Below, one piece after another: positions 1 through 59,493 of a DNA stretch of 59,493 nt. This DNA comes from an uncultured Bacteroidota bacterium. Its GTDB lineage: Bacteria > Bacteroidota > Bacteroidia > AKYH767-A > 2013-40CM-41-45. The DNA lies in NCBI GenBank assembly GCA_937871435.1, contig CALMQM010000091.1, forward strand, positions 1-59,493, read 5' to 3'. The notes beneath the pieces are model-generated. The model made no database searches. It was not told the DNA's origin and saw only the letters and a program-made list of their open reading frames with translations. Positions within the stretch are counted from its first letter, which is position 1, and every line of letters begins with the position of its first letter. Position numbers and translations under genes: made by a program.

Positions 1-1328
1 ATGCGACAGTAAAAGCCGGAGCATGGTTCCCGATGACAGGAAAGAAAAATCTTCGTGCACAGGAAATAGCCATTGAAAATCGATTGCCGATCATTTATCT
101 CGTGGATAGTGCCGGAGTTTTCCTACCGATGCAGGATGAAATTTTTCCAGACAAAGAGCATTTCGGAAGAATTTTCAGAAACAATGCAGTGATGTCCTCC
201 ATGGGTATTCTGCAAGTTGCTGCAATTATGGGAAGTTGTGTGGCAGGAGGTGCATATTTGCCGATTATGTCTGACGAAGCGATGATTGTAGACAAAACCG
301 GATCAATATTTCTTGCAGGATCTTATCTCGTAAAAGCTGCCATCGGAGAAGATATCGATAATGAAACATTGGGCGGAGCAACTACACAATGTGAAATTTC
401 AGGTGTTACTGATAATAAATTCCCTGATGACAAATCAGCATTGGATCATATCAAAAACATTTTCAGTAAAATCGGAGATTTTGAAAAAGCAGGATTCAAC
501 CGTGAGAAAAGTTCCGCTCCTCTGAAAAATCAAAAAGAAATTTATGGTATCGTACCAACTGACGCTTCCAGGCAGTACGATATGCACGAAGTTATTCTAC
601 GTTTGGTTGACAACAGCGAGTTTGATGAATACAAAGATAAATTCGGACAAAGCATTATCTGCGGACTTGCAAGAATTGACGGCTGGGCTGTAGGTATAGT
701 TGCCAATCAACGGAAAGTGGTGAAGAGTAAAAAAGGCGAAATGCAATTTGGTGGTGTGATTTACTCAGACTCTGCAGACAAAGCTGCGCGCTTTATAATG
801 AATTGTAACCAGCGAAAAATTCCACTTGTATTTCTGCAGGATGTTACCGGTTTCATGGTAGGTTCAAGAAGCGAACAAGGCGGGATTATCAAAGATGGAG
901 CTAAACTGGTAAATGCAATGAGTAATTCTGTTGTTCCGAAATTTACTATCATCATTGGAAATTCTTACGGTGCCGGAAACTATGCAATGTGCGGAAAAGC
1001 TTATGATCCCCGACTGATTGTCGGTTGGCCTACAGCTCAAATAGCTGTGATGGGAGGTGCACAAGCAGCGAAAGTTTTGTTGCAAATACAAGTGAGTGCT
1101 TTAAAATCAAAGGGCAAAGAAATTTCCAAAGAAGAAGAAGTCGAACTTCTCAAAAAGATTACTGACAAATACAACAGCCAGATTTCGCCATATTACGCAG
1201 CTTCGAGAATGTGGCTGGATGCAGTAATCGATCCTTTGGATACACGTAAATGGATTTCGATGGGAATAGAAGCCGCAAATCATGCACCTGTTACAAAGCA
1301 ATATAATGTTGGAGTTATCCAGACATAA
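1..1328 (+). CDS. acyl-CoA carboxylase carboxyltransferase (beta) subunit, 5'-truncated
   Basis: This is the biotin-dependent carboxyltransferase subunit that moves CO2 from carboxybiotin to an acyl-CoA. The 3-methylcrotonyl-CoA carboxylase beta type fits best because of the GNSYGAGNYAMCGKAYDPR stretch and the FLQDVTGFMVG stretch, both typical of that family in leucine degradation. The reading frame is open from the first bases of the window: codons before the ATG at 33 read ATVKAGAWFP, which aligns with the conserved family sequence, so the gene starts outside the window and that ATG is not the start. About 441 residues are visible; family members are usually about 530-540, so roughly 100 N-terminal residues are missing. 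The partner biotin-carrying subunit is not in view. A propionyl- or geranyl-CoA carboxylase beta subunit is the main alternative. Confidence 0.9.
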   Translation, partial: ATVKAGAWFPMTGKKNLRAQEIAIENRLPIIYLVDSAGVFLPMQDEIFPDKEHFGRIFRNNAVMSSMGILQVAAIMGSCVAGGAYLPIMSDEAMIVDKTGSIFLAGSYLVKAAIGEDIDNETLGGATTQCEISGVTDNKFPDDKSALDHIKNIFSKIGDFEKAGFNREKSSAPLKNQKEIYGIVPTDASRQYDMHEVILRLVDNSEFDEYKDKFGQSIICGLARIDGWAVGIVANQRKVVKSKKGEMQFGGVIYSDSADKAARFIMNCNQRKIPLVFLQDVTGFMVGSRSEQGGIIKDGAKLVNAMSNSVVPKFTIIIGNSYGAGNYAMCGKAYDPRLIVGWPTAQIAVMGGAQAAKVLLQIQVSALKSKGKEISKEEEVELLKKITDKYNSQISPYYAASRMWLDAVIDPLDTRKWISMGIEAANHAPVTKQYNVGVIQT

Positions 1329-1435
1329 ATCAGACTCTGGAATTCAAAATTATTTGATTTATCTCCCCTAACATTTCTTCTACCTCCGGAAATCATTCTG
1401 TAATCTGAATTTTTCAACTCAACAATTTCAATCAC

Positions 1436-1828
1436 ATGGCACTCATCGACAAAATCAATAAGGTAAAGGAATTTCATGAAGTATTCGGCCTGGAATATCA
1501 TGAACAACCAAAAGCAAACGTATCCAAAAGAATCGTGGAACTTCGTCATCGTCTGATGCAGGAAGAAAACGATGAGTATTTAGAAGCTTGTGAACAACAG
1601 GATCTCTCATTAATCGCGGATGCTTTGGGAGATAAAATGTACATACTTTTCGGAACCATCATTGCACATGGACTTCAGTATAAAATTGAAGAAGTATTTG
1701 ATGAAATTCATCGCAGCAATATGAGTAAGCTGGATGATCATGGGAAACCAATCTATCGGGAAGATGGAAAGATCATGAAAAGCAACAATTACTTTTTACC
1801 GGATATAAAAGGAGTTTTGAATCGATAA
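1436..1828 (+). CDS. MazG-like / phosphoribosyl-ATP pyrophosphohydrolase-like protein
   Basis: This 130-residue protein has the all-alpha NTP pyrophosphohydrolase metal-binding pattern: EENDEY near residue 43, followed by DALGDKMY near residue 63, which supply the acidic Mg2+ ligands. The C-terminal stretch HRSNMSKLDDHGKPIYREDGK is typical of the phosphoribosyl-ATP pyrophosphohydrolase-like branch found in phages and many Bacteroidota. It probably hydrolyses the alpha-beta bond of an NTP or dNTP for pool cleaning; the substrate cannot be read from sequence. The ATG is preceded by no clear Shine-Dalgarno. A strong hairpin terminator follows at 1927, so it is the last gene before the thrS operon. 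Confidence 0.82.
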   Translation: MALIDKINKVKEFHEVFGLEYHEQPKANVSKRIVELRHRLMQEENDEYLEACEQQDLSLIADALGDKMYILFGTIIAHGLQYKIEEVFDEIHRSNMSKLDDHGKPIYREDGKIMKSNNYFLPDIKGVLNR

Positions 1829-1926
1829 ATCAGTATTGAATTGCAGTCCAAAGAAACAATTTCAAAGATTTTAGCAGAACATTTGAAAGCTTCCTCTTAA
1901 GTAGATTGCTATTCACCAGTCATTCG

Positions 1927-1952
1927 GCACCTTTCAAAAAGGTGCTTTTTTT
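1927..1952 (+). terminator. rho-independent terminator after the MazG-like gene
   Basis: A perfect 8-bp stem (GCACCTTT at 1927-1934 with AAAGGTGC at 1938-1945) has a 3-base loop and is followed directly by seven T residues. It ends transcription from the upstream genes and lies just before the thrS promoter. Confidence 0.85.
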
Positions 1953-1957
1953 ATTGA

Positions 1958-1993
1958 TTTTTGGCGAAAAAGACTGGTTTTTAACTATCTTTG
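1958..1993 (+). promoter_or_regulatory. Bacteroidetes-type promoter for the thrS operon
   Basis: TATCTTTG at 1986-1993 matches the Bacteroidetes -7 consensus TAnnTTTG. TTTTTG at 1958-1963 provides the -33 TTG, 22 bases upstream of it. The start codon of thrS is 35 bases beyond the -7 element. Confidence 0.7.
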
Positions 1994-2027
1994 CCACCTT
2001 TAAAAATAATTCAAAGAGGGTCCTACA

Positions 2028-3965
2028 ATGATTAAAATAACATTTCCCGACAAAAATGTCAGGGAGTATCCTGAAGGCACCACATCTCTTGAAATTGCAA
2101 AGAGCATTTCAGAAGGTTTGGCAAGAAATGTCATTTCCGCAAAAGTGAACGGAGAAGTTTGGGATGCAACGCGACCCATTACAAAGGATTCTACTCTGCA
2201 ATTGCTAACCTGGGATGATCGTGAAGCAAAATCAACCATGTGGCACAGTTCCGCTCACCTCATGGCTGAAGCACTGGAATTCTTCTATCCCGGAATCAAA
2301 TTTGGTATCGGTCCACCGATTGACAACGGATTTTACTATGACGTGGATCTTGGTGGCCAAACCATCTCTTCAGACGATTTCAAAAAAATTGAAGACAAAA
2401 TGATTGAGCTTGCCAAGCAAGCCAACAAATATATTCGCAAAGAGATTTCCAAGAAGGAAGCTATTGAGTATTTCAAAGCCAAAGGAGATGAGTACAAGCT
2501 GGATTTGTTGAACGACCTGGAAGACGGAAGTATTACTTTTTATCAGCAGGGAAATTTCATTGACCTCTGTCGTGGACCGCACATACCAGATACAGGCCTG
2601 ATCAAAGCTGCAAAGTTGATGAATATCGCCGGCGCATATTGGCGCGGTGATGAAAAGAACAAGCAGCTCACCAGAATATACGGAATCACTTTCCCGAAGA
2701 AAAGTCAGCTGGATGAATACCTCACCATGCTGGAGGAAGCGAAAAAACGCGACCACAGAAAAATTGGTAAGGAGATGGAGATTTTTACTTTTGATGATGA
2801 TGTTGGTCCGGGTTTACCCTTGTGGATGCCCAATGGTGCAGTGTTGATTGAGCAATTGGAAAAGCTTGCTAAAAAAACAGAGCAGGAAGCCGGCTTCCAG
2901 CGTGTGCGTACTCCGCATATCGCGAAGGAATCTATGTACCTCACGAGCGGACACTTGCCATACTATGCCGAATCGATGTTTCCTCCAATGGAAATGGATG
3001 GAGAGAAATATTATCTCAAGGCGATGAATTGTCCGCATCATCACAAAATTTTCAAGGAACTAAATCCAAGTTATCGTGATTTGCCTATTCGTCTTGCTGA
3101 ATATGGAACATGCTACCGGTACGAACAAAGCGGAGAATTATTCGGATTGATGCGTGTACGCTGTCTGCAAATGAATGACGCGCACATCTATTGCACCCGT
3201 GAACAATTCGCACAGGAATTCAATGCCGTGAATGAAATGTATCTGAAGTATTTCAGAATTTTCAACATCGATAAATATGTGATGCGGTTCTCTACTCACG
3301 AACCAAAGAAAAGAGGGAGCAAGTATGTTGACAATGCAGATCTTTGGAAAGAGACAGAAGATATGGTCCGTCAGGTATTGATAGACTCGAAAATACCTTA
3401 TGTCGAGATTGCTGATGAAGCAGCTTTCTATGGACCAAAAATCGATGTTCAAGTGTGGAGTGCAATTGGAAGAGAGTTCACTTTAGCTACGAATCAGGTA
3501 GACTTTGCTGTTCCGGGAAGATTTGGTTTGACCTATAAAAACAGCCAAAATCAAATGGAAACGCCTATTTGTATCCATCGGGCTCCACTTGGGACACATG
3601 AAAGATTCATTGGCTTCCTCATTGAACATTTTGCCGGCAATTTCCCTATTTGGCTGGCGCCCAAGCAAGTAAGCATATTGCCTATCAGTGATAAATACAA
3701 TGATTACGCAAAAAGTGTTTTACAATTGCTGATAAATTCCGATATTCGCGGGCTCCTGGATATTCGGGATGAGAAGATTGGAAAGAAAATCCGGGACGCT
3801 GAAATCAAAAAAGTTCCTTACATGTTGATTGTAGGGGAAAAAGAATTCGCCGAACATACTGTTTCAGTGAGAAAACATGGTGGTGGTGACCTCGGAACTT
3901 ACACTATCTCAGACTTCGCTAAATTGATTCAGGATGAAATCAATAACATCCTGAACGTAAAGTAA
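2028..3965 (+). CDS. thrS: threonine--tRNA ligase
   Basis: This class II aminoacyl-tRNA synthetase attaches threonine to tRNA-Thr in the cytoplasm. The 645 residues are full length. In order they contain a TGS domain (about 1-62), the editing domain with its four-residue site H73, H77, C181 and H185 (HSSAH and CRGPH), the catalytic core with zinc ligand C335 in the AMNCPHH motif, and the C-terminal anticodon-binding domain from about residue 540. It is the first gene of the conserved thrS-infC-rpmI-rplT operon, with its promoter at 1958-1993. An AGAGGG about 7 bases before the ATG may act as a ribosome-binding site. Confidence 0.98.
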
Positions 3966-3984
3966 AATAACTAATAAATCTAAC

Positions 3985-3991
3985 AAGGAGG
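3985..3991 (+). promoter_or_regulatory. Shine-Dalgarno site that fixes the infC start
   Basis: AAGGAGG is a complete Shine-Dalgarno sequence, which is rare in this window. It sits 5 bases before the ATA codon at 3997 and is the main evidence that ATA starts infC. Confidence 0.8.
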
Positions 3992-3996
3992 ATCCT

Positions 3997-4593
3997 ATAG
4001 CAACGCAAAGTAACAACCGGCCACCACGTCCGATATTTAGTCGGCCACCCTTTCAAAGAAGGGGTCCGGTTAAAAAGGAAGCTGAACACAATATCAATGA
4101 ACACATCCGGGCTTTAAAAGTCAGGCTTGTTGGTGAAAATGTTCAAGCTGATGTTTACTCCCGGGAAGATGCCATCAGACTGGCCAAAGAACTGGAACTT
4201 GATCTGGTAGAAATTGTACCAACAGCTGACCCGCCTGTTTGCCGCATTGTCGATTATCAGAAATTTCTGTACGACAAGAAGAAGAAAGAAAAGGAGATGA
4301 AGGCCAAGCAGGGAAAGCAAGTGGTGAAAGAAGTACGCTTCGGTCCGAATACTGATGAGCATGATTTCAACTTCAAAGTAAAACATGCTATGAACTTCCT
4401 GGAAGATGGCAACAAAGTGAAGGCATATGTTCACTTTAAAGGAAGATCCATCGCTTACAAAGAAAAAGGAGAAATTATCCTTTTAAAATTTGCACAAGCT
4501 CTAGAAGAATACGGAAAAGTTGAGCTACTTCCCAAACTCGAAGGTAACAGGATGTTCATTCACCTTGCTCCTATTCCTCGCAAGAAAAAATAA
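3997..4593 (+). CDS. infC: translation initiation factor IF-3 (ATA start)
   Basis: IF-3 binds the 30S subunit, prevents premature 50S joining and checks the start codon. The first in-frame ATG (4297) would leave only the C-terminal domain. Reading upstream gives a complete 198-residue protein with a proline/arginine-rich lead, the N-domain ([33 protein letters not shown]), a lysine-rich linker and the C-domain ([15 protein letters not shown]). No ATG, GTG or TTG lies at a suitable place; ATA at 3997, 5 bases after AAGGAGG, is the best start. In E. coli infC uses AUU and IF-3 represses itself by rejecting it, so the same autoregulation is likely here by analogy. It lies 31 bases after thrS. 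Confidence 0.93.
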
Positions 4594-4655
4594 TATACCG
4601 GGGTCCTTCCGGGATGAAAAGATAAAATTTCTAATTCCAAATAAATAAAAACGCA

Positions 4656-4853
4656 ATGCCAAAAACTAAGACTCACTCCGGTGCCAAAAAACGCTTCAAG
4701 CTGACTGGCACAGGAAAGATCAAGAGAAAGCATGCATTTAAGAGCCACATTCTTACCAAGAAGACAACCAAGCAAAAGCGTAATCTTACACATGCTGATT
4801 TGGTTTCTTCATCGGATGAGTTCCGGGTTTCTAAAATGCTGGTGATGAAATAA
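4656..4853 (+). CDS. rpmI: 50S ribosomal protein L35
   Basis: This small basic 65-residue protein of the large ribosomal subunit begins [20 protein letters not shown], the conserved L35 signature, and keeps the internal [12 protein letters not shown] segment. Length is normal for the family. It lies between infC and rplT in the usual order and is probably co-transcribed with them. Confidence 0.97.
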
Positions 4854-4955
4854 CACTTGCTTTCCTGATCTGAATTTCAAAAACAATTATTAACCCGACA
4901 ACAAGCATCAAGTTTCTCCCTGAAAAGAGAACGCTTCAGTCAAAACCAAATCAAA

Positions 4956-5300
4956 ATGCCACGTTCAGTCAATGCCGTCGCGTCACGTGCACGGAGAAAA
5001 AAAATGTTCAAACTCGCCAAAGGTTATTGGGGAGCGAGAGGTAACGTATTAACCGTTGCCAAGAATACAGTCGAAAAAGGATTAGGTTATGCCTATCGTG
5101 ATCGTCGTACCAAAAAGCGTAATTTCCGTTCCTTGTGGATCATGCGTATTAACGCGGGTGCACGCGAACATGGAATGAGTTATTCCGAACTCATGGGAAA
5201 AATCCATGCAAAAGGATTGGATCTCAACCGTAAGACACTTGCCGATCTGGCTCTGAATCATCCACAGGCATTCAAGGCCGTAATTGATTCTGTTAAGTAA
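4956..5300 (+). CDS. rplT: 50S ribosomal protein L20
   Basis: L20 binds 23S rRNA early in 50S assembly. The 114 residues begin [23 protein letters not shown] and contain [16 protein letters not shown] and [16 protein letters not shown], all standard for the family. It is the last gene of the operon. In other bacteria L20 represses translation of rpmI-rplT; no leader structure that would show this could be recognised here. A terminator follows 36 bases after the stop. Confidence 0.98.
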
Positions 5301-5336
5301 CTACGCCATAGTTTTTAGTGAATCAATGACAAGAAG

Positions 5337-5365
5337 AGGGAATCGAAAGGTTCCCTTTCTTTTTT
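5337..5365 (+). terminator. rho-independent terminator of the thrS-rplT operon
   Basis: Stem AGGGAA (5337-5342) pairs with TTCCCT (5351-5356) across an 8-base loop, followed by a T-rich run to 5365. Confidence 0.75.
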
Positions 5366-5485
5366 GGTATAGGTTTAAGATTTTTTATTTTTCAAATCAC
5401 CACCTTACCTTTACACGTATCCACCATCTCTGTTTTTCTGTCACCAGACTTTCTGAAAAAAATCACATCAATAAAAATCCACGTT

Positions 5486-6208
5486 GTGCAAAGCAGATTA
5501 AAAATCATTTATCATAAGTTAACTCAAAAATCACCTGTTATATCAGGAGATTTATTTATCAAAAGACTTTCTTTCGCCAATGCGGGTATGATGCATCCCG
5601 GGAATGTTCATTGTTTTGAATATGTGGCAAAACATTCCAATTCTGATAGCCCTATTCTCGAAATAGGATCTTTTTGTGGATTATCGACCAATGCAATCAA
5701 TCATTTTTATAGTTTGAATGGAAAGAAAAACAAATTTTTTACGAGTGATAAATGGGAATTTGAATCTACAGAAGATCAGGAAACTGTGAATCAATCCGGT
5801 ATTACAGGTGCTGATTACAGCAATTTTGTAAAGGAATCATACAAACGAAATGTCCGCTTTTTCAGCAAAGAAAATTTGCCTTATACCATTGAAGCTTTTT
5901 CGGATGAATTCTTTCAATTGTGGGATGAAAAGAAACGAGTTCAAGATGTATTTGACAGAACTGTAGACCTTGGTGGGAAATTCTCCTTTGTATTTATTGA
6001 TGGAAATCACACATACGAATACGCAAAAAGAGATTTTGAAAATACCGATAAACATCTCGAGGTAGGAGGATATATTCTTTTCGATGACAGTTCGGTCTTC
6101 TCCCCATTCGGATGCGCTTTATTGATGAAAGAAATCGAAAAGATGGATCGTTATGAAGTGGTGATTAAAAATCCAAACTATTTGTTTAGAAAAAAAGCTG
6201 ACAAATAA
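5486..6208 (+). CDS. class I SAM-dependent methyltransferase (Methyltransf_24-like)
   Basis: The 240-residue protein has a Rossmann methyltransferase core: motif I ILEIGSFCGLST near residue 56 for SAM binding and the FVFIDGNHTYEYAKRDFEN segment near residue 170, which is the Methyltransf_24 hallmark. The MMHPGNVHCFEY lead is typical of homologues in bacterial glycan clusters, but this copy stands alone. The start is the GTG at 5486; a later ATG at 5588 would remove conserved N-terminal residues. There is no clear Shine-Dalgarno. A near-match to the -7 element (TACCTTTA at 5406) lies upstream. The substrate is unknown. Confidence 0.8.
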   Translation: MQSRLKIIYHKLTQKSPVISGDLFIKRLSFANAGMMHPGNVHCFEYVAKHSNSDSPILEIGSFCGLSTNAINHFYSLNGKKNKFFTSDKWEFESTEDQETVNQSGITGADYSNFVKESYKRNVRFFSKENLPYTIEAFSDEFFQLWDEKKRVQDVFDRTVDLGGKFSFVFIDGNHTYEYAKRDFENTDKHLEVGGYILFDDSSVFSPFGCALLMKEIEKMDRYEVVIKNPNYLFRKKADK

Positions 6209-6237
6209 TTCCTGCCGTCCACTTTGATCGGAAACTA

Positions 6238-7263
6238 TTATTTTTTAACCGTCAACAACCGGATTCTTTCTGTTGCAAGTTTATATGTCGGGAAAATACC
6301 TAAAGCTTTGCGGTAGTCGGCAATTGCTTTTTCGTTCTCTCCTTCAAACTCATAAGCAAGCCCTCTGTTGTAATACGCTTCAGCATAGTTTTCGTTTACA
6401 GAAATCGCTTTGCTGAGCCAGTCGATTGCTGTAGGATAGTCTTTTCTGAATACCAGCGCAATGTATCCGATGTTGAAATAGGCGTCTGAATATTTCGGAT
6501 CAATCTTTAACAGAACTTTATAGTCACCAATGGCTTTATTAAACTCTCCGATATTCTGAAGAAAAAGTCCCCGATCATACAATGCTTCTGTACTCGTTGG
6601 ACGCAAGCTGAGTGCATTGCTGTAATACTGGAGTGCGATTTTGTTCCGCATGGCTGCATACAGATTTCCAAGCTGAATGTGCGCATCATAATTTTCCGGA
6701 TCGAGATCCACAACTGTTTCAAAACTGGATAAAGCTTTGGCCGTATCACCTGATTCCTTGTGGACAAATCCTTTTAAAAAATATGCTTTCACTTTCTTAG
6801 GATCAATTTTCAATGCAGCGTTCGCATAGGAGATCGATTTTGCATAACCTTTAATGTACAGATAGATTTCCGCTAATTTGAGATTTGCCTCAAGATTTTG
6901 CGGATCAACTTTGAGGCATCTTTCATATGATTCAATAGATTTTCTGACTTGAAGACCACGGAAACTCACATCTGCAAGGAGCAATAAATACTCTACCTTA
7001 TTTGAATCAAGAAAAGCAGCCTTACTGGCATCTGAGAAAGCAGCCTGAATTAAATTCTTCTCAAGGTTGATTTTAGCCCGATGAAAATACGCTTCGGCAT
7101 CTCCGGGATTCCTGAGAATTTTTTGATTCAACTGATAGAAAACATCATCCTGATTCAGAGAGTCAGATGACTTGTTTGTTTCTGCTTGTTCATTTTTACC
7201 TGAATTGCAAGAAATCACCATCATCAAACTCCAAACACAATAGATCAATCGGATTAGTTTCAT
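6238..7263 (-). CDS. TPR-repeat lipoprotein
   Basis: The 341-residue protein starts at the ATG ending at 7263. This gives a lipoprotein signal (MKLIRLIYCVWSLMMVISC) with Cys19 as the lipid-modified residue; longer starts at 7281 or 7293 would place extra residues before it and overlap the recA terminator. From about residue 45 it is a run of roughly eight tetratricopeptide repeats with the usual W/Y-x-x-L/G-x-A/G spacing (for example AYFNIGYIALV and AYYNRGLAYEFEGENEKAIADY). Such proteins are scaffolds for protein contacts, here probably in the periplasm or at the outer membrane. The partner is unknown. It lies downstream of recA on the same strand behind a terminator. Confidence 0.85.
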   Translation of the reverse strand: MKLIRLIYCVWSLMMVISCNSGKNEQAETNKSSDSLNQDDVFYQLNQKILRNPGDAEAYFHRAKINLEKNLIQAAFSDASKAAFLDSNKVEYLLLLADVSFRGLQVRKSIESYERCLKVDPQNLEANLKLAEIYLYIKGYAKSISYANAALKIDPKKVKAYFLKGFVHKESGDTAKALSSFETVVDLDPENYDAHIQLGNLYAAMRNKIALQYYSNALSLRPTSTEALYDRGLFLQNIGEFNKAIGDYKVLLKIDPKYSDAYFNIGYIALVFRKDYPTAIDWLSKAISVNENYAEAYYNRGLAYEFEGENEKAIADYRKALGIFPTYKLATERIRLLTVKK

Positions 7264-7280
7264 TAGTATTCTTTTAAACA

Positions 7281-7323
7281 TAAAAAGCCGCAAAACAGTG
7301 AATTGATTTCATTGTTTTGCGGC
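7281..7323 (-). terminator. rho-independent terminator of recA
   Basis: A perfect 11-bp inverted repeat (GCCGCAAAACA at 7287-7297 and TGTTTTGCGGC at 7313-7323), read on the minus strand, is followed by TTTTTA. It lies about 107 bases past the recA stop. Confidence 0.88.
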
Positions 7324-7429
7324 CGGAAAAATACAAATTATACTCTTTTGTATCCTTAAAATACAGAAGACAAGAAACGGTTTTCCGGGTCTTCCTTTCC
7401 TGATAAGAGCCTCTTCAGGAGCAATTCAT

Positions 7430-8455
7430 TTAGCTCGCTGAACTGGCTTCCTTCAGAGCTTCACGGATCTTCATCTCCAGTTCCTCTGCCAGTTCAGGAT
7501 TATCATTCAGGAGTTGTTTCACAGCATCTCTTCCTTGTCCCAGTTTTGTCTCACCATAACTGAACCAGGAACCGGATTTCTTGATGATATTTTGCTCGAC
7601 TCCGATGTCAACGATTTCTCCCATTTTGGAGATCCCTTCACCATACATGATGTCGAATTCGGCAATTCGGAATGGAGGAGCTACTTTGTTTTTAACAATT
7701 TTTACTTTGGTACGGTTTCCGACAATGGCTTCTCCGTCTTTTAATTGTCCGATGCGACGAATATCCAGACGAACAGAAGCATAGAATTTCAATGCATTTC
7801 CTCCGGTAGTCGTTTCAGGATTTCCAAACATCACTCCGATTTTCTCACGAAGCTGGTTGATGAATATGCAGCAACATCCGGTGCGACTGATAGTACCAGT
7901 AAGTTTTCTCAATGCCTGAGACATCAATCTTGCCTGCAAACCCATTTTACTCTCTCCCATCTCTCCTTCAATTTCAGCCTTCGGCGTAAGAGCCGCTACT
8001 GAGTCGATAACCAGTATATCAATTGCTCCGGAGCGGATCAGGTTTTCGGCAATTTCAAGTGCCTGTTCGCCATTGTCAGGCTGAGAAATCAACAGATTCT
8101 CAAGATCAATTCCAAGTTTCTGAGCATAGAAGCGATCAAACGCATGTTCTGCGTCAATAAATGCTGCAATGCCGCCATTCTTCTGAACATTTGCAATGGC
8201 ATGGATTGCAAGTGTAGTTTTACCGGAAGATTCAGGTCCGTAAATTTCTATCACTCTTCCTTTTGGCAAACCACCTATCCCCAATGCATTGTCCAGAGAA
8301 ATAGAACCTGTTGAAATGGCTTCTACCTGTTCAACTGCTTCATCACCCATTTTCATAATGGTACCTTTACCATACGCTTTCTCAATTTTATCAATTGTAA
8401 GTTGAAGCGCTTTCAATTTTTCTTTTACTGTTTCTTTCACTTCTGCTGTAGCCAT
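7430..8455 (-). CDS. recA: recombinase A
   Basis: RecA forms the ATP-dependent filament on single-stranded DNA for strand exchange and SOS signalling. The 341-residue protein has Walker [10 protein letters not shown] at residues 73-81, the Walker B-type segment [10 protein letters not shown] near 140-150, loop L1 ([23 protein letters not shown]), loop L2 ([29 protein letters not shown]) and a short acidic C-terminus. The start is the ATG complementary to 8453-8455. Transcription ends at the hairpin at 7281-7323. No LexA-type operator could be recognised upstream. Confidence 0.99.
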
Positions 8456-8973
8456 AGTTTATAAATTTGATTTTTTATTAGAGTCTGTTTTCTTCATTTT
8501 TTGCAAAATACCGGCATTTTTACGATTCTTAAACAATCAAATTAAATGATTGCATTACCACCATTTCGCTCTCTAACAAAAATGTGAAAACTTTCCATTG
8601 ATATTACATCTGTTGAGAAATTTTTTATTCTGCTCAACTGCAATTGTGCGGAAAAGCCTGTATTCAGGCTCTTTTCAAGGAAATCCCGGGTATTTTTGAA
8701 CAGGAAACTCCAGCCTTGATTTGGACATCATTATTTCCTGAATATTCGTTCAAAATCGATCCGATACACAGATACTTTCCTCTCATTGATAAACGAGAAA
8801 TTTATTGTGCGGAAAGAAAGTACAATTCTAATGAAATGTTCAACTATTAAACACTAAAAAATAAACCGCACAAAATAACAATGGAAATATCGATGATAAT
8901 TGAGACATTAATGTCATTGCTTGAATGAAAATTTGTTTTAACCTGTTACGTTCCAGACACTCAAAATATCCAA
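8456..8973. other. non-coding stretch upstream of recA
   Basis: About 520 bases between the recA start and the PspC-gene terminator. It must hold the recA promoter, but I found no convincing TAnnTTTG element (GTATTTTG-like sequence only). A 6-bp hairpin with TATT loop (AGCCTG...CAGGCT, 8655-8670) followed by CTTTTC lies inside. A possible 68-codon frame at 8644-8850 has no recognisable product and is not called. Confidence 0.5.
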
Positions 8974-9005
8974 ATAAAAAAGTCCCGGTAACCAACCGGG
9001 ACTTT
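8974..9005 (-). terminator. rho-independent terminator of the PadR-PspC operon
   Basis: A perfect 11-bp inverted repeat (8979-8989 with 8995-9005, core GTCCCGGT/ACCGGGAC) with a 5-base loop runs into a T tract on the minus strand. It lies about 45 bases past the stop of the PspC-domain gene. Confidence 0.88.
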
Positions 9006-9050
9006 GAAAACAACCTATTGTCAACTAATTCAAATTATTCTTGCAACTAT

Positions 9051-10892
9051 TTAATAAATCATACTCTGCAATTGTGTTTTGCCTTTTTCTTCCGGTGCTT
9101 TAGGAGGTGGCGGAGGTTCGGTTGCCGGTTTTTCTTCATTGCCAATTCTCACTTTCATCCCTTTCTTGTTAATCAGAATCCTGTCTTTGCCATGTTCATG
9201 GATTGAAATTCCCATACTGTCAACTTTTACTTTATCTCCTTCGCTACCGTTGATAATGATTCCATTTTCATCTATGTGAATCTGGCTGCCATCATCACCA
9301 TTGATGTGAATTTCCTCTCCGCCAAGGGTACTTTCAGTTCCATCGCAATCGACACAGTGTAATCCTCTGTCGGTCATTATCCAGGTTCTGTTCAGCATAT
9401 CACGATCCAGGACATTTTCAATATTGTCAATATCATAAATGTAAGGCTTCAAACTTTCATCCAGTTTCACTTTTGCTCCCACCGGAACACGCAGAAGAAG
9501 TTGAATTTTTTGCGCTCTGTATTTTTCATCCTGATTCAACGTGAAATGGCGATCCAGCTTTAGTGTACCTTCGTTTTGAGTGAATGTATAGATGATATGA
9601 GACGCGTTGTCGATTGCATTCTTCCTCGAATTGCCTCTCGCATACAGGATTTCGACAAGCTGAAATGAATCATTCGGACTCTTAACAATATCCAGTTTGA
9701 CTTTCTGGGAGAAAAAACGATTGTCATTTATATTCAAGTAGAAATCCTCATCCTCATCGTATTCAGATTCGTCGTATTTCTTTTCCTCATTTTTAGATCC
9801 ATTCATTTCAACAGTCATAATTTTGGATGCAGGAGTTACCAATGAAATTTCTTTCCTCACACTTTCTTTTTCAGAAAACTCACCGGCCAGACGAATTCCT
9901 ATAACCAGACATATTCCAACTCCTGTCAGCCAGAGACCGAGAGCTGTAAAGCCAACAATCCGGGAGCTCTTTTTTATGTTGAACAACATACGCGCTCCGG
10001 CATAAGCGAGCATTAGAAATGGAATACCTACCAACAATACAACTCCAATGAAGCCAAGCACAAAATGTGTCTCAGAGGCGAAAGCGTAGTGCCATATTGC
10101 AGGATAATGTGTTCCCGGGATTTTGAGCAAGGCAAGCAATGATATAAAAGCTGCGAATGCTACTACAATTCCGATAAACATAAAGAAGATGGCTATCAAT
10201 TTTCCTAAGAGAATAAAAAAGAATTTTATCACCTCTCCGATCGCTTCAAAAATACGACCAACTACAGTCCCTGCTTTTTTGCCGGAGTCAGAGGTATTTT
10301 TTTTTACCTGCTCCATTTCTTCCTTCACATTCTTTTCAATGTTGGAAATGGTAACCGGTTCTCCTTTCATTTGCAATTTTTCGGCAGTGGTTTTAGCTTC
10401 CGGAACAATGATCCAGAGTAAAATATAAAGTAGAAATCCTGAACCGAAAACAAAAAATACAAAGGCAAAAGCAAGGCGTACCCAAACTGCATCAATGTCG
10501 AAGTAGTTTGCAATTCCGGAGCACACACCGCCTAACAATTTATCATCCGGATTTCTAAAGAGACGACGTTTCACAGGTCCTTCTGTCACAGCTGCACGTT
10601 CAGCATGTGAAGGTTCTTCACGGGCAGATTCATCACCGAATTGATCCGGACGACCCATCTGTATGGTCACCTCTTCCACATCCTCAAGTGTGATTACCTG
10701 TTTGCTGTCTTTGACCCTTTCCTGAAACATTTCCGCGATGCGGGATTCGATGTCCTGCATAATCTCATCGCGACCTTCAGCAGTCGTGAAGTGACTGCGA
10801 ATCGCTTCGAGGTATTGTTTAAATCGTTCATATGCATTTTCGTCTATATGAAAAACGATCCCCCCGATATTTACTGTGACTGTCTTATTCAT
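9051..10892 (-). CDS. PspC-domain membrane protein
   Basis: The 613-residue protein begins with a soluble region of about 100 residues (MNKTVTVNIGGIVFHIDENAY, then DIESRIAEMFQERV). A PspC domain follows at about 107-170 (RLFRNPDDKLLGGVCSGIANYF and the hydrophobic segment LLYILLWIIVPEA). Next come several transmembrane segments between about 215 and 350 and a C-terminal beta-rich region with repeated I-x-I-x-x-x-G strands ending in a proline-rich tail. PspC proteins sense envelope stress in proteobacteria; Bacteroidota versions with this layout are uncharacterised. Its start overlaps the PadR-type regulator gene by 8 bases, so the two are translated together and the regulator probably controls them both. 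Confidence 0.87.
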   Translation of the reverse strand: MNKTVTVNIGGIVFHIDENAYERFKQYLEAIRSHFTTAEGRDEIMQDIESRIAEMFQERVKDSKQVITLEDVEEVTIQMGRPDQFGDESAREEPSHAERAAVTEGPVKRRLFRNPDDKLLGGVCSGIANYFDIDAVWVRLAFAFVFFVFGSGFLLYILLWIIVPEAKTTAEKLQMKGEPVTISNIEKNVKEEMEQVKKNTSDSGKKAGTVVGRIFEAIGEVIKFFFILLGKLIAIFFMFIGIVVAFAAFISLLALLKIPGTHYPAIWHYAFASETHFVLGFIGVVLLVGIPFLMLAYAGARMLFNIKKSSRIVGFTALGLWLTGVGICLVIGIRLAGEFSEKESVRKEISLVTPASKIMTVEMNGSKNEEKKYDESEYDEDEDFYLNINDNRFFSQKVKLDIVKSPNDSFQLVEILYARGNSRKNAIDNASHIIYTFTQNEGTLKLDRHFTLNQDEKYRAQKIQLLLRVPVGAKVKLDESLKPYIYDIDNIENVLDRDMLNRTWIMTDRGLHCVDCDGTESTLGGEEIHINGDDGSQIHIDENGIIINGSEGDKVKVDSMGISIHEHGKDRILINKKGMKVRIGNEEKPATEPPPPPKAPEEKGKTQLQSMIY

Positions 10893-11232
10893 GGTGCTCA
10901 GGTTTTTGTGTTGTGAGGTTCACTGTTTCGACAAGTTCCTTCCAGGTCAGTCGAAGTTCTTCCAAAAATTTTTCTCCCAATGGTGTTAATGAATAATATT
11001 TGCGCGGCGGTCCTGATTTACTTTCTATCCAGCGGTATTGCAAAAGACCTGCATTCTTCAATCGTGTAAGCAGAGGATACAAGGTACCTTCCACGACGAT
11101 CAATCTGGATTCTTTCATTCTCGCGATAATATCTGAAGGATACACCTCTTGATGTGAAAGAATGGAAAGAATGCAAAACTCCAATACCCCTTTTCGCATT
11201 TGAGCCTGCGTATTCTCTAAGTTACTGCTCAT
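10885..11232 (-). CDS. PadR-family transcriptional regulator
   Basis: The 115-residue protein is a winged-helix DNA-binding regulator. The sequence MRKGVLEFCILSILS, the VEGTLYPLLTRLKNAGLLQYRW recognition region, and GPPRKYYSLTPLGEKFLEEL match the PadR core. It is the first gene of a two-gene operon with the PspC-domain gene, overlapping it by 8 bases. In Bacteroidota this PadR-PspC pairing is common, and the regulator is presumed to repress its own operon until an envelope signal is sensed. The signal is unknown. Confidence 0.92.
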   Translation of the reverse strand: MSSNLENTQAQMRKGVLEFCILSILSHQEVYPSDIIARMKESRLIVVEGTLYPLLTRLKNAGLLQYRWIESKSGPPRKYYSLTPLGEKFLEELRLTWKELVETVNLTTQKPEHHE

Positions 11233-11340
11233 GGCTGTTTGGGTTTTTTGTTTGTGTTTTCTTCAATAATTAAGACTCAAAATTCACCTGAAGAATGTGA
11301 AAATGGAATTGGTAGAGTATGGAATAGAGCTTTGATTGGT

Positions 11341-11958
11341 TTATTGATGCAGATTCAGTAAACTTCTTCTGGAATTTTTTTCCGATTCATTTTTAAGATT
11401 GACATTATTCGCACTTAATTGATCAGTGGCGAAAGCATCCAGACCTTGAGCATATACATTTCCTTTACCGAAGATTCTGACATAACTTTCTCCTACACTT
11501 CCAGAAGCGATTATTTTTCCGCTTCCCTTAACGATCATTCCCAGAGCAAGTGCGCGAACATCCATCTTTATACTTCCGGAACCATTCACTTTAAGAAGCA
11601 GCATATCTGAATTCACAGGTTCACTTGAAAATATTTTTCCTGCTCCATTAATTTCTATCAGATTAATCTCATCCATTGTTACATACACAGTTGCAGGACG
11701 AACATTATTTCCTGAAATCACCAGTGCACCATTCAATACTTCAGTGTGAATTGAATTCACCAAATGTTGATCCCCTTCCACTTTCAGACTTGATTCCTCA
11801 CCATGCAACAGGATAACATTTGCATTGGTGTTAAGAATCAATCCGTAAAAGTTACCAGGGTTACGTACATCTGAAACCAGTTGATTGGATTCTGCATGCG
11901 TAGATGTACAAGCAAAAACGATTGCTGCAATAGCGAGTAAAAAGAGTTTAGTTTTCAT
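11341..11958 (-). CDS. GIN-domain (DUF2807) exported protein
   Basis: The 205-residue protein starts at the ATG ending at 11958, giving a signal peptide (MKTKLFLLAIAAIVFACTST); an upstream ATG at 11991 would add 11 polar residues in front of it. The rest is a beta-helix-like head GIN domain, with repeated short strands around INGAGKIFSS, VNGSGSIKM, VKGSGKIIASG and IFGKGNVYAQG. These proteins are usually annotated as putative auto-transporter adhesins, but the function is not established. Cys17 could make it a lipoprotein, though Phe in the lipobox is unusual. It has its own promoter and is not in the PadR-PspC operon. Confidence 0.85.
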   Translation of the reverse strand: MKTKLFLLAIAAIVFACTSTHAESNQLVSDVRNPGNFYGLILNTNANVILLHGEESSLKVEGDQHLVNSIHTEVLNGALVISGNNVRPATVYVTMDEINLIEINGAGKIFSSEPVNSDMLLLKVNGSGSIKMDVRALALGMIVKGSGKIIASGSVGESYVRIFGKGNVYAQGLDAFATDQLSANNVNLKNESEKNSRRSLLNLHQ

Positions 11959-12352
11959 GGGGCCAGTTTTTATATTGTTATGCTTTTGCATTAAAATTTT
12001 ATTCAGTTCTATGTAATACCTTTAATAATGTGATACAAAGATATGTTCATAGAAAGCTACTTTGCAATACATAGTACTAAATTTTTTTGATAAAATATCA
12101 TACAATGCTGATTTACAATGCTATAATTTTTATGGAATTTTAGTTTGGTTGAAAAGTGTATTAGAATAATCTAATTCAGTCTTTGAAAATTTCATGAGAA
12201 ACTGATCTTGCTGTACAAGAAAAGGATGTAAAAAGAGGTCAAAAATCAGAAGATACTCTATTCAGTATTCACTCTGCCCCTGCTTTAGCCGAATAGCGAG
12301 CCAGATCATTGTTTAATTGATTGATTGTATTCCGAACTGAAAAATTGATAGC
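11959..12352. other. AT-rich intergenic region holding the GIN-gene promoter
   Basis: The stretch contains the promoter at 12036-12067 and otherwise AT-rich sequence in which I see no gene, RNA or repeat. It ends at the FKBP-gene terminator. Confidence 0.5.
12036..12067 (-). promoter_or_regulatory. Bacteroidetes-type promoter for the GIN-domain gene
   Basis: On the minus strand, TATCTTTG (complement of 12036-12043) lies 21 bases after TTG (complement of 12065-12067), matching TTG-N17-23-TAnnTTTG. Confidence 0.75.
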
Positions 12353-12386
12353 AAAAAAAAGAGGTTGAATTTCTTCAACCTCTTTT
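12353..12386 (-). terminator. rho-independent terminator of the FKBP gene
   Basis: A perfect 13-bp stem (12357-12369 with 12374-12386, core GAGGTTGAA/TTCAACCTC) with a 4-base loop gives a T8 tract on the minus strand. It begins 17 bases past the FKBP stop codon. Confidence 0.88.
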
Positions 12387-12402
12387 AGCAATAGAATTTC
12401 GA

Positions 12403-13092
12403 TTATTTCCCTTTGATTCCAATCAGCTCCATTTCAAAAATCAGAGTTGAATTAGGACCAATTTGTTGGCTGCCGTGCTCACCATAAGCAAGATCTGCAG
12501 GGATGAAGAGTTTCCATTTTGAACCCACATTCATCATCAACAATGCTTCAGTCCATCCTTTAATGAACTGATTCACAGGATAGGTAATTGGTTCGCCTCT
12601 TTGAACTGAACTTTCGAACACAGTTCCATCAAGCAAAGTTCCATGATAATGAGCTATTACAGTATCAGACTCAACTGGCTTTGGACCTGTTCCGGTTTTC
12701 ATTACCATGTATTGCATTCCATCCGGCAATTCAATTACGCCTGGTTTCTTTTTATTTTCTTCGAGAAATTTCTTTCCTTCCGCGAGGTTTTTATCAGACT
12801 TTTCTTTCTGCTTTGCGGCAAGGTAGCCTTGAATTGCAGACTGTGATTCTTTAGGTCCCATTTTCAGGCTATCGCCTTTGAAAACGCTTTCCATTGCACC
12901 TTTGAGGATGTCAAGGTTTAAAGTTTCCAGACCATCTTTTTTCATATTAGTACCAATCGATACTCCGATAGCATACGATGCAGAGTCAGCAGCATTCTTC
13001 AGAGTGAGGTCAGCATTTCCTTTTTGTCCATTACAGGAAATGAGTGTAGCAAGACTGAAGCAAGCGGCTAACGTCAATACTTTTTTCTTCAT
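12403..13092 (-). CDS. FKBP-type peptidyl-prolyl isomerase lipoprotein (Mip-like)
   Basis: The 229-residue protein starts at the ATG ending at 13092, which gives a lipoprotein signal (MKKKVLTLAACFSLATLISC, Cys20). An upstream frame extension to 13140 begins with TTG and covers the promoter. Residues about 30-115 are the FKBP N-terminal dimerisation helix (SASYAIGVSIGTNMKKDGL, then EEGKKFLEENKKK-like spacing). Residues about 125-229 are the FKBP domain with AHYHGTLLDGTVFESS, FIKGWTEALLMM and IPADLAYGEHG. It catalyses cis-trans isomerisation of proline bonds and probably helps fold envelope proteins. It is a single-gene unit with its own promoter and terminator. Confidence 0.93.
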   Translation of the reverse strand: MKKKVLTLAACFSLATLISCNGQKGNADLTLKNAADSASYAIGVSIGTNMKKDGLETLNLDILKGAMESVFKGDSLKMGPKESQSAIQGYLAAKQKEKSDKNLAEGKKFLEENKKKPGVIELPDGMQYMVMKTGTGPKPVESDTVIAHYHGTLLDGTVFESSVQRGEPITYPVNQFIKGWTEALLMMNVGSKWKLFIPADLAYGEHGSQQIGPNSTLIFEMELIGIKGK

Positions 13093-13113
13093 AGGGTTAG
13101 ATTTAAGAGGGGG

Positions 13114-13142
13114 CGAAGATAGAGAATTAAACGAATTCAAAA
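13114..13142 (-). promoter_or_regulatory. probable promoter of the FKBP gene
   Basis: On the minus strand, TATCTTCG (complement of 13114-13121; one mismatch to TAnnTTTG) lies 16 bases after TTTTG (complement of 13138-13142). Its position, 22 bases before the ATG, supports the shorter start. Confidence 0.5.
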
Positions 13143-13279
13143 TGCTGTGACCCTCCGGGTTTCCCGATTGTTGGCGCTAACGACTTGAAAACGAGGGTTG
13201 ATTCAGATTGGGTTCTTTTTTCTTCACCTTTTTTACATCTTTTACCCACGTTATCGTTGCATTAACAAAAAGTGAAGGC

Positions 13280-13306
13280 TTGATTTGTCTGCTTATTCTA
13301 TATTTG
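13280..13306 (+). promoter_or_regulatory. promoter of the first polysaccharide operon
   Basis: TATATTTG at 13299-13306 is a full match to the Bacteroidetes -7 consensus, with TTG at 13280-13282 (16-base spacer, slightly short). It lies inside the upstream part of the open frame that begins at 13208, so the true glycosyltransferase start must be downstream. Confidence 0.6.
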
Positions 13307-13330
13307 CCCGATTCCTTAAAATTCGTTTTT

Positions 13331-14554
13331 GTGCCACGAGTGTTACGAATTATCAATCGATTAAATCTAGGCGGACCCACATTCAATGCTGCACTCCTGA
13401 CCAAACATATGGCTCCGGAATTTGAGACCATGTTGGTAGCCGGCACAAAGCAAGACAGTGAAGAAAGTTCAGATTTTATTGTTCACGAATTGGGATTGGA
13501 TTACACCAAAATCCCTGAAATGCACAGGTCCCTCAATCCAATCAGAGATTTTATTGCATACCGAAAAATCCGTAAACTCATTCGGGAATACAAACCGGAT
13601 ATTGTTCATACACATGCTGCGAAAGCCGGAACACTTGGAAGACTTGCTGCCATTCATGAAAAAGTTCCTGTGGTCCTGCATACTTTCCACGGACACGTTT
13701 TTCACTCTTATTTTAGTCCTCTCAAAACAAAAATTTTTCTCAAAATTGAACGCTATCTGGCCTCGCGCAGTTCAGCCATTGTAGCGATAAGTGAAAGACA
13801 AAAATTTGAGTTAGGCACAGTTCATAAAGTTTGTCCGCCTTCGAAAATAAAGGTGATTCCGCTTGGTTTTGATTTATCCAGATTTCAGGATTCCATAGAA
13901 GAAAAAAGAAAATCATTCCGAAATAAATTTCTTATAGATGAGGATGAACTTGCCATAGGAATTATTGGACGACTCGTGCCTGTGAAAAATCATACTTTAT
14001 TTATCAAGGCCGCGGCAAAAATTCTGTCTCAAACTTCAAAGAAAGTGCGCTTCTTTTTAATTGGAGATGGTGAAGAAAGAATGCACTTGATAAATCTTTG
14101 CCGGGAATTAAAACTTGATTATTGCTATTTTCCAAATGAACCTAAAAAAGCCAGTGTTACATTTTGCAGTTGGATACATGAAGTAGATATAGCTGTTGCC
14201 GGCCTGGATGTTATTGCCCTTACATCATTGAATGAAGGTACACCGGTGAGTTTGATTGAAGCACAAGCAGGTAATAAACCGGTGATTACGACAGACGTAG
14301 GCGGAATTGAAAATATTGTTGATCCTGGTAGCACAGCAGTCCTGGTACCCAATAATGATTTGTTGAAATTTTCTGAGAGTCTTTTCAGGATTGTGGAAGA
14401 CGATGAATTCAGAACACAATTATCCCTACACGGTTGGGAGCTGGTGAAGGAGCGATTTCATTATACCCGATTAATTACTGAAATGAAAGATTTATACTAT
14501 GCTCTATTGACTTCATCAAAAATGAGAAAGAGCTATAAATCTCTGGGAAATTGA
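13331..14554 (+). CDS. GT4-family glycosyltransferase
   Basis: This 407-residue GT-B fold glycosyltransferase probably adds a sugar to a lipid-linked glycan in the cytoplasm. The N-terminal half has LNLGGPTFNAALLTKHM and VHTHAAKAGTLGRLAA. The C-terminal half has IGIIGRLVPVKNHTLFIKAA and the donor-binding TSLNEGTPVSLIEAQAGNKPVI with the E-x7-E pattern. I place the start at GTG 13331 because the protein from there (VPRVLRIINRLNLGG) begins as the family does and the promoter lies at 13280-13306; the longer frame has a hydrophobic lead unlike the family. Its stop overlaps the next frame by one base. Confidence 0.88.
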   Translation: MPRVLRIINRLNLGGPTFNAALLTKHMAPEFETMLVAGTKQDSEESSDFIVHELGLDYTKIPEMHRSLNPIRDFIAYRKIRKLIREYKPDIVHTHAAKAGTLGRLAAIHEKVPVVLHTFHGHVFHSYFSPLKTKIFLKIERYLASRSSAIVAISERQKFELGTVHKVCPPSKIKVIPLGFDLSRFQDSIEEKRKSFRNKFLIDEDELAIGIIGRLVPVKNHTLFIKAAAKILSQTSKKVRFFLIGDGEERMHLINLCRELKLDYCYFPNEPKKASVTFCSWIHEVDIAVAGLDVIALTSLNEGTPVSLIEAQAGNKPVITTDVGGIENIVDPGSTAVLVPNNDLLKFSESLFRIVEDDEFRTQLSLHGWELVKERFHYTRLITEMKDLYYALLTSSKMRKSYKSLGN

Positions 14555-14589
14555 TGAATAAATCCTATTTTTGTCGACCTTATCAGCTC

Positions 14590-15336
14590 ATGCGCAATCT
14601 CCTTTTTATTCTCTTGCTGGGATTTTTATTCAGTTGCCGTTCACTGGCACCAAACAGAATGTTTCAGACACCCAATGGCTATGAATATGCAAAGGATACA
14701 GGTGCAGTCAACCCAAATACTACCTATCTGATTCAATCGAACGACAAACTAGAATTGCACATTTACAGTAATGATGGTTTTCGATTAGTGGATATTACTC
14801 AAAATACGATGACAACCACCAATATATATGAGAATTTCTCGTATGTGGTGGATGATTCAGGCAACGTTAAATTTCCCATTATTGGAAATCTCAACATTAA
14901 AGGACTGACAGTTAAAGAAGCACAATCGCTTCTTGAATCAAAGTATACGAAATTTTACAATGACCCTTTTGTGATTTTACGTGTTACCAACCGTCATGTA
15001 CTGGTATTTTTGGGCGACAATGGGCACGGCGTGTTGGTGAATTTACAAAATGATAACACCAGTTTGTTTGAAGCTCTTGCATTGGCAGGTGGGCTTACTG
15101 AAAACAGTAAAGCCTACAAGATAAAAATTGTCAGAGGAGATTTACACAATCCAAAGATCTACTTAGCAGATATTTACTCTCTTCAAGGTTTGAGGAATTC
15201 TGAATTGCGCATTCTGAGTAATGATATTATTTATATTGAAGCTGCACCTGATTACAAACAAAGAGTCTTCCAACAGTTGACACCGATTGTTGGAATTATT
15301 ACCGCAGTATTACTTGTTTTGAATCTGGTGAAATAA
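14590..15336 (+). CDS. Wza-like polysaccharide export lipoprotein
   Basis: The 248-residue protein is the outer-membrane-associated export component for exopolysaccharide or capsule. I start it at ATG 14590 because this gives a lipoprotein signal (MRNLLFILLLGFLFSC) with Cys16; ATG 14554 adds 12 residues in front. The Poly_export domain (YLIQSNDKLELHIYSNDG, then DDSGNVKFPIIGNLNIKGLTV) and an SLBB segment (FEALALAGGLTENSKAYKI) follow. A C-terminal hydrophobic segment (IVGIITAVLLVLNLV) fits the membrane-spanning helix. It precedes the Wzc-like kinase gene by 6 bases and shares its operon. Confidence 0.9.
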   Translation: MRNLLFILLLGFLFSCRSLAPNRMFQTPNGYEYAKDTGAVNPNTTYLIQSNDKLELHIYSNDGFRLVDITQNTMTTTNIYENFSYVVDDSGNVKFPIIGNLNIKGLTVKEAQSLLESKYTKFYNDPFVILRVTNRHVLVFLGDNGHGVLVNLQNDNTSLFEALALAGGLTENSKAYKIKIVRGDLHNPKIYLADIYSLQGLRNSELRILSNDIIYIEAAPDYKQRVFQQLTPIVGIITAVLLVLNLVK

Positions 15337-15342
15337 TTAAGC

Positions 15343-17757
15343 ATGGGAAGAAAGAAAATATCGAACCTTAATGAAGAGTTTGATCTGAAATTATTCGCCA
15401 TCATTGCGCGAAAGAATTTCTATCTCGTATTCATTAATATCACCATTTTTCTAACACTCGCTTATTTGTATCTCAGGTATACACATCCTGTGTACCAATC
15501 CGATGCTGTTTTAAAAATAGGAACGCTAAACAATGCAAATGCAGTTTTGAATTTGCAGAATTCCCAGTTCATGGATGCGATGGGGAATGGCAATCAATTG
15601 GCAGGCGACATCGAATTGTTGAGATCAAGGGTGATGATCGCCCGGGTAATTTCCAAAATGGATATGGGTGTGAGTTGCTTTTCGCATGGAAATGTTTTGG
15701 ACAATGAAATGTACAAGAGCTCCCCATTTCATTTGGAATACCAGATGCAGGATTCTTCATTACTTGATCAGAGATTCTATATTTATTTTGATTCTGAGAA
15801 ACAATTTCATCTCAGTTATGTTTGGGGGAATCAGGAAGTTTCAAGGACTGGAAAAACAGGTGAATGGGCAGCTTATCCAGGGCTCAGATTAAAAGTTAGT
15901 ATCAGCAATTATCCTGCGATTTTACGCCAACAGAAAAAGATCAGCGACAACCCTTTTTATTTTATTATCAACAACCCGGAATCACTTGTAGAAAAGTATT
16001 TTCAATATGTGTTTGTTCTTATTTTAAATCCAAATGCACAAACGATAAAAATTTCTTTTAAAGATTATAACGCGAATAAAGCGGCTGATTTCGTGAATAC
16101 CATGTCTCAGGAATACAATGAGTATGATAAAGAACGCAAATCTGAAGGCTCAAATAATTCTCTTGGATTTATCAATGAGACTATTCAGAATATCGACAAT
16201 GAATTAAAAATTTCAGAAATCTCCCTGGAGCTTTTCAAGAAAGAAAACAAAATCATTGATCCATCAAAAAATGCAGATGATGTATTGAATCATATCCATA
16301 CGATGATCGATCAGAAAGTAGCCATTCAATTAGAGATGGCTGTTCTGGATAGGCTGGAAAAAGACATTGTAAATAATGACAAACTGGAAAATCTGCTACC
16401 ATTACTGGCAGGAACTTATACAGATGCGTTGATACAGAATTTGGTTGAAAAGATTCAACAATTGGAAGACAGGAAATCCACTCTTGGTTTCATGGCAACC
16501 AAAGACAATGCTGCGATGGTTTCGCTTGAAAATGACATCGAAAATCAACGAAAAATTCTGATCAAGTCAATGGCCAATGCGAAATTGTCATTAGATGAGA
16601 GAATTAAATCCATTGATGATCGAATCGCTGAATTTGAACTCGGATTTATGAAACTTCCCGGCAAGGAAGCAGAGATGAGTCGTTTACAAAGAACGTACGA
16701 AGTCAATCAGAAATTTTATCAGTTGTTGTTGGAAAAGAAAGTTGAATTTTCAATCACCAAAGCCGGTGTAGTTACCAATAATATTATTCTTCAAATGGGG
16801 AAGAGTCCGACAGAGCCCCTCTCCCCTAACAGAAAATTAATCATCGCCGGAAGCATGTTGCTTGGATTCATTATCAGCTTCCTTATTATTTTCGTCCGTT
16901 ATCTTTTCTACAATGAAATCACTTCACTTGACGAGATCAACCAATATACGGATGCTGCTCTCCTCGGCATTATTCCGAAATACAAAAGTGAAATTCCGGT
17001 TTCTCAATTGCTTGTAGACAAAAATCCGAAATCTGCTATTTCAGAATCTTTCCGATCAGTAAGAACAAATCTCCAGTTCATTTCCAATGAGCCAGGATCA
17101 AAAGTTATTGCAATCACTTCTACCATTTCCGGAGAAGGAAAAACATTTGTAGCCATTAACCTTGCAGGTGTTATCGCGTTTTCGGAAAAAAGAGTAATGA
17201 TTATTGACCTTGACATGCGGAAACCAAAGATCCATCTGGGTTTCAATGTTGAAAACGTCAGAGGTATGAGTACGATTCTCATTGGAAAAGATATTCCTGA
17301 GAATTGTATTAACAAGAGTAATCTGAAAAATCTTGACTTTATCACTGCCGGTCCGATTCCTCCTAATCCATCTGAATTGATTCTGAGCACAAGGATGAAT
17401 GAACTGATAGACTATTTGAAGGAACGATACGATGTGGTGATTATCGATACGCCACCGGTTGGAATTGTGACAGATGGCGTGGAGATAATTCAGAATGCTG
17501 ACTATCCGATTTATATTATCCGTGCACAATATTCAAAACGAATGTTTATTCAAAATCTGAATAAACTGATTGATGAAAACAAAATCAAAATGGCTGTCGT
17601 CCTGAATGGTGTGGAGATGTCGAGATTTAAATACGGCTATGGATATGGTTACGGTTACGGATATGGATATGGCTATGGATATGGATATTATGATGATGAA
17701 GCCAAAAAGCACATGACAAGATGGGATCGACTGAAGCTCCGTTTTCGGGGGAAATAA
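15343..17757 (+). CDS. Wzc-like polysaccharide co-polymerase and tyrosine autokinase
   Basis: This 804-residue inner-membrane protein controls polymerisation and export of polysaccharide. It has a Wzz-type N-terminal region with a transmembrane helix (about 30-48), a long periplasmic coiled-coil region (about 250-470) and a second membrane helix near 505-525. The cytoplasmic BY-kinase domain has Walker A SGEGKT around residues 596-601, a Walker A' type VMIIDLDMRKPK near 620 and VVIIDTPPVGIVTDG near 700. The C-terminus carries the tyrosine cluster used for trans-autophosphorylation, here an unusual run of nine Tyr-Gly repeats (residues 764-783). The partner export lipoprotein is immediately upstream. 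No low-molecular-weight phosphatase (Wzb) is seen. Confidence 0.94.
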   Translation: MGRKKISNLNEEFDLKLFAIIARKNFYLVFINITIFLTLAYLYLRYTHPVYQSDAVLKIGTLNNANAVLNLQNSQFMDAMGNGNQLAGDIELLRSRVMIARVISKMDMGVSCFSHGNVLDNEMYKSSPFHLEYQMQDSSLLDQRFYIYFDSEKQFHLSYVWGNQEVSRTGKTGEWAAYPGLRLKVSISNYPAILRQQKKISDNPFYFIINNPESLVEKYFQYVFVLILNPNAQTIKISFKDYNANKAADFVNTMSQEYNEYDKERKSEGSNNSLGFINETIQNIDNELKISEISLELFKKENKIIDPSKNADDVLNHIHTMIDQKVAIQLEMAVLDRLEKDIVNNDKLENLLPLLAGTYTDALIQNLVEKIQQLEDRKSTLGFMATKDNAAMVSLENDIENQRKILIKSMANAKLSLDERIKSIDDRIAEFELGFMKLPGKEAEMSRLQRTYEVNQKFYQLLLEKKVEFSITKAGVVTNNIILQMGKSPTEPLSPNRKLIIAGSMLLGFIISFLIIFVRYLFYNEITSLDEINQYTDAALLGIIPKYKSEIPVSQLLVDKNPKSAISESFRSVRTNLQFISNEPGSKVIAITSTISGEGKTFVAINLAGVIAFSEKRVMIIDLDMRKPKIHLGFNVENVRGMSTILIGKDIPENCINKSNLKNLDFITAGPIPPNPSELILSTRMNELIDYLKERYDVVIIDTPPVGIVTDGVEIIQNADYPIYIIRAQYSKRMFIQNLNKLIDENKIKMAVVLNGVEMSRFKYGYGYGYGYGYGYGYGYGYYDDEAKKHMTRWDRLKLRFRGK
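17632..17691 (+). repeat. hexanucleotide-based Tyr-Gly repeat in the Wzc-like kinase
   Basis: Sixty bases of imperfect TAYGGN hexamers encode 11 tyrosines and 9 glycines. Third-position variation (GGC, GGA, GGT; TAC, TAT) shows the run is not a freshly slipped tract. Confidence 0.95.
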
Positions 17758-17767
17758 AGAAAGTATC

Positions 17768-18343
17768 ATGAAGCTCAGCTCTACTCCACTTGAAGGTCTG
17801 CTTATTGTTGAACCTTCTGTCTACAAGGACGAACGAGGTTCTTTTTTTGAATCGTATCAGGAAAAAAAATTTCAGGATGCCGGTATTTCCGCTCATTTCA
17901 TTCAGGATAATCAATCTACCAGTAAACTAAATGTAATCCGTGGTCTTCATTTTCAGATGGCTCCTTTTGCACAGGGCAAACTGGTACGCGTAGTGAAAGG
18001 CAGAGCTTTGGATGTTGCTCTTGATATCCGACCTGATTCAAAAACATTTGGACGGTATTACAGCATTGAATTAAATTCATCTGAAATAAAAATGCTCTGG
18101 ATTCCGCCGGGATTCGCTCATGGCTTCTCTGTTCTTGAAGAGAATACCATCTTCAGTTACAAAGTGGATGCGCCTTACAGTAAAGAGCATGAAAGAGGAA
18201 TCCGTTTCGATGATCCTGAAATAGGAATAGACTGGAAAGTGATCAATCCAATTGTATCCGATAAAGATAAACTGCTCCCTACTTTTCGTGAATACATTCA
18301 TCATCTGAAGAAAGAAGGTATACCACCAATCAAAAGCAGTTGA
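17768..18343 (+). CDS. rfbC: dTDP-4-dehydrorhamnose 3,5-epimerase family protein
   Basis: The 191-residue cupin enzyme epimerises C3 and C5 of a nucleotide-linked 4-keto-6-deoxy sugar. It retains the RmlC core: DERGSFFESY, IRGLHFQ with the catalytic His, GKLVRVVKGRALDVA with the Lys, PPGFAHGF and EHERGIRFDDPEIGIDW. Length is normal. It follows the Wzc-like kinase gene by 10 bases. The other dTDP-rhamnose genes (rmlA, rmlB, rmlD) are not in the window, so they are elsewhere or the enzyme serves another sugar. A second, more divergent epimerase lies at 37799. Confidence 0.9.
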   Translation: MKLSSTPLEGLLIVEPSVYKDERGSFFESYQEKKFQDAGISAHFIQDNQSTSKLNVIRGLHFQMAPFAQGKLVRVVKGRALDVALDIRPDSKTFGRYYSIELNSSEIKMLWIPPGFAHGFSVLEENTIFSYKVDAPYSKEHERGIRFDDPEIGIDWKVINPIVSDKDKLLPTFREYIHHLKKEGIPPIKSS

Positions 18344-18377
18344 TCACCCAAAATATTCGGCTGATCACCAAGTCAGG

Positions 18378-18407
18378 TTGCCCGGAACTGCACAATCATT
18401 AATTTTG
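18378..18407 (+). promoter_or_regulatory. Bacteroidetes-type promoter for the WecA-like gene
   Basis: TTG at 18378-18380 and TAATTTTG at 18400-18407 are separated by 19 bases, an ideal match. The start codon lies 36 bases further on. Confidence 0.78.
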
Positions 18408-18443
18408 TCTTCAATCATTTATTAATTCCCTTACACGTATTCG

Positions 18444-19532
18444 ATGAATCAAACCGGCCACTACCTGATTACTGTTCATGGCTTGTTTTTTATAGTTTCC
18501 ATTATTTTCTCTTTTTTGATAAATCGATTGTTCCTGAAATTTGTAAGGACATTAGGTATCAGAAATCAGGATGACACTGTTATACGCTGGGGATCTCAAT
18601 CAAAACCTGCTGTAGGAGGATTTTCATTTTATATTATCTATTTATTATCTGTCATCGCCTACTCCATCTTCTTTGACAGCAATCAGGTATTTCTAAGCAA
18701 AGAGTTTATTGGTATCCTGCTTGCGACAATGCTTGGCTTTCTGCTTGGGCTTGCGGATGACGCGTACAATACGAAACCATTTTTGAAATTCCTGACACAG
18801 GTTACCTGTGCAGTAATACTTATGGTTACAGGCACTGAAATTACTTTGTCTTATGTTGAACCGGTCAATTATGTGATCACAATTTTCTGGGTTGTAGGGA
18901 TCATGAACAGTTTGAATATGCTTGATAACATGGATGCGATCACCACAACTGTGTCGATATCCATTATCTTATCTGCCCTTGCTGTGATGGCATTTCATCA
19001 GGAATTTGGCAGTGTATACTTTATGATTCTTATCGGTGTGATGGCTGCTCTCATTGGATTTTTGTATTTCAACTGGCATCCGTCTAAAATGTATATGGGT
19101 GATACAGGAAGTCAGTTCCTTGGAGTTTTTTTGGCAGCAATCGGTATTAAATACTTATGGAATGCCGAACCACCTTCGGGTGATCTCATCAGTGCCCGGA
19201 ATTTATTACTGCCACTCATTGTTTTCCTGATGCCAATCATTGATACTACTACAGTTGTAATTAACAGGCTGATGAAAGGTCAGAGTCCTTTTGTTGGAGG
19301 AAAGGATCATACAACTCATGCGCTTGCTTATCTTGGTTTAAGTGACCGACAAGTAGCCATGGTGTTTTGGTTTATGACATTACTGTCCTTATTGTTGGTA
19401 GTGATTATAGAAAAGTATCTAAAGAATTGGACACATACCTACACCATAATTTTTTCAGTGTATATTCTGCTTATGTTTTCTTTGTTTTATTATGCTGCTC
19501 AGTCCGTGAAACGGCGAAAAGAAAAAGTCTGA
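18444..19532 (+). CDS. WecA/MraY-like polyprenyl-phosphate sugar-1-phosphate transferase
   Basis: This 362-residue integral membrane enzyme transfers a sugar-1-phosphate from a UDP-sugar to undecaprenyl phosphate and so starts glycan assembly. It has about ten membrane segments and the family motifs GLADD near residue 101, NMLDNMD near 160, MGDTGS near 217 and HTTH near 290 in the position of the His-rich cytoplasmic loop. UDP-GlcNAc or UDP-GalNAc is the usual donor, but this cannot be fixed here. It has its own promoter and is the natural initiator for the glycan built by the surrounding genes. It converges with rdgB with only 5 bases between stops. Confidence 0.9.
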   Translation: MNQTGHYLITVHGLFFIVSIIFSFLINRLFLKFVRTLGIRNQDDTVIRWGSQSKPAVGGFSFYIIYLLSVIAYSIFFDSNQVFLSKEFIGILLATMLGFLLGLADDAYNTKPFLKFLTQVTCAVILMVTGTEITLSYVEPVNYVITIFWVVGIMNSLNMLDNMDAITTTVSISIILSALAVMAFHQEFGSVYFMILIGVMAALIGFLYFNWHPSKMYMGDTGSQFLGVFLAAIGIKYLWNAEPPSGDLISARNLLLPLIVFLMPIIDTTTVVINRLMKGQSPFVGGKDHTTHALAYLGLSDRQVAMVFWFMTLLSLLLVVIIEKYLKNWTHTYTIIFSVYILLMFSLFYYAAQSVKRRKEKV

Positions 19533-19537
19533 TGAAA

Positions 19538-20131
19538 TCACATTGATTTTTCATACTCTTTTTGCTCAAGAAACTCCGATAATTTTTTAACCGCGAGTGA
19601 GCGATGACTGTAGCCATTTTTTTCTTTGAGGGACATTTGAGCAAAAGTTCGCGTGTCACCATCCGGAATAAAAACAGGGTCGTAACCAAATCCTTCAGTA
19701 CCCATCGGAAATTCAGTGATTGTACCTGAAACTGAACCTTCAAAAAGATATTCTTCGTTCCTGATAAATAAGGCAATCACTGTTCTGAATTTAGCGTTAC
19801 GGTTTGATTGTCCAAGCATTTCAGTAAGTACTTTCTGAATATTTTGCTGTGGATCGCAGGCTGGCCCTGAGTACCGGGCAGAATACACTCCTGGTCTCCC
19901 ATCCAATGCATCAATTTCCAATCCGGTATCATCCGCAAAGCAATCCATACCAAATTTATCGTGGATGTAACGCGCTTTTTGTCTTGCGTTATCTTCTAAT
20001 CTGACTCCGGTTTCCGGAAGTTCATCTTCACAGTCGATATCTTTCAAACTGATCAGTTTCATTTCTTTCGGTAATAAAGAGGCTACTTCTTTAATTTTAT
20101 GTTGATTGTTTGTGGCGAATACCAATTTCAT
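19538..20131 (-). CDS. rdgB: XTP/dITP pyrophosphatase (HAM1 family)
   Basis: The 197-residue enzyme hydrolyses non-canonical purine NTPs (ITP, XTP, dITP) to monophosphates and keeps them out of nucleic acids. It begins LVFATNNQHKIKEV and contains CFADDTGLEIDALDGRPGVYSARY and the phosphate-binding FPMGTEGFGYDPVFIPDG, ending with NGYSHRSLAVKKL; all are standard. It is a housekeeping gene lying on the opposite strand inside the polysaccharide region, between the WecA-like gene and gmd. Confidence 0.96.
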   Translation of the reverse strand: MKLVFATNNQHKIKEVASLLPKEMKLISLKDIDCEDELPETGVRLEDNARQKARYIHDKFGMDCFADDTGLEIDALDGRPGVYSARYSGPACDPQQNIQKVLTEMLGQSNRNAKFRTVIALFIRNEEYLFEGSVSGTITEFPMGTEGFGYDPVFIPDGDTRTFAQMSLKEKNGYSHRSLAVKKLSEFLEQKEYEKSM

Positions 20132-20290
20132 CTTTGGGTGAATGCTGGAATTTGAGATGGCAAAGGTGCAAAAAGTTATGTCAATTTTTTTTCCAGAACT
20201 GACTTTGTGCCAACAGTACTATTTGTTCAAAAAACGGTTGAAAATACACTATTATCAAGGATATCAGCCTTTCAAAGAGCAAATAATTTG

Positions 20291-20298
20291 TATCTTTG
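20291..20298 (+). promoter_or_regulatory. -7 element of the gmd promoter
   Basis: TATCTTTG is a full -7 match 46 bases before the gmd ATG. No clear TTG is present 17-23 bases upstream, so the -33 half is weak. Confidence 0.55.
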
Positions 20299-20343
20299 GG
20301 TTTACAAAATCTGTCTGAATTACGGACAGAACAGCACCTGATT

Positions 20344-21456
20344 ATGAAAGTAGCATTGATCACCGGTATTACCGGACAGGACGGAGCATATCTGGCAGAA
20401 TTTCTTCTTAAAAAAGGATATGAAGTCCACGGTATTAAGCGCAGAAGTTCTTTGTTCAATACCGACCGTATTGATCATCTGTATCATGATCCTCATGAAA
20501 AAAATGTAAAGTTTAAATTGCATTATGGTGATCTGACAGACAGCACAAATTTAATTCGCATTATACAGGAAACGCAACCGGATGAAATCTACAATCTGGG
20601 AGCTATGTCGCACGTAAAAGTTAGTTTTGAAACACCTGAATACACCGCGAATGCAGATGGTATCGGAATGCTCCGTATCCTTGAAGCAGTCCGCTTATTA
20701 GGATTGACAAAAAAATGTAAAGTATATCAGGCTTCCACTTCAGAATTGTACGGACTGGTTCAGCAGGTGCCTCAATCAGAAAACACTCCTTTTTATCCCC
20801 GTTCTCCTTATGCGGTCGCGAAATTGTATGCTTACTGGATAACGGTGAATTACCGCGAAGCATACGACATGTTTGCAGTGAATGGTATTTTGTTCAATCA
20901 TGAATCACCACTACGGGGAGAAACATTTGTTTCAAGAAAAATCACTCGTGCTGTAGCTCGTATCGCATTAGGATTGCAAGACCAGGTTTTTCTGGGTAAT
21001 CTGGATTCAAAAAGGGATTGGGGACATGCGAAGGATTATATCGAGGCAATGTGGCTGATGTTACAACAAGACACACCCGAAGATTTTGTTATAGCTACCG
21101 GGGTAACTACACCGGTTCGAGATTTTCTAAAAAAAGCCTTTCAAGAGGTTGGAATCGCCCTGGAATTTAAAGGTGAAGGATTAGAAGAAAAAGCATATGT
21201 TCAGTCTTGTGCAATGAATGAATACCAGCTCCCGATAGGCAAGTTGGTGATGTCAATTGATCCTCGCTATTTTCGACCAACAGAAGTTGAACTACTTATT
21301 GGTGATTCTGGTAAGGCACAAAAGAAACTCGGGTGGAAACCTGTCACTACACTAGAAATGCTCGTTAAAGAGATGATGGCTTTTGATCTGGATTTGTTTA
21401 GAAAAGACAAATTCTTAAAAGAAGGGGGGCACAAGGTTTTTAATTACAATGAATAA
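20344..21456 (+). CDS. gmd: GDP-mannose 4,6-dehydratase
   Basis: The 370-residue SDR enzyme converts GDP-D-mannose to GDP-4-keto-6-deoxy-D-mannose, the first step to GDP-L-fucose. It starts at ATG 20344 ([20 protein letters not shown]); the frame is open from 20296 but that segment overlaps the promoter. Visible features are the NADP-binding TGITGQDG, the STSELYG catalytic Thr/Glu region, the [10 protein letters not shown] Tyr-x3-Lys pair and [16 protein letters not shown]. It overlaps fcl by 8 bases, so the two are co-translated. Confidence 0.96.
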
Positions 21457-22399
21457 AGAAGACAAAATATTTGTAGCCGGCCACAACGGAATGGTTGGTT
21501 CAGCTATTGTACGTGAATTGAATTCAAAAGGATATTCGAATTTGCTAATTGCTGACAGATCACAATTGGATTTACGAAACCAAAATTCCGTAACCACTTT
21601 CTTCCAGGATCATCAACCGGATTATGTATTTCTTGCCGCAGCAAAAGTTGGCGGAATACAGGCAAACAATTTATTCAGGGCAGAGTTTTTATATGATAAT
21701 TTAGCGATTGAATTGAATGTAATTCAATCCGCTTATCGTTTCGGAGTTAAAAAATTATTTTTTCTTGGTTCTTCGTGCATTTATCCTAAGCAAGCACCGC
21801 AGCCTCTGAAGGAAGAATATCTCTTATCCGGATACCTTGAAGAAACCAATGAGCCATATGCAATTGCAAAAATTGCAGGAATAAAATTATGTGAAGCTTA
21901 TCGTGATCAATACGGGTGCAACTTTATTTCTGCAATGCCCACAAATCTCTATGGACCCAATGATAATTACCATCCCGAACACTCTCATGTGTTGCCCGCA
22001 CTTCTCCGAAAATTTCACGAAGCAAAAGTCAATTCTTATCCATTCGTTGAAGTTTGGGGAACAGGTATGCCGAGAAGAGAATTCCTCCATGTTGACGATT
22101 TAGCAAATGCCTGCGTTTTCCTTATGGAAAACTATAATGAAAAACAATTTCTGAACATCGGCTTTGGTGAAGATATAAGCATCGCAGAACTCGCCAAAAT
22201 GATTAAAGAGATTACCGAATATCCCGGAGACATTCGTTTCAATACTTCCAAACCAGACGGAACTGCCAGAAAATTACTGGACTCCGGACGGATTCAATCT
22301 CTCAAATGGAAAGCAAAAATTGAATTGAAGAATGGCATCCATAGCACCTACCAAAATTTTCTCCAAGGTCTGGAGCAACATATTTTATCTTCCCGTTAA
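21449..22399 (+). CDS. fcl: GDP-L-fucose synthase
   Basis: The 316-residue enzyme epimerises and reduces GDP-4-keto-6-deoxymannose to GDP-L-fucose with NADPH. It has the nucleotide-binding [17 protein letters not shown], the catalytic GSSCIYP Ser/Cys region, [10 protein letters not shown] with the Tyr-x3-Lys pair, and [21 protein letters not shown]. It overlaps gmd by 8 bases and completes the GDP-fucose pair. The next gene is a glycosyltransferase that could use the product. Confidence 0.96.
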
Positions 22400-22411
22400 T
22401 CTATTAATTCA

Positions 22412-23362
22412 ATGGCTGCACCTATTGTTTTATTTGTTTATAACAGACCACAACATACATTAAAAACACTCGATGCCTTACAATCGAACATTGATTCGGA
22501 TCAAGCGGAAGTAATAGTCTATGCTGATGGTCCAAAATCCGGTGCAACAGATGACGTTCTGGAAAAGATTGAAGAAACACGAAAACTATTCAGCAGAAAA
22601 TTCCGGTTTAAAAATTTAACCTTAATCGCAAGCGACAAAAATACAGGGTGCGCGAATTCTATTATTCACGGAATCAGTGAGACACTACAAGCGTATTCGA
22701 AAGCAATTATTTTGGAAGACGACATTCATACGTCACCTTATTTTTTGAGGTATTGCAATCTTGCTCTCGATAAATATGAACTGAGAGAAGATGTGATGGC
22801 AATATCCGGATATGTGTATCCAATAAGAAAAAAAATGAAGCACTCTTATTTTGTTCGTACCGGAGCCGCATGGGGATGGGCTACATGGGCAAGAGCATGG
22901 AAACAATTCAGTACCGAACCAGTTCACTTATTGGATTCTATTGAGCAAACAGGAAAAAAATCTATTGAACAAGCAGGAAAAAAAAGAGAGTTTAATTTTA
23001 ACAATAGTTACGATTTTTATAAGATGCTGGAACAACAGCGGGATGGTGAAATTGATGCATGGTGTATCCGTTGGTATGCTTCTATTTTTTTAAATAACGG
23101 TTTGTGTTTGTATCCTGCCGAAACGCTGACAATTAATATTGGCCAGGACGGTTCAGGTACTCATTATACCGAAAAAAACAATGACCCTAATTTCATTCAG
23201 CAAATTCTGAATATGTCGGAAAATCCGGATAACTATTTATTTCCTGATCTAATTACCGAAAGTGAAGAAGGTAGAAAACAATTTGAAACTTACTTTCAGG
23301 AAATATCAAGTGGTGGTCGAATGCAACGGTTAAAAAATCTTGTTAAAAAACTAATACACTGA
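22412..23362 (+). CDS. GT-A fold glycosyltransferase (GNT-I/HlpA-like)
   Basis: The 316-residue protein begins APIVLFVYNRPQHTLKTLDAL and contains VIVYADGPKSG, DKNTGCANSIIHGI, the acidic ILEDDI motif (metal and donor binding) and WGWATWARAWKQF. All are typical of the GNT-I-like family often labelled sugar transferase or HlpA-like. It probably transfers a sugar from a nucleotide donor; GDP-fucose is plausible from context only. It carries an in-frame 24-base duplication at 22937-22984 that repeats SIEQ(T/A)GKK. Its TGA stop overlaps the ATG of the kinase gene by one base, linking the fucose genes to the phosphoramidate cassette. Confidence 0.82.
   Translation: MAAPIVLFVYNRPQHTLKTLDALQSNIDSDQAEVIVYADGPKSGATDDVLEKIEETRKLFSRKFRFKNLTLIASDKNTGCANSIIHGISETLQAYSKAIILEDDIHTSPYFLRYCNLALDKYELREDVMAISGYVYPIRKKMKHSYFVRTGAAWGWATWARAWKQFSTEPVHLLDSIEQTGKKSIEQAGKKREFNFNNSYDFYKMLEQQRDGEIDAWCIRWYASIFLNNGLCLYPAETLTINIGQDGSGTHYTEKNNDPNFIQQILNMSENPDNYLFPDLITESEEGRKQFETYFQEISSGGRMQRLKNLVKKLIH
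22937..22984 (+). repeat. 24-base in-frame tandem duplication
   Basis: Two 24-base units differ at only two positions (22945/22969 and 22949/22973 region) and encode SIEQTGKK then SIEQAGKK. This is a recent-looking insertion in a surface loop of the glycosyltransferase. Confidence 0.9.
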
Positions 23363-23871
23363 TGGCAAAATTAATCTGGATAACTGGACTTGCCGGATCA
23401 GGAAAAACAACTTTAGCCAGGGAAGTATATACACAATTGAAAAAAGTATATTCGAATGTTGTCTTGATTGACGGAGATCATCTGAGAGAAATATTTGGTG
23501 GTGAGCATGGATATAGTACAGAAGATCGATTGGAAAATGCACGACGGTTAAGCAGACTTTGCCATTTTCTTATCAGTGAAAATATTCATGTTGTGTGTTC
23601 AACAATGTCATTGTACAAGGAAATTCATGACTACAACCGAAAAAACTTTAAGGATTATTTCGATATTTTTCTTGATATACCAATGGAAGTACTGATTAAG
23701 CGTGATAAGAAACAATTGTATTCAAACGCTCTGGCTGGAAAAACAGAAAATGTCGTTGGCATTAATCAGGAATATGATAAACCAGAATCTCCTAAAATGA
23801 CTCTTCATGAATTTCAATTATCACAGTTGCCAAAACTTGCTTCAGAAATCATACAGACAGTTCACTTATAA
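23362..23871 (+). CDS. CysC-like kinase, probable cytidine diphosphoramidate kinase (Cj1415-type)
   Basis: The 169-residue P-loop kinase resembles adenylyl-sulfate kinase: Walker A GLAGSGKTT (residues 9-17) and the DGD substrate motif (37-39) are intact. The middle segment (CSTMSLYKEIHDYNR) differs from the usual APS kinase sequence. No sulfate adenylyltransferase is nearby; instead the next genes are the glutamine kinase, hydrolase and cytidylyltransferase of the C. jejuni phosphoramidate pathway. There the homologue Cj1415 phosphorylates the ribose 3'-OH of CDP-amidate, giving 3'-phospho-CDP-amidate. I infer the same reaction. It starts at ATG 23362, overlapping the upstream stop by one base. 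True APS kinase is the alternative. Confidence 0.8.
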   Translation: MAKLIWITGLAGSGKTTLAREVYTQLKKVYSNVVLIDGDHLREIFGGEHGYSTEDRLENARRLSRLCHFLISENIHVVCSTMSLYKEIHDYNRKNFKDYFDIFLDIPMEVLIKRDKKQLYSNALAGKTENVVGINQEYDKPESPKMTLHEFQLSQLPKLASEIIQTVHL

Positions 23872-23883
23872 TTTTAGTCACCA

Positions 23884-24648
23884 ATGAAACAAGGGGATTT
23901 TACCCAGCTCGCCGAAAGCTATAAACACCGCACAGGATATTCAGAAGACATTCTCCGATATATTTCGCAGCATGCTGAACGTTCATTCAAGGAACTTAAA
24001 GTGGCGGACGTAGGAGCCGGCACAGGGAAATTAACAGAAAATCTTGCTGATCTGGGCTATGCCATCACAGCTGTAGAACCCAACGATGCAATGCGCGAAG
24101 AGGGAAAACGGTATACCGCAGGAAAGAATGTTACCTGGCAAAAAGGAAGCGGAGAAGAAACAGGGCTGGCAACAAATTCCATGAACTGGTTATTGATGGG
24201 CTCATCCTTTCATTGGGTAGACTTTATGAAGGGTTTGAAAGAGTTCAATCGTGTACTGATGAATGGCGGATTTTTTACAGCGATCTGGAACCCAAGAAAC
24301 CTTGAAGCAAGTGAATTGCACATGTCGATTGAAAATCAAATCCGAAAAATGGTACCAGATTTAAAACGGGTGTCTTCCGGATCAGGTGAATTTACCAAAA
24401 CACTTAGCAGGGAACTTGCTGCAAGTGGAATATTCACTGAAGTGATTTATATGGAACAGCAATATGACGTGGTCATGAGTGTTGACAGGTATATGGGCGC
24501 CTGGCATTCCACAAATGATATACAGGCACAAGCAGGACCCGATACCTGGAAAAAAATTATTTCCATGATAGAATTTGAAATAAAAAATCTTCCGGAGATA
24601 ATTGTTCCTTACAAATCCAGAGCATGGACTGGCAAAAGTATTAAGTAA
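23884..24648 (+). CDS. class I SAM methyltransferase of the phosphoramidate cassette
   Basis: The 254-residue protein has a Rossmann methyltransferase fold with motif I ADVGAGTGK (residues 41-49), the acidic AVEPNDAMREEG near 63 and the FHWVDFMKGLKEFNRVL segment near 110. In C. jejuni, methyltransferases Cj1419 and Cj1420 accompany the phosphoramidate genes and are assigned to O-methylation of the phosphoramidate; this gene sits in the matching place, between the kinase and glutamine kinase genes. Only one such gene is present here, against two in C. jejuni. Whether it acts on the phosphoramidate or the sugar cannot be read from sequence. Confidence 0.78.
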   Translation: MKQGDFTQLAESYKHRTGYSEDILRYISQHAERSFKELKVADVGAGTGKLTENLADLGYAITAVEPNDAMREEGKRYTAGKNVTWQKGSGEETGLATNSMNWLLMGSSFHWVDFMKGLKEFNRVLMNGGFFTAIWNPRNLEASELHMSIENQIRKMVPDLKRVSSGSGEFTKTLSRELAASGIFTEVIYMEQQYDVVMSVDRYMGAWHSTNDIQAQAGPDTWKKIISMIEFEIKNLPEIIVPYKSRAWTGKSIK

Positions 24649-24651
24649 ATC

Positions 24652-27018
24652 ATGATACAATTAGGTACCAAAGCTGAATCATTGCGAAAGCTGCAGGGAA
24701 AACTTACTACTGCTCTGATTCTGGATACCTATGTTTTTACTACTGCCGCGTGGAAATCATCTCCTGATATTGTTTGTGAAAATATCCGGCAATATTTCGC
24801 TAATGTATCAAAGGTGATTGTGCGCAGCTCTGCTTCAACAGAAGATACCGCAGAGAGTTCAAATGCCGGACATTTTGTGTCTGTAGGAAATATTTCACTT
24901 CAATCAAATGAAGAACTACAAAATGCAATAGCCAGAGTAGTTGAATCCTATGATTCAAATTCCGGAAACGAACAAGTTCTTGTTCAGGAATACTTGCAGG
25001 ATATCCGGATGAGCGGAGTCGCATTTACCAGGGACCTTGAAACAAATAACGATTATTATGTCATCAATTACGATGATGAGAATAATTCTTCCGATACTGT
25101 TACCGGAGGTCATGGTTCCGGATTGAAGACATTCTATCGATGGAAACATTTTGATGGAAAGGTGACTGATCCGTCTATGGAAAGGATCATTCGTTTATTA
25201 CAGGAGCTTGAATCGCTAACAGGAATCGACGGACTGGATGTAGAGTTTGCGTTTGACAAGAAAGACAGGTTGTATTTACTCCAGGTTCGGCCGATTGCAG
25301 ATAAAATAAATAAACAATTGATCCCGGGTGATTATTCAAATTACCTGTTAAAGATTTACAAGAAGATTCAAAAACTAAATCTTCCGCATCCGAATTTATA
25401 TGGATCAAAGACGGTGTTGGGAATCATGCCTGATTGGAACCCGGCAGAGATTATCGGAACAAAACCCGGGATGCTCGCTTTGTCTATCTACAAAGAACTG
25501 ATCACGGATTCTATCTGGGCTTATCAACGAAATAATTACGGATACAAAAATCTCCGTAGTTTTCCATTGCTCATTTCTCTATTCGGTCAGCCATATATAG
25601 ATGTCAGAGTAAGTTTCAATTCATTTATTCCTGCAGCTATTCCGGATTCACTTTCACATAAGATCGCGAATTATTACCTGAAGCAGCTTGAACTTTTCCC
25701 TTCTGATCACGATAAAATAGAATTCAATATCGTTTTTTCCTGTTATAATCTGGATCTTGAAAAACGACTTGAAGTATTATCCCGCAACGGATTTTCGATT
25801 GAAGAAATTAGTTTATTCCGAAACGCGTTACTGGATCTGACCAGACAAATTATTCATCCTGAAAAAGGAATTTACAAAAAGGATATTGAAAAGATAAACC
25901 TTCTGGATAACAGGCGAAAGGCAATCCTGGAAAGTGAAATGAGTTTGGTAGATAAAATCTACTGGCTTATTGAAGAATGTAAACGGTATGGAACTCTACC
26001 TTTTGCAGGATTAGCAAGAGCTGCGTTTATTGGAATGCAATTCTTAAAATCATTTGTCAATCTCGGTTTGTTCACTCCGCATGAGTACGATCTGTTTCTG
26101 AGTGGATTAAATACAGTATCAAAACAACTAAAAACGGACCATGAAAATCTTCAAAACGGAACTCTCAAGAAAGTTGATTTTCTCCTAAAATACGGACATT
26201 TACGTCCCGGGACTTACGATATACTTTCTGAAAGATACGATACTGCTTTTGATAAATACTTCAGTGATCATCAGAAAGAACAGAATTCTACAGGAAGCAA
26301 TGATATCGGGATTTATCAAATTTCTCCTGAAATAAAAACGAGGCTGGACGAATCCCTTGATAAAAGTAAGATAGGTGTAAATGCAACACAATTGCTGCAT
26401 TACATTCAATCTGCAATTGAAGCAAGAGAGTATTCTAAGTTTGTCTTTACAAAATGTCTTAGTGATATTCTGGAATTAATAGCTGAATTTGGAAAACAAC
26501 TTTCAATTTCCAGGCAAGATCTGGCACACCTTGATATTACTGAAATAATGCACTTATATGCTGCAGTCGATGAACGTGACGTCAAGGACATTCTGGAAAT
26601 CAATATTCGTCAAAACAAAGTATTGCATGAACTATTGCTTAATATCAAACTACCCTATCTCATAACTAAACCGGAAGATGTGTATCAGTTTTATTCCGGA
26701 AATGATGAACCGAATTATATCACACATAAAAATGTCATAGCTGCTGTAGAAACACAGGATCATTTGTTTACCAGTTCACTGGAAGGAAAGATTGTGTGTG
26801 TTACCAGTGCAGATCCCGGGTTTGACTGGTTATTTTCAAAAAATATTGCAGGCTTAATTACTTTGTATGGAGGAGTAAATTCACACATGGCTATACGCTG
26901 CGCAGAATTGCGACTACCAGCCATCATCGGCTGCGGAGAAGTAAATTATAAGTTATGGAGTAATGCGAATACACTTGAAATTGATTGCGGAAACAAATTG
27001 GTTAAAGTAATCAACTGA
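24652..27018 (+). CDS. PEP synthase-like L-glutamine kinase (Cj1418-type)
   Basis: The 788-residue protein joins an N-terminal PPDK/PEP-synthase ATP-grasp domain to a C-terminal swivelling phosphohistidine domain. The ATP-grasp part covers about residues 1-220 (VIVRSSASTEDTAESSNAG, VLVQEYLQ, VEFAFDKKDRLYLLQVRPI). The C-terminal domain has GGVNSHMAIRCAEL with the phospho-accepting H745. There is no PEP/pyruvate-binding TIM barrel. This domain set matches C. jejuni Cj1418, which uses ATP to phosphorylate the amide of L-glutamine, the first step in phosphoramidate synthesis. The neighbours on the 3' side are the next two enzymes of that pathway, which makes the assignment strong. It begins 3 bases after the methyltransferase gene. 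Confidence 0.88.
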   Translation: MIQLGTKAESLRKLQGKLTTALILDTYVFTTAAWKSSPDIVCENIRQYFANVSKVIVRSSASTEDTAESSNAGHFVSVGNISLQSNEELQNAIARVVESYDSNSGNEQVLVQEYLQDIRMSGVAFTRDLETNNDYYVINYDDENNSSDTVTGGHGSGLKTFYRWKHFDGKVTDPSMERIIRLLQELESLTGIDGLDVEFAFDKKDRLYLLQVRPIADKINKQLIPGDYSNYLLKIYKKIQKLNLPHPNLYGSKTVLGIMPDWNPAEIIGTKPGMLALSIYKELITDSIWAYQRNNYGYKNLRSFPLLISLFGQPYIDVRVSFNSFIPAAIPDSLSHKIANYYLKQLELFPSDHDKIEFNIVFSCYNLDLEKRLEVLSRNGFSIEEISLFRNALLDLTRQIIHPEKGIYKKDIEKINLLDNRRKAILESEMSLVDKIYWLIEECKRYGTLPFAGLARAAFIGMQFLKSFVNLGLFTPHEYDLFLSGLNTVSKQLKTDHENLQNGTLKKVDFLLKYGHLRPGTYDILSERYDTAFDKYFSDHQKEQNSTGSNDIGIYQISPEIKTRLDESLDKSKIGVNATQLLHYIQSAIEAREYSKFVFTKCLSDILELIAEFGKQLSISRQDLAHLDITEIMHLYAAVDERDVKDILEINIRQNKVLHELLLNIKLPYLITKPEDVYQFYSGNDEPNYITHKNVIAAVETQDHLFTSSLEGKIVCVTSADPGFDWLFSKNIAGLITLYGGVNSHMAIRCAELRLPAIIGCGEVNYKLWSNANTLEIDCGNKLVKVIN

Positions 27019-27025
27019 TGTAACG

Positions 27026-27649
27026 ATGAAAAAAATTCTGATTACTCCGCGTATAAATGTATTTGAAAAGTACAATGAAGTACATACCAGCCTGGATTTG
27101 CAATGGGGAACATTCGCGAATGCATGTGGATTGATTTTGATTCCGGTTATTTATACAATTCCTGTCAGCCATTATCTCAGGGAAATAGAACCGGATGGAA
27201 TTCTACTTACCGGTGGAAATGATTTACTTTCCATCGATCCACAACCCATCCATGCAATACGTGAAAATTACGAACTCGAACTCATCAATGAAGCTAAGCG
27301 ATGGAATATTCCAATGATTGGTGTGTGTAAGGGTGCACAGCTCCTCGCCTATCACTTCGGTTCTTCCGTGGAAAAAATAGAAGGACATGTTATTCCTGAA
27401 CACGAAGTGAAATCAACAACTCAGATTTCTGATATGTGGAGTAAAATTCAGAAAGTGAATTCCTACCATAATTTTGGAATTAAAAATCTGTTGGCGCCAC
27501 TTCAGAGTAAGCTTCAGGCAAATGATTCAAGTAGCGAGGCATTTCAACATGAGAGCCTGAATATAACAGGTTTGTTATGGCATCCTGAACGCTATCATGA
27601 GCCAAGAAATGAAGACATAACTATTTTTAAATCGATCTACAATTCCTGA
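27026..27649 (+). CDS. class I glutamine amidotransferase-like hydrolase, probable gamma-glutamyl-CDP-amidate hydrolase (Cj1417-type)
   Basis: The 207-residue protein is a peptidase C26/class I GATase domain without a synthetase partner. The nucleophile elbow is IGVCKGAQ with Cys101, and the His/Glu pair is in LLWHPERYHE (H186, E188); the oxyanion segment is LLTGGNDLL. Ordinary relatives cleave gamma-glutamyl bonds. In C. jejuni the homologue Cj1417 hydrolyses gamma-glutamyl-CDP-amidate to glutamate and CDP-amidate. Position between the glutamine kinase (7 bases) and the cytidylyltransferase (4 bases) genes supports that role. A gamma-glutamyl-GABA hydrolase (PuuD type) is the non-contextual alternative. 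Confidence 0.86.
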   Translation: MKKILITPRINVFEKYNEVHTSLDLQWGTFANACGLILIPVIYTIPVSHYLREIEPDGILLTGGNDLLSIDPQPIHAIRENYELELINEAKRWNIPMIGVCKGAQLLAYHFGSSVEKIEGHVIPEHEVKSTTQISDMWSKIQKVNSYHNFGIKNLLAPLQSKLQANDSSSEAFQHESLNITGLLWHPERYHEPRNEDITIFKSIYNS

Positions 27650-27653
27650 TTCA

Positions 27654-28412
27654 ATGAGAGGACTTATTCTTGCAGCAGGGCGCGGTTCCAGGCTTGGAGC
27701 GCAAACTGCTGACAAACCGAAGTGTATGACACTGCTTGGTGGAAAGACATTGTTACAATGGACTCTCGAATGCATGCATGCTTCAGGCATCCGGCAAATT
27801 GCATTGGTAAGAGGATATCTGGGAAATACTCTTACTGAAAATGGCTTGGTATTTTTTGAAAATGAAAGATGGGCTGAAACAAATATGGTTCATTCACTCA
27901 TTTGCGCATCAGAGTGGATGGAGTCTGAAACAACACTGCTCAGCTATTCTGATATTGTGTATCCTGCACAAACGGTTGACATCATTGCTGCTGCAGAAGG
28001 TGATATCGTTGTCAGCTACAACACAGAATGGCTGGATATATGGAAAGCCCGTTTTGAGGATCCGTTTTCTGATGCTGAAACATTTATACTTGATGGAAAA
28101 GGAATTCTTAAAGAGATCGGTAAAAAGCCTACACATTTGGATCAGGTGCAAGGTCAATATATGGGATTGATCAAAATTTCTTCAACGGGATGGAAACAAA
28201 TTTCTTCCTATCTGAAAAGTTTAGGTCAGGAGAAAACTGATAAACTGGATATGACTTCATTGCTCAACGGATTGATAAACTCAGGAGTAGAGATTCATAC
28301 AGTTCCGGTTTCAGGAAAGTGGTATGAAATTGACAATGAAAATGATCTCAAGGTTTGTCAGCAATTGATTGATGAAGGTAAAAGCTGGATTTCTTCCGGC
28401 ATGAAGGCATGA
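27654..28412 (+). CDS. nucleotidyltransferase, probable CTP:phosphoglutamine cytidylyltransferase (Cj1416-type)
   Basis: The 252-residue protein has the sugar-nucleotidyltransferase fold with LAAGRGSRLG (residues 6-15) and Lys21/Pro22 in the KPK segment; LLSYSDIVYP holds a metal-binding Asp and WYEIDNENDLK lies near the C-terminus. Alone it would be called a phosphocholine or sugar nucleotidyltransferase. Next to the glutamine kinase and hydrolase genes it matches Cj1416, which joins CTP and L-glutamine phosphate to give gamma-glutamyl-CDP-amidate and pyrophosphate. It overlaps the next gene by 4 bases (ATGA). Confidence 0.86.
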   Translation: MRGLILAAGRGSRLGAQTADKPKCMTLLGGKTLLQWTLECMHASGIRQIALVRGYLGNTLTENGLVFFENERWAETNMVHSLICASEWMESETTLLSYSDIVYPAQTVDIIAAAEGDIVVSYNTEWLDIWKARFEDPFSDAETFILDGKGILKEIGKKPTHLDQVQGQYMGLIKISSTGWKQISSYLKSLGQEKTDKLDMTSLLNGLINSGVEIHTVPVSGKWYEIDNENDLKVCQQLIDEGKSWISSGMKA

Positions 28413-29623
28413 ACCAGAACGATTTCAGCGCTTTTAAACAGAGAATGGAAAACAATGAGATTAAAATTGTTTTTCAAATGGTAGTAGGTCGAGGCGGATC
28501 CTTATTGTTACACAGCTTACTCGACAATCATCCTTCTATTCTTGCTTATCCGGGTATTCTAAATTTTCATACAGACATTTGGCCTGCAATTTCATCTGAT
28601 CCAACAAATGCTGAAGCTGTTTTGGCAAAGAAGATGGGAGAATGGATTGCTGAAATGTCTCCTTATAATGTTGGAAAAAATTTAGGAGAAACATTTTCAG
28701 ATGTCATTGAAATTGATTGTCGGAAAATTGCACATGAAACAGGAAAATTGTTAGGTTCAAATTTCAACGACAAAAAAAATCTTTTCATTGCATTACAGTT
28801 TTCTATCGCAGATTATTTTGGGATCAGTTTGAATGACAAGCGCGTTGTTTATTGTCATGAACATTCATCTACGTATGATGTTTCACTTGTGCAAAGTATT
28901 TTGATGGCATGGCCTCAGGCACTTTTTCTTGCCATTCTCAGAGATCCAAGATCAAATTATATCGCTTTGTTGAATTGGGAAAAAAAGAGAACAGAATTGA
29001 ATATTCATACTCAGGAAAGACATCGTTACATTCAGAATATGTACGCGGATATGTGTTATTTCTGGTATACACGACTGTTGGAAGTTGCCAGTTTGCATCC
29101 TGATAATTTTCTTCTCATTCGACTGGAAGATTTGCAAAAAGATAAAACACAAATGTTGCACAAATTGTGTCATGAATTAAAAATAGAATTCAATGATAGC
29201 TTGTTGCAGACTACTTTTCTGGGGAAAACATGGCATGGAGATAATTTTTCTCCCAAAGGAAGCGGTATCAGAAATTCCGCTGACCCCAAAAAATGGAAAA
29301 CGGAGTTATCGTTTTTGAGAAAATCTATTTTTGAAATAGTTCTGAAAAGAGAAATTGAAATTCTTGAATATCCATTCTTATACAGGAAAAATTTTTTTGG
29401 TAAATTATTTACATGGTTATTTTTTCCAATCTGGTTTTACAAAGATTGGGAGCACATTTTTAAAAAGGGCTATTATACTTTTATGGCTTCAGAAGGTTTT
29501 GGAAAAATACGGGCATTTCTATTTCAGGTTAAAACAGCAATTCTTGCAGACAGACGACTTTTTCATTTTATCCGTAAAGGCCCGGAATTCAAAAGTTCAA
29601 AAAAGCTCAAATTTCTGTCATAA
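28409..29623 (+). CDS. sulfotransferase-fold protein, candidate phosphoramidate transferase
   Basis: The 404-residue protein has the PAPS-type 5'-phosphosulfate loop VVGRGGSLLLHSLLDNHP (G27-S31 core) and the 3'-phosphate-binding segment LRDPRSNYIALLNW (R178, S182). These are the two nucleotide-contact signatures of sulfotransferases. It has no signal peptide; the tail from about residue 320 is rich in aromatic residues and may sit at the membrane (LFTWLFFPIWFY). The start overlaps the cytidylyltransferase gene by 4 bases, so it belongs to the phosphoramidate cassette. The proposed donor, 3'-phospho-CDP-amidate, has the same 3'-phosphate and 5'-leaving-group layout as PAPS. I infer that it transfers phosphoramidate to sugar; ordinary sulfation is the alternative. 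Confidence 0.72.
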   Translation: MNQNDFSAFKQRMENNEIKIVFQMVVGRGGSLLLHSLLDNHPSILAYPGILNFHTDIWPAISSDPTNAEAVLAKKMGEWIAEMSPYNVGKNLGETFSDVIEIDCRKIAHETGKLLGSNFNDKKNLFIALQFSIADYFGISLNDKRVVYCHEHSSTYDVSLVQSILMAWPQALFLAILRDPRSNYIALLNWEKKRTELNIHTQERHRYIQNMYADMCYFWYTRLLEVASLHPDNFLLIRLEDLQKDKTQMLHKLCHELKIEFNDSLLQTTFLGKTWHGDNFSPKGSGIRNSADPKKWKTELSFLRKSIFEIVLKREIEILEYPFLYRKNFFGKLFTWLFFPIWFYKDWEHIFKKGYYTFMASEGFGKIRAFLFQVKTAILADRRLFHFIRKGPEFKSSKKLKFLS

Positions 29624-29691
29624 AATATTGTTTTACAGTGTTTTAAAAATCGTTTTCCCATGAACTTTTGAACTTCACATCCGTAATAGAG

Positions 29692-29714
29692 AAACTCTGT
29701 CAATATCAGAGTTT
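29692..29714 (+). other. inverted repeat just before the PKD-protein start
   Basis: AAACTCTG (29692-29699) and CAGAGTTT (29707-29714) form a perfect 8-bp stem with a 7-base loop, ending 5 bases before the ATG at 29720. It could be a weak terminator for the cassette (T4 follows) or cover the ribosome-binding region. The rest of 29624-29691 shows no element I recognise. Confidence 0.55.
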
Positions 29715-29719
29715 TACAG

Positions 29720-32700
29720 ATGATCAAAAAACTTACACTTGCCTTTGCGGCATTCCTTATTACTCTTGGTGTAAAAGGACAATGTCCGGTGCCTGGATTC
29801 ACCATAGGCAGCGCGGGATGTGCAAACCAATCCGTTCCATTCACCAACACGAGTACTGGTGCAACACAATACGAATGGGATTTTTGCGGAGGAGATTTTC
29901 GTGCAACACCCAATCCCATCAATTTTTCTGTTTCATTCCTGAATCCTTTGGGAATTACTCCGGTATTTGATGGAAGCAATTGGTTTGCATTTGTGAATAA
30001 CGACGGAGACGGGTCCATTGTGCGACTTGATTTTGGTAATTCATTGATGAATTCTCCTACCTCAACTAACATGGGGAATATCGGAGGAGAACTTACAAGT
30101 GGCGGAGGTCGTTCCAATATGGAAATCATTCAGGAGAATGGAAACTGGTACGGCCTGCTTACCTGTCAGGGAAATGCGAAATTGTTGATTTACTCTTTTG
30201 GAAATAGTTTATCGAATACTCCCACAGTTTCATCCTCTGTGTTTGTGCAATTAAGCGGAACCGCTTTCTTTCTCAAAGCTGTTCAGGATAATGGCAACTT
30301 GTATTTATTTGTTGCCAATACTGGTGCCACTGTTGAACTTTTCAATTTTGGAAGTTCAGTTACAAATACTCCGACTACATCAACGATATCCGTCCCGGGA
30401 GCATCTTCCCTCCTATGTATTGATATTATAAAAGACTGTGATCAATGGTATGGATTTGCCAGCAGTTATGCGGCATCTGCCATCTTTCGTCTCGACTTTG
30501 GAACATCGTTGACCAATACACCCACAATCAATACAATCAATCCCAATCCAAATTCGGTTTCCTTCCCACAAAACGTAAAAGTTGGTTTTGATGGTTTGAA
30601 TTGGGGAGCATTTGTACAGAATGCCGGAGGTGGAATTTTATACATGGAGCTGGGTACATCCATCACCAATCTCAATCCTCCATCATCAGCACTCACATTA
30701 CCGGGCTTTGGATCATCCGGATTATTTTTATCTCTTGTAAAAGATGCTTCAACTTTTTACTTGCTCACCAGCAATTACGGAGGAAGCAGTTGTGGTATCA
30801 TTGAATTTGCTAATGATTGTGGAGCGAATCCTGCTGTGAGTACCACCACAAACGCGTCTTGTTCCTGGGCCACAGGTGGTGTGAAATATATTTCATTGAA
30901 AGCGACAGATGCATCGGGTAATATAAAATATTACAGTGATTCAATTTCAATCAACTTTGCTCCTCAAAATGCATTCACCACAACATCAAAATGTCTGGGA
31001 GACATCACTCAGTTTACGGATTCTTCCCAACTTCTTCAGGGCAGCATTACTTCTTGGAACTGGGATTTTGGAGATTTACAATCATCCAATCTTCAAAACC
31101 CGGTGAATCAATATGCTTCCGTTGGTTCCTACACGGTTACATTAGTGACAACAGCAAGTTCAGGATGTACGGATACTTTGCAGCAACAAATTTACATTGG
31201 TCCTAAGCCGGTTGTTTCATTTTCATCCGGGACTGCTTGTGCCGGAACAGTTATTCCATTCCTGGATCAGTCAACTATTTCCGGTGGAACTATTACAGCC
31301 TGGACATGGTTTTTCGGGAATGGCGATTCGTCTAATGTTCAGAATCCGGATTATGTTTATCCAACAGGAGGAAATTATTCTGTTACACTCACTGCAACAA
31401 GTGATAGCGGCTGCGCAGATACCTGGAGCAATAATTTGCAGATAAATTATCAACCGGAAGCCGCGTTCATTGAAACCAATACCTGCGTTGGACAATCGGT
31501 TCAATTTACAGACGCATCCAATTCTCAGAGCCCGATCCAGAGTTATGCATGGGATTTCGGAGACGGAAATACAGATGCAAGTTCGAGTCCACAACACACC
31601 TATCCAAATGTTGTCGCGAATTACAATGTACAGTTGATCATCACCTCAGCGAATGGTTGCATTGATACACTGATTAAGGATGTCAGGATCAACACTGTGC
31701 CTGTTGCGAATTTTACTACAACAGTTGCAAATGCCTGTCAGAATAACGCAGTGCAGTTCCAGGATCTATCAAGTGTTTCTGGCGATACTTTGTGTAAATG
31801 GTATTGGGACTTTGGTGATAACTCCTATGATTCTGTTCCAAATCCTGTACACGCTTTTAGTACAGCAGGACCAAATATTGTCAGGTTGGTAGTGTATTCA
31901 CCTTCGAGTTGTCCGAGTGCAATGTTCCAACAAACAATCGATATTGTAGAGAGTCCCCAAGCTTCCTTCTCATATACCGATGTATGCTTAGGTGGCACAA
32001 CTCAATTCAACAATCTGAGTATTGTTCCCACAGGAAGCACGATTGATAGTGTTCTCTGGGATTTTGGAACAGGAGACGTTTCCGGTGATCCAAACGTAAC
32101 ATTTTATACATACAATGCGGCCGGTTCTTATCCTGTTGCACTCACTGTCATTTCAAATTTTGGTTGTGTAGGAAGTGATACTGTGAATGTTCCGGTCCGC
32201 GCACTTCCAGTCTCCCAATTCACTTTTACTAATCCGTGTTCGGGTCAGGCAGTGCAGTTTACGAATCAGAGTAGCGCGGATTCACTGTCTACAATTGCAA
32301 ATTATACCTGGAATTTTGGCGACTTTGGAAGTCCGAACAATATCAGCAACCAACAGGATCCTGCGCACACCTACTCGAATGCAAATACTTACACAGTTTT
32401 CCTGATTACAACAACAAATTTTGGATGTAAGGATACATTGGTGGATACATTGCAAATCTTCCCTTCCACTACTTCACAATTTGCCTATTCTCCAACCTGT
32501 GATGGAGACCTGATGGAATTTTTTAATCCCGGTTCACCATTAGACAGCGCTTATCTCTGGAATTTTGGTGACAACCAAACCAATCAGGTGCCCGAACCTG
32601 CGCATTTTTATGCGTTCCCGGGAACTTACACTGTGACATTGACCGTGTATGCATTTTCAGGATGTGCTACAAGTTCAAGCAAGCAAGTGACAGTGAGTCC

Positions 32701-33790
32701 GATTCCTGTTGCGGATTTTCCGGTACAGCCTATCTGTGTCGGAAGTAATTATCAATTCCAGGATGCCAGCAGTATCAACAATGGAAGCATCGTTCATTGG
32801 GACTGGAGTATTGCAGGTTTGAATTCACTTGATACTATTCAGAACCCCGCTTATACATTTGCTGATACAGGTACGTATGCTGTTACATTGATAATCGCAT
32901 CTGATATTGGTTGCACGAATAGCGTAACAAAAACAGTTCATGTGTACCCTCTTCCAATTGCAAATTTCAGTTTTGATCCACAATTCGGAAATCCGCCATT
33001 GGATGTTCAGTTTACAGATTTCTCCACCGGTGGATCAGGCTATCAATGGAATTTCGGAGACGGAAGTTCACTCAGTAATCTTCATGAACCTTCACATATT
33101 TATCAGGATACAGGAATTTTCACTATTCGTCAATATGTAACTACTGCATATGGCTGTCTTGATTCTATTGATAAAAGTATTTATGTAATCAGACCGGTAC
33201 TTGACATTTCAATTACCGGGGACTCATCCTATGTCGATGGAAATTATTTTTATGTCGTTGCAAGGATCGCAAACCTTGGCACAAGAGAAATTACCAAGGT
33301 GAATATGGAAGCCAGACTGGAAGATGGAACAACAATTAAAGAAAAATACGAGCAGTTGATTCCAAATGGTCCTGCAGGAATTCAAAGCTATTTGTTTAAA
33401 GCAGCGTTTTTGATTTCAGAAAATTCCAACTTTGATTATTATTGTATTAAAGCATCTGATCCGAACGATGAAACAGATAACATTCCATCGAACAATGAAA
33501 AATGCTTCAACCGTACTTCCAATCTGGCATTTGTAAACCCTTACCCGAATCCATTTATCAATGATTTGACAATTCGTCTTATCCTTCCTTTTGAAGAAGT
33601 GGTAATGATTGATTTGTTGGATCACACCGGAAAAGAAATCATGAACCTGTACAACGGTTCAGCAAAGAAAGGATTGCTTGAAGTAACCCGCGATTTATCT
33701 GATTTGTCTGATGGAGTTTATTCCATACGCACACAATTCCGCGATGAAATTCAGACCAGACGGATTGTAAAACTCTCAAGAACCAGATAA
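29720..33790 (+). CDS. large PKD-repeat surface protein with T9SS sorting domain
   Basis: The 1356-residue protein has an N-terminal signal peptide (MIKKLTLAFAAFLITLGVKG). Residues about 60-370 hold five copies of an F-G-x-S-x-x-N-x-P-T motif about 50-56 residues apart, with W-x-x-F-V-x-N strands between them, resembling a beta-propeller. From about 430 to 1150 come nine PKD-type repeats marked by W-x-F-G-D or close variants, coding positions near 31061, 31303, 31549, 31806, 32058, 32310, 32558, 32799 and 33048. A CARDB-like domain follows, and then a type A T9SS C-terminal sorting domain (NPYPNPFINDLTIRL to the end). It is probably exported through T9SS and anchored at the cell surface, for adhesion or binding. 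The ligand is unknown. A strong terminator follows. Confidence 0.9.
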   Translation: MIKKLTLAFAAFLITLGVKGQCPVPGFTIGSAGCANQSVPFTNTSTGATQYEWDFCGGDFRATPNPINFSVSFLNPLGITPVFDGSNWFAFVNNDGDGSIVRLDFGNSLMNSPTSTNMGNIGGELTSGGGRSNMEIIQENGNWYGLLTCQGNAKLLIYSFGNSLSNTPTVSSSVFVQLSGTAFFLKAVQDNGNLYLFVANTGATVELFNFGSSVTNTPTTSTISVPGASSLLCIDIIKDCDQWYGFASSYAASAIFRLDFGTSLTNTPTINTINPNPNSVSFPQNVKVGFDGLNWGAFVQNAGGGILYMELGTSITNLNPPSSALTLPGFGSSGLFLSLVKDASTFYLLTSNYGGSSCGIIEFANDCGANPAVSTTTNASCSWATGGVKYISLKATDASGNIKYYSDSISINFAPQNAFTTTSKCLGDITQFTDSSQLLQGSITSWNWDFGDLQSSNLQNPVNQYASVGSYTVTLVTTASSGCTDTLQQQIYIGPKPVVSFSSGTACAGTVIPFLDQSTISGGTITAWTWFFGNGDSSNVQNPDYVYPTGGNYSVTLTATSDSGCADTWSNNLQINYQPEAAFIETNTCVGQSVQFTDASNSQSPIQSYAWDFGDGNTDASSSPQHTYPNVVANYNVQLIITSANGCIDTLIKDVRINTVPVANFTTTVANACQNNAVQFQDLSSVSGDTLCKWYWDFGDNSYDSVPNPVHAFSTAGPNIVRLVVYSPSSCPSAMFQQTIDIVESPQASFSYTDVCLGGTTQFNNLSIVPTGSTIDSVLWDFGTGDVSGDPNVTFYTYNAAGSYPVALTVISNFGCVGSDTVNVPVRALPVSQFTFTNPCSGQAVQFTNQSSADSLSTIANYTWNFGDFGSPNNISNQQDPAHTYSNANTYTVFLITTTNFGCKDTLVDTLQIFPSTTSQFAYSPTCDGDLMEFFNPGSPLDSAYLWNFGDNQTNQVPEPAHFYAFPGTYTVTLTVYAFSGCATSSSKQVTVSPIPVADFPVQPICVGSNYQFQDASSINNGSIVHWDWSIAGLNSLDTIQNPAYTFADTGTYAVTLIIASDIGCTNSVTKTVHVYPLPIANFSFDPQFGNPPLDVQFTDFSTGGSGYQWNFGDGSSLSNLHEPSHIYQDTGIFTIRQYVTTAYGCLDSIDKSIYVIRPVLDISITGDSSYVDGNYFYVVARIANLGTREITKVNMEARLEDGTTIKEKYEQLIPNGPAGIQSYLFKAAFLISENSNFDYYCIKASDPNDETDNIPSNNEKCFNRTSNLAFVNPYPNPFINDLTIRLILPFEEVVMIDLLDHTGKEIMNLYNGSAKKGLLEVTRDLSDLSDGVYSIRTQFRDEIQTRRIVKLSRTR

Positions 33791-33803
33791 GAATGCATTC
33801 TTT

Positions 33804-33831
33804 AAACCCCGAAAATTCGGGGTTTATTTTT
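33804..33831 (+). terminator. rho-independent terminator after the PKD protein
   Basis: A 10-bp stem (AAACCCCGAA at 33804-33813 with TTCGGGGTTT at 33816-33825) is followed by ATTTTT. It separates the PKD gene from the ABC-exporter operon. Confidence 0.87.
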
Positions 33832-33840
33832 GCCCATTCC

Positions 33841-33871
33841 TTTGCCGTTTCGGGCCATTCTGCTACATTTG
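33841..33871 (+). promoter_or_regulatory. Bacteroidetes-type promoter of the wzm-wzt operon
   Basis: TTTG at 33841-33844 and TACATTTG at 33864-33871 are separated by exactly 19 bases. The predicted start of transcription falls only about ten bases before the ATG at 33888, so the mRNA leader is very short. Confidence 0.8.
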
Positions 33872-33887
33872 GAAATTGTCCTTTTGT

Positions 33888-34709
33888 ATGGAATACGAAA
33901 TCAAACCCGCACATCGCTTAAGCCTGGACATTAAGGAGTTATGGGATTTTAGAGAACTGTTTTTCTTTTTTACCTGGCGGGATATCAAGATAAAATACAA
34001 GCAAACTTTTTTGGGTGCATTGTGGGCTATTTTACAGCCATTAATGATGATGCTTGTGTTTACCTTTTTTTTCAATCATGCCTTAAATGTTCCATCTGAA
34101 AATATGCCCTACCCAATCTTCGTTTTTTCGGGACTTATGCTGTGGAATGTTTTTTCATCTGGGATAACAAATGCCGGAAATAGTATGGTTACGAATGCTA
34201 ACATTATAAAGAAAATTTATTTTCCAAGATTAATTATACCTGTATCAGCTATTTTGTCATCACTAGTAGATTACGCGATGACATTCTTTATTCTCATTGG
34301 TTTATTGCTGTATTATAGAACTCATTTTCATTTTTCCAATTTACTTATTGGACTACCGATTAGTCTGATAATTACCTTATTCACAACATTTGGATTGGGA
34401 AGTTTTCTTGCTGCATTAAATGTAAAATACCGTGATTTCAGGTATGTCATTCCTTTTTTTGTTCAGTTCTTATTATTTCTAACTCCAGTAATCTATCCTG
34501 TCAGTATTCTTCCTGCCGGATGGATTCGCGAAACCTTACAACTATTGAATCCGCTGTCAGGAGCCATTGATACTTTCAGAGCAGCTTTTTCTGACAATGG
34601 CATTGATTTTATTTTGGCAGGAAAGAGCTTCATTGTCTCATTGCTCTTATCCGCATTAGGGGTAACCTATTTTAGAAAAACAGAATACTATTTTGCTGAC
34701 CTAGCCTGA
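33888..34709 (+). CDS. wzm: ABC-2 type polysaccharide export permease
   Basis: The 273-residue protein has six membrane segments and the ABC-2 layout of Wzm/KpsM/TagG permeases. It opens with a cytoplasmic lead (ELFFFFTWRDIKIKYKQTFLG) and has conserved NAGNSMVTNANIIKKIYFPRLIIP, and FLTPVIYPVSILP followed by LLNPLSGAIDTFR. It exports a lipid-linked polysaccharide across the inner membrane with the ATPase encoded by the next gene, which overlaps it by one base. The start is ATG 33888, supported by the promoter 17 bases upstream; a TTG at 33876 is too close to the promoter. Confidence 0.93.
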   Translation: MEYEIKPAHRLSLDIKELWDFRELFFFFTWRDIKIKYKQTFLGALWAILQPLMMMLVFTFFFNHALNVPSENMPYPIFVFSGLMLWNVFSSGITNAGNSMVTNANIIKKIYFPRLIIPVSAILSSLVDYAMTFFILIGLLLYYRTHFHFSNLLIGLPISLIITLFTTFGLGSFLAALNVKYRDFRYVIPFFVQFLLFLTPVIYPVSILPAGWIRETLQLLNPLSGAIDTFRAAFSDNGIDFILAGKSFIVSLLLSALGVTYFRKTEYYFADLA

Positions 34710-35953
34710 TGAAACCAATTCTTGAAATAAAGAATCTTTCAAAAAAATTTCAGATTGCGCACGAGTTGTCGCCTTATCTGACATTTCAGGACCAATTAAT
34801 CAATATGCTTCGTTTTCGGAGCACTAAATCGAGAGAAGAATTCTGGGCTCTGAAGGATATCAATTTCACTATTCAACCCGGGGAATCTGTTGGTATTATT
34901 GGTAAAAACGGGGCAGGAAAATCCACTCTTCTAAAAATATTATCAAGAATTACTCCACCAAGTAGCGGCAAAATTATTTCACGGGGAAGGATCGCAAGTT
35001 TACTGGAAGTTGGAACCGGATTTCACCCAGAATTAACCGGTAGGGAGAACATTTTTCTCAATGGATCCATACTTGGTATGAAAAGGTTTGAGATACGAAA
35101 TAAATTTGACGCCATAGTTGAATTTTCAGGGGTAGAAAAATTTTTGGATACACCTTTAAAACACTATTCCAGTGGCATGCAACTTCGCCTGGCTTTTGCA
35201 GTTGCCGCATTTCTTGAACCAGAAATACTGATCATTGATGAAGTTCTCGCTGTTGGTGATGCAGAATTTCAAAGAAAGTGCATGGGGAAGATGGATGAAG
35301 TATCTAAAAGCGGACGGACAGTGTTATTTGTTAGTCATAACATGAATGCTGTTACAAGCTTGTGTTCAAAATGCATTCATTTGAAAAATGGTCATGTTGT
35401 AGACATTGGCGAAACCGATTCAGTCATCAATCAATATTTAAAAGGGGACGCATATAAAACGAATGAAAAAAGCTGGCTTGCGCCCAACAAACCTGCCGGC
35501 GATTCCACAGTTCGTTTGGAATATGCCCGTTTGGTAAATTCACATTTGGAACTAATCGAATTTGCTTCCATAGATCAGAAGATTGGTATCGAATTTAGAT
35601 TTCAACTTCTCAGCAACAACACAGAAGTTGTTCCCAATATTCATATCTTTACTAATAAAGGTGAATGTGCATTTGTCAGTAGTGCACCTCAACCAACATC
35701 GCCCTTGTCGAACGGATTGTATACTGCAGTAATGTGGATACCCCCACATCTGTTAAATCAGGGAGTTTATTCTTGTGGCTTGGCTGTTTCTACAATGTCA
35801 CCAGTCATTGTTCATTTTTACGAAACTGATGCCATTATTTTTGAAGTCATCGAAGACATTAATAAGCGGAACTCGAAATACAAACAACATATTCCGGGAG
35901 TACTACGCCCAACATTAGATTGGGATTTTCAACCAACAAATTTTCACTCATGA
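34709..35953 (+). CDS. wzt: ABC transporter ATPase with Wzt C-terminal domain
   Basis: The 414-residue protein has a nucleotide-binding domain with Walker A GKNGAGKST (residues 65-73), the GTGFHPELTGRENIFLNG segment typical of polysaccharide exporters, signature SSGMQ (154-158) and Walker B LIIDEVLAVGD (174-184). From about residue 255 to the end lies a beta-sandwich-like Wzt_C domain. In E. coli O9a-type systems this domain recognises the capped end of the O-polysaccharide, so cap chemistry (methyl or phosphate groups) may matter here. It pairs with the upstream permease and overlaps rfbF by 4 bases (ATGA). Confidence 0.94.
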   Translation: MKPILEIKNLSKKFQIAHELSPYLTFQDQLINMLRFRSTKSREEFWALKDINFTIQPGESVGIIGKNGAGKSTLLKILSRITPPSSGKIISRGRIASLLEVGTGFHPELTGRENIFLNGSILGMKRFEIRNKFDAIVEFSGVEKFLDTPLKHYSSGMQLRLAFAVAAFLEPEILIIDEVLAVGDAEFQRKCMGKMDEVSKSGRTVLFVSHNMNAVTSLCSKCIHLKNGHVVDIGETDSVINQYLKGDAYKTNEKSWLAPNKPAGDSTVRLEYARLVNSHLELIEFASIDQKIGIEFRFQLLSNNTEVVPNIHIFTNKGECAFVSSAPQPTSPLSNGLYTAVMWIPPHLLNQGVYSCGLAVSTMSPVIVHFYETDAIIFEVIEDINKRNSKYKQHIPGVLRPTLDWDFQPTNFHS

Positions 35954-36729
35954 AAGTTGTCATTTTCGCAGGCGGGTACGGATCCCGCATCACAGAGGAA
36001 TCTCATCTGAGACCAAAACCCATGATTGAAATCGGAGATAAACCCATTCTCTGGCATATCATGAAAATTTTTGGTCATTATGGTTTTAATGATTTCGTCA
36101 TTTGTCTTGGATATAAAGGCTATATGATCAAAGAATATTTTATGCATTACTTTATGCATAACTCAGATGTTACCATTGATTTGAAAAACAATAAAGTTGA
36201 TGTTCATCTGTCAAATACCGAATCGTTCACCGTTACACTTGTAGATACAGGTTTAAACACAAAAACTGCCGGTCGACTGAAGCGCGTGGAGAAGTTTATA
36301 GGCAATGAAGATTTCATGCTAACATATGGTGATGGATTAACTGATATAAATCTTAAAGACCTTGCTGCATTTCATCGGAGTCACGGAAAAATTGCTACAG
36401 TCACAGCTATTCAACCTGAAGGAAAATTTGGTGGAATGCAGTTATCAAACGATGGTGTTGTAGAAGAGTTTCAGGAAAAACCCAAAGGTGACGGGCGATG
36501 GATTAATGCAGGTTTTTTTGTTTTAAAGCCGGAAGTTTTCCATTACCTTGATGATTCTTCTGATGATATAATGTGGGAAGATGATCCCATTTTAAAAATT
36601 ACGCACGATCGTCAATTAGTTGCTTTTAAATACGATGGTTTCTGGAAATGTATGGATGCAATGCGCGACCGGATTGAGCTTGAAAATATGTGGAACTCTC
36701 AGGAGGCTCAATGGAAAGTTTGGAAATAA
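35950..36729 (+). CDS. rfbF: glucose-1-phosphate cytidylyltransferase
   Basis: The 259-residue enzyme joins CTP and glucose-1-phosphate to form CDP-glucose, the entry to CDP-linked 6-deoxy sugars. The start is ATG 35950 (MKVVIFAGGYGSRITEES); the frame is open from 35920 but that part lies in wzt. Visible are the nucleotide-binding FAGGYGSRI, RPKPMIEIGDKPILWHI, LTYGDGLTDINL and the FQEKPKGDGRWINAGFFV segment typical of the family. It overlaps wzt by 4 bases and rfbG by 19 bases. Confidence 0.96.
   Translation: MKVVIFAGGYGSRITEESHLRPKPMIEIGDKPILWHIMKIFGHYGFNDFVICLGYKGYMIKEYFMHYFMHNSDVTIDLKNNKVDVHLSNTESFTVTLVDTGLNTKTAGRLKRVEKFIGNEDFMLTYGDGLTDINLKDLAAFHRSHGKIATVTAIQPEGKFGGMQLSNDGVVEEFQEKPKGDGRWINAGFFVLKPEVFHYLDDSSDDIMWEDDPILKITHDRQLVAFKYDGFWKCMDAMRDRIELENMWNSQEAQWKVWK
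36701..36706 (+). promoter_or_regulatory. Shine-Dalgarno site for rfbG
   Basis: AGGAGG sits 4 bases before ATG 36711, inside the end of rfbF. It decides the start over the upstream in-frame codon at 36690. Confidence 0.7.
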
Positions 36730-37802
36730 ATAATTTATTCAGGAGTATATACCAAGGGAAGCGAATCCTGATAACCGGAAATACCGGGTTTAAAGGATCG
36801 TGGCTCAGTCATTGGTTACATCGAATGGGTGGAAATGTTTTTGGTTATTCACTAAATATTCCCACTACTCCGTCTCATTTCGAATTGCTGAACGACCCCT
36901 ATCCAACTGTTTTTGGAGATATTCTCGATACGGATAAGTTAACTCGCAGTATTGCTGAAATCAAGCCAGAGATTATTTTTCATTTAGCTGCCCAAAGTCT
37001 TGTTCGGGAATCTTATGCTAATCCAATACTGACTTTTCAGACAAATTGTATCGGCACCTTAAATGTACTTCAGGCATCAAATGCATGTGCTTCGGTACGA
37101 GCATTTGTGAATGTAACAACAGATAAAGTTTACGCATATAAGCAAACAGAAGATGGCTACATAGAAGAAGACCCTCTCGGTGGATTTGATCCCTACAGTG
37201 CATCAAAAGCGTGTGTTGAAATAATTACAGATTCATTTCGAAAATCATTTATTACTGAGACTGGATACTTACTTGCAAGTGTTCGTGCAGGAAATGTTAT
37301 TGGAGGAGGAGACTGGGCGAAGGATCGTTTAATACCAGACCTTGTAAAATCGACTGTACTAAAAAAAGAAACAATAATCCGCTATCCCGATTCAACCAGA
37401 CCATGGCAACATGTACTCGAACCGTTGTCGGGATATCTTTTACTGGGTCAGCAATTACTTGAAGGTAAGAAAAAAAATTGCCGCCCATGGAATTTTGGTC
37501 CATTGCTGAGTGATTGCAGAACTGTACGCGAAGTATTAGATTTAGCGAAGCATACATGGAATGAAATAGTTTGGCTTCAAGATACCGATGTTAATCCGTA
37601 TGAATCTCCAGCATTACTGCTTAATTCCAGACGGGCAAATTCTGAACTAAGCTGGAATTCAATATGGGATCTTCCAACCGCCATTCATTCTACTATTTCA
37701 TGGTACCGATCATATTATTCATCCAATCAGGTTCAGACAGATAAAGATCTGGATGCATTCATTTCCGCAGCAAAAGCAAAGAAATCTATTTGGTGTACAT
37801 GA
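36711..37802 (+). CDS. rfbG: CDP-glucose 4,6-dehydratase
   Basis: The 363-residue SDR enzyme converts CDP-glucose to CDP-4-keto-6-deoxyglucose. It has GNTGFKGSWLSHWL for NAD binding, FHLAAQSLVRESY, the catalytic VTTDKVY region, DPYSASKACVE with the Tyr-x3-Lys pair, VRAGNVIGGGDWAKDRLIPD and RPWQHVLEPLSGYL; these are hallmark sequences of RfbG. The AGGAGG Shine-Dalgarno sets the start. It overlaps rfbF by 19 bases and the next epimerase gene by 4. Confidence 0.96.
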   Translation: MESLEINNLFRSIYQGKRILITGNTGFKGSWLSHWLHRMGGNVFGYSLNIPTTPSHFELLNDPYPTVFGDILDTDKLTRSIAEIKPEIIFHLAAQSLVRESYANPILTFQTNCIGTLNVLQASNACASVRAFVNVTTDKVYAYKQTEDGYIEEDPLGGFDPYSASKACVEIITDSFRKSFITETGYLLASVRAGNVIGGGDWAKDRLIPDLVKSTVLKKETIIRYPDSTRPWQHVLEPLSGYLLLGQQLLEGKKKNCRPWNFGPLLSDCRTVREVLDLAKHTWNEIVWLQDTDVNPYESPALLLNSRRANSELSWNSIWDLPTAIHSTISWYRSYYSSNQVQTDKDLDAFISAAKAKKSIWCT

Positions 37803-38350
37803 AATTTACGACGACAGAAATAGCAGGCTTAGTATGTATTGAACCGGAACCTTATTCGGACCAACGTGGACAATTCTACAGAACATTTGAACGGGAAGAG
37901 TTTCTCATGCATGGTTTCGAATTGAATTTTATTCAGCACAACCATGCAAGTAATTATTCAAAAGGCACTTGGAGAGGTCTTCATTTTCAATATCCACCGT
38001 ATGCAGAAATCAAATTGATCCGCTGTATTCGTGGAAGTATTTGGGATGTAGTAGTTGATCTGAGAAAAGACTCAAGCACTTTTTTGAAATGGAAAAGTTT
38101 TGAACTGTCAGCAGAAAATAAAGTGATGCTACTTGTTCCTTCCGGAATGGCTCATGGATACATTACATTGGAAAATCAAAGTGAATTGATATACCTTCAT
38201 ACTTCCACTTATCAACCCAATTCTGAAGGAGGAATTCGTTATGATGATCCATTACTAAAATTGCAATTACCGATACCAATAGAAGTTGTGTCAGATCGTG
38301 ATCGCTCCTATTCTTTCCTCGAAACTGATTATAAAGGTCTTGAATTATGA
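37799..38350 (+). CDS. divergent RmlC-type 3,5-epimerase, probably acting on a CDP-sugar
   Basis: The 183-residue cupin keeps WRGLHFQ, the Lys-containing KLIRCIRG strand and SGMAHGY. The late segment reads LIYLHTSTYQPNSEGGIRYDDP, which differs from the usual EHERGI form in the copy at 17768. Its place between the CDP-glucose dehydratase and the C-methyltransferase genes suggests it epimerises a CDP-4-keto-6-deoxyhexose. The start is ATG 37799, overlapping the rfbG stop (ATGA). Which carbon it epimerises cannot be read from sequence. Confidence 0.86.
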   Translation: MKFTTTEIAGLVCIEPEPYSDQRGQFYRTFEREEFLMHGFELNFIQHNHASNYSKGTWRGLHFQYPPYAEIKLIRCIRGSIWDVVVDLRKDSSTFLKWKSFELSAENKVMLLVPSGMAHGYITLENQSELIYLHTSTYQPNSEGGIRYDDPLLKLQLPIPIEVVSDRDRSYSFLETDYKGLEL

Positions 38351-39573
38351 ACTGCAGATTTTGCAATCACCCTTTGAAAAGTGTATTTGCCGATCTGGGA
38401 ACGGCTCCCGCATCGAATTCTTTCCTTTCCAAAGAAGATTTGAGTGGACCAGAAGTATACTATCCGCTAAAAGTTTATGTGTGCGATTCCTGTTTTCTTG
38501 TACAAGTTGCAGAATATAAAAAAGCGGATGAAATTTTTGATAAAAACTATGTTTATTTTTCATCTTATTCCAGTTCGTGGTTGGAACATGCTAAAAAATA
38601 TGTACACAACATCCATAAACGATTTGGATATTCTTCGGATTCACTTGTCATTGAAATTGCATCGAATGATGGATATTTACTTCAATATTTCAAAGAACTT
38701 AAAATTCCAGTGCTTGGAATAGAACCAACTTTCAGCACCGCTGAAGTTGCTCGTTCCAAAGGAATAGAAAGCCGGGGTGAATTTTTTGGTGTTTCAGTCG
38801 CAAAAAAACTGGTACGTGAAAACAAACAAGCTGATTTACTGATTGGCAACAATGTTCTCGCGCATGTACCGGATTTACATGATTTTGTGGGAGGATTAAA
38901 AATCGCGCTCAAACCAAACGGTATCGTGACAATGGAATTCCCTCATTTGCTTCAATTAGTTAAACACCATCAATTTGACACAATCTATCAGGAACATTTT
39001 TCGTACTTGTCTTTCATGACAGTCAATGCCATTTTTAGACATCATGGTTTAGAACTTTTCGATGTGGAAGAACTCGGTACACATGGTGGATCCATTCGCA
39101 TTTATGCCAAACACAGTGGCAATAACACACACACCTTAACTGACAATGTTGCACAGATGTTAAGCAAGGAAGAGGCTGAAGGAATGAATCAACTCCCCTT
39201 CTATTTGCATTTACAAAAATCTGCGAATGAAATTAAATATTCGTTGCTTGAATTTTTACTTGATCAAAAGAAAAAGGGGGCAAAAATTTGTGCTTACGGT
39301 GCAGCGGCAAAAGGAAATACATTGTTAAACTATTGTGGTATCAGAGCAGATATGATTTCATTTGTTGTGGATGCATCACCGCATAAACAGGGTAAATACC
39401 TTCCAGGGAGTCGAATTCCGGTTATGGAAAAGAAAATAATTCAGGATGTGAAACCTGATTTTATCCTAATTTTACCATGGAATATCAAAGATGAAATCAT
39501 GGATGAGTTGCGGTTTGTCCGTGACTGGAATGCAAAATTTGTTATTGCTATACCCTCTCTAACTATTCTATGA
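38347..39573 (+). CDS. sugar C-methyltransferase (TylCIII/YerE-neighbour type)
   Basis: The 408-residue protein has the three-part layout of nucleotide-sugar C-methyltransferases: an N-terminal zinc-binding domain (MNCRFCNHPL, then VYVCDSCFLVQVAEY), a central SAM domain (VIEIASNDGYLLQYF motif I near residue 101; HFSYLSFMTVNAIF) and a C-terminal domain (CAYGAAAKGNTLLNYCGI, FVVDASPHKQGKYLPGSRIPV). Enzymes of this type add a methyl group at C3 of a 4-keto-6-deoxy sugar. The rfbF-rfbG-epimerase genes upstream provide a CDP-linked substrate. The neighbouring reductase at 39570 would complete a branched sugar. It overlaps the upstream gene by 4 bases. Confidence 0.9.
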   Translation: MNCRFCNHPLKSVFADLGTAPASNSFLSKEDLSGPEVYYPLKVYVCDSCFLVQVAEYKKADEIFDKNYVYFSSYSSSWLEHAKKYVHNIHKRFGYSSDSLVIEIASNDGYLLQYFKELKIPVLGIEPTFSTAEVARSKGIESRGEFFGVSVAKKLVRENKQADLLIGNNVLAHVPDLHDFVGGLKIALKPNGIVTMEFPHLLQLVKHHQFDTIYQEHFSYLSFMTVNAIFRHHGLELFDVEELGTHGGSIRIYAKHSGNNTHTLTDNVAQMLSKEEAEGMNQLPFYLHLQKSANEIKYSLLEFLLDQKKKGAKICAYGAAAKGNTLLNYCGIRADMISFVVDASPHKQGKYLPGSRIPVMEKKIIQDVKPDFILILPWNIKDEIMDELRFVRDWNAKFVIAIPSLTIL

Positions 39574-40424
39574 AAATAGCTGTAACCGGTGCAACAGGAT
39601 TTGTTGGAACACATCTGATCAATCAATTGCTTAAAAGTAATCATGAAGTGATAGCAAGTTCCGGTAATGCGGATAAAGCAAAAAATTACGCATGGTACGA
39701 TCAAGTAAGTTACGTCCCCTATTCTATTTCTTCAAACCCTCCTGTAGAAAATCTGTACGAACTTTTCCATGCCCCTGAAGCATTCATTCATCTTGCCTGG
39801 AGTGGTTTACCAAATTATAACTCCTTGCATCACATCGAAGAAAATGCATTTTCAAATTATTATTTCTTGAAAAAGCTGATACGTGATGGATTAAAGAACC
39901 TGACAGTAACCGGAACTTGCCAGGAATATGGAATGAAAGACGGGATGTTAAACGAAGAGATGGATGTTCATCCAACCACCGCTTATGCAGTAGGAAAAAA
40001 TACTTTAAACAGATACCTTGAAATTCTCAATCAAAGCTCAGATTTTGCATTGAAATGGGTTCGTTTATTTTATCTCTATGGTCCCGGGCAAAGTTCACAA
40101 TCATTGCTCCCTCAGCTTGATAAAGCTTTACTAGAGAATAAAAAAGTGTTTAATCTGAGTGGTGGCGAACAGAAACGGGATTTTATTCATGTTCAAAAAG
40201 CTGTTTCATATCTTCAAGACATCGCTATTCAACTAAAATATACCGGAGTAATCAACTGTTGTAGTGGCGAAGCTGTAAGTGTAAAGGATTTTATTCAGGA
40301 GTATTTACGAACTACAAATAAAAAAATTGAACTCAATTTTGGTTTTTACCCATATCCACCTTATGAACCAATGGAGTTTTGGGGTGATCATTCAAAGCTG
40401 TCCGAAATAATTGAAACCAAATGA
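39570..40424 (+). CDS. NAD(P)-dependent epimerase/reductase (SDR), probable 4-ketoreductase
   Basis: The 284-residue extended SDR protein begins MKIAVTGATGFVGTHLINQLL (Gly-rich nucleotide loop) and has AFIHLAWSGLPNY and a catalytic TGTCQEYG...YAVGK set with Tyr-x3-Lys near residue 138. It also has FLYGPGQ-like and RDFIHVQKAV substrate segments. In this gene order it most likely reduces the 4-keto group of the C-methylated CDP-sugar. Overlaps of 4 bases with both neighbours show co-translation. Confidence 0.85.
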   Translation: MKIAVTGATGFVGTHLINQLLKSNHEVIASSGNADKAKNYAWYDQVSYVPYSISSNPPVENLYELFHAPEAFIHLAWSGLPNYNSLHHIEENAFSNYYFLKKLIRDGLKNLTVTGTCQEYGMKDGMLNEEMDVHPTTAYAVGKNTLNRYLEILNQSSDFALKWVRLFYLYGPGQSSQSLLPQLDKALLENKKVFNLSGGEQKRDFIHVQKAVSYLQDIAIQLKYTGVINCCSGEAVSVKDFIQEYLRTTNKKIELNFGFYPYPPYEPMEFWGDHSKLSEIIETK

Positions 40425-41503
40425 ATCTAAATTGTCCAATAACCGGTAGTAGTAATTGTGAATTATTATATATCCAGGAAAATGTGCCTGTTTTCCAAAA
40501 CAAAGTATTTCAAACCCGGGAAGAGGCAATTAAAACACCCATGGCCTCTGTAAATTTGGCGCAGTCGCTTGCGTGCGGTTTTATCTTCAATGGAACTTTT
40601 GATCCTTCCAAAATGGATTACGACCTCAACTATCAAAACGAGCAAAGTAATTCTGTCTATTTTCAAGAGCACCTTGAAAACATTATTGATTTAATGGAGA
40701 GTCAGCAATTGCTTAATGGAAAGATTATAGAAATCGGTTGCGGGAAAGGATATTTTTTAAACATGCTTCGTTCACTGCAAAAAGATGTCACCGGATTTGA
40801 TCCGACATATGAAGGAGATTCGGAATTTATTATCAGGGATTATTATTCTTCAAAGTATGAATCTCTTGAAGCAGATTTTATTGTTTTAAGACACACACTG
40901 GAACATATTTATTTTCCACTAAAATTTCTCCAACAGATAGCATCTGCAAATAAGTACAAAGGTAAAATATACATCGAGGTCCCGGCATTTGAATGGATAC
41001 AAAGCCACAACGCAGTTGAAGACATTTTTTATGAACATTGTAATTACTTCACCAGAGAATCGTTGCAATTGCTCTTTAAAAATTCCAGATGTGAATATGT
41101 TTTTAATGGACAATATCTAGCTCTGACGGCAGAGTTAAAAGACATCAAATCTGAAGTTGAAATTCGCCATCTTTCTGCAACGAAAGTTCATTTCAAGGAC
41201 AAAATAACCAAGTACTCCCAATTTCTTTCAACACTGAACAACGTAGCCATTTGGGGAGCCGGTGCAAAAGGTTCTACATTTGTCAATCTTATAGATCCGA
41301 CGTGTAGTAAAGTAAGATGCGTCATTGATATAAATACAAAAAAACAGAATCAATATATTGGAGGAAGTGGACATTTGATCATTTCTCCTGATGATTTGAA
41401 AAAATATGCGATAAAAACAATTATTGTTATGAATCCTAATTATCTGGAAGAAATAAAATCCCAGCTTTCAGATCCTTCTTACACGCTCTTAACCATTGAA
41501 TGA
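40421..41503 (+). CDS. second C-methyltransferase-like protein
   Basis: The 360-residue protein has a SAM domain with IIEIGCGKGYFLNML (motif I) and FIVLRHTLEHIYFPLKFL. It also has a C-terminal domain AIWGAGAKGSTFVNLIDP with CVIDINTKKQNQYIGGSGHLI, paralogous to that of the 38347 gene. The N-terminal zinc domain is reduced: the cysteines in NCPITGSSNCELLY are partly retained, but the second CxxC pair is gone. It may be a second C-methyltransferase or a related O- or C-transferring enzyme acting on another sugar. It is tightly packed with its neighbours. Confidence 0.78.
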   Translation: MNLNCPITGSSNCELLYIQENVPVFQNKVFQTREEAIKTPMASVNLAQSLACGFIFNGTFDPSKMDYDLNYQNEQSNSVYFQEHLENIIDLMESQQLLNGKIIEIGCGKGYFLNMLRSLQKDVTGFDPTYEGDSEFIIRDYYSSKYESLEADFIVLRHTLEHIYFPLKFLQQIASANKYKGKIYIEVPAFEWIQSHNAVEDIFYEHCNYFTRESLQLLFKNSRCEYVFNGQYLALTAELKDIKSEVEIRHLSATKVHFKDKITKYSQFLSTLNNVAIWGAGAKGSTFVNLIDPTCSKVRCVIDINTKKQNQYIGGSGHLIISPDDLKKYAIKTIIVMNPNYLEEIKSQLSDPSYTLLTIE

Positions 41504-42234
41504 TGAATCCTATAAAAAAATTCGAACAAGAAAGAATAAAACGTATAACGGCACAGAAAAATTCTTCCAAACTAAAAAAAGTTACGCGGGATTTTTTAAA
41601 CGAAACAATACATTCTGCTTATTCATACAATTTTTCCTGGATGGGTCGGCCCATCATTCAATACCCTCAGGATATGATTGCGATGCAGGAAATTATTTGG
41701 ATGGTTAAACCTGATCTTATTATTGAAACAGGAATTGCTCATGGTGGCTCATTAATTTTTTATGCATCCTTGTTGGAGCTTATTGGAAATGGTGAAGTAC
41801 TTGGTATTGACATTGATATACGGAAACATAACCGGAAGGAGATTGAAAAGCATTCTATGTTCAAAAGAATAACCATGATTCAAGGCTCATCGATCGACCC
41901 TGCGGTTGTTGCGGAAGTGGCAAAATTTACAAAAAAGAAAAAACGGATATTGGTCACCCTTGATTCCAACCACACTCATGACCACGTGTTGAAGGAATTG
42001 GAAATGTATTCGCCTTTTGTTACAAAGAATAGTTATCTCGTGGTATTTGACACTGTTGTCGAAGATCTTCCTAAATCAGCAATCAAAAACAGAAGTTGGG
42101 GAAAAGGGAATAATCCAAAAACTGCTTTGCGGAAATTTCTTAAAACCCACAAAAATTTCAGCATTGATAAGTCCATTGAAAACAAAATACTTGTTTCTGT
42201 TGCCCCTGATGGTTATTTAAAAAGGGTTAAGTAA
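41500..42234 (+). CDS. CmcI-family (cephalosporin hydroxylase-like) methyltransferase
   Basis: The 244-residue protein belongs to the CmcI/rhamnosyl O-methyltransferase family. It has WMGRPIIQYPQDMIAMQEII, LIIETGIAHGGSLIFYASL (SAM motif), GIDIDIRKHNRKEIE and LVTLDSNHTHDHVLKELE, all typical; the name refers to a founding antibiotic enzyme, while members in glycan clusters are usually sugar O-methyltransferases. Two adjacent ATGs (41500 and 41503) are possible; the first overlaps the upstream stop. The next gene begins at the last base of its stop. Confidence 0.87.
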   Translation: MMNPIKKFEQERIKRITAQKNSSKLKKVTRDFLNETIHSAYSYNFSWMGRPIIQYPQDMIAMQEIIWMVKPDLIIETGIAHGGSLIFYASLLELIGNGEVLGIDIDIRKHNRKEIEKHSMFKRITMIQGSSIDPAVVAEVAKFTKKKKRILVTLDSNHTHDHVLKELEMYSPFVTKNSYLVVFDTVVEDLPKSAIKNRSWGKGNNPKTALRKFLKTHKNFSIDKSIENKILVSVAPDGYLKRVK

Positions 42235-43469
42235 TGGTTAAGTTTACGATTATCATTCCAACGCGCGAGCGTGCCGATACATTGTATTGGACCATCCAAA
42301 CGTGTATAGCTCAGGAGTATGAGAATCTTACGATTCTGATCAGCGACAATTGCAGTACGGATAACACACGCGAAATTATAGAAGGGTTCAAGGATTCTAG
42401 AATCCAGTATATTCGTCCGAATGAGCGTTTGAGTATGAGTATGCATTGGGATTTCGCTCTGAGTCATGTACATGAAGGCTATGTATGTATTATCGGTGAT
42501 GATGATGGAATTGCACCGAATGCCCTTCACCATGTCAATAAAATTATTCTCGAAACAGGGTCTGATTCCGTCTCCTCCCAGGATAAAGCAATTTATTTCT
42601 GGCCCGGATATCTGGATGAAAATAAAAAGGGGTTGCTTCAGCTATGCTTAAACAACACCTATAGAATTGCTTCCACTCCGATAAGTATGAGAAAGTCGAT
42701 GAAAGCCTTGCGACCCGTTCTTTTACCACCACTTTACCATGGATTTGTAAATATTGAAACGATGAATCGTTTGCCAAAGTCTGAAGGTAAATTATTCATT
42801 GGATCTATACCGGATATTTATTCTAGCGTTTTGTTAGGCATCAGACTGAAAAAACATGTGCTTTCTAATTATCCTTTTACGATACATGGACTTTCTCATC
42901 ATAGCATAGGTTCCTCCTTTTCTATGAAACATATAAATCCCGATGCCGCAGAAAAATTCATTCAGGAAAACAAAACGATGTCGCATCCCAAGATCATAAT
43001 TTGTAGTGCGACCACTCCTATTTTTGTCGATTGCCTGCTTCATGCTCACGATCAGATCCCATCGTTTCCGGAACCGGATATGAAAAGGGTGATATTTCAT
43101 TCCTTAAAGGAAGCTTCAAAAAAGACAAATATTGAAGCATACCTAGAAATAGTGAATGCAACAAAAGAGACTGCCCGAATTAATCAAATCGAAAAAGAAT
43201 TCGAACAAATAGTACAAAAATTTCCCTTCAAGACGGAATCAGAACCTGTAAAATTATCTCCATTGGGATACATGAACAATCAGGAAACATTGTATCTGCA
43301 AACTCTTGATATGAAAGCGGAAAACGTTTTCGATGTATTTAAAATAATGAAACACATACTGAATAAAGAACCCATCAATATATTAAAAAGCACCCCAAGT
43401 GAAGGAATTGCCGGATTTATGCGGAGAAAACTGAGATCCTATTTAAGGAGATTGAGCGGGAAAAATTAA
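42234..43469 (+). CDS. GT2-family glycosyltransferase
   Basis: The 411-residue GT-A fold enzyme begins FTIIIPTRERADTLYWTIQT, the GT2 nucleotide-binding start. It has LILISDNCSTDNT-type and VCIIGDDDGI (DXD-like metal site) segments by about residue 90. The C-terminal 200 residues are variable with no domain I recognise. It probably adds one sugar to the glycan exported by the Wzm/Wzt pair. Confidence 0.88.
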   Translation: MVKFTIIIPTRERADTLYWTIQTCIAQEYENLTILISDNCSTDNTREIIEGFKDSRIQYIRPNERLSMSMHWDFALSHVHEGYVCIIGDDDGIAPNALHHVNKIILETGSDSVSSQDKAIYFWPGYLDENKKGLLQLCLNNTYRIASTPISMRKSMKALRPVLLPPLYHGFVNIETMNRLPKSEGKLFIGSIPDIYSSVLLGIRLKKHVLSNYPFTIHGLSHHSIGSSFSMKHINPDAAEKFIQENKTMSHPKIIICSATTPIFVDCLLHAHDQIPSFPEPDMKRVIFHSLKEASKKTNIEAYLEIVNATKETARINQIEKEFEQIVQKFPFKTESEPVKLSPLGYMNNQETLYLQTLDMKAENVFDVFKIMKHILNKEPINILKSTPSEGIAGFMRRKLRSYLRRLSGKN

Positions 43470-43538
43470 TCTTTAAATTATTAAGTCAATCATTTTGTCA
43501 GGTACAAGGAATCAGGAATATTTATACGTCAATGTAGC

Positions 43539-44459
43539 ATGGTAGCTTCTCAATCTACTTTTGATAGAAATTCATCTGCACTGAGCTGGGAAGAAACAAT
43601 AGTAAAGCTCAGGAATTCACCTGATTTTAAGGAGATAATTTACAACTCATATCTGGATGAAGATTTATCCTCCAATATAGAACGCTTTTTAGTTTCTGAA
43701 GAGTTCCAGGCTACATTGGTGTTGATAGAAAGCTTTTACCCTGGAAAAGCAGATTTGCTTGATCTGGGTGCCGGGAATGGCGTAAGTGCAATTTCGCTTG
43801 CTCTGTCCGGATTCAAGGTGACAGCTGTGGATCCTGATCCGAGTGAAACAATTGGCTGTGGAGCTATCCGAAAATTGGCTAAAGAATATAATCTTTCAAA
43901 TATCAATGTTGTCCAATCTTATGGTGAATCCCTGCCATTTAATTCTAACAGTTTTGATATTGTTCATGTAAGGCAAGCGATGCACCATGCTGCTGATTTG
44001 AACAAATTCATGCTGGAAATATCAAGAGTATTAAAACCCGGAGGGTATTTATTTACAATCAGGGATCATGTCATTTATAATGAGAAAGATAAAATCTGGT
44101 TTTTAAGAAGCCATCCTCTCCATCGATTTTATGGTGGAGAGAATGCTTATAAAGAATCTGAGTATTCGGACGCAATGAGAAAGTCAGGATTAGAAGTTCT
44201 AAAAACGATCAGATATTTTGATTCGGTTTTAAACTATGCACCTCTGACTGCTGAAAATTTAGCGGAACTTCCCCAACAGTTCACCCGTGATTTAAGTACT
44301 CGTGCCAAACAAAAGTTCGGGATATTAGGTAATTTAGCCCCTGTCCAATACATTTACCAAAAAGCAGTCGAGCTTAAATTCGGTGGTGCATTAGATGAAC
44401 GCCGGATTCCGGGGAGAATGTATAGTTTTGTCGCTACAAAGCCTGCGTTCGCAAAATAG
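43539..44459 (+). CDS. class I SAM-dependent methyltransferase
   Basis: The 306-residue protein has motif I DLLDLGAGNGVSAISLALSG near residue 68, the acidic VTAVDPDPSE and the post-motif region FDIVHVRQAMHHAADLNKFMLEISRVLKPGG, a Methyltransf_11 layout. It is separated from the preceding glycosyltransferase by about 70 bases with no strong promoter. The role is probably glycan O-methylation, but the substrate is not visible. Confidence 0.85.
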   Translation: MVASQSTFDRNSSALSWEETIVKLRNSPDFKEIIYNSYLDEDLSSNIERFLVSEEFQATLVLIESFYPGKADLLDLGAGNGVSAISLALSGFKVTAVDPDPSETIGCGAIRKLAKEYNLSNINVVQSYGESLPFNSNSFDIVHVRQAMHHAADLNKFMLEISRVLKPGGYLFTIRDHVIYNEKDKIWFLRSHPLHRFYGGENAYKESEYSDAMRKSGLEVLKTIRYFDSVLNYAPLTAENLAELPQQFTRDLSTRAKQKFGILGNLAPVQYIYQKAVELKFGGALDERRIPGRMYSFVATKPAFAK

Positions 44460-44480
44460 ATTCAAATTATTCATTCCATT

Positions 44481-45425
44481 ATGTCTACCATTATCATTAC
44501 CGGTGGTGCCGGCTTTATTGGTTCCCATCTATGTTCAATTCTTCTTTCTCAAGGAAACACAGTGGTTGTGATAGACAATTTTTCTTACGGTAAAAAAGCT
44601 TTTTTGCCCGGCGATCATCCGTTTTTGAAAGTGTATGAAAAAGACATTTTAGACAAGGGAGAACTCAATGCCATCTTTGAAAAACACAAGCCTGATACAG
44701 TATTTCATCTTGCCGCAATTCATCACATACCGACATGCGAACAAAAGCCCGAATTGGCAATTAGAACCAACATAGAAGGAACAGAAAATGTGATTCTTGC
44801 AGCTCAACTCGCTGGTGTAAAAAAGCTAATTTTTGCTTCAAGTGGAGCGGTTTACGAAATTGTTGATGAGCAATTAAAGGAAGATAGCACCCCTGTAGTT
44901 CCACATGATATTTACAGCATTACGAAGAAAGCAGGAGAAGATCTGATCCGACTTTATGCTGAGAGGAAAGTCTTCAAAACTGTAGCATGCCGGTTATTCA
45001 ACACAGTTGGTTCGCATGAAACCAATGCACATTTGGTTCCTGATATTTTAGATCAGGTTTTGCAGAATAAATCAGAAATATCATTGGGCAATCTAAGTCC
45101 TTTGAGGAGTTATATTCATGTAATGGATGTTGCTGAAGCTTTCGCTTCAATCGGTGCCTGTGATTTTGCAAATGATTTTGAGACGTTTAATGTTGGGAAT
45201 GAGTCCGAGCATTCTGTTTCAGATATCCTTCAGCTTATTGCTGAAATTTCCGGAAAGCAATTAAAGGCTATCCAGCACCCCGACCGTATGCGGAAGGTTG
45301 ACAGACACAGGCAAATGGCCAGTTTATCTAAAACAACATCCATTACAGGATGGTTTCCGAAACGTACATTAAAGGAAGCGTTAAACGATGCATATTTAGA
45401 AGCTATTCATGTACAATCGAATTAA
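44481..45425 (+). CDS. NAD-dependent sugar epimerase/dehydratase (GalE-like SDR)
   Basis: The 314-residue extended SDR protein has IIITGGAGFIGSHLCSILL for NAD, VFHLAAIHHIPTCEQKPELAIRTN, catalytic ASSGAVYE and DIYSITKKAGEDL with Tyr-x3-Lys, and a RSYIHVMDVAEAF segment. It resembles UDP-hexose 4-epimerases and related nucleotide-sugar dehydratases; the exact reaction cannot be assigned. It overlaps the next glycosyltransferase by 17 bases. Confidence 0.87.
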   Translation: MSTIIITGGAGFIGSHLCSILLSQGNTVVVIDNFSYGKKAFLPGDHPFLKVYEKDILDKGELNAIFEKHKPDTVFHLAAIHHIPTCEQKPELAIRTNIEGTENVILAAQLAGVKKLIFASSGAVYEIVDEQLKEDSTPVVPHDIYSITKKAGEDLIRLYAERKVFKTVACRLFNTVGSHETNAHLVPDILDQVLQNKSEISLGNLSPLRSYIHVMDVAEAFASIGACDFANDFETFNVGNESEHSVSDILQLIAEISGKQLKAIQHPDRMRKVDRHRQMASLSKTTSITGWFPKRTLKEALNDAYLEAIHVQSN

Positions 45426-46599
45426 CATTATAATTCCTGTTCTCGGAAGCCGTACATGGACAGGAGGATTTACTTATCAGGCTAACCTGATCGAAGCGTT
45501 GAGTACCCGACCTGATATAAGTGTGTATCTGGTAAAAAATCTGGATCAGGTTGTTGAAACGAATGAATCCATTCAACTGCCGGTGAAATTTTTACAGTTC
45601 ATCTCACAAATAAAGCGCGCATTTCAAAGCAAATTTTCACTCGTTTTTAGAGGTTACAATAAGGAATTGACTCAAAAACTAAATAGATACACATTCGCAC
45701 AATGCAATGTATTGTTTACGCATAACAATGCACATTTACTATCAAAAAATAATCTATTGAAGCTATACTGGATTCCAGATTTCCAGCACGTACACCTGAG
45801 CTATTTTTTTAGTCAGGATGATATTAATGAAAGGAATCAGCGATTTCTGCATGGCTGTGAACATGCGGATATAGTGATTGTCAGTAGCAAGAACGCACAA
45901 AATGATTTGGCTAATTTTGCCCCTCAGTATCTTCACAAGAGTAGAATATCAAATTTCGTTTCTAATGTCCCTACCGGAATTTGGGATATGGATCCTACTC
46001 AACTGATCCACAGATATTCCATTCCGGAAAAATTCTTTTACCTTCCCAATCAATTTTGGAAACATAAAAATCACCTGTTGGTGTTTGAAGCTCTAAGTAT
46101 TTTAAAATCCGAGAATATTTTTCCTAATATCGTATGTACAGGAAACCCTACTGATTACCGAAATCCGGAATACAGCCTGGAACTGCAGAAAAAAATTGAA
46201 GAGTGGAAATTAAAGGATCAATTGTTCATACTTGGCCTCGTTGATCACAACGATGTGTTGCTTCTTATCCGTCAGAGTATTGCGTTGATCAATCCTTCCT
46301 TCTTTGAAGGTTGGAGTACAACAGTAGAAGAATGCAAATCAATTGGTAAAAGGGCAATCTTGTCTGATTTAGAAGTTCATAAAGAACAAAATCCACCTGA
46401 ATCCGACTATTTTAATCCTAAAGACGCGAAAGCTCTTGCCGAGATACTGAAGAAACGCTGGTTTGAACTTCAACCAGGACCAGATAAGGAACTTGAATTA
46501 AAAGCAAAGAACAGTTTGCATGACAGAATGGTAAATTATGCAAACAACTTTGTTTCAATTGTGAAACAAAGTTATGCTAACAGGCTGCCAAATGACTGA
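45409..46599 (+). CDS. GT4-like glycosyltransferase
   Basis: The 396-residue GT-B enzyme has an N-terminal acceptor region (LGSRTWTGGFTYQANLIEAL), LYWIPDFQHVHLSYFF and a C-terminal donor region (FFYLPNQFWKHKNHLLVFEAL, then INPSFFEGWSTTVEECKSIGKRAILSD with the E-x7-E pattern). These are typical of the rhamnosyl/mannosyl-type GT4 group. The donor is not determined. It overlaps the SDR gene upstream by 17 bases and the following gene by 8. Confidence 0.9.
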   Translation: MYNRINIIIPVLGSRTWTGGFTYQANLIEALSTRPDISVYLVKNLDQVVETNESIQLPVKFLQFISQIKRAFQSKFSLVFRGYNKELTQKLNRYTFAQCNVLFTHNNAHLLSKNNLLKLYWIPDFQHVHLSYFFSQDDINERNQRFLHGCEHADIVIVSSKNAQNDLANFAPQYLHKSRISNFVSNVPTGIWDMDPTQLIHRYSIPEKFFYLPNQFWKHKNHLLVFEALSILKSENIFPNIVCTGNPTDYRNPEYSLELQKKIEEWKLKDQLFILGLVDHNDVLLLIRQSIALINPSFFEGWSTTVEECKSIGKRAILSDLEVHKEQNPPESDYFNPKDAKALAEILKKRWFELQPGPDKELELKAKNSLHDRMVNYANNFVSIVKQSYANRLPND

Positions 46600-47350
46600 T
46601 TCCTCATTGCAAACCCCATTGCTTTTTTTGATTTTCAATCGCCCGGAGCATACGCAAAAGGTGTTTGATATAAATCGCTCGTTTCGACCTTCGAGATTAT
46701 TTGTGGCAGCTGATGGACACAGTTTGTACGTTTCTAATGATGCCGGGAAGTTTGCTGCAGCAAGGATGGTTGTAAAACAGGTTGACTGGAATTCCGATGT
46801 CCGGCTATCAATTCGTGAAAAGAATATGCCAACGAAGTTTGCGGAACCTGAAGCCATCAAATTGTGCTTTTCTTATGTTGAAAAAGGAATTATTCCGGAA
46901 AACGATTGTTTGCCTGACCCTTCACTTTATTCATTCAGCACTACTTTGTTGGAGAGATACAGAACAGATTCCGGTGTTATGCAAATCAACAGGAGTAATT
47001 TTCTAAGGGAAAAAGGATTCGATCTAAAAGGCTCCTCTTATTCCTCCAAATTGTGTCATCCCCGGGAATTGGCTACATGGAAAATAAAGTGGTCATTGGT
47101 TGATTTCGAATTGAAAGAGCTCGATCTGTTTATCAGTGAGGATAAATTCACAGTACTGACTCCAAAGGTTGAATTCAGAAATAAATGCTTCACCCAATTG
47201 AGCAAAACTACGGCATCCAAAGTAGATCGTTGGGATTTTCAATGGTATTATACCGGGGGGAAATTAAACAGGTTAGTTATTACTTCGATTTATTGTTTGG
47301 TCTCAAATTGTGGATTTGGAATAGTTGCTGCAAATACAAATTATTTCTGA
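46592..47350 (+). CDS. HlpA/GNT-I-like glycosyltransferase, probably degenerate
   Basis: The 252-residue protein starts at ATG 46592; an earlier ATG at 46574 adds six residues inside the previous gene. It is a relative of the 22412 glycosyltransferase family: TPLLFLIFNRPEHTQKVFD, LFVAADGHS and VVKQVDWN are typical. The catalytic parts are altered: the usual acidic LEDDCLP reads PENDCLP, the WGWATWRRAW segment is reduced to ELATWKIKW, and the C-terminus stops shortly after a VSNCGFG motif. I therefore call it a probable decayed or inactive copy, although the frame is open. Confidence 0.6.
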   Translation: MTDSSLQTPLLFLIFNRPEHTQKVFDINRSFRPSRLFVAADGHSLYVSNDAGKFAAARMVVKQVDWNSDVRLSIREKNMPTKFAEPEAIKLCFSYVEKGIIPENDCLPDPSLYSFSTTLLERYRTDSGVMQINRSNFLREKGFDLKGSSYSSKLCHPRELATWKIKWSLVDFELKELDLFISEDKFTVLTPKVEFRNKCFTQLSKTTASKVDRWDFQWYYTGGKLNRLVITSIYCLVSNCGFGIVAANTNYF

Positions 47351-47550
47351 AACAGATTGGAAAATGAACAAAAAAAGTTTAACGACAGTTCAAAAAATCA
47401 TTTTATTTGAAGTAAATGTTGATGCTGAACAACAAACTCGAAAGATTGAAACTATGGAACTTATCGAAAACATTTTTTAAAAATTCAGACGAAACTTACG
47501 CTAATCTTCCGCACATAAAGCGATAGTAAAAGATCATAAAAAACAAACGC
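47351..47550. other. intergenic gap with a possible gene remnant
   Basis: This 200-base gap breaks the otherwise tight operon. A 38-codon frame at 47364-47480 (begins MNKKSLTTVQKIILFEVNVD) has no recognised relative and may be a remnant. No promoter with a full TAnnTTTG was found before the 47551 gene. Confidence 0.35.
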
Positions 47551-48507
47551 ATGCACATTTCAATTTATGGTGTTGGCAGATCCGGAACTAAAGCTATTCA
47601 GCTTTATTTGAGTTATCTGTTGGCACAAAAGCATGGACAGGTGTGGATCAATTTCGAACCCTACTTTTGGATCGATCGTAAAACCAATTTCGTGAACTAT
47701 GAAGGTTTTTATCATCATTCAACTTCACCACATCTTTTGAAGGATGCATCAAAATTATCCAGCGGACATTTACGATTTTTAAAAAAACTTACCAATCAGA
47801 AGCACCCTATTGTTACTAAATTTATCAGGGGGAACGGGAGAATTGACGCTATCAATCAAATATTGAAACCAGATTATAATTTTATTATTGTCCGTGATTT
47901 GTACCAGGTTCTTATTTCAGTTCTAAAAACCAACTGGGATTTTTTATCAGTCGGTTTTGAGTACAGAATGAACTGGGTAAATTTCATCAAAGAAATCCGG
48001 AAGTCCGGAATTGTGAAAGAATTTGACTGGTGTGTGGAGAAAATCTATGACAGATTGGATCAAAATGCGTTTTATTGGTATGTAATGAATCTTGCAGCAC
48101 TGGAATGTTCTTATTCTCCGACATATTTTTTAGATTACAAAGCGATTCAGGAGATAGAAAGAATTGCCCGGGAGATTATTCAGCCTGTTAAACCTGAAAG
48201 AATCGGTAATCCAGCATTAAATGGTGACTATATTCATGGGGATTACCCGTTGATTTCTCCTGAAATCCGTCACACTAAAACTGAATTGCTGAACAGTGCA
48301 TTGTATAAAACTAAATTCATTGATAAATATGGAATTTACATTCCAAACAGAAAAATCGGCAGTCAGGCCATGATCAATGATGAATACCAATTAATTGAAT
48401 CTACACATACACCTCAAACTAAAGTCGCCATAGAAAAAAAAGATTTGTATGAATTCTTCAATGAAGATATTCGGCAAAAACTTGCCGTGAAGCGAAAAAA
48501 CGCTTAA
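47551..48507 (+). CDS. sulfotransferase-fold protein
   Basis: The 318-residue protein begins HISIYGVGRSGTKAIQLYL, the 5'-phosphosulfate loop of sulfotransferases (G9-T13), and has FIIVRDLYQVLISVL near residue 111-125 in the place of the 3'-phosphate-binding segment (R115, S123). It has no signal peptide. Sulfate transfer from PAPS is the default reading. The window has no PAPS-making sulfurylase, and its only CysC-like kinase sits in the phosphoramidate cassette, so a phosphoramidate donor is a second possibility. It stands between a degenerate glycosyltransferase and a methyltransferase gene. Confidence 0.7.
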   Translation: MHISIYGVGRSGTKAIQLYLSYLLAQKHGQVWINFEPYFWIDRKTNFVNYEGFYHHSTSPHLLKDASKLSSGHLRFLKKLTNQKHPIVTKFIRGNGRIDAINQILKPDYNFIIVRDLYQVLISVLKTNWDFLSVGFEYRMNWVNFIKEIRKSGIVKEFDWCVEKIYDRLDQNAFYWYVMNLAALECSYSPTYFLDYKAIQEIERIAREIIQPVKPERIGNPALNGDYIHGDYPLISPEIRHTKTELLNSALYKTKFIDKYGIYIPNRKIGSQAMINDEYQLIESTHTPQTKVAIEKKDLYEFFNEDIRQKLAVKRKNA

Positions 48508-48550
48508 CCTGGACCGATTCACCTACAACAAAACAATTCTCATTAATTGA

Positions 48551-49456
48551 ATGGAATCTTATCTTACAGAATGCACATTATGTTCTTCAACGTCATTCAC
48601 CCTTCTCACAGGTTACGAAAATGCAGGACTGGTAAGGTGTAATTCCTGTAGAACCGTCTTTACCCGGATTATTCCGACAGAGGAACGATTGATTTGGATT
48701 TACAAAAATTATCCTCGAGTTCCAGCTGTCAGTGAAACAACTAAAAAGCGTTACCATGAAATATTGGATAAACTGGAGTCATTTCGGAAAACGAATCGAT
48801 TAATTGACGTTGGATGTGGCGAAGGGTTTTTCCTCGTAGAAGCAAAGAAAAGAGGTTGGGATGTTTATGGAACAGAATATTCGTCTGTTTACATCGAAGA
48901 TTGCAGCAGGAAAGGTATACAGATGTTTCAGGGAGAATTGGGAAATGTTCCATTGGAACCCGGTTCATTTGATGTGATTGTCACCATAGAAGTTTTTGAA
49001 CATCTTAGAAATCCATTGAATGAAACTATTTTGTTTAACAAAATGTTACGCGATGGCGGAGCTTTGTATTTAACAACACCGAATTTCAATGCGCTTTCCC
49101 GTTATATTTTGAAAAAGAACTGGTCAATTATCTGCTTTCCCGATCATCTTTTCTACTTCACTCCGAAATCATTAAACCATTTGTTACAAAGAAATGGATT
49201 CAAAAAGAAATATCTGATTACGGAAGGAATAAGCGTTGAACGAATCAGGCAATATCTGAGAAAACGAAAAGGGAATGCCCCCGCTAAGATACCAGGACAA
49301 GTTTCCCTGGATCTTGTTTGGCAGGCAGAGATTGAAAAACGAACAGGATTGAGAATATTGAAAAAAATAGTTAACACGATTTTGAAAGTTACCGGCACCG
49401 GTGATGGTATGAAATCTCTATTCGTAAAGAACAATACCAATTCCGGAAAGAAATAA
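48551..49456 (+). CDS. SAM-dependent methyltransferase with N-terminal zinc ribbon
   Basis: The 301-residue protein opens with a CxxC...CxxC zinc-ribbon-like segment (ECTLCSSTSF then LVRCNSCRTVF). A Methyltransf_23 domain follows with RLIDVGCGEGFFLVEAKKRG (motif I near residue 80), VYGTEYSSVYIEDC and IVTIEVFEHLRNPLNE. It is common in polysaccharide clusters, presumably for sugar O-methylation. It lies 6 bases before the next glycosyltransferase gene. Confidence 0.87.
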   Translation: MESYLTECTLCSSTSFTLLTGYENAGLVRCNSCRTVFTRIIPTEERLIWIYKNYPRVPAVSETTKKRYHEILDKLESFRKTNRLIDVGCGEGFFLVEAKKRGWDVYGTEYSSVYIEDCSRKGIQMFQGELGNVPLEPGSFDVIVTIEVFEHLRNPLNETILFNKMLRDGGALYLTTPNFNALSRYILKKNWSIICFPDHLFYFTPKSLNHLLQRNGFKKKYLITEGISVERIRQYLRKRKGNAPAKIPGQVSLDLVWQAEIEKRTGLRILKKIVNTILKVTGTGDGMKSLFVKNNTNSGKK

Positions 49457-49462
49457 AAAGTT

Positions 49463-50458
49463 ATGGATAGTGCTTTTCCTAAAATTTCCATTATCACTCC
49501 ATCTTATAATCAGGCAGATTTCCTGGAAGATACCATTTTATCGGTTTTAAATCAGAACTACCCAAATCTAGAATACATTATTATTGATGGGAAAAGCAGT
49601 GATCATTCAGTAGAAATCATTCGTAAGTACGCGGACCGGTTAACTTATTGGGTGAGCGAAAAAGACAATGGACAAAGTCATGCAATCAATAAAGGTCTTG
49701 AGAAAGCAACCGGAGAAATCGTGACGTGGTTATGCAGCGATGATTTGTATGTTCCGGGTACATTGCATGAAGTAGCCAGAATTTTCTTGCAAAATCCGGA
49801 AGTGGATATGATACATGGTAAGTCTGTTCTTTTTGGGAACCGAAAAAAAGAACAGGAGATTGGCGGAAATATCCGACATCTTCCATTATGCTATTATTCA
49901 GGAATTCCATATCCACAGCCTTCGTCTTTTTTTAGAAAAAAAATATTTGATGAAACCGGATTGCTCAATGAAGAATTACATTTTGGAATGGACTACGATT
50001 TACTTGTCCGCACTGCTCTATCCTATTCCATTATGCATATCGACAAAGTATTTTCACGATACCGTTTGCATTCGTCAAGTAAGACTGTCAGTCAGCTAAG
50101 CAAATTCTCAAAGGATTGGATGATGGTGTTTTCAAAATTCCTCCGTTCAGTTGAAGGCACATCGGCGATCATAGAAAGGATGAAAAAAGAAGGTTTTTAT
50201 TCAGATGAAAAGGGAGCTTATTCGCACAGAAAACAGTTTACCGCACAGGAATTAAAACGAATCAACTCACTCTTTCTCTATCATCAATTAATCATTTATT
50301 ATGAAGTATATGACAGGAAGAAAATTCAACATATCCTGAATCTTTTGCACGAAATGGATCCGGAATTTTATGCGGAAAATCAGTTGAGGAAAGTTCAATT
50401 AAGGAAAATGATTTTTCCACCTGTCATCGTCCATTTTGTTCGTACATTTAGAAGATAA
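49463..50458 (+). CDS. GT2-family glycosyltransferase
   Basis: The 331-residue enzyme has ISIITPSYNQADFLEDTILSV, EYIIIDGKSSDHSVEIIRKY, the SEKDNGQSHAINKGLEKATGE acceptor-loop sequence and WLCSDDLYVPG with the metal-binding Asp pair near residue 95. These are standard for the GT2 group typified by PGL/WcaA-like enzymes. The donor and acceptor are not known. Confidence 0.92.
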   Translation: MDSAFPKISIITPSYNQADFLEDTILSVLNQNYPNLEYIIIDGKSSDHSVEIIRKYADRLTYWVSEKDNGQSHAINKGLEKATGEIVTWLCSDDLYVPGTLHEVARIFLQNPEVDMIHGKSVLFGNRKKEQEIGGNIRHLPLCYYSGIPYPQPSSFFRKKIFDETGLLNEELHFGMDYDLLVRTALSYSIMHIDKVFSRYRLHSSSKTVSQLSKFSKDWMMVFSKFLRSVEGTSAIIERMKKEGFYSDEKGAYSHRKQFTAQELKRINSLFLYHQLIIYYEVYDRKKIQHILNLLHEMDPEFYAENQLRKVQLRKMIFPPVIVHFVRTFRR

Positions 50459-50463
50459 ATAGG

Positions 50464-51372
50464 ATGTCAGTCTTTTTTTCTATCATCATACCTACATACA
50501 ATCGCTGGAATCACCTCCGGACTGCGATTGATTCCGTGCTGGCACAAACCTTCACTGATTTTGAACTTATAGTAGTTAATGATGGAAGCACTGACAATAC
50601 AGTTGTAAATTTTGATAAAACATATAATGGAAATTCAAAGGTTCGTCTGATTACCCAGAGCAATCAGGAACGTGGTGCTGCAAGAAATAACGGATTGAAA
50701 AATGCAGCAGGAAAATATGCTTTCTTTCTTGACTCCGATGATATCATGTTCAAGAACCATCTTGAAACTTTATATAACAAAATCAGGGAATTGAAGGAAC
50801 CGGATTTTCTTACTACAAAATATCAATTTATACGCAACGGAAAAATCACATTTCCTGATGTATGCAAAATAAAGGAAGGTTATTACGATTATAAACTCTT
50901 CCTGAATGGCAATCCGATTGGTGCAAATGTTTGTGTTCGGGTTGCAAACACTGATCTTCATCCATTCGAATCAGACAGGAGGTATTCAATTACAGAAGAC
51001 TGGATGTTTCATGTGCAAAACTATCGAAAGAATAAACTCTACGTAATTGATAAAATTACAATCCAGATGCATGATCATGATGAACGTTCAATGCGCGCGG
51101 ATAATTCTGTTATTATTCAACGTACCAAACTTGCCGGAGAATGGATACATCAACATGTTTCACTCACTGAGCACGACAAAAGAACACTCGATGCATTTGT
51201 AAATTATTTTGTTGCCATCCATTCCTATGTGGATGGAAAAAAAAGCGAAACATTGAGGCACCTTTTCAAAGCAATCCGAGCAACAGGTATGAAGAAAAAA
51301 TATGGAATATTACTTGCCAAATGTCTGGTTGGGCATTCTGCAATTCAAAAAATGAAAACCATTAAAGAGTGA
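50464..51372 (+). CDS. GT2-family glycosyltransferase
   Basis: The 302-residue enzyme begins FFSIIIPTYNRWNHLRTAIDSV, with ELIVVNDGSTDNT, GAARNNGLKNAAGKY and FFLDSDDIMF (DXD-like) by about residue 100, and an EDWMFHV segment near 178 that holds the catalytic-base ED. It is a typical cytoplasmic GT2 glycan glycosyltransferase. The stop overlaps the GTG start of the next gene by 4 bases. Confidence 0.92.
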   Translation: MSVFFSIIIPTYNRWNHLRTAIDSVLAQTFTDFELIVVNDGSTDNTVVNFDKTYNGNSKVRLITQSNQERGAARNNGLKNAAGKYAFFLDSDDIMFKNHLETLYNKIRELKEPDFLTTKYQFIRNGKITFPDVCKIKEGYYDYKLFLNGNPIGANVCVRVANTDLHPFESDRRYSITEDWMFHVQNYRKNKLYVIDKITIQMHDHDERSMRADNSVIIQRTKLAGEWIHQHVSLTEHDKRTLDAFVNYFVAIHSYVDGKKSETLRHLFKAIRATGMKKKYGILLAKCLVGHSAIQKMKTIKE

Positions 51373-52592
51373 GCAAATCAAAGAATATATTGGTGATCAC
51401 TTACTGGAGTTACAAAGACGCCCTCATACAAGCGTATACTCTCCCCTATATTCAAATTTTCGGCGAATTGCTAAAACCTAACCAGGTAGTTTATCTTGTA
51501 ACTCTTGAACAAAAACAACTCAGATTGAATGCCAATGAACGATGGCAGGTAAAAGAACGTTTGCGGTTACAGGGAATCAAGTGGATTGACTTCAATTACC
51601 ATAAATTTGGCATTCTCGGATTGCTTTACTGGATTCCGATTTTTTTTCGTCTAATCGTATTGACATTCACCAGAAAAATCAGTCATATCCACGCCTGGTG
51701 TACTCCGGCAGGAGCTATAGGTTATCTTTTAAGCATTTTGACAGGTAAATCGCTGGTTGTAGACAGTTATGAACCACATGCGGATGTGATGCTTGAAACG
51801 CATACGTGGACTGCTAAGTCCAAACAGTTCCGCATCCTTCGATTGTTTGAAAAACTGCAGGGCAAACATGCCAAAACTTTGATTTGTTGCACACAGGATA
51901 TGGCTGAATTTGTGAAAAAGAATTTCCACTTCACCATGAAAAATCAACTGGTGAAACCAGCTTGTGTAAATCTTGAACAGTTCTCCTTCTCCAACAGAAA
52001 GAATCCATACCTGATGAAAAAATTAGGCCTGGAAGGTAAGATCGTATGTGTGTATGCAGGAAAGTTCGGAGGTTTATACCTTGAACAGGAGGTGTTCGAT
52101 TTCTTCGAAGTTGCATATAATTATTGGGGAGAAAAATTCCGTGTTTTGTTACTCACGAATGAAACGAACGACAAGATCGACAATTGGGCAAAGAATGCCG
52201 GGGTACCAAGGGACATTATCTACAACCGTTATGTCTTTCACAGCAAAGTAGCCGATTATATGGGCCTTGGTGATTTTGGAATCAGTCCCTACAATCCGGT
52301 TCCTTCAAGAAAATACTCCGCGCCGATCAAAAATGCCGAGTACTGGGCGCTTGGTCTTCCGGTGGTAATAACCAACAGAATAGCGGATGACAGTAGTATC
52401 ATTGAGAAAAATAAAATCGGAGCAGTTATACAGGAATTGAACGATGCATCCTATCTGCAAGCGATTCAAACAATTGATCATTTACTGAAATCAAATTCTA
52501 TGGACGAATTGTATCATAAGATCAGGAAAGTTGCTGAAGAACAGAGAAAATTCTCAGTAGCGAGTGAGGTTTACAGAAAAGTGTATCCGTAA
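51369..52592 (+). CDS. GT4-like glycosyltransferase (GTG start)
   Basis: The 407-residue GT-B enzyme starts at GTG 51369, overlapping the upstream stop; there is no better start downstream without losing conserved residues. Visible are HIHAWCTPAGAIGYLLSI, a likely amphipathic membrane-contact region (FGILGLLYWIPIFFRLIV) and the C-terminal domain with VCVYAGKFGGLYLEQEVFDF and ISPYNPVPSRKYSAPIKNAEYWALGLPVVIT. It resembles GT4/glycogen-synthase-like enzymes and its donor is unknown. Confidence 0.86.
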   Translation: MSKSKNILVITYWSYKDALIQAYTLPYIQIFGELLKPNQVVYLVTLEQKQLRLNANERWQVKERLRLQGIKWIDFNYHKFGILGLLYWIPIFFRLIVLTFTRKISHIHAWCTPAGAIGYLLSILTGKSLVVDSYEPHADVMLETHTWTAKSKQFRILRLFEKLQGKHAKTLICCTQDMAEFVKKNFHFTMKNQLVKPACVNLEQFSFSNRKNPYLMKKLGLEGKIVCVYAGKFGGLYLEQEVFDFFEVAYNYWGEKFRVLLLTNETNDKIDNWAKNAGVPRDIIYNRYVFHSKVADYMGLGDFGISPYNPVPSRKYSAPIKNAEYWALGLPVVITNRIADDSSIIEKNKIGAVIQELNDASYLQAIQTIDHLLKSNSMDELYHKIRKVAEEQRKFSVASEVYRKVYP

Positions 52593-52643
52593 ATGTGAAC
52601 TGTTCTTTTATCATCTTAATACTTTTGAAATAGGAAATAAACC

Positions 52644-53372
52644 ATGAGTATTGCAAACAATTTGAGAGCACTGAACAGAAAAGAACAATTTCAACCGGGA
52701 TTTCTCTCTGTATTTATAAACGCGAATTATTTTATTAAGCATGGAATTTATAAAGGTGTTGCAAGACATGCAGATAAACTGAATGGTAAGTTGTTGGATT
52801 TCGGTTGCGGACAAAAACCGTATAAGCATTTATTTAATGTTCAGGAATACATTGGAATGGATATTGAAAATGAAGCCCATGATCACCGTGATGAATCCAT
52901 CGATGTTTTTTATGATGGGAAGAAAATTCCTTTTGCAAATGATTGCTTTGACAGTGTTTTTAGTGCTGAAGTATTTGAGCATGTCTTCAATCTTGAAGAA
53001 ATGATTGCAGAAATCAACAGGGTAATGAAAAAAGGCGGGCTACTCCTTGTTACTCTGCCTTTTGTATGGCAAGAGCATGAAAAACCAAATGATTTCGCAA
53101 GGTATTCATCCTTTGGTATTCAGCATCTTCTTAAAAAAAACAATTTCGAAATAGAAATTCATGAAAGATCAACCACTTTTACGGAAACCGTTACACAGTT
53201 AAGAATTGCTTACATCTATTCAACTTTCTTTTCAAGCAACAAATTTCTTCGCAGATTCATTTCTCCCTTCTTTATTTTTCCACTTAATCTTTGGGGAATT
53301 TTTCTGTCGAAAATACTTCCCGGCAATCCGGATCTATACCTGAATCATGTCATTGTTGCCCGTAAAAAATAA
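52644..53372 (+). CDS. SAM-dependent methyltransferase
   Basis: The 242-residue protein has LLDFGCGQKPYKHLF (motif I near residue 50), IGMDIENEAHDH, FDSVFSAEVFEHVFNLEEMIAEINRVMKKGG and TLPFVWQEHEKPNDFARYS; this is a Methyltransf_11-like layout frequent in glycan clusters. An AGGAAA about 10 bases before the ATG may help initiation. It is the last gene of the plus-strand run and converges with the membrane-protein gene. Confidence 0.87.
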   Translation: MSIANNLRALNRKEQFQPGFLSVFINANYFIKHGIYKGVARHADKLNGKLLDFGCGQKPYKHLFNVQEYIGMDIENEAHDHRDESIDVFYDGKKIPFANDCFDSVFSAEVFEHVFNLEEMIAEINRVMKKGGLLLVTLPFVWQEHEKPNDFARYSSFGIQHLLKKNNFEIEIHERSTTFTETVTQLRIAYIYSTFFSSNKFLRRFISPFFIFPLNLWGIFLSKILPGNPDLYLNHVIVARKK

Positions 53373-53461
53373 AAGCCACCTTTGTTGTCATTCTCAGAAG
53401 TTTCAAATATTCTGAAAATTTACCCGTAAGGTTTGGTGAATGATGTGCTGAAAAATAATTA

Positions 53462-54826
53462 TCAGGTTATAGCTACCTTTTCAACAACATCCATTTCTTT
53501 CTTCTCAATGTCTTTCTTATACGTATAGTGTATTATAAATAAGCTGGCAACATAAAATGGGATGGCCGGAATTTTATAACGTACCAGACTACCAAAATTT
53601 GAAGTTGTCAATCCTACCGAAAAGGAAAAGAACAAACTGAAGAACACACTAAAAAACAAGACATGATGCCTGAACATCAGGAGGAAGAAATTGTACACTC
53701 GCATTTTTAATAGCAAATAAATTGTCATAATAAGTAACAGGAAATTCTCAAGACTAGACATTAACATCCCTGCAGTATAGGCTTCCCAAAGGTATGGTCT
53801 GAACAAAGCCGCGTTGATAGCTGCAGGTAGTTTTCCAAGAATACCCTGAACTGTTGGATCGAAATCTCCAATGTCAAATGAAGCTCCCTGGTAATAATCC
53901 TGTTTGAGGTCCTGGTTTGTTACATAAGCTTTATCCAAAACCTTTGTTACAGAATATTCACCAAGTGATTCCCCCATTAACCGAAGCATAAGGTATCCGG
54001 AAATAATGGAAATAAATATTAGCAAAGGAGCAACGGCAGATTTAAGAATTGGATTTTTCAATTTGGATAACTGGAATCCGACAAACCATAACAATGATCC
54101 GGGCAGTACAGCGAAGAAAATATATGGTTTGATCAGAATAAGAATGTAGGAGCTGATAACTATGATAAAAATATTTGCCATATTCCTTTTTCGGACTTTT
54201 AGCAAATGGTGAAAGGATGCGGTAAATGCTGCCACCGCGGCAAATGTGATGGAGTCTTTTAACAAACCGGATCCCCAGAAAACAACTGATGGCATGAACA
54301 GAATCGCGATCGCAAAATTCCTTTCCATATCCGGAAATTCGATCAGAAACATCTTGTACAATCTCCAGATAGAGAAATAACAGATGAAAGAAAGAAGCAT
54401 AGTCTGGCCTATGAAACTGTTAAAACTGAGAAAACAGAAAAACCAGTTAAATTTATCTACGACCATGGCTTTGGAATCGTAACCATAAAAGAGCCATCCG
54501 GTTTCATTGTCAAACGAATAATACATTTCAGCATCAATCGGGAGAAAGGTGAAACGAATCGCCTGCCATGGATGCTTAAGAAACAATTTACTTACGGCAA
54601 CGCAATCGATATGATAGTTAATGGTATCACCACCACCATAATAGAAAACATACACCAGACAAACAGCAATGGCTCCAAACATCTTCACCATCATCCCGGT
54701 AACATAGTACCTGTAACTTGGGTCTTTCTCAATATTCTTTGAGCGGATCCGCTGCGCCACAAAGTAAAAAAGTATCAGGTATAGTGGTGCAATAATCACA
54801 TCCACTATTGATAAGACCTCATTCAT
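53462..54826 (-). CDS. multi-spanning membrane protein, candidate polysaccharide polymerase
   Basis: The 454-residue protein has about 10-12 hydrophobic segments and a large loop near residues 95-150 and again near 310-365. I start it at ATG 54826 because the -7 promoter element lies 18 bases upstream; the frame is open to 55006 but that part has no hydrophobic or conserved character. The topology (long loops between helices) and position in a glycan cluster are like Wzy-type polymerases, but I see no diagnostic motif, so the role is inferred only from context. Confidence 0.6.
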   Translation of the reverse strand: MNEVLSIVDVIIAPLYLILFYFVAQRIRSKNIEKDPSYRYYVTGMMVKMFGAIAVCLVYVFYYGGGDTINYHIDCVAVSKLFLKHPWQAIRFTFLPIDAEMYYSFDNETGWLFYGYDSKAMVVDKFNWFFCFLSFNSFIGQTMLLSFICYFSIWRLYKMFLIEFPDMERNFAIAILFMPSVVFWGSGLLKDSITFAAVAAFTASFHHLLKVRKRNMANIFIIVISSYILILIKPYIFFAVLPGSLLWFVGFQLSKLKNPILKSAVAPLLIFISIISGYLMLRLMGESLGEYSVTKVLDKAYVTNQDLKQDYYQGASFDIGDFDPTVQGILGKLPAAINAALFRPYLWEAYTAGMLMSSLENFLLLIMTIYLLLKMRVYNFFLLMFRHHVLFFSVFFSLFFSFSVGLTTSNFGSLVRYKIPAIPFYVASLFIIHYTYKKDIEKKEMDVVEKVAIT

Positions 54827-54843
54827 AAAAATTATTTCTATTC

Positions 54844-54851
54844 CAAAGTTA
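54844..54851 (-). promoter_or_regulatory. -7 promoter element of the membrane-protein gene
   Basis: On the minus strand the site reads TAACTTTG, a full TAnnTTTG match 18 bases before the ATG. No TTG was found 17-23 bases further upstream, so the -33 half is weak. Confidence 0.55.
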
Positions 54852-54955
54852 CAATAATTTACCTTAATTGCACATTCGTTTTGAATGACTCTTTCCCAAC
54901 AGGGAACTTTGCACCGTTTTAATCGTAAACTGAGAATACCCTTGTTTAATCCGGC

Positions 54956-56194
54956 ATGAAAATTCTTTACTTGACGTATGATGGTTTGACTGATCAATTG
55001 GGACAATCACAGGTGATTCCCTATTTGAGAGGGTGGCGTAAAATGGGACATGAAATTACCATCATGAGCTCTGAAAAAAAGGCCAAACCGGAGTTGATTG
55101 CCTCCATTGGTAAAATGTTAAAAGAAGAAGGTATCACGTGGAAGAATATTCCTTACACCAAGAGCCCTCCAGTTCTTTCTACTGTTTTTGATATCTTCCG
55201 TATGATACGGTATTGCAACAGACTGATGAAAGAATCCAGCTTCGATATTGTTCATTGCCGAAGCTATGTGCCTTCTCTGATTGGTGAATACCTCAAACGA
55301 AAATCAGGATTGAAATTCATTTTTGATATGCGTGGATTTTATGCTGATGAACGGATTGACGGGGATATCTGGGATCAGAACAAACTTGTATACCGGATTA
55401 TTTATCGATATTTTAAAAAGAAGGAAGCACGATTTTTATCCTGTGCAGATTATACAATCTGTCTCACAGAGTCGGCCAGAAAAGAAATAGCTTCCTGGAG
55501 AAGCATAGCAAATCAACCAATACCAATTGAAGTAATTCCTTGTTGTGTGGACACAGATTATTTCCATCCTGAAAAGGTGAAAAATGAAGAACGTATTGAG
55601 GCAGCCGAAAAATTGGGGATTCATAAAGATGATCTTGTACTTTCTTATTTGGGAGCTGTAGGCACCTGGTATATGCTGGATGAAATGCTGGATTTTTATA
55701 AACAGCTTTCTTTAAAATATACGAATTCAAAATTTCTGTTTATCACTCACGAAAGTCCGGATCTCATCCATAAACACGCCAGATTGAAACAGATTCCAGA
55801 CGATAAATTAATCATCTATAAAGCGGATCATGACGAGGTCCCTACCTATTTATCTCTTTCACACCTTTCCATATTTTTCATAAAACCGGTATATTCAAAG
55901 AAAGGATCATCACCTGCTAAAATGGGCGAAATCCTGAGCATGGGAATTCCGATACTTTGCAATTCGGAAGTTGGAGATACAACTGAAATTATCGGGTCAA
56001 CAAAAACCGGAGCAGTACTAAAATCTTTTACCCCGGCTGATTACGATTATCTTATTGATCAAATACCAAGATTACTCGCTACTCCTAAAACACAGATCAG
56101 AGAAGCAGCATTGCAATATTTTTCATTGGAAAAAGGTGTTGAAAAATACAATAAGGTTCACAAGCTGGCTCAGACTTCAAACAGGTCGTGTTGA
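54956..56194 (+). CDS. GT4-family glycosyltransferase
   Basis: The 412-residue GT-B enzyme begins MKILYLTYDGLTDQLGQSQV and has FDIVHCRSYVPSLIGEYL, FIFDMRGFYADERIDG, LSYLGAVGTWYMLDEMLDFY and KGSSPAKMGEILSMGIPILCN with the conserved late Glu. The family is often labelled glycosyltransferase group 1. It is divergent from the membrane-protein gene and is the last gene of the polysaccharide region. The upstream TACCCTTG (54937-54944) is one mismatch from the -7 element. Confidence 0.9.
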   Translation: MKILYLTYDGLTDQLGQSQVIPYLRGWRKMGHEITIMSSEKKAKPELIASIGKMLKEEGITWKNIPYTKSPPVLSTVFDIFRMIRYCNRLMKESSFDIVHCRSYVPSLIGEYLKRKSGLKFIFDMRGFYADERIDGDIWDQNKLVYRIIYRYFKKKEARFLSCADYTICLTESARKEIASWRSIANQPIPIEVIPCCVDTDYFHPEKVKNEERIEAAEKLGIHKDDLVLSYLGAVGTWYMLDEMLDFYKQLSLKYTNSKFLFITHESPDLIHKHARLKQIPDDKLIIYKADHDEVPTYLSLSHLSIFFIKPVYSKKGSSPAKMGEILSMGIPILCNSEVGDTTEIIGSTKTGAVLKSFTPADYDYLIDQIPRLLATPKTQIREAALQYFSLEKGVEKYNKVHKLAQTSNRSC

Positions 56195-56292
56195 TTCAGA
56201 ATTTGAAGTTTAATGCGAATAATCTTTGTTTAAATTATTCTTCTATTTAGAGTTCCAGGATAAATTAAGTTGATCCTTCGTACACCGAAGTT

Positions 56293-56760
56293 TTAACCTC
56301 CATGATGATATGATTCATTTTTCAGAATGGTCATGGCACGGTAGATTTGCTCTACCAAAAACAACCGAATCATCTGATGCGTGAAAGTAAATGATGAAAA
56401 TGAAAGAACAGTATTGGCTCTTTTTCTTAGCTCTTCATTTACACCGTAAGCTCCTCCTATTATGAAGATGATTCTCGGAAATCCCTGTAACATCCATTGC
56501 TGCATTTTATTTGCCAATTCCGTTGATTGCATTCCTTGTCCGCGTTCGTCAAGAAGAACAACATAATCTCTTGGCTTTATGCGCGAAAGTACATCCAGAC
56601 TTTCTGAGGAAATTATTTTACCCGGATCTGAACCGGTTCCTGCATTCAACTGAGTGACCACCACAGGTAAATAATGCTTCAGTCTTTTGAGATAATTTTC
56701 AATGCCTTCCTGCAAGTACTTTTCGGTTGTTTTGCCGATAAAAAACAATTCACATTTCAT
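56293..56760 (-). CDS. rlmH: 23S rRNA (pseudouridine-1915-N3) methyltransferase RlmH
   Basis: The 155-residue SPOUT methyltransferase methylates pseudouridine 1915 of 23S rRNA. It has YVVLLDERGQGMQSTELAN, IIFIIGGAYGVNEELRKRAN (SAM-binding knot) and the conserved end HQMIRLFLVEQIYRAMTI to NESYHHGG. Length is standard. Promoter and start are clear, with TATCTTTG 17 bases before the ATG. Confidence 0.97.
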   Translation of the reverse strand: MKCELFFIGKTTEKYLQEGIENYLKRLKHYLPVVVTQLNAGTGSDPGKIISSESLDVLSRIKPRDYVVLLDERGQGMQSTELANKMQQWMLQGFPRIIFIIGGAYGVNEELRKRANTVLSFSSFTFTHQMIRLFLVEQIYRAMTILKNESYHHGG

Positions 56761-56777
56761 AGACTCCGCTTTCCCTC

Positions 56778-56785
56778 CAAAGATA
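56778..56785 (-). promoter_or_regulatory. -7 promoter element of rlmH
   Basis: On the minus strand this reads TATCTTTG, 17 bases before the rlmH ATG. The -33 half is not clear. Confidence 0.6.
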
Positions 56786-56917
56786 CAATTCCCTCTGTTG
56801 ACATTCGATCGTTAATAAGCCGGAAAACGACAGGAACTTAGTGTCAATTTATAGTGTATTTTAGCCATTCACTTCCTTTCTGGCTTGATGTTTGCCATCC
56901 GGAGAGCACTTAAAAGC

Positions 56918-57304
56918 ATGAAAAAAACAAAGATTTTTGTATTGTTTCTTAGTATTTGTCTAAATGCATTTGCTCTGGACATTTACGATGAAATTTCAAA
57001 CGCACTGCGCAGCGGCGACTCCAAACAGGTATCCACCTTTTTTGGCAATACATTGGATATGACGATCAGCAACCAGGAAGATGTTTATAGCAAGGCCCAG
57101 GCTGAACTTATTCTTAAAGATTTCTTTTCAAAAAACCCACCTAAATCGTTCATTGTAAACCACAAAGGTTCATCCAAAGAAGGAACTTTATATGCGATCG
57201 GTACTTTGCTGACAGCGAATGGAAAATCCTTTAGAACCTCTTTTTATCTTAAATCTTCAGGAGGAAAATACCTGTTACAGGAACTCCGCATTGAGCCACT
57301 TTAA
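56918..57304 (+). CDS. DUF4783 exported protein
   Basis: The 128-residue protein starts at ATG 56918 with a signal peptide (MKKTKIFVLFLSICLNAFA); frames from 56885 or 56888 add a lead that breaks the signal. The rest is a small alpha+beta (NTF2-like) domain: IYDEISNALRSGDSKQVSTFF, the AELILKDFFSKNPPKSF segment and LLQELRIEP at the end, matching the Bacteroidota family DUF4783. The function is not known. In this phylum it is often found next to nadC, as here. Confidence 0.85.
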   Translation: MKKTKIFVLFLSICLNAFALDIYDEISNALRSGDSKQVSTFFGNTLDMTISNQEDVYSKAQAELILKDFFSKNPPKSFIVNHKGSSKEGTLYAIGTLLTANGKSFRTSFYLKSSGGKYLLQELRIEPL

Positions 57305-57307
57305 TTT

Positions 57308-57326
57308 GATTCAGCAAAGCTGAATC
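57308..57326 (+). other. short hairpin between DUF4783 gene and nadC
   Basis: GATTCAGC (57308-57315) and GCTGAATC (57319-57326) form a perfect 8-bp stem with loop AAA. It starts 4 bases after the stop codon but no T run follows, so it may be an RNA-stabilising hairpin or a weak terminator. Confidence 0.5.
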
Positions 57327-57349
57327 CTGTGAGTTTCTTCGTCAATAAC

Positions 57350-57357
57350 TACCTTTG
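57350..57357 (+). promoter_or_regulatory. -7 promoter element upstream of nadC
   Basis: TACCTTTG matches TAnnTTTG and lies 67 bases before the nadC ATG. No -33 TTG was found at the right spacing. Confidence 0.45.
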
Positions 57358-57424
57358 ACATCCCCTGAATGAATGGAGGTATTCTTTATTTTCACCTGTT
57401 CATTATTATCAGATTACAAAATTC

Positions 57425-58300
57425 ATGAATCCTATAGACATATCCACTGTTCCTCATTATGGTTTATCCATAAGTGATTTTATCAGGCAGGCTTTATTGG
57501 AAGATATTGGTGACGGTGATCACACATCATTAAGTACAATTGATCCCGATTCCAAGGGCAAAGCAAGAGTAATGGTAAAAGAAGACGGGGTAATAGCAGG
57601 ACTTGTAGTAGCCGATCAGGTATTAAATATTGTTGACTCTTCTCTTGTTGTGAAAGTGCTTGTACAAGAAGGGGCATTCGTGAAGCAGAAAGATGTAGTG
57701 ATGGAAATTGAAGGCTCAGTCATGTCCATGCTTAAAGCTGAAAGACTCCTTCTTAATTGCATGCAAAGAATGAGCGGCATAGCTTCATTGACCAAACGTT
57801 ATGTCGATGCCGTTAAAGGCACAGGCGCTAAAATCCTTGATACCCGAAAGACTACTCCAAATTTCCGATTGTTTGAAAAGTGGGCAGTGAGTTTAGGTGG
57901 GGGTGTAAATCATCGCTTCGGGTTGTACGATATGATTCTAATCAAAGACAATCATGTTGATGCCAGTGGTGGAATAAAGAAAGCATTGCAAAAGGCGAAT
58001 GATTATTTGAAATCAAATGGCAAAGAATTGCAGATCGAAATTGAAACACGTAATCTCGATGAAGTGAAGCAGGTGCTTGAATTCGGAAAAGCCAACAGAA
58101 TCCTGCTGGATAACTTCACACCTGAACTAATGGCAGAAGCAGTTCGACTGATTCACAAAAGAATTGAAACAGAAGCCTCCGGTGGAATTACACTCGAAAA
58201 TGTTCGCAAGTATGCAGAAACCGGAGTAGATTATATCTCAGCCGGAGCCCTCACCCACTCTTACAAGAGTCTGGATATCTCCATGAAAATTGCAAAATGA
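57425..58300 (+). CDS. nadC: nicotinate-nucleotide pyrophosphorylase (carboxylating)
   Basis: The 291-residue enzyme converts quinolinate and PRPP to nicotinate mononucleotide, CO2 and pyrophosphate in NAD synthesis. It has LLEDIGDGDHTS, LNCMQRMSGIASLTKRYV, LDTRKTTPNFRLFEKWAV, GGGVNHRFGLYDMILIKDNH and the late barrel strands IEIETRN, RILLDNF and ASGGITLENV; all are the standard active-site segments. It overlaps the YihY-family gene by 4 bases. Confidence 0.97.
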   Translation: MNPIDISTVPHYGLSISDFIRQALLEDIGDGDHTSLSTIDPDSKGKARVMVKEDGVIAGLVVADQVLNIVDSSLVVKVLVQEGAFVKQKDVVMEIEGSVMSMLKAERLLLNCMQRMSGIASLTKRYVDAVKGTGAKILDTRKTTPNFRLFEKWAVSLGGGVNHRFGLYDMILIKDNHVDASGGIKKALQKANDYLKSNGKELQIEIETRNLDEVKQVLEFGKANRILLDNFTPELMAEAVRLIHKRIETEASGGITLENVRKYAETGVDYISAGALTHSYKSLDISMKIAK

Positions 58301-59268
58301 AGAATCGGTCTCCACAGACTTTTCAGAGAAATCTGATGAAACGGGTATTGAGAGTGATTCTTTTTTCACCACCGATTCGCTCGTTTATCAATTACACAAA
58401 ACGTGTAGCTTTACCAGGATTTGACAGTCTGCCTGTTTACGACGTGGCAGATTTCTTTTTTACCGGTATTCAACGGGGTTCGATCGTGACACGTGCACAG
58501 TCTTTGGCTTTTAGTTTCTTCCTCGCCATTTTTCCTGCTACCATTTTTCTTTTCTCTCTCATTCCATATATACCTATTCATGATTTTCAACCACAGTTGT
58601 TGGAATTGATTCAAAATATTTTGCCAAAGAACGCATATGAATCCGCCAGAACCACAATAGAAGACATCATTAAAATTCAGCGTGGAGGATTGCTCTCATT
58701 TGGTTTCCTGCTCGCGTTGTATTTTACTACCAATGGATTTATGACAATGATGCGAGGTTTCAACAGTTCTTATCATGTGGTTGAGACCCGTTCTCCGTTC
58801 AAACAACGTATGGTAGCAATGGTGTTAACATTTTTGCTTACTATTCTTGTCATTGTATCCACTGCTTTAATCATCTTCAGCGAACTCGCCACAAAATATC
58901 TGGTGAAACACAGCATACTGAAAACTAAAACTCAGGTTGCTTTACTGCTGCTGGGAAAATGGGCAGTAGTGCTCGCATTGTTTTTCATAGCAATTTCTTT
59001 CCTGTATTATTATGCTCCTGTAATGAGAAAACGATGGAGATTTATTTCGGCGGGTTCAACATTTGCCACGTTGCTGTCTATCATTGTGTCGACAGGATTT
59101 GCCTACTTCGTAAATCATTTCGGACAATACAATAAAATTTACGGATCCATCGGAACATTGATTGTGATTATGCTTTGGATTTATTTCAATAGCCTCATAC
59201 TCATTCTTGGCTTTGAATTAAACGCGAGTATTGATAATGCGAAAAAGCAAGTCAGGCGCGTGTTTTGA
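58297..59268 (+). CDS. YihY/UPF0761-family membrane protein
   Basis: The 323-residue inner-membrane protein has six predicted membrane segments and the family core: RAQSLAFSFFLAIFPATIFLFSLIPYI, SFGFLLALYFTTNGFMTMMRGFN, FLYYYAPVMRKRWRFISAG, FGQYNKIYGSIGTLIVIMLWIY. The family was once wrongly called ribonuclease BN; the actual function is not settled. The ATG overlaps the nadC stop by 4 bases, so the two are co-translated. Confidence 0.92.
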   Translation: MKNRSPQTFQRNLMKRVLRVILFSPPIRSFINYTKRVALPGFDSLPVYDVADFFFTGIQRGSIVTRAQSLAFSFFLAIFPATIFLFSLIPYIPIHDFQPQLLELIQNILPKNAYESARTTIEDIIKIQRGGLLSFGFLLALYFTTNGFMTMMRGFNSSYHVVETRSPFKQRMVAMVLTFLLTILVIVSTALIIFSELATKYLVKHSILKTKTQVALLLLGKWAVVLALFFIAISFLYYYAPVMRKRWRFISAGSTFATLLSIIVSTGFAYFVNHFGQYNKIYGSIGTLIVIMLWIYFNSLILILGFELNASIDNAKKQVRRVF

Positions 59269-59360
59269 CGACGGTTCCCGGTTGCTGGTTTCGGGTTTCG
59301 AGTTAATAGTTCCTGATACCTTGTACCTAATACTTAGTACTTAAGACCTAATACTTAAAG
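59269..59360. other. intergenic sequence leading into repeats
   Basis: This short stretch contains scattered partial copies of the later heptamer, such as ACCTAATACTT at two places (59325 and 59346 regions), and no gene or hairpin terminator I can support. Confidence 0.45.
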
Positions 59361-59402
59361 TTGGTTGATGGTTGTTGGTTGTTGGTTGTTGGTTGATGGT
59401 TG
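59361..59402 (+). repeat. heptanucleotide tandem repeat (TTGGTTG/ATGGTTG)
   Basis: Six perfect 7-base units fill 42 bases in the order TTGGTTG, ATGGTTG, TTGGTTG three times, ATGGTTG. Only the first base varies. Confidence 0.95.
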
Positions 59403-59438
59403 TATAGTATAAAGCCTCTACCACCCCAGTCCCTCAAC

Positions 59439-59493
59439 ACCTAATACCTAATACCTAATACCTAATACCTAATACCTAATACCTAATACCTAA
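59439..59493 (+). repeat. heptanucleotide tandem repeat (ACCTAAT)n, cut by window end
   Basis: Seven complete ACCTAAT units and a partial eighth run to the last base of the window, so the real length is unknown. Degenerate copies lie upstream from 59325. Confidence 0.95.

Follow-up and report, generated by a model that had tools for sequence, protein, structure and literature searches.

In Campylobacter, a tag with a P-N bond has a role in phage recognition and serum resistance. The closest described system is that for MeOPN in C. jejuni, in which Cj1415-Cj1418 lead to CDP-phosphoramidate 3'-phosphate, and in which knockouts of cj1419 and cj1420 left the capsule without apparent change (PMC11800397). 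A 2022 review termed the glutamine kinase C. jejuni-specific, and unmethylated phosphoramidate is a reported C. jejuni variant (PMC9561416). In the literature found, the biochemistry of the transfer step has yet to be described (PMC12409886). Outside Campylobacter, unmethylated phosphoramidate, that is, a P-N bond on a surface glycan, is reported in the LPS of Xanthomonas campestris and Shewanella (cited in PMC3907429). A MeOPN cluster with a phosphoglutamine cytidylyltransferase, predicted in Borg elements (PMC12660748), is likewise an in silico case outside Campylobacter, although Borg elements are archaeal and extrachromosomal, unlike the DNA described here. Our literature search found no report of phosphoramidate in Bacteroidetes glycans and no paper linking phosphoramidate, sulfotransferase and capsular polysaccharide.

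The window, i.e., the whole stretch of 59,493 nucleotides analyzed from an uncultured Bacteroidota bacterium, contains a polysaccharide gene cluster with an operon that, with a probability of about 0.7, makes activated phosphoramidate and places it on a surface polysaccharide. The biosynthetic pathway itself is known, and the reading of the transferase is new.

Gene Organization of the Locus

The ORF check of the window confirmed five ORFs on the + strand at 23362-28412, separated by gaps of 12, 3, 7 and 4 bases, which bears out the contiguous five-gene run with a spacing of 3 to 12 bases described in an earlier note on this DNA. As listed in Table 1, the run is flanked by two further genes. 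The glycosyltransferase-like gene overlaps the CysC-type kinase gene by 1 base and probably belongs to the same operon, and the sulfotransferase-fold gene shares 4 bases (ATGA) with the end of the cytidylyltransferase gene. Both overlapping neighbors were absent from the five-gene set of the earlier note.

Table 1. Features of the locus, with positions in the window and the basis of each assignment.
Feature	Position	Strand	Basis
Family 2 glycosyltransferase-like gene	22412..23362	+	PF00535 9.3e-06
CysC-type kinase, predicted CDP-amidate 3'-kinase, Cj1415 counterpart	23362..23871	+	APS_kinase PF01583 1.1e-35; NF004041
SAM methyltransferase, Cj1420-type	23884..24648	+	Methyltransf_11 9.4e-15; identity and clade
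Glutamine kinase homologue, Cj1418 family, 788 aa	24652..27018	+	PPDK_N and PEP-utilizers mobile domain; NF004508; identity; tree
Phosphohistidine H745 codon of the glutamine kinase homologue	26884..26886	+	Invariant in 96/96 homologues
Class I glutamine-amidotransferase-fold protein, predicted gamma-glutamyl-CDP-amidate hydrolase, Cj1417 counterpart	27026..27649	+	GATase/Peptidase_C26; NF045546
Nucleotidyltransferase, predicted CTP:phosphoglutamine cytidylyltransferase, Cj1416 counterpart	27654..28412	+	NTP_transf_3 PF12804; best own-genome match
Sulfotransferase-fold protein, candidate phosphoramidate transferase, functional counterpart of Cj1421/Cj1422	28409..29623	+	Sulfotransfer_3 PF13469 7e-11; fold

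The C. jejuni MeOPN system (Cj1415-Cj1418, Cj1419, Cj1420, Cj1421/Cj1422) has the glutamine kinase, cytidylyltransferase, hydrolase, CDP-amidate kinase and Cj1420-type methyltransferase in common with the window, as well as the order methyltransferase-kinase-hydrolase-cytidylyltransferase. However, the CysC gene is located at the end in C. jejuni and at the front in the window, the window has one methyltransferase instead of two, and a sulfotransferase-fold protein occupies the place of the DUF2972 transferases.

Comparison with the Campylobacterales Loci

The proteins were compared by tblastn with 12 Campylobacterales loci, which carry a Cj1417 equivalog above the curated cut-off and are not proven to be C. 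jejuni. The identities were 42-45% over nearly the full length for the glutamine kinase, 46-52% for the methyltransferase, 34-41% for the hydrolase, 32-38% for the cytidylyltransferase, and 39-44% for the CysC-type kinase in the loci where it was found. Each of the five proteins was most similar to its own counterpart, and the gene order was nearly identical. The alignment to Cj1415-Cj1419 suggested in the earlier note, performed against these 12 loci, gave five orthologue pairs at 32-52% identity. When the genome of the window was searched with the Campylobacter cytidylyltransferase, methyltransferase and hydrolase, the window gene was the top match in all three cases; the scores were 134.6 bits for the cytidylyltransferase (next match 37) and 100.6 bits for the hydrolase (next match 28.9).

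The catalytic residues named in the earlier note were all found and are invariant in homologues: H745 of the glutamine kinase, C101/H186/E188 of the hydrolase, and the Walker A and DGD motifs of the small kinase. The hydrolase triad is conserved in 75/75 homologues, and G11, R13, K23, E225 and D227 of the cytidylyltransferase in 78/78. In the CysC-type kinase, where the motifs are Walker A G14-K15 and D37-G38-D39, GK is found in 57/57 and DGD in 58/58 non-gapped rows. The orthologues, the gene order and the invariant residues support the Campylobacter-type phosphoramidate chemistry that had been proposed, and, as judged from these comparisons, the operon very likely yields 3'-phospho-CDP-amidate.

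Identity of the Glutamine Kinase Homologue

The kinase consists of an ATP-binding PPDK_N domain followed by a C-terminal phosphohistidine domain. These domains are shared with PEP synthases and rifampin phosphotransferases, and the earlier note had regarded a true member of either family as an outcome that would contradict its reading. The profile scores reject this identity: the protein matches NF004508 over its full length with 961 bits (4e-289; cut-off 501). The top-scoring PEP synthase model gives 53 bits, with no model of that family above its cut-off, and the rifamycin phosphotransferase model gives 21 bits. The Campylobacter glutamine kinase scores 1173 bits on NF004508. The probability of a true member of either family with unrelated neighbors is practically negligible.

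It is also improbable that the protein is a glutamine-kinase relative acting on another amide, or that the tag stays N-phosphoglutamine or another non-phosphoramidate group. An identity of 42-45% does not fix the substrate, and in some glutamine-kinase loci the partners are fused or absent and TagF-like transferases occur. The hydrolase, in addition, scores below the equivalog cut-off: its top family is NF045546 with 153 bits (7.6e-45) against a cut-off of 250, so it is not filed under this equivalog, although the next family reaches 49 bits and several hydrolases of Campylobacterota operons also remain below the cut-off, at 146-238 bits. Against this alternative, all four partner enzymes occur together at the window locus, as in Campylobacter, and the kinase histidine and the hydrolase triad are invariant.

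Identity of the CysC-Type Kinase

The CysC-type kinase has the fold family, the Walker A motif and the DGD motif of the APS kinase CysC. However, it is assigned to NF004041 with 196.7 bits (cut-off 127) and lies outside the apsK equivalog with 127.7 bits (cut-off 138.7), whereas the true APS kinase of the same genome scores 108.9 bits on NF004041 and 268.6 bits on apsK. The two kinases are 32% identical. In the tree, the window kinase is placed apart from the true APS kinases and among the kinases of glutamine-kinase operons, with a branch support of 89, which is not starred. Sulfate activation is encoded on another contig of the genome by CysC, CysD and CysN (60%, 51% and 50% identity to E. 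coli, respectively), which indicates that the window kinase is not the APS kinase of this cell; a CysQ-like phosphatase is also encoded. By profile and tree, the window kinase groups with the Campylobacter CDP-amidate-kinase family.

Proposed Reaction Pathway and Methylation

In the proposed pathway, the glutamine kinase homologue would form N-phosphoglutamine from glutamine and ATP, the cytidylyltransferase would join N-phosphoglutamine and CMP derived from CTP, the hydrolase would remove glutamate to give CDP-amidate, and the CysC-type kinase would phosphorylate the 3'-hydroxyl to form 3'-phospho-CDP-amidate, a mimic of the sulfate donor PAPS. The four steps up to this compound are assigned by orthology to characterized Campylobacter enzymes and are highly probable. 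The sulfotransferase-fold protein would then transfer the phosphoramidyl group to a sugar hydroxyl with release of 3'-phospho-CMP, and the methyltransferase would add an O-methyl group. We infer that a glycan carries the phosphoramidate group.

The comparison in the earlier note implied a Cj1419 counterpart for the methyltransferase. Identity and clade point instead to the Cj1420 type: the protein is 46-52% identical to Campylobacter MT1 versus about 32% to MT2, and polyG tracts in MT1 confirm its Cj1420 position. In the tree, it belongs to a starred (100) set of 26 rows that includes 9/9 Cj1420-position rows and no Cj1419-position rows, and the Cj1419-type identity was rejected because the protein lies outside that clade. 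We know of no requirement for a Cj1419-type methyltransferase in C. jejuni. The idea that Cj1420 is necessarily the phosphoramidate methyltransferase, being the one kept in single-methyltransferase operons, was dropped, as other such operons keep the Cj1419-type clade.

The predicted substrate of the methyltransferase is the phosphoramidate or, failing that, the sugar, and O-methylation of the tag by this enzyme has a slightly better than even chance. It is rather unlikely that the phosphoramidate stays unmethylated in the final decoration, with the Cj1420-type enzyme acting on a sugar. The unmethylated groups reported for Xanthomonas and Shewanella LPS (cited in PMC3907429), the C. jejuni variant (PMC9561416) and the apparently unchanged capsules of the cj1419 and cj1420 knockouts (PMC11800397) favor sugar methylation. 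The linkage of the methyltransferase to the module of CysC and sulfotransferase-type genes (46/55 CysC loci and 28/28 transferase loci) argues against it.

The Sulfotransferase-Fold Protein

The AF2 model of the sulfotransferase-fold protein has a pLDDT of 78 and a pTM of 0.78, and its closest PDB structure is the sulfotransferase 4gbm (Foldseek 2.1e-08; Z 18.1 over 252 residues, rmsd 3.8). The predicted fold, a G-rich loop near G30, and the invariant R178, the Arg of the 3'-phosphate-binding motif, are shared with PAPS-dependent sulfotransferases (PF13469, PF00685; 4gbm, 4gox, TPST1/2). The protein differs from these enzymes in that Ala186 occupies the position of the motif Ser, which most relatives have, and in that a nucleotide-amidate pathway is encoded alongside. 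Its predicted donor also differs, with a phosphoramidyl group and cytidine. This protein is the best candidate for the phosphoramidate-transferring enzyme, and it probably attaches the tag; the fold, the operon context and the genomes lacking a PAPS route make this transfer fairly probable.

Alternatively, the first five genes may yield 3'-phospho-CDP-amidate while this protein acts as a conventional carbohydrate sulfotransferase with PAPS as donor and another protein transfers the phosphoramidate. It has the fold and belongs to the family of PAPS sulfotransferases, and PAPS is available in its own genome (CysD, CysN, CysC and the CysQ-like phosphatase). Ala186 in the window copy also counts against the transfer reading, as does the low identity of 13-22% (alignment A2) between this copy and the sulfotransferase-type proteins of PAPS-lacking genomes. 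This alternative is nevertheless unlikely, considering the gene overlap with the cytidylyltransferase, the same type of operon with a sulfotransferase-type gene in 13 genomes without ATP sulfurylase, and the window ORFs, where no DUF2972 (Cj1421/Cj1422) homologue was found among family-model matches at E <= 0.1.

Phosphoramidate transfer by the sulfotransferase-fold protein may extend beyond the window. Tentatively, such proteins of glutamine-kinase operons in several phyla could form a phosphoramidyl transferase class using 3'-phospho-CDP-amidate as a PAPS analogue, with the C. jejuni DUF2972 proteins (Cj1421/Cj1422) as remote relatives. The profile comparison between the sulfotransferase-type family and DUF2972 (probability 33, p 4.6e-4) is convincing by eye in the RDP-motif region only and gives only a hint that DUF2972 is sulfotransferase-like; a predicted model of a DUF2972 protein from locus L083 was set aside (pLDDT 42.7).

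Distribution and Co-occurrence

The pathway is not peculiar to Bacteroidota: the glutamine kinase is encoded in at least 565 stretches of representative genomes from at least 12 phyla. This wide distribution implies that glycans with phosphoramidate decoration may be frequent among bacteria yet overlooked.

Among 61 well-flanked glutamine-kinase loci, counted in six frames and without correction for shared ancestry, 21 contain sulfotransferase-type genes, and 28 contain either these or DUF2972 genes. CysC and a methyltransferase are present in all 28 of the latter and a TagF-like gene in none, and a methyltransferase is found in 46 of the 55 CysC-bearing loci.

Of the genomes that pair a glutamine-kinase operon with a sulfotransferase-type gene, 22 were searched, and in 13, several of them MAGs, neither CysD nor Sat was found. 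One of the 13, that of Anaerotruncus colihominis DSM 17241, is complete; those of the isolates Fusibacter bizertensis and Eubacterium sp. 14-2 also belong to this group. With no PAPS by the known route, the sulfotransferase-type proteins of the 13 genomes should use another donor, which argues against PAPS use there. The sulfotransferase-type genes would provide a concrete, soluble-looking enzyme and a donor for the transfer step, also in gut bacteria (Anaerotruncus) without PAPS synthesis. In the four non-MAG genomes lacking ATP sulfurylase that were checked, the sole full-length APS-kinase-like gene is that of the operon itself.

Organization of the Operon and Comparison with Campylobacterales

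The five ORFs form a contiguous run, as described in the earlier note; they lie on the forward strand with spacers of 12, 3, 7, and 4 bases, and a sixth ORF follows them (see table). The Pfam domains from the first to the sixth ORF are APS_kinase, Methyltransf_11, PPDK_N with PEP-utilizers, GATase/Peptidase_C26, NTP_transf_3, and Sulfotransfer_3. The T9SS sorting domain of the downstream secreted protein fits the Bacteroidota origin, for which the kin groups of the genome search are the other ground. A Wzc-like kinase in the window ends in a long Gly-Tyr repeat, and a similar tail occurs in L034, a compared locus from another genome, as are all loci with L handles below.

Features of the window and of compared loci
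Sequence	Feature	Coordinates	Strand	Remarks
window	Wzc-like tyrosine kinase	15343-17757		C-terminal Gly-Tyr tail
window	glycosyltransferase-like ORF	22412-23362		1-base overlap with first ORF of run
window	CysC-type kinase	23362-23871	+	
window	methyltransferase	23884-24648	+	
window	glutamine kinase	24652-27018	+	
window	hydrolase	27026-27649	+	
window	cytidylyltransferase	27654-28412	+	
window	sixth ORF	28409-29623	+	4-base overlap with fifth ORF; Sulfotransfer_3
window	secreted 1356-aa protein	29720-33790		directly downstream of operon; PKD-like repeats, C-terminal T9SS sorting domain
L032	flagellin-like genes	2726-3739, 4291-5250		
L032	fused glutamine kinase	8016-11126		
L032	Formyl_trans_N gene	11128-11943		
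L033	flagellin-like gene	171-1115		
L034	similar Gly-Tyr tail	1128-3563		
L034	Formyl_trans_N gene	12288-13022		
L035	fused glutamine kinase	8065-11211		
L046	glycosyltransferase-sulfotransferase fusion	2560-6300		1246 aa; immediately ahead of CysC gene
L056	CysC-methyltransferase fusion	7709-8995		
L077	Formyl_trans_N gene	13899-14618		
L083	DUF2972 ORFs	3536-5827		

The reference set comprised 12 Campylobacterales genomes with the curated Cj1417 equivalog above its cut-off. The proposed kinship was borne out by alignment, with window identities of 42–45% for the glutamine kinase, 34–41% for the hydrolase, 32–38% for the cytidylyltransferase, and 39–44% for the CysC-type kinase, where found. 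The methyltransferase belongs to the pathway as proposed, but not as the Cj1419 counterpart: its identity is 46–52% to MT1, at the Cj1420 position, and about 31–35% to MT2, at the Cj1419 position, and in the methyltransferase tree it lies in a starred set holding 9 of 9 MT1 rows and no MT2 row. The assignment of MT1 to Cj1420 is confirmed because the polyG tracts in MT1 of six of the 12 reference loci match those published for cj1420 (PMC8437040). In three of the reference loci, L140, L141, and L145, the gene order is transferase, MT1, MT2, glutamine kinase, hydrolase, cytidylyltransferase, and CysC, which is that of C. jejuni from Cj1421 to Cj1415; L141 has one additional transferase-family gene ahead of CysC. 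When the window's own genome is searched with the cytidylyltransferase, MT1, or hydrolase of Campylobacter, the top match is in each case the window gene. At the sequence level, the presence of the operon and its orthology to the Campylobacter set are established; its chemistry would probably be the same, with a phosphoramidate on surface glycan as the probable product.

Kinases

The glutamine kinase scored 961 bits on NCBIfam NF004508 (positions 3–787, cut-off 501), and the best model for PEP synthase and the one for rifamycin phosphotransferase, raised earlier as competing assignments, gave 53 and 21 bits. The Campylobacter glutamine kinase reaches 1173 bits on NF004508, which indicates, as judged by these scores, that this family, named hypothetical protein to date, includes the glutamine kinases. 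All 96 homologues compared retain H745, the phosphohistidine residue.

The small kinase, judged by its profile scores and tree position, is not the cell's own APS kinase. Another contig of the genome carries a true cysC (60% identity to E. coli), cysD (51%), cysN (50%), and a CysQ-like gene. On apsK, the scores are 268.6 for this true enzyme, 127.7 (under the cut-off) for the window kinase, and 126.9 for the Campylobacter one; on NF004041, they are 108.9, 196.7, and 290.6 in the same order. Operon kinases are split from two true APS kinases with a support of 99, and the window kinase is closest to Campylobacterota and Bacteroidota operon copies (local branch support 82–89, unstarred). In L056, a CysC-type kinase is fused to a methyltransferase in a single protein, which lends support to a functional link between the two.

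Distribution

Of 395 genomes sampled from the window's phylum, only 7, its own among them, exceed the NF004508 cut-off, and none of 14 control genomes does. The operon is widely distributed, as judged from a scan in which each species was represented by a single genome and which gave at least 565 stretches encoding glutamine kinase relatives; 80 of these span Campylobacterota, Bacillota, Pseudomonadota, Acidobacteriota, Spirochaetota, Bacteroidota, Nitrospirota, Planctomycetota, Verrucomicrobiota, and others. In the 61 well-flanked loci, with 5 kb on either side of the glutamine kinase, the hydrolase is present in 59, the CysC-type kinase in 55, and the methyltransferase in 47. The glutamine kinase was called C. 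jejuni-specific in a 2022 review (PMC9561416), and the phosphoramidate group was known from Campylobacter alone according to a 2019 review (PMC6429109); a 2014 paper (PMC3907429) refers to unmethylated phosphoramidate, with citation, for the LPS of Xanthomonas and Shewanella, and a 2025 paper predicted the pathway in Borgs (PMC12660748).

In L032, L033, and L035, the glutamine kinase carries a fused N-terminal nucleotidyltransferase-like domain, and CysC and the methyltransferase are absent. A TagF-like transferase is found instead in L032, L033, and L034, the last with an unfused glutamine kinase. In L032 and L033, from two related Bacteroidota-group genomes, flagellin-like genes (the two L032 copies near-identical) adjoin the fused kinase, hydrolase, and cytidylyltransferase, and phosphoramidate on a flagellin glycan is possible there. 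Formyltransferase-like (Formyl_trans_N) genes lie near the glutamine kinase in more than 12 loci, such as L032, L034, and L077.

Candidate Transferase

Transfer in C. jejuni requires Cj1421 and Cj1422, and the likely donor, CDP-phosphoramidate 3'-phosphate, resembles PAPS, the donor of sulfate. The predicted structure of the sixth gene's product (pLDDT 78, pTM 0.78) has a sulfotransferase fold, matching 4gbm with a Foldseek value of 2.1e-08 and a Z of 18.1, and this protein is the leading candidate for the transferase. The pathway itself is known; a transferase of this type is not described for it in the literature searched.

Among the 61 well-flanked loci, 21 carry a sulfotransferase-type gene near the glutamine kinase and another 7 a DUF2972 gene. 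Every one of these 28 contains CysC and the methyltransferase, and none contains a TagF-like gene, compared with 9 of the remaining 33 (Fisher p = 0.003, shared ancestry uncorrected). The association of methyltransferase with transferase gave p = 4e-5 over the 61 loci, likewise uncorrected. A CysQ-like (inositol-phosphatase-family) gene, present in 12 of the 61, would fit recycling of 3'-phospho-CMP; its association with CysC over these loci was non-significant (p = 0.59). In L046, a family 2 glycosyltransferase is fused to a sulfotransferase-type domain, which suggests coupling of sugar addition and tag transfer.

A search for APS kinase, CysD, and Sat covered 22 genomes that carry both the operon and a sulfotransferase-type gene. 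ATP sulfurylase (CysD or Sat) is absent from 13 of them, disregarding three weak CysD matches (E 1e-6 to 1e-4), and the missing PAPS genes are established from the genome sequences. No full-length APS-kinase-like gene other than the operon copy occurs in the complete genome of Anaerotruncus colihominis DSM 17241 or in three isolates, Fusibacter bizertensis, A. colihominis JM4-15, and Eubacterium sp. 14-2. Since there is no ATP sulfurylase, PAPS cannot be made by the known route in those genomes, so their sulfotransferase-type proteins would be expected to draw on a different 3'-phosphorylated nucleotide, such as the one that the operon is predicted to supply. Extension to the window is limited in that its own genome can make PAPS, its sixth protein has Ala at the motif Ser position, and the relatives in PAPS-lacking genomes share only 13–22% identity with it.

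The family upstream of Campylobacter MT1 matches DUF2972 (63 bits in L083; 18.7, under the cut-off, in L149). The GSHGTGR and LVRDPISIIR motifs in its N-terminal half resemble the sulfotransferase nucleotide loop and 3'-phosphate motif, respectively. Profile comparison with the sulfotransferase-type family was weak (probability 33), and structure prediction for a DUF2972 protein gave no usable model; kinship to sulfotransferases is a lead. In L083, three short, seemingly broken DUF2972 ORFs stand in tandem before an intact one, apparently decaying or phase-variable transferase copies.
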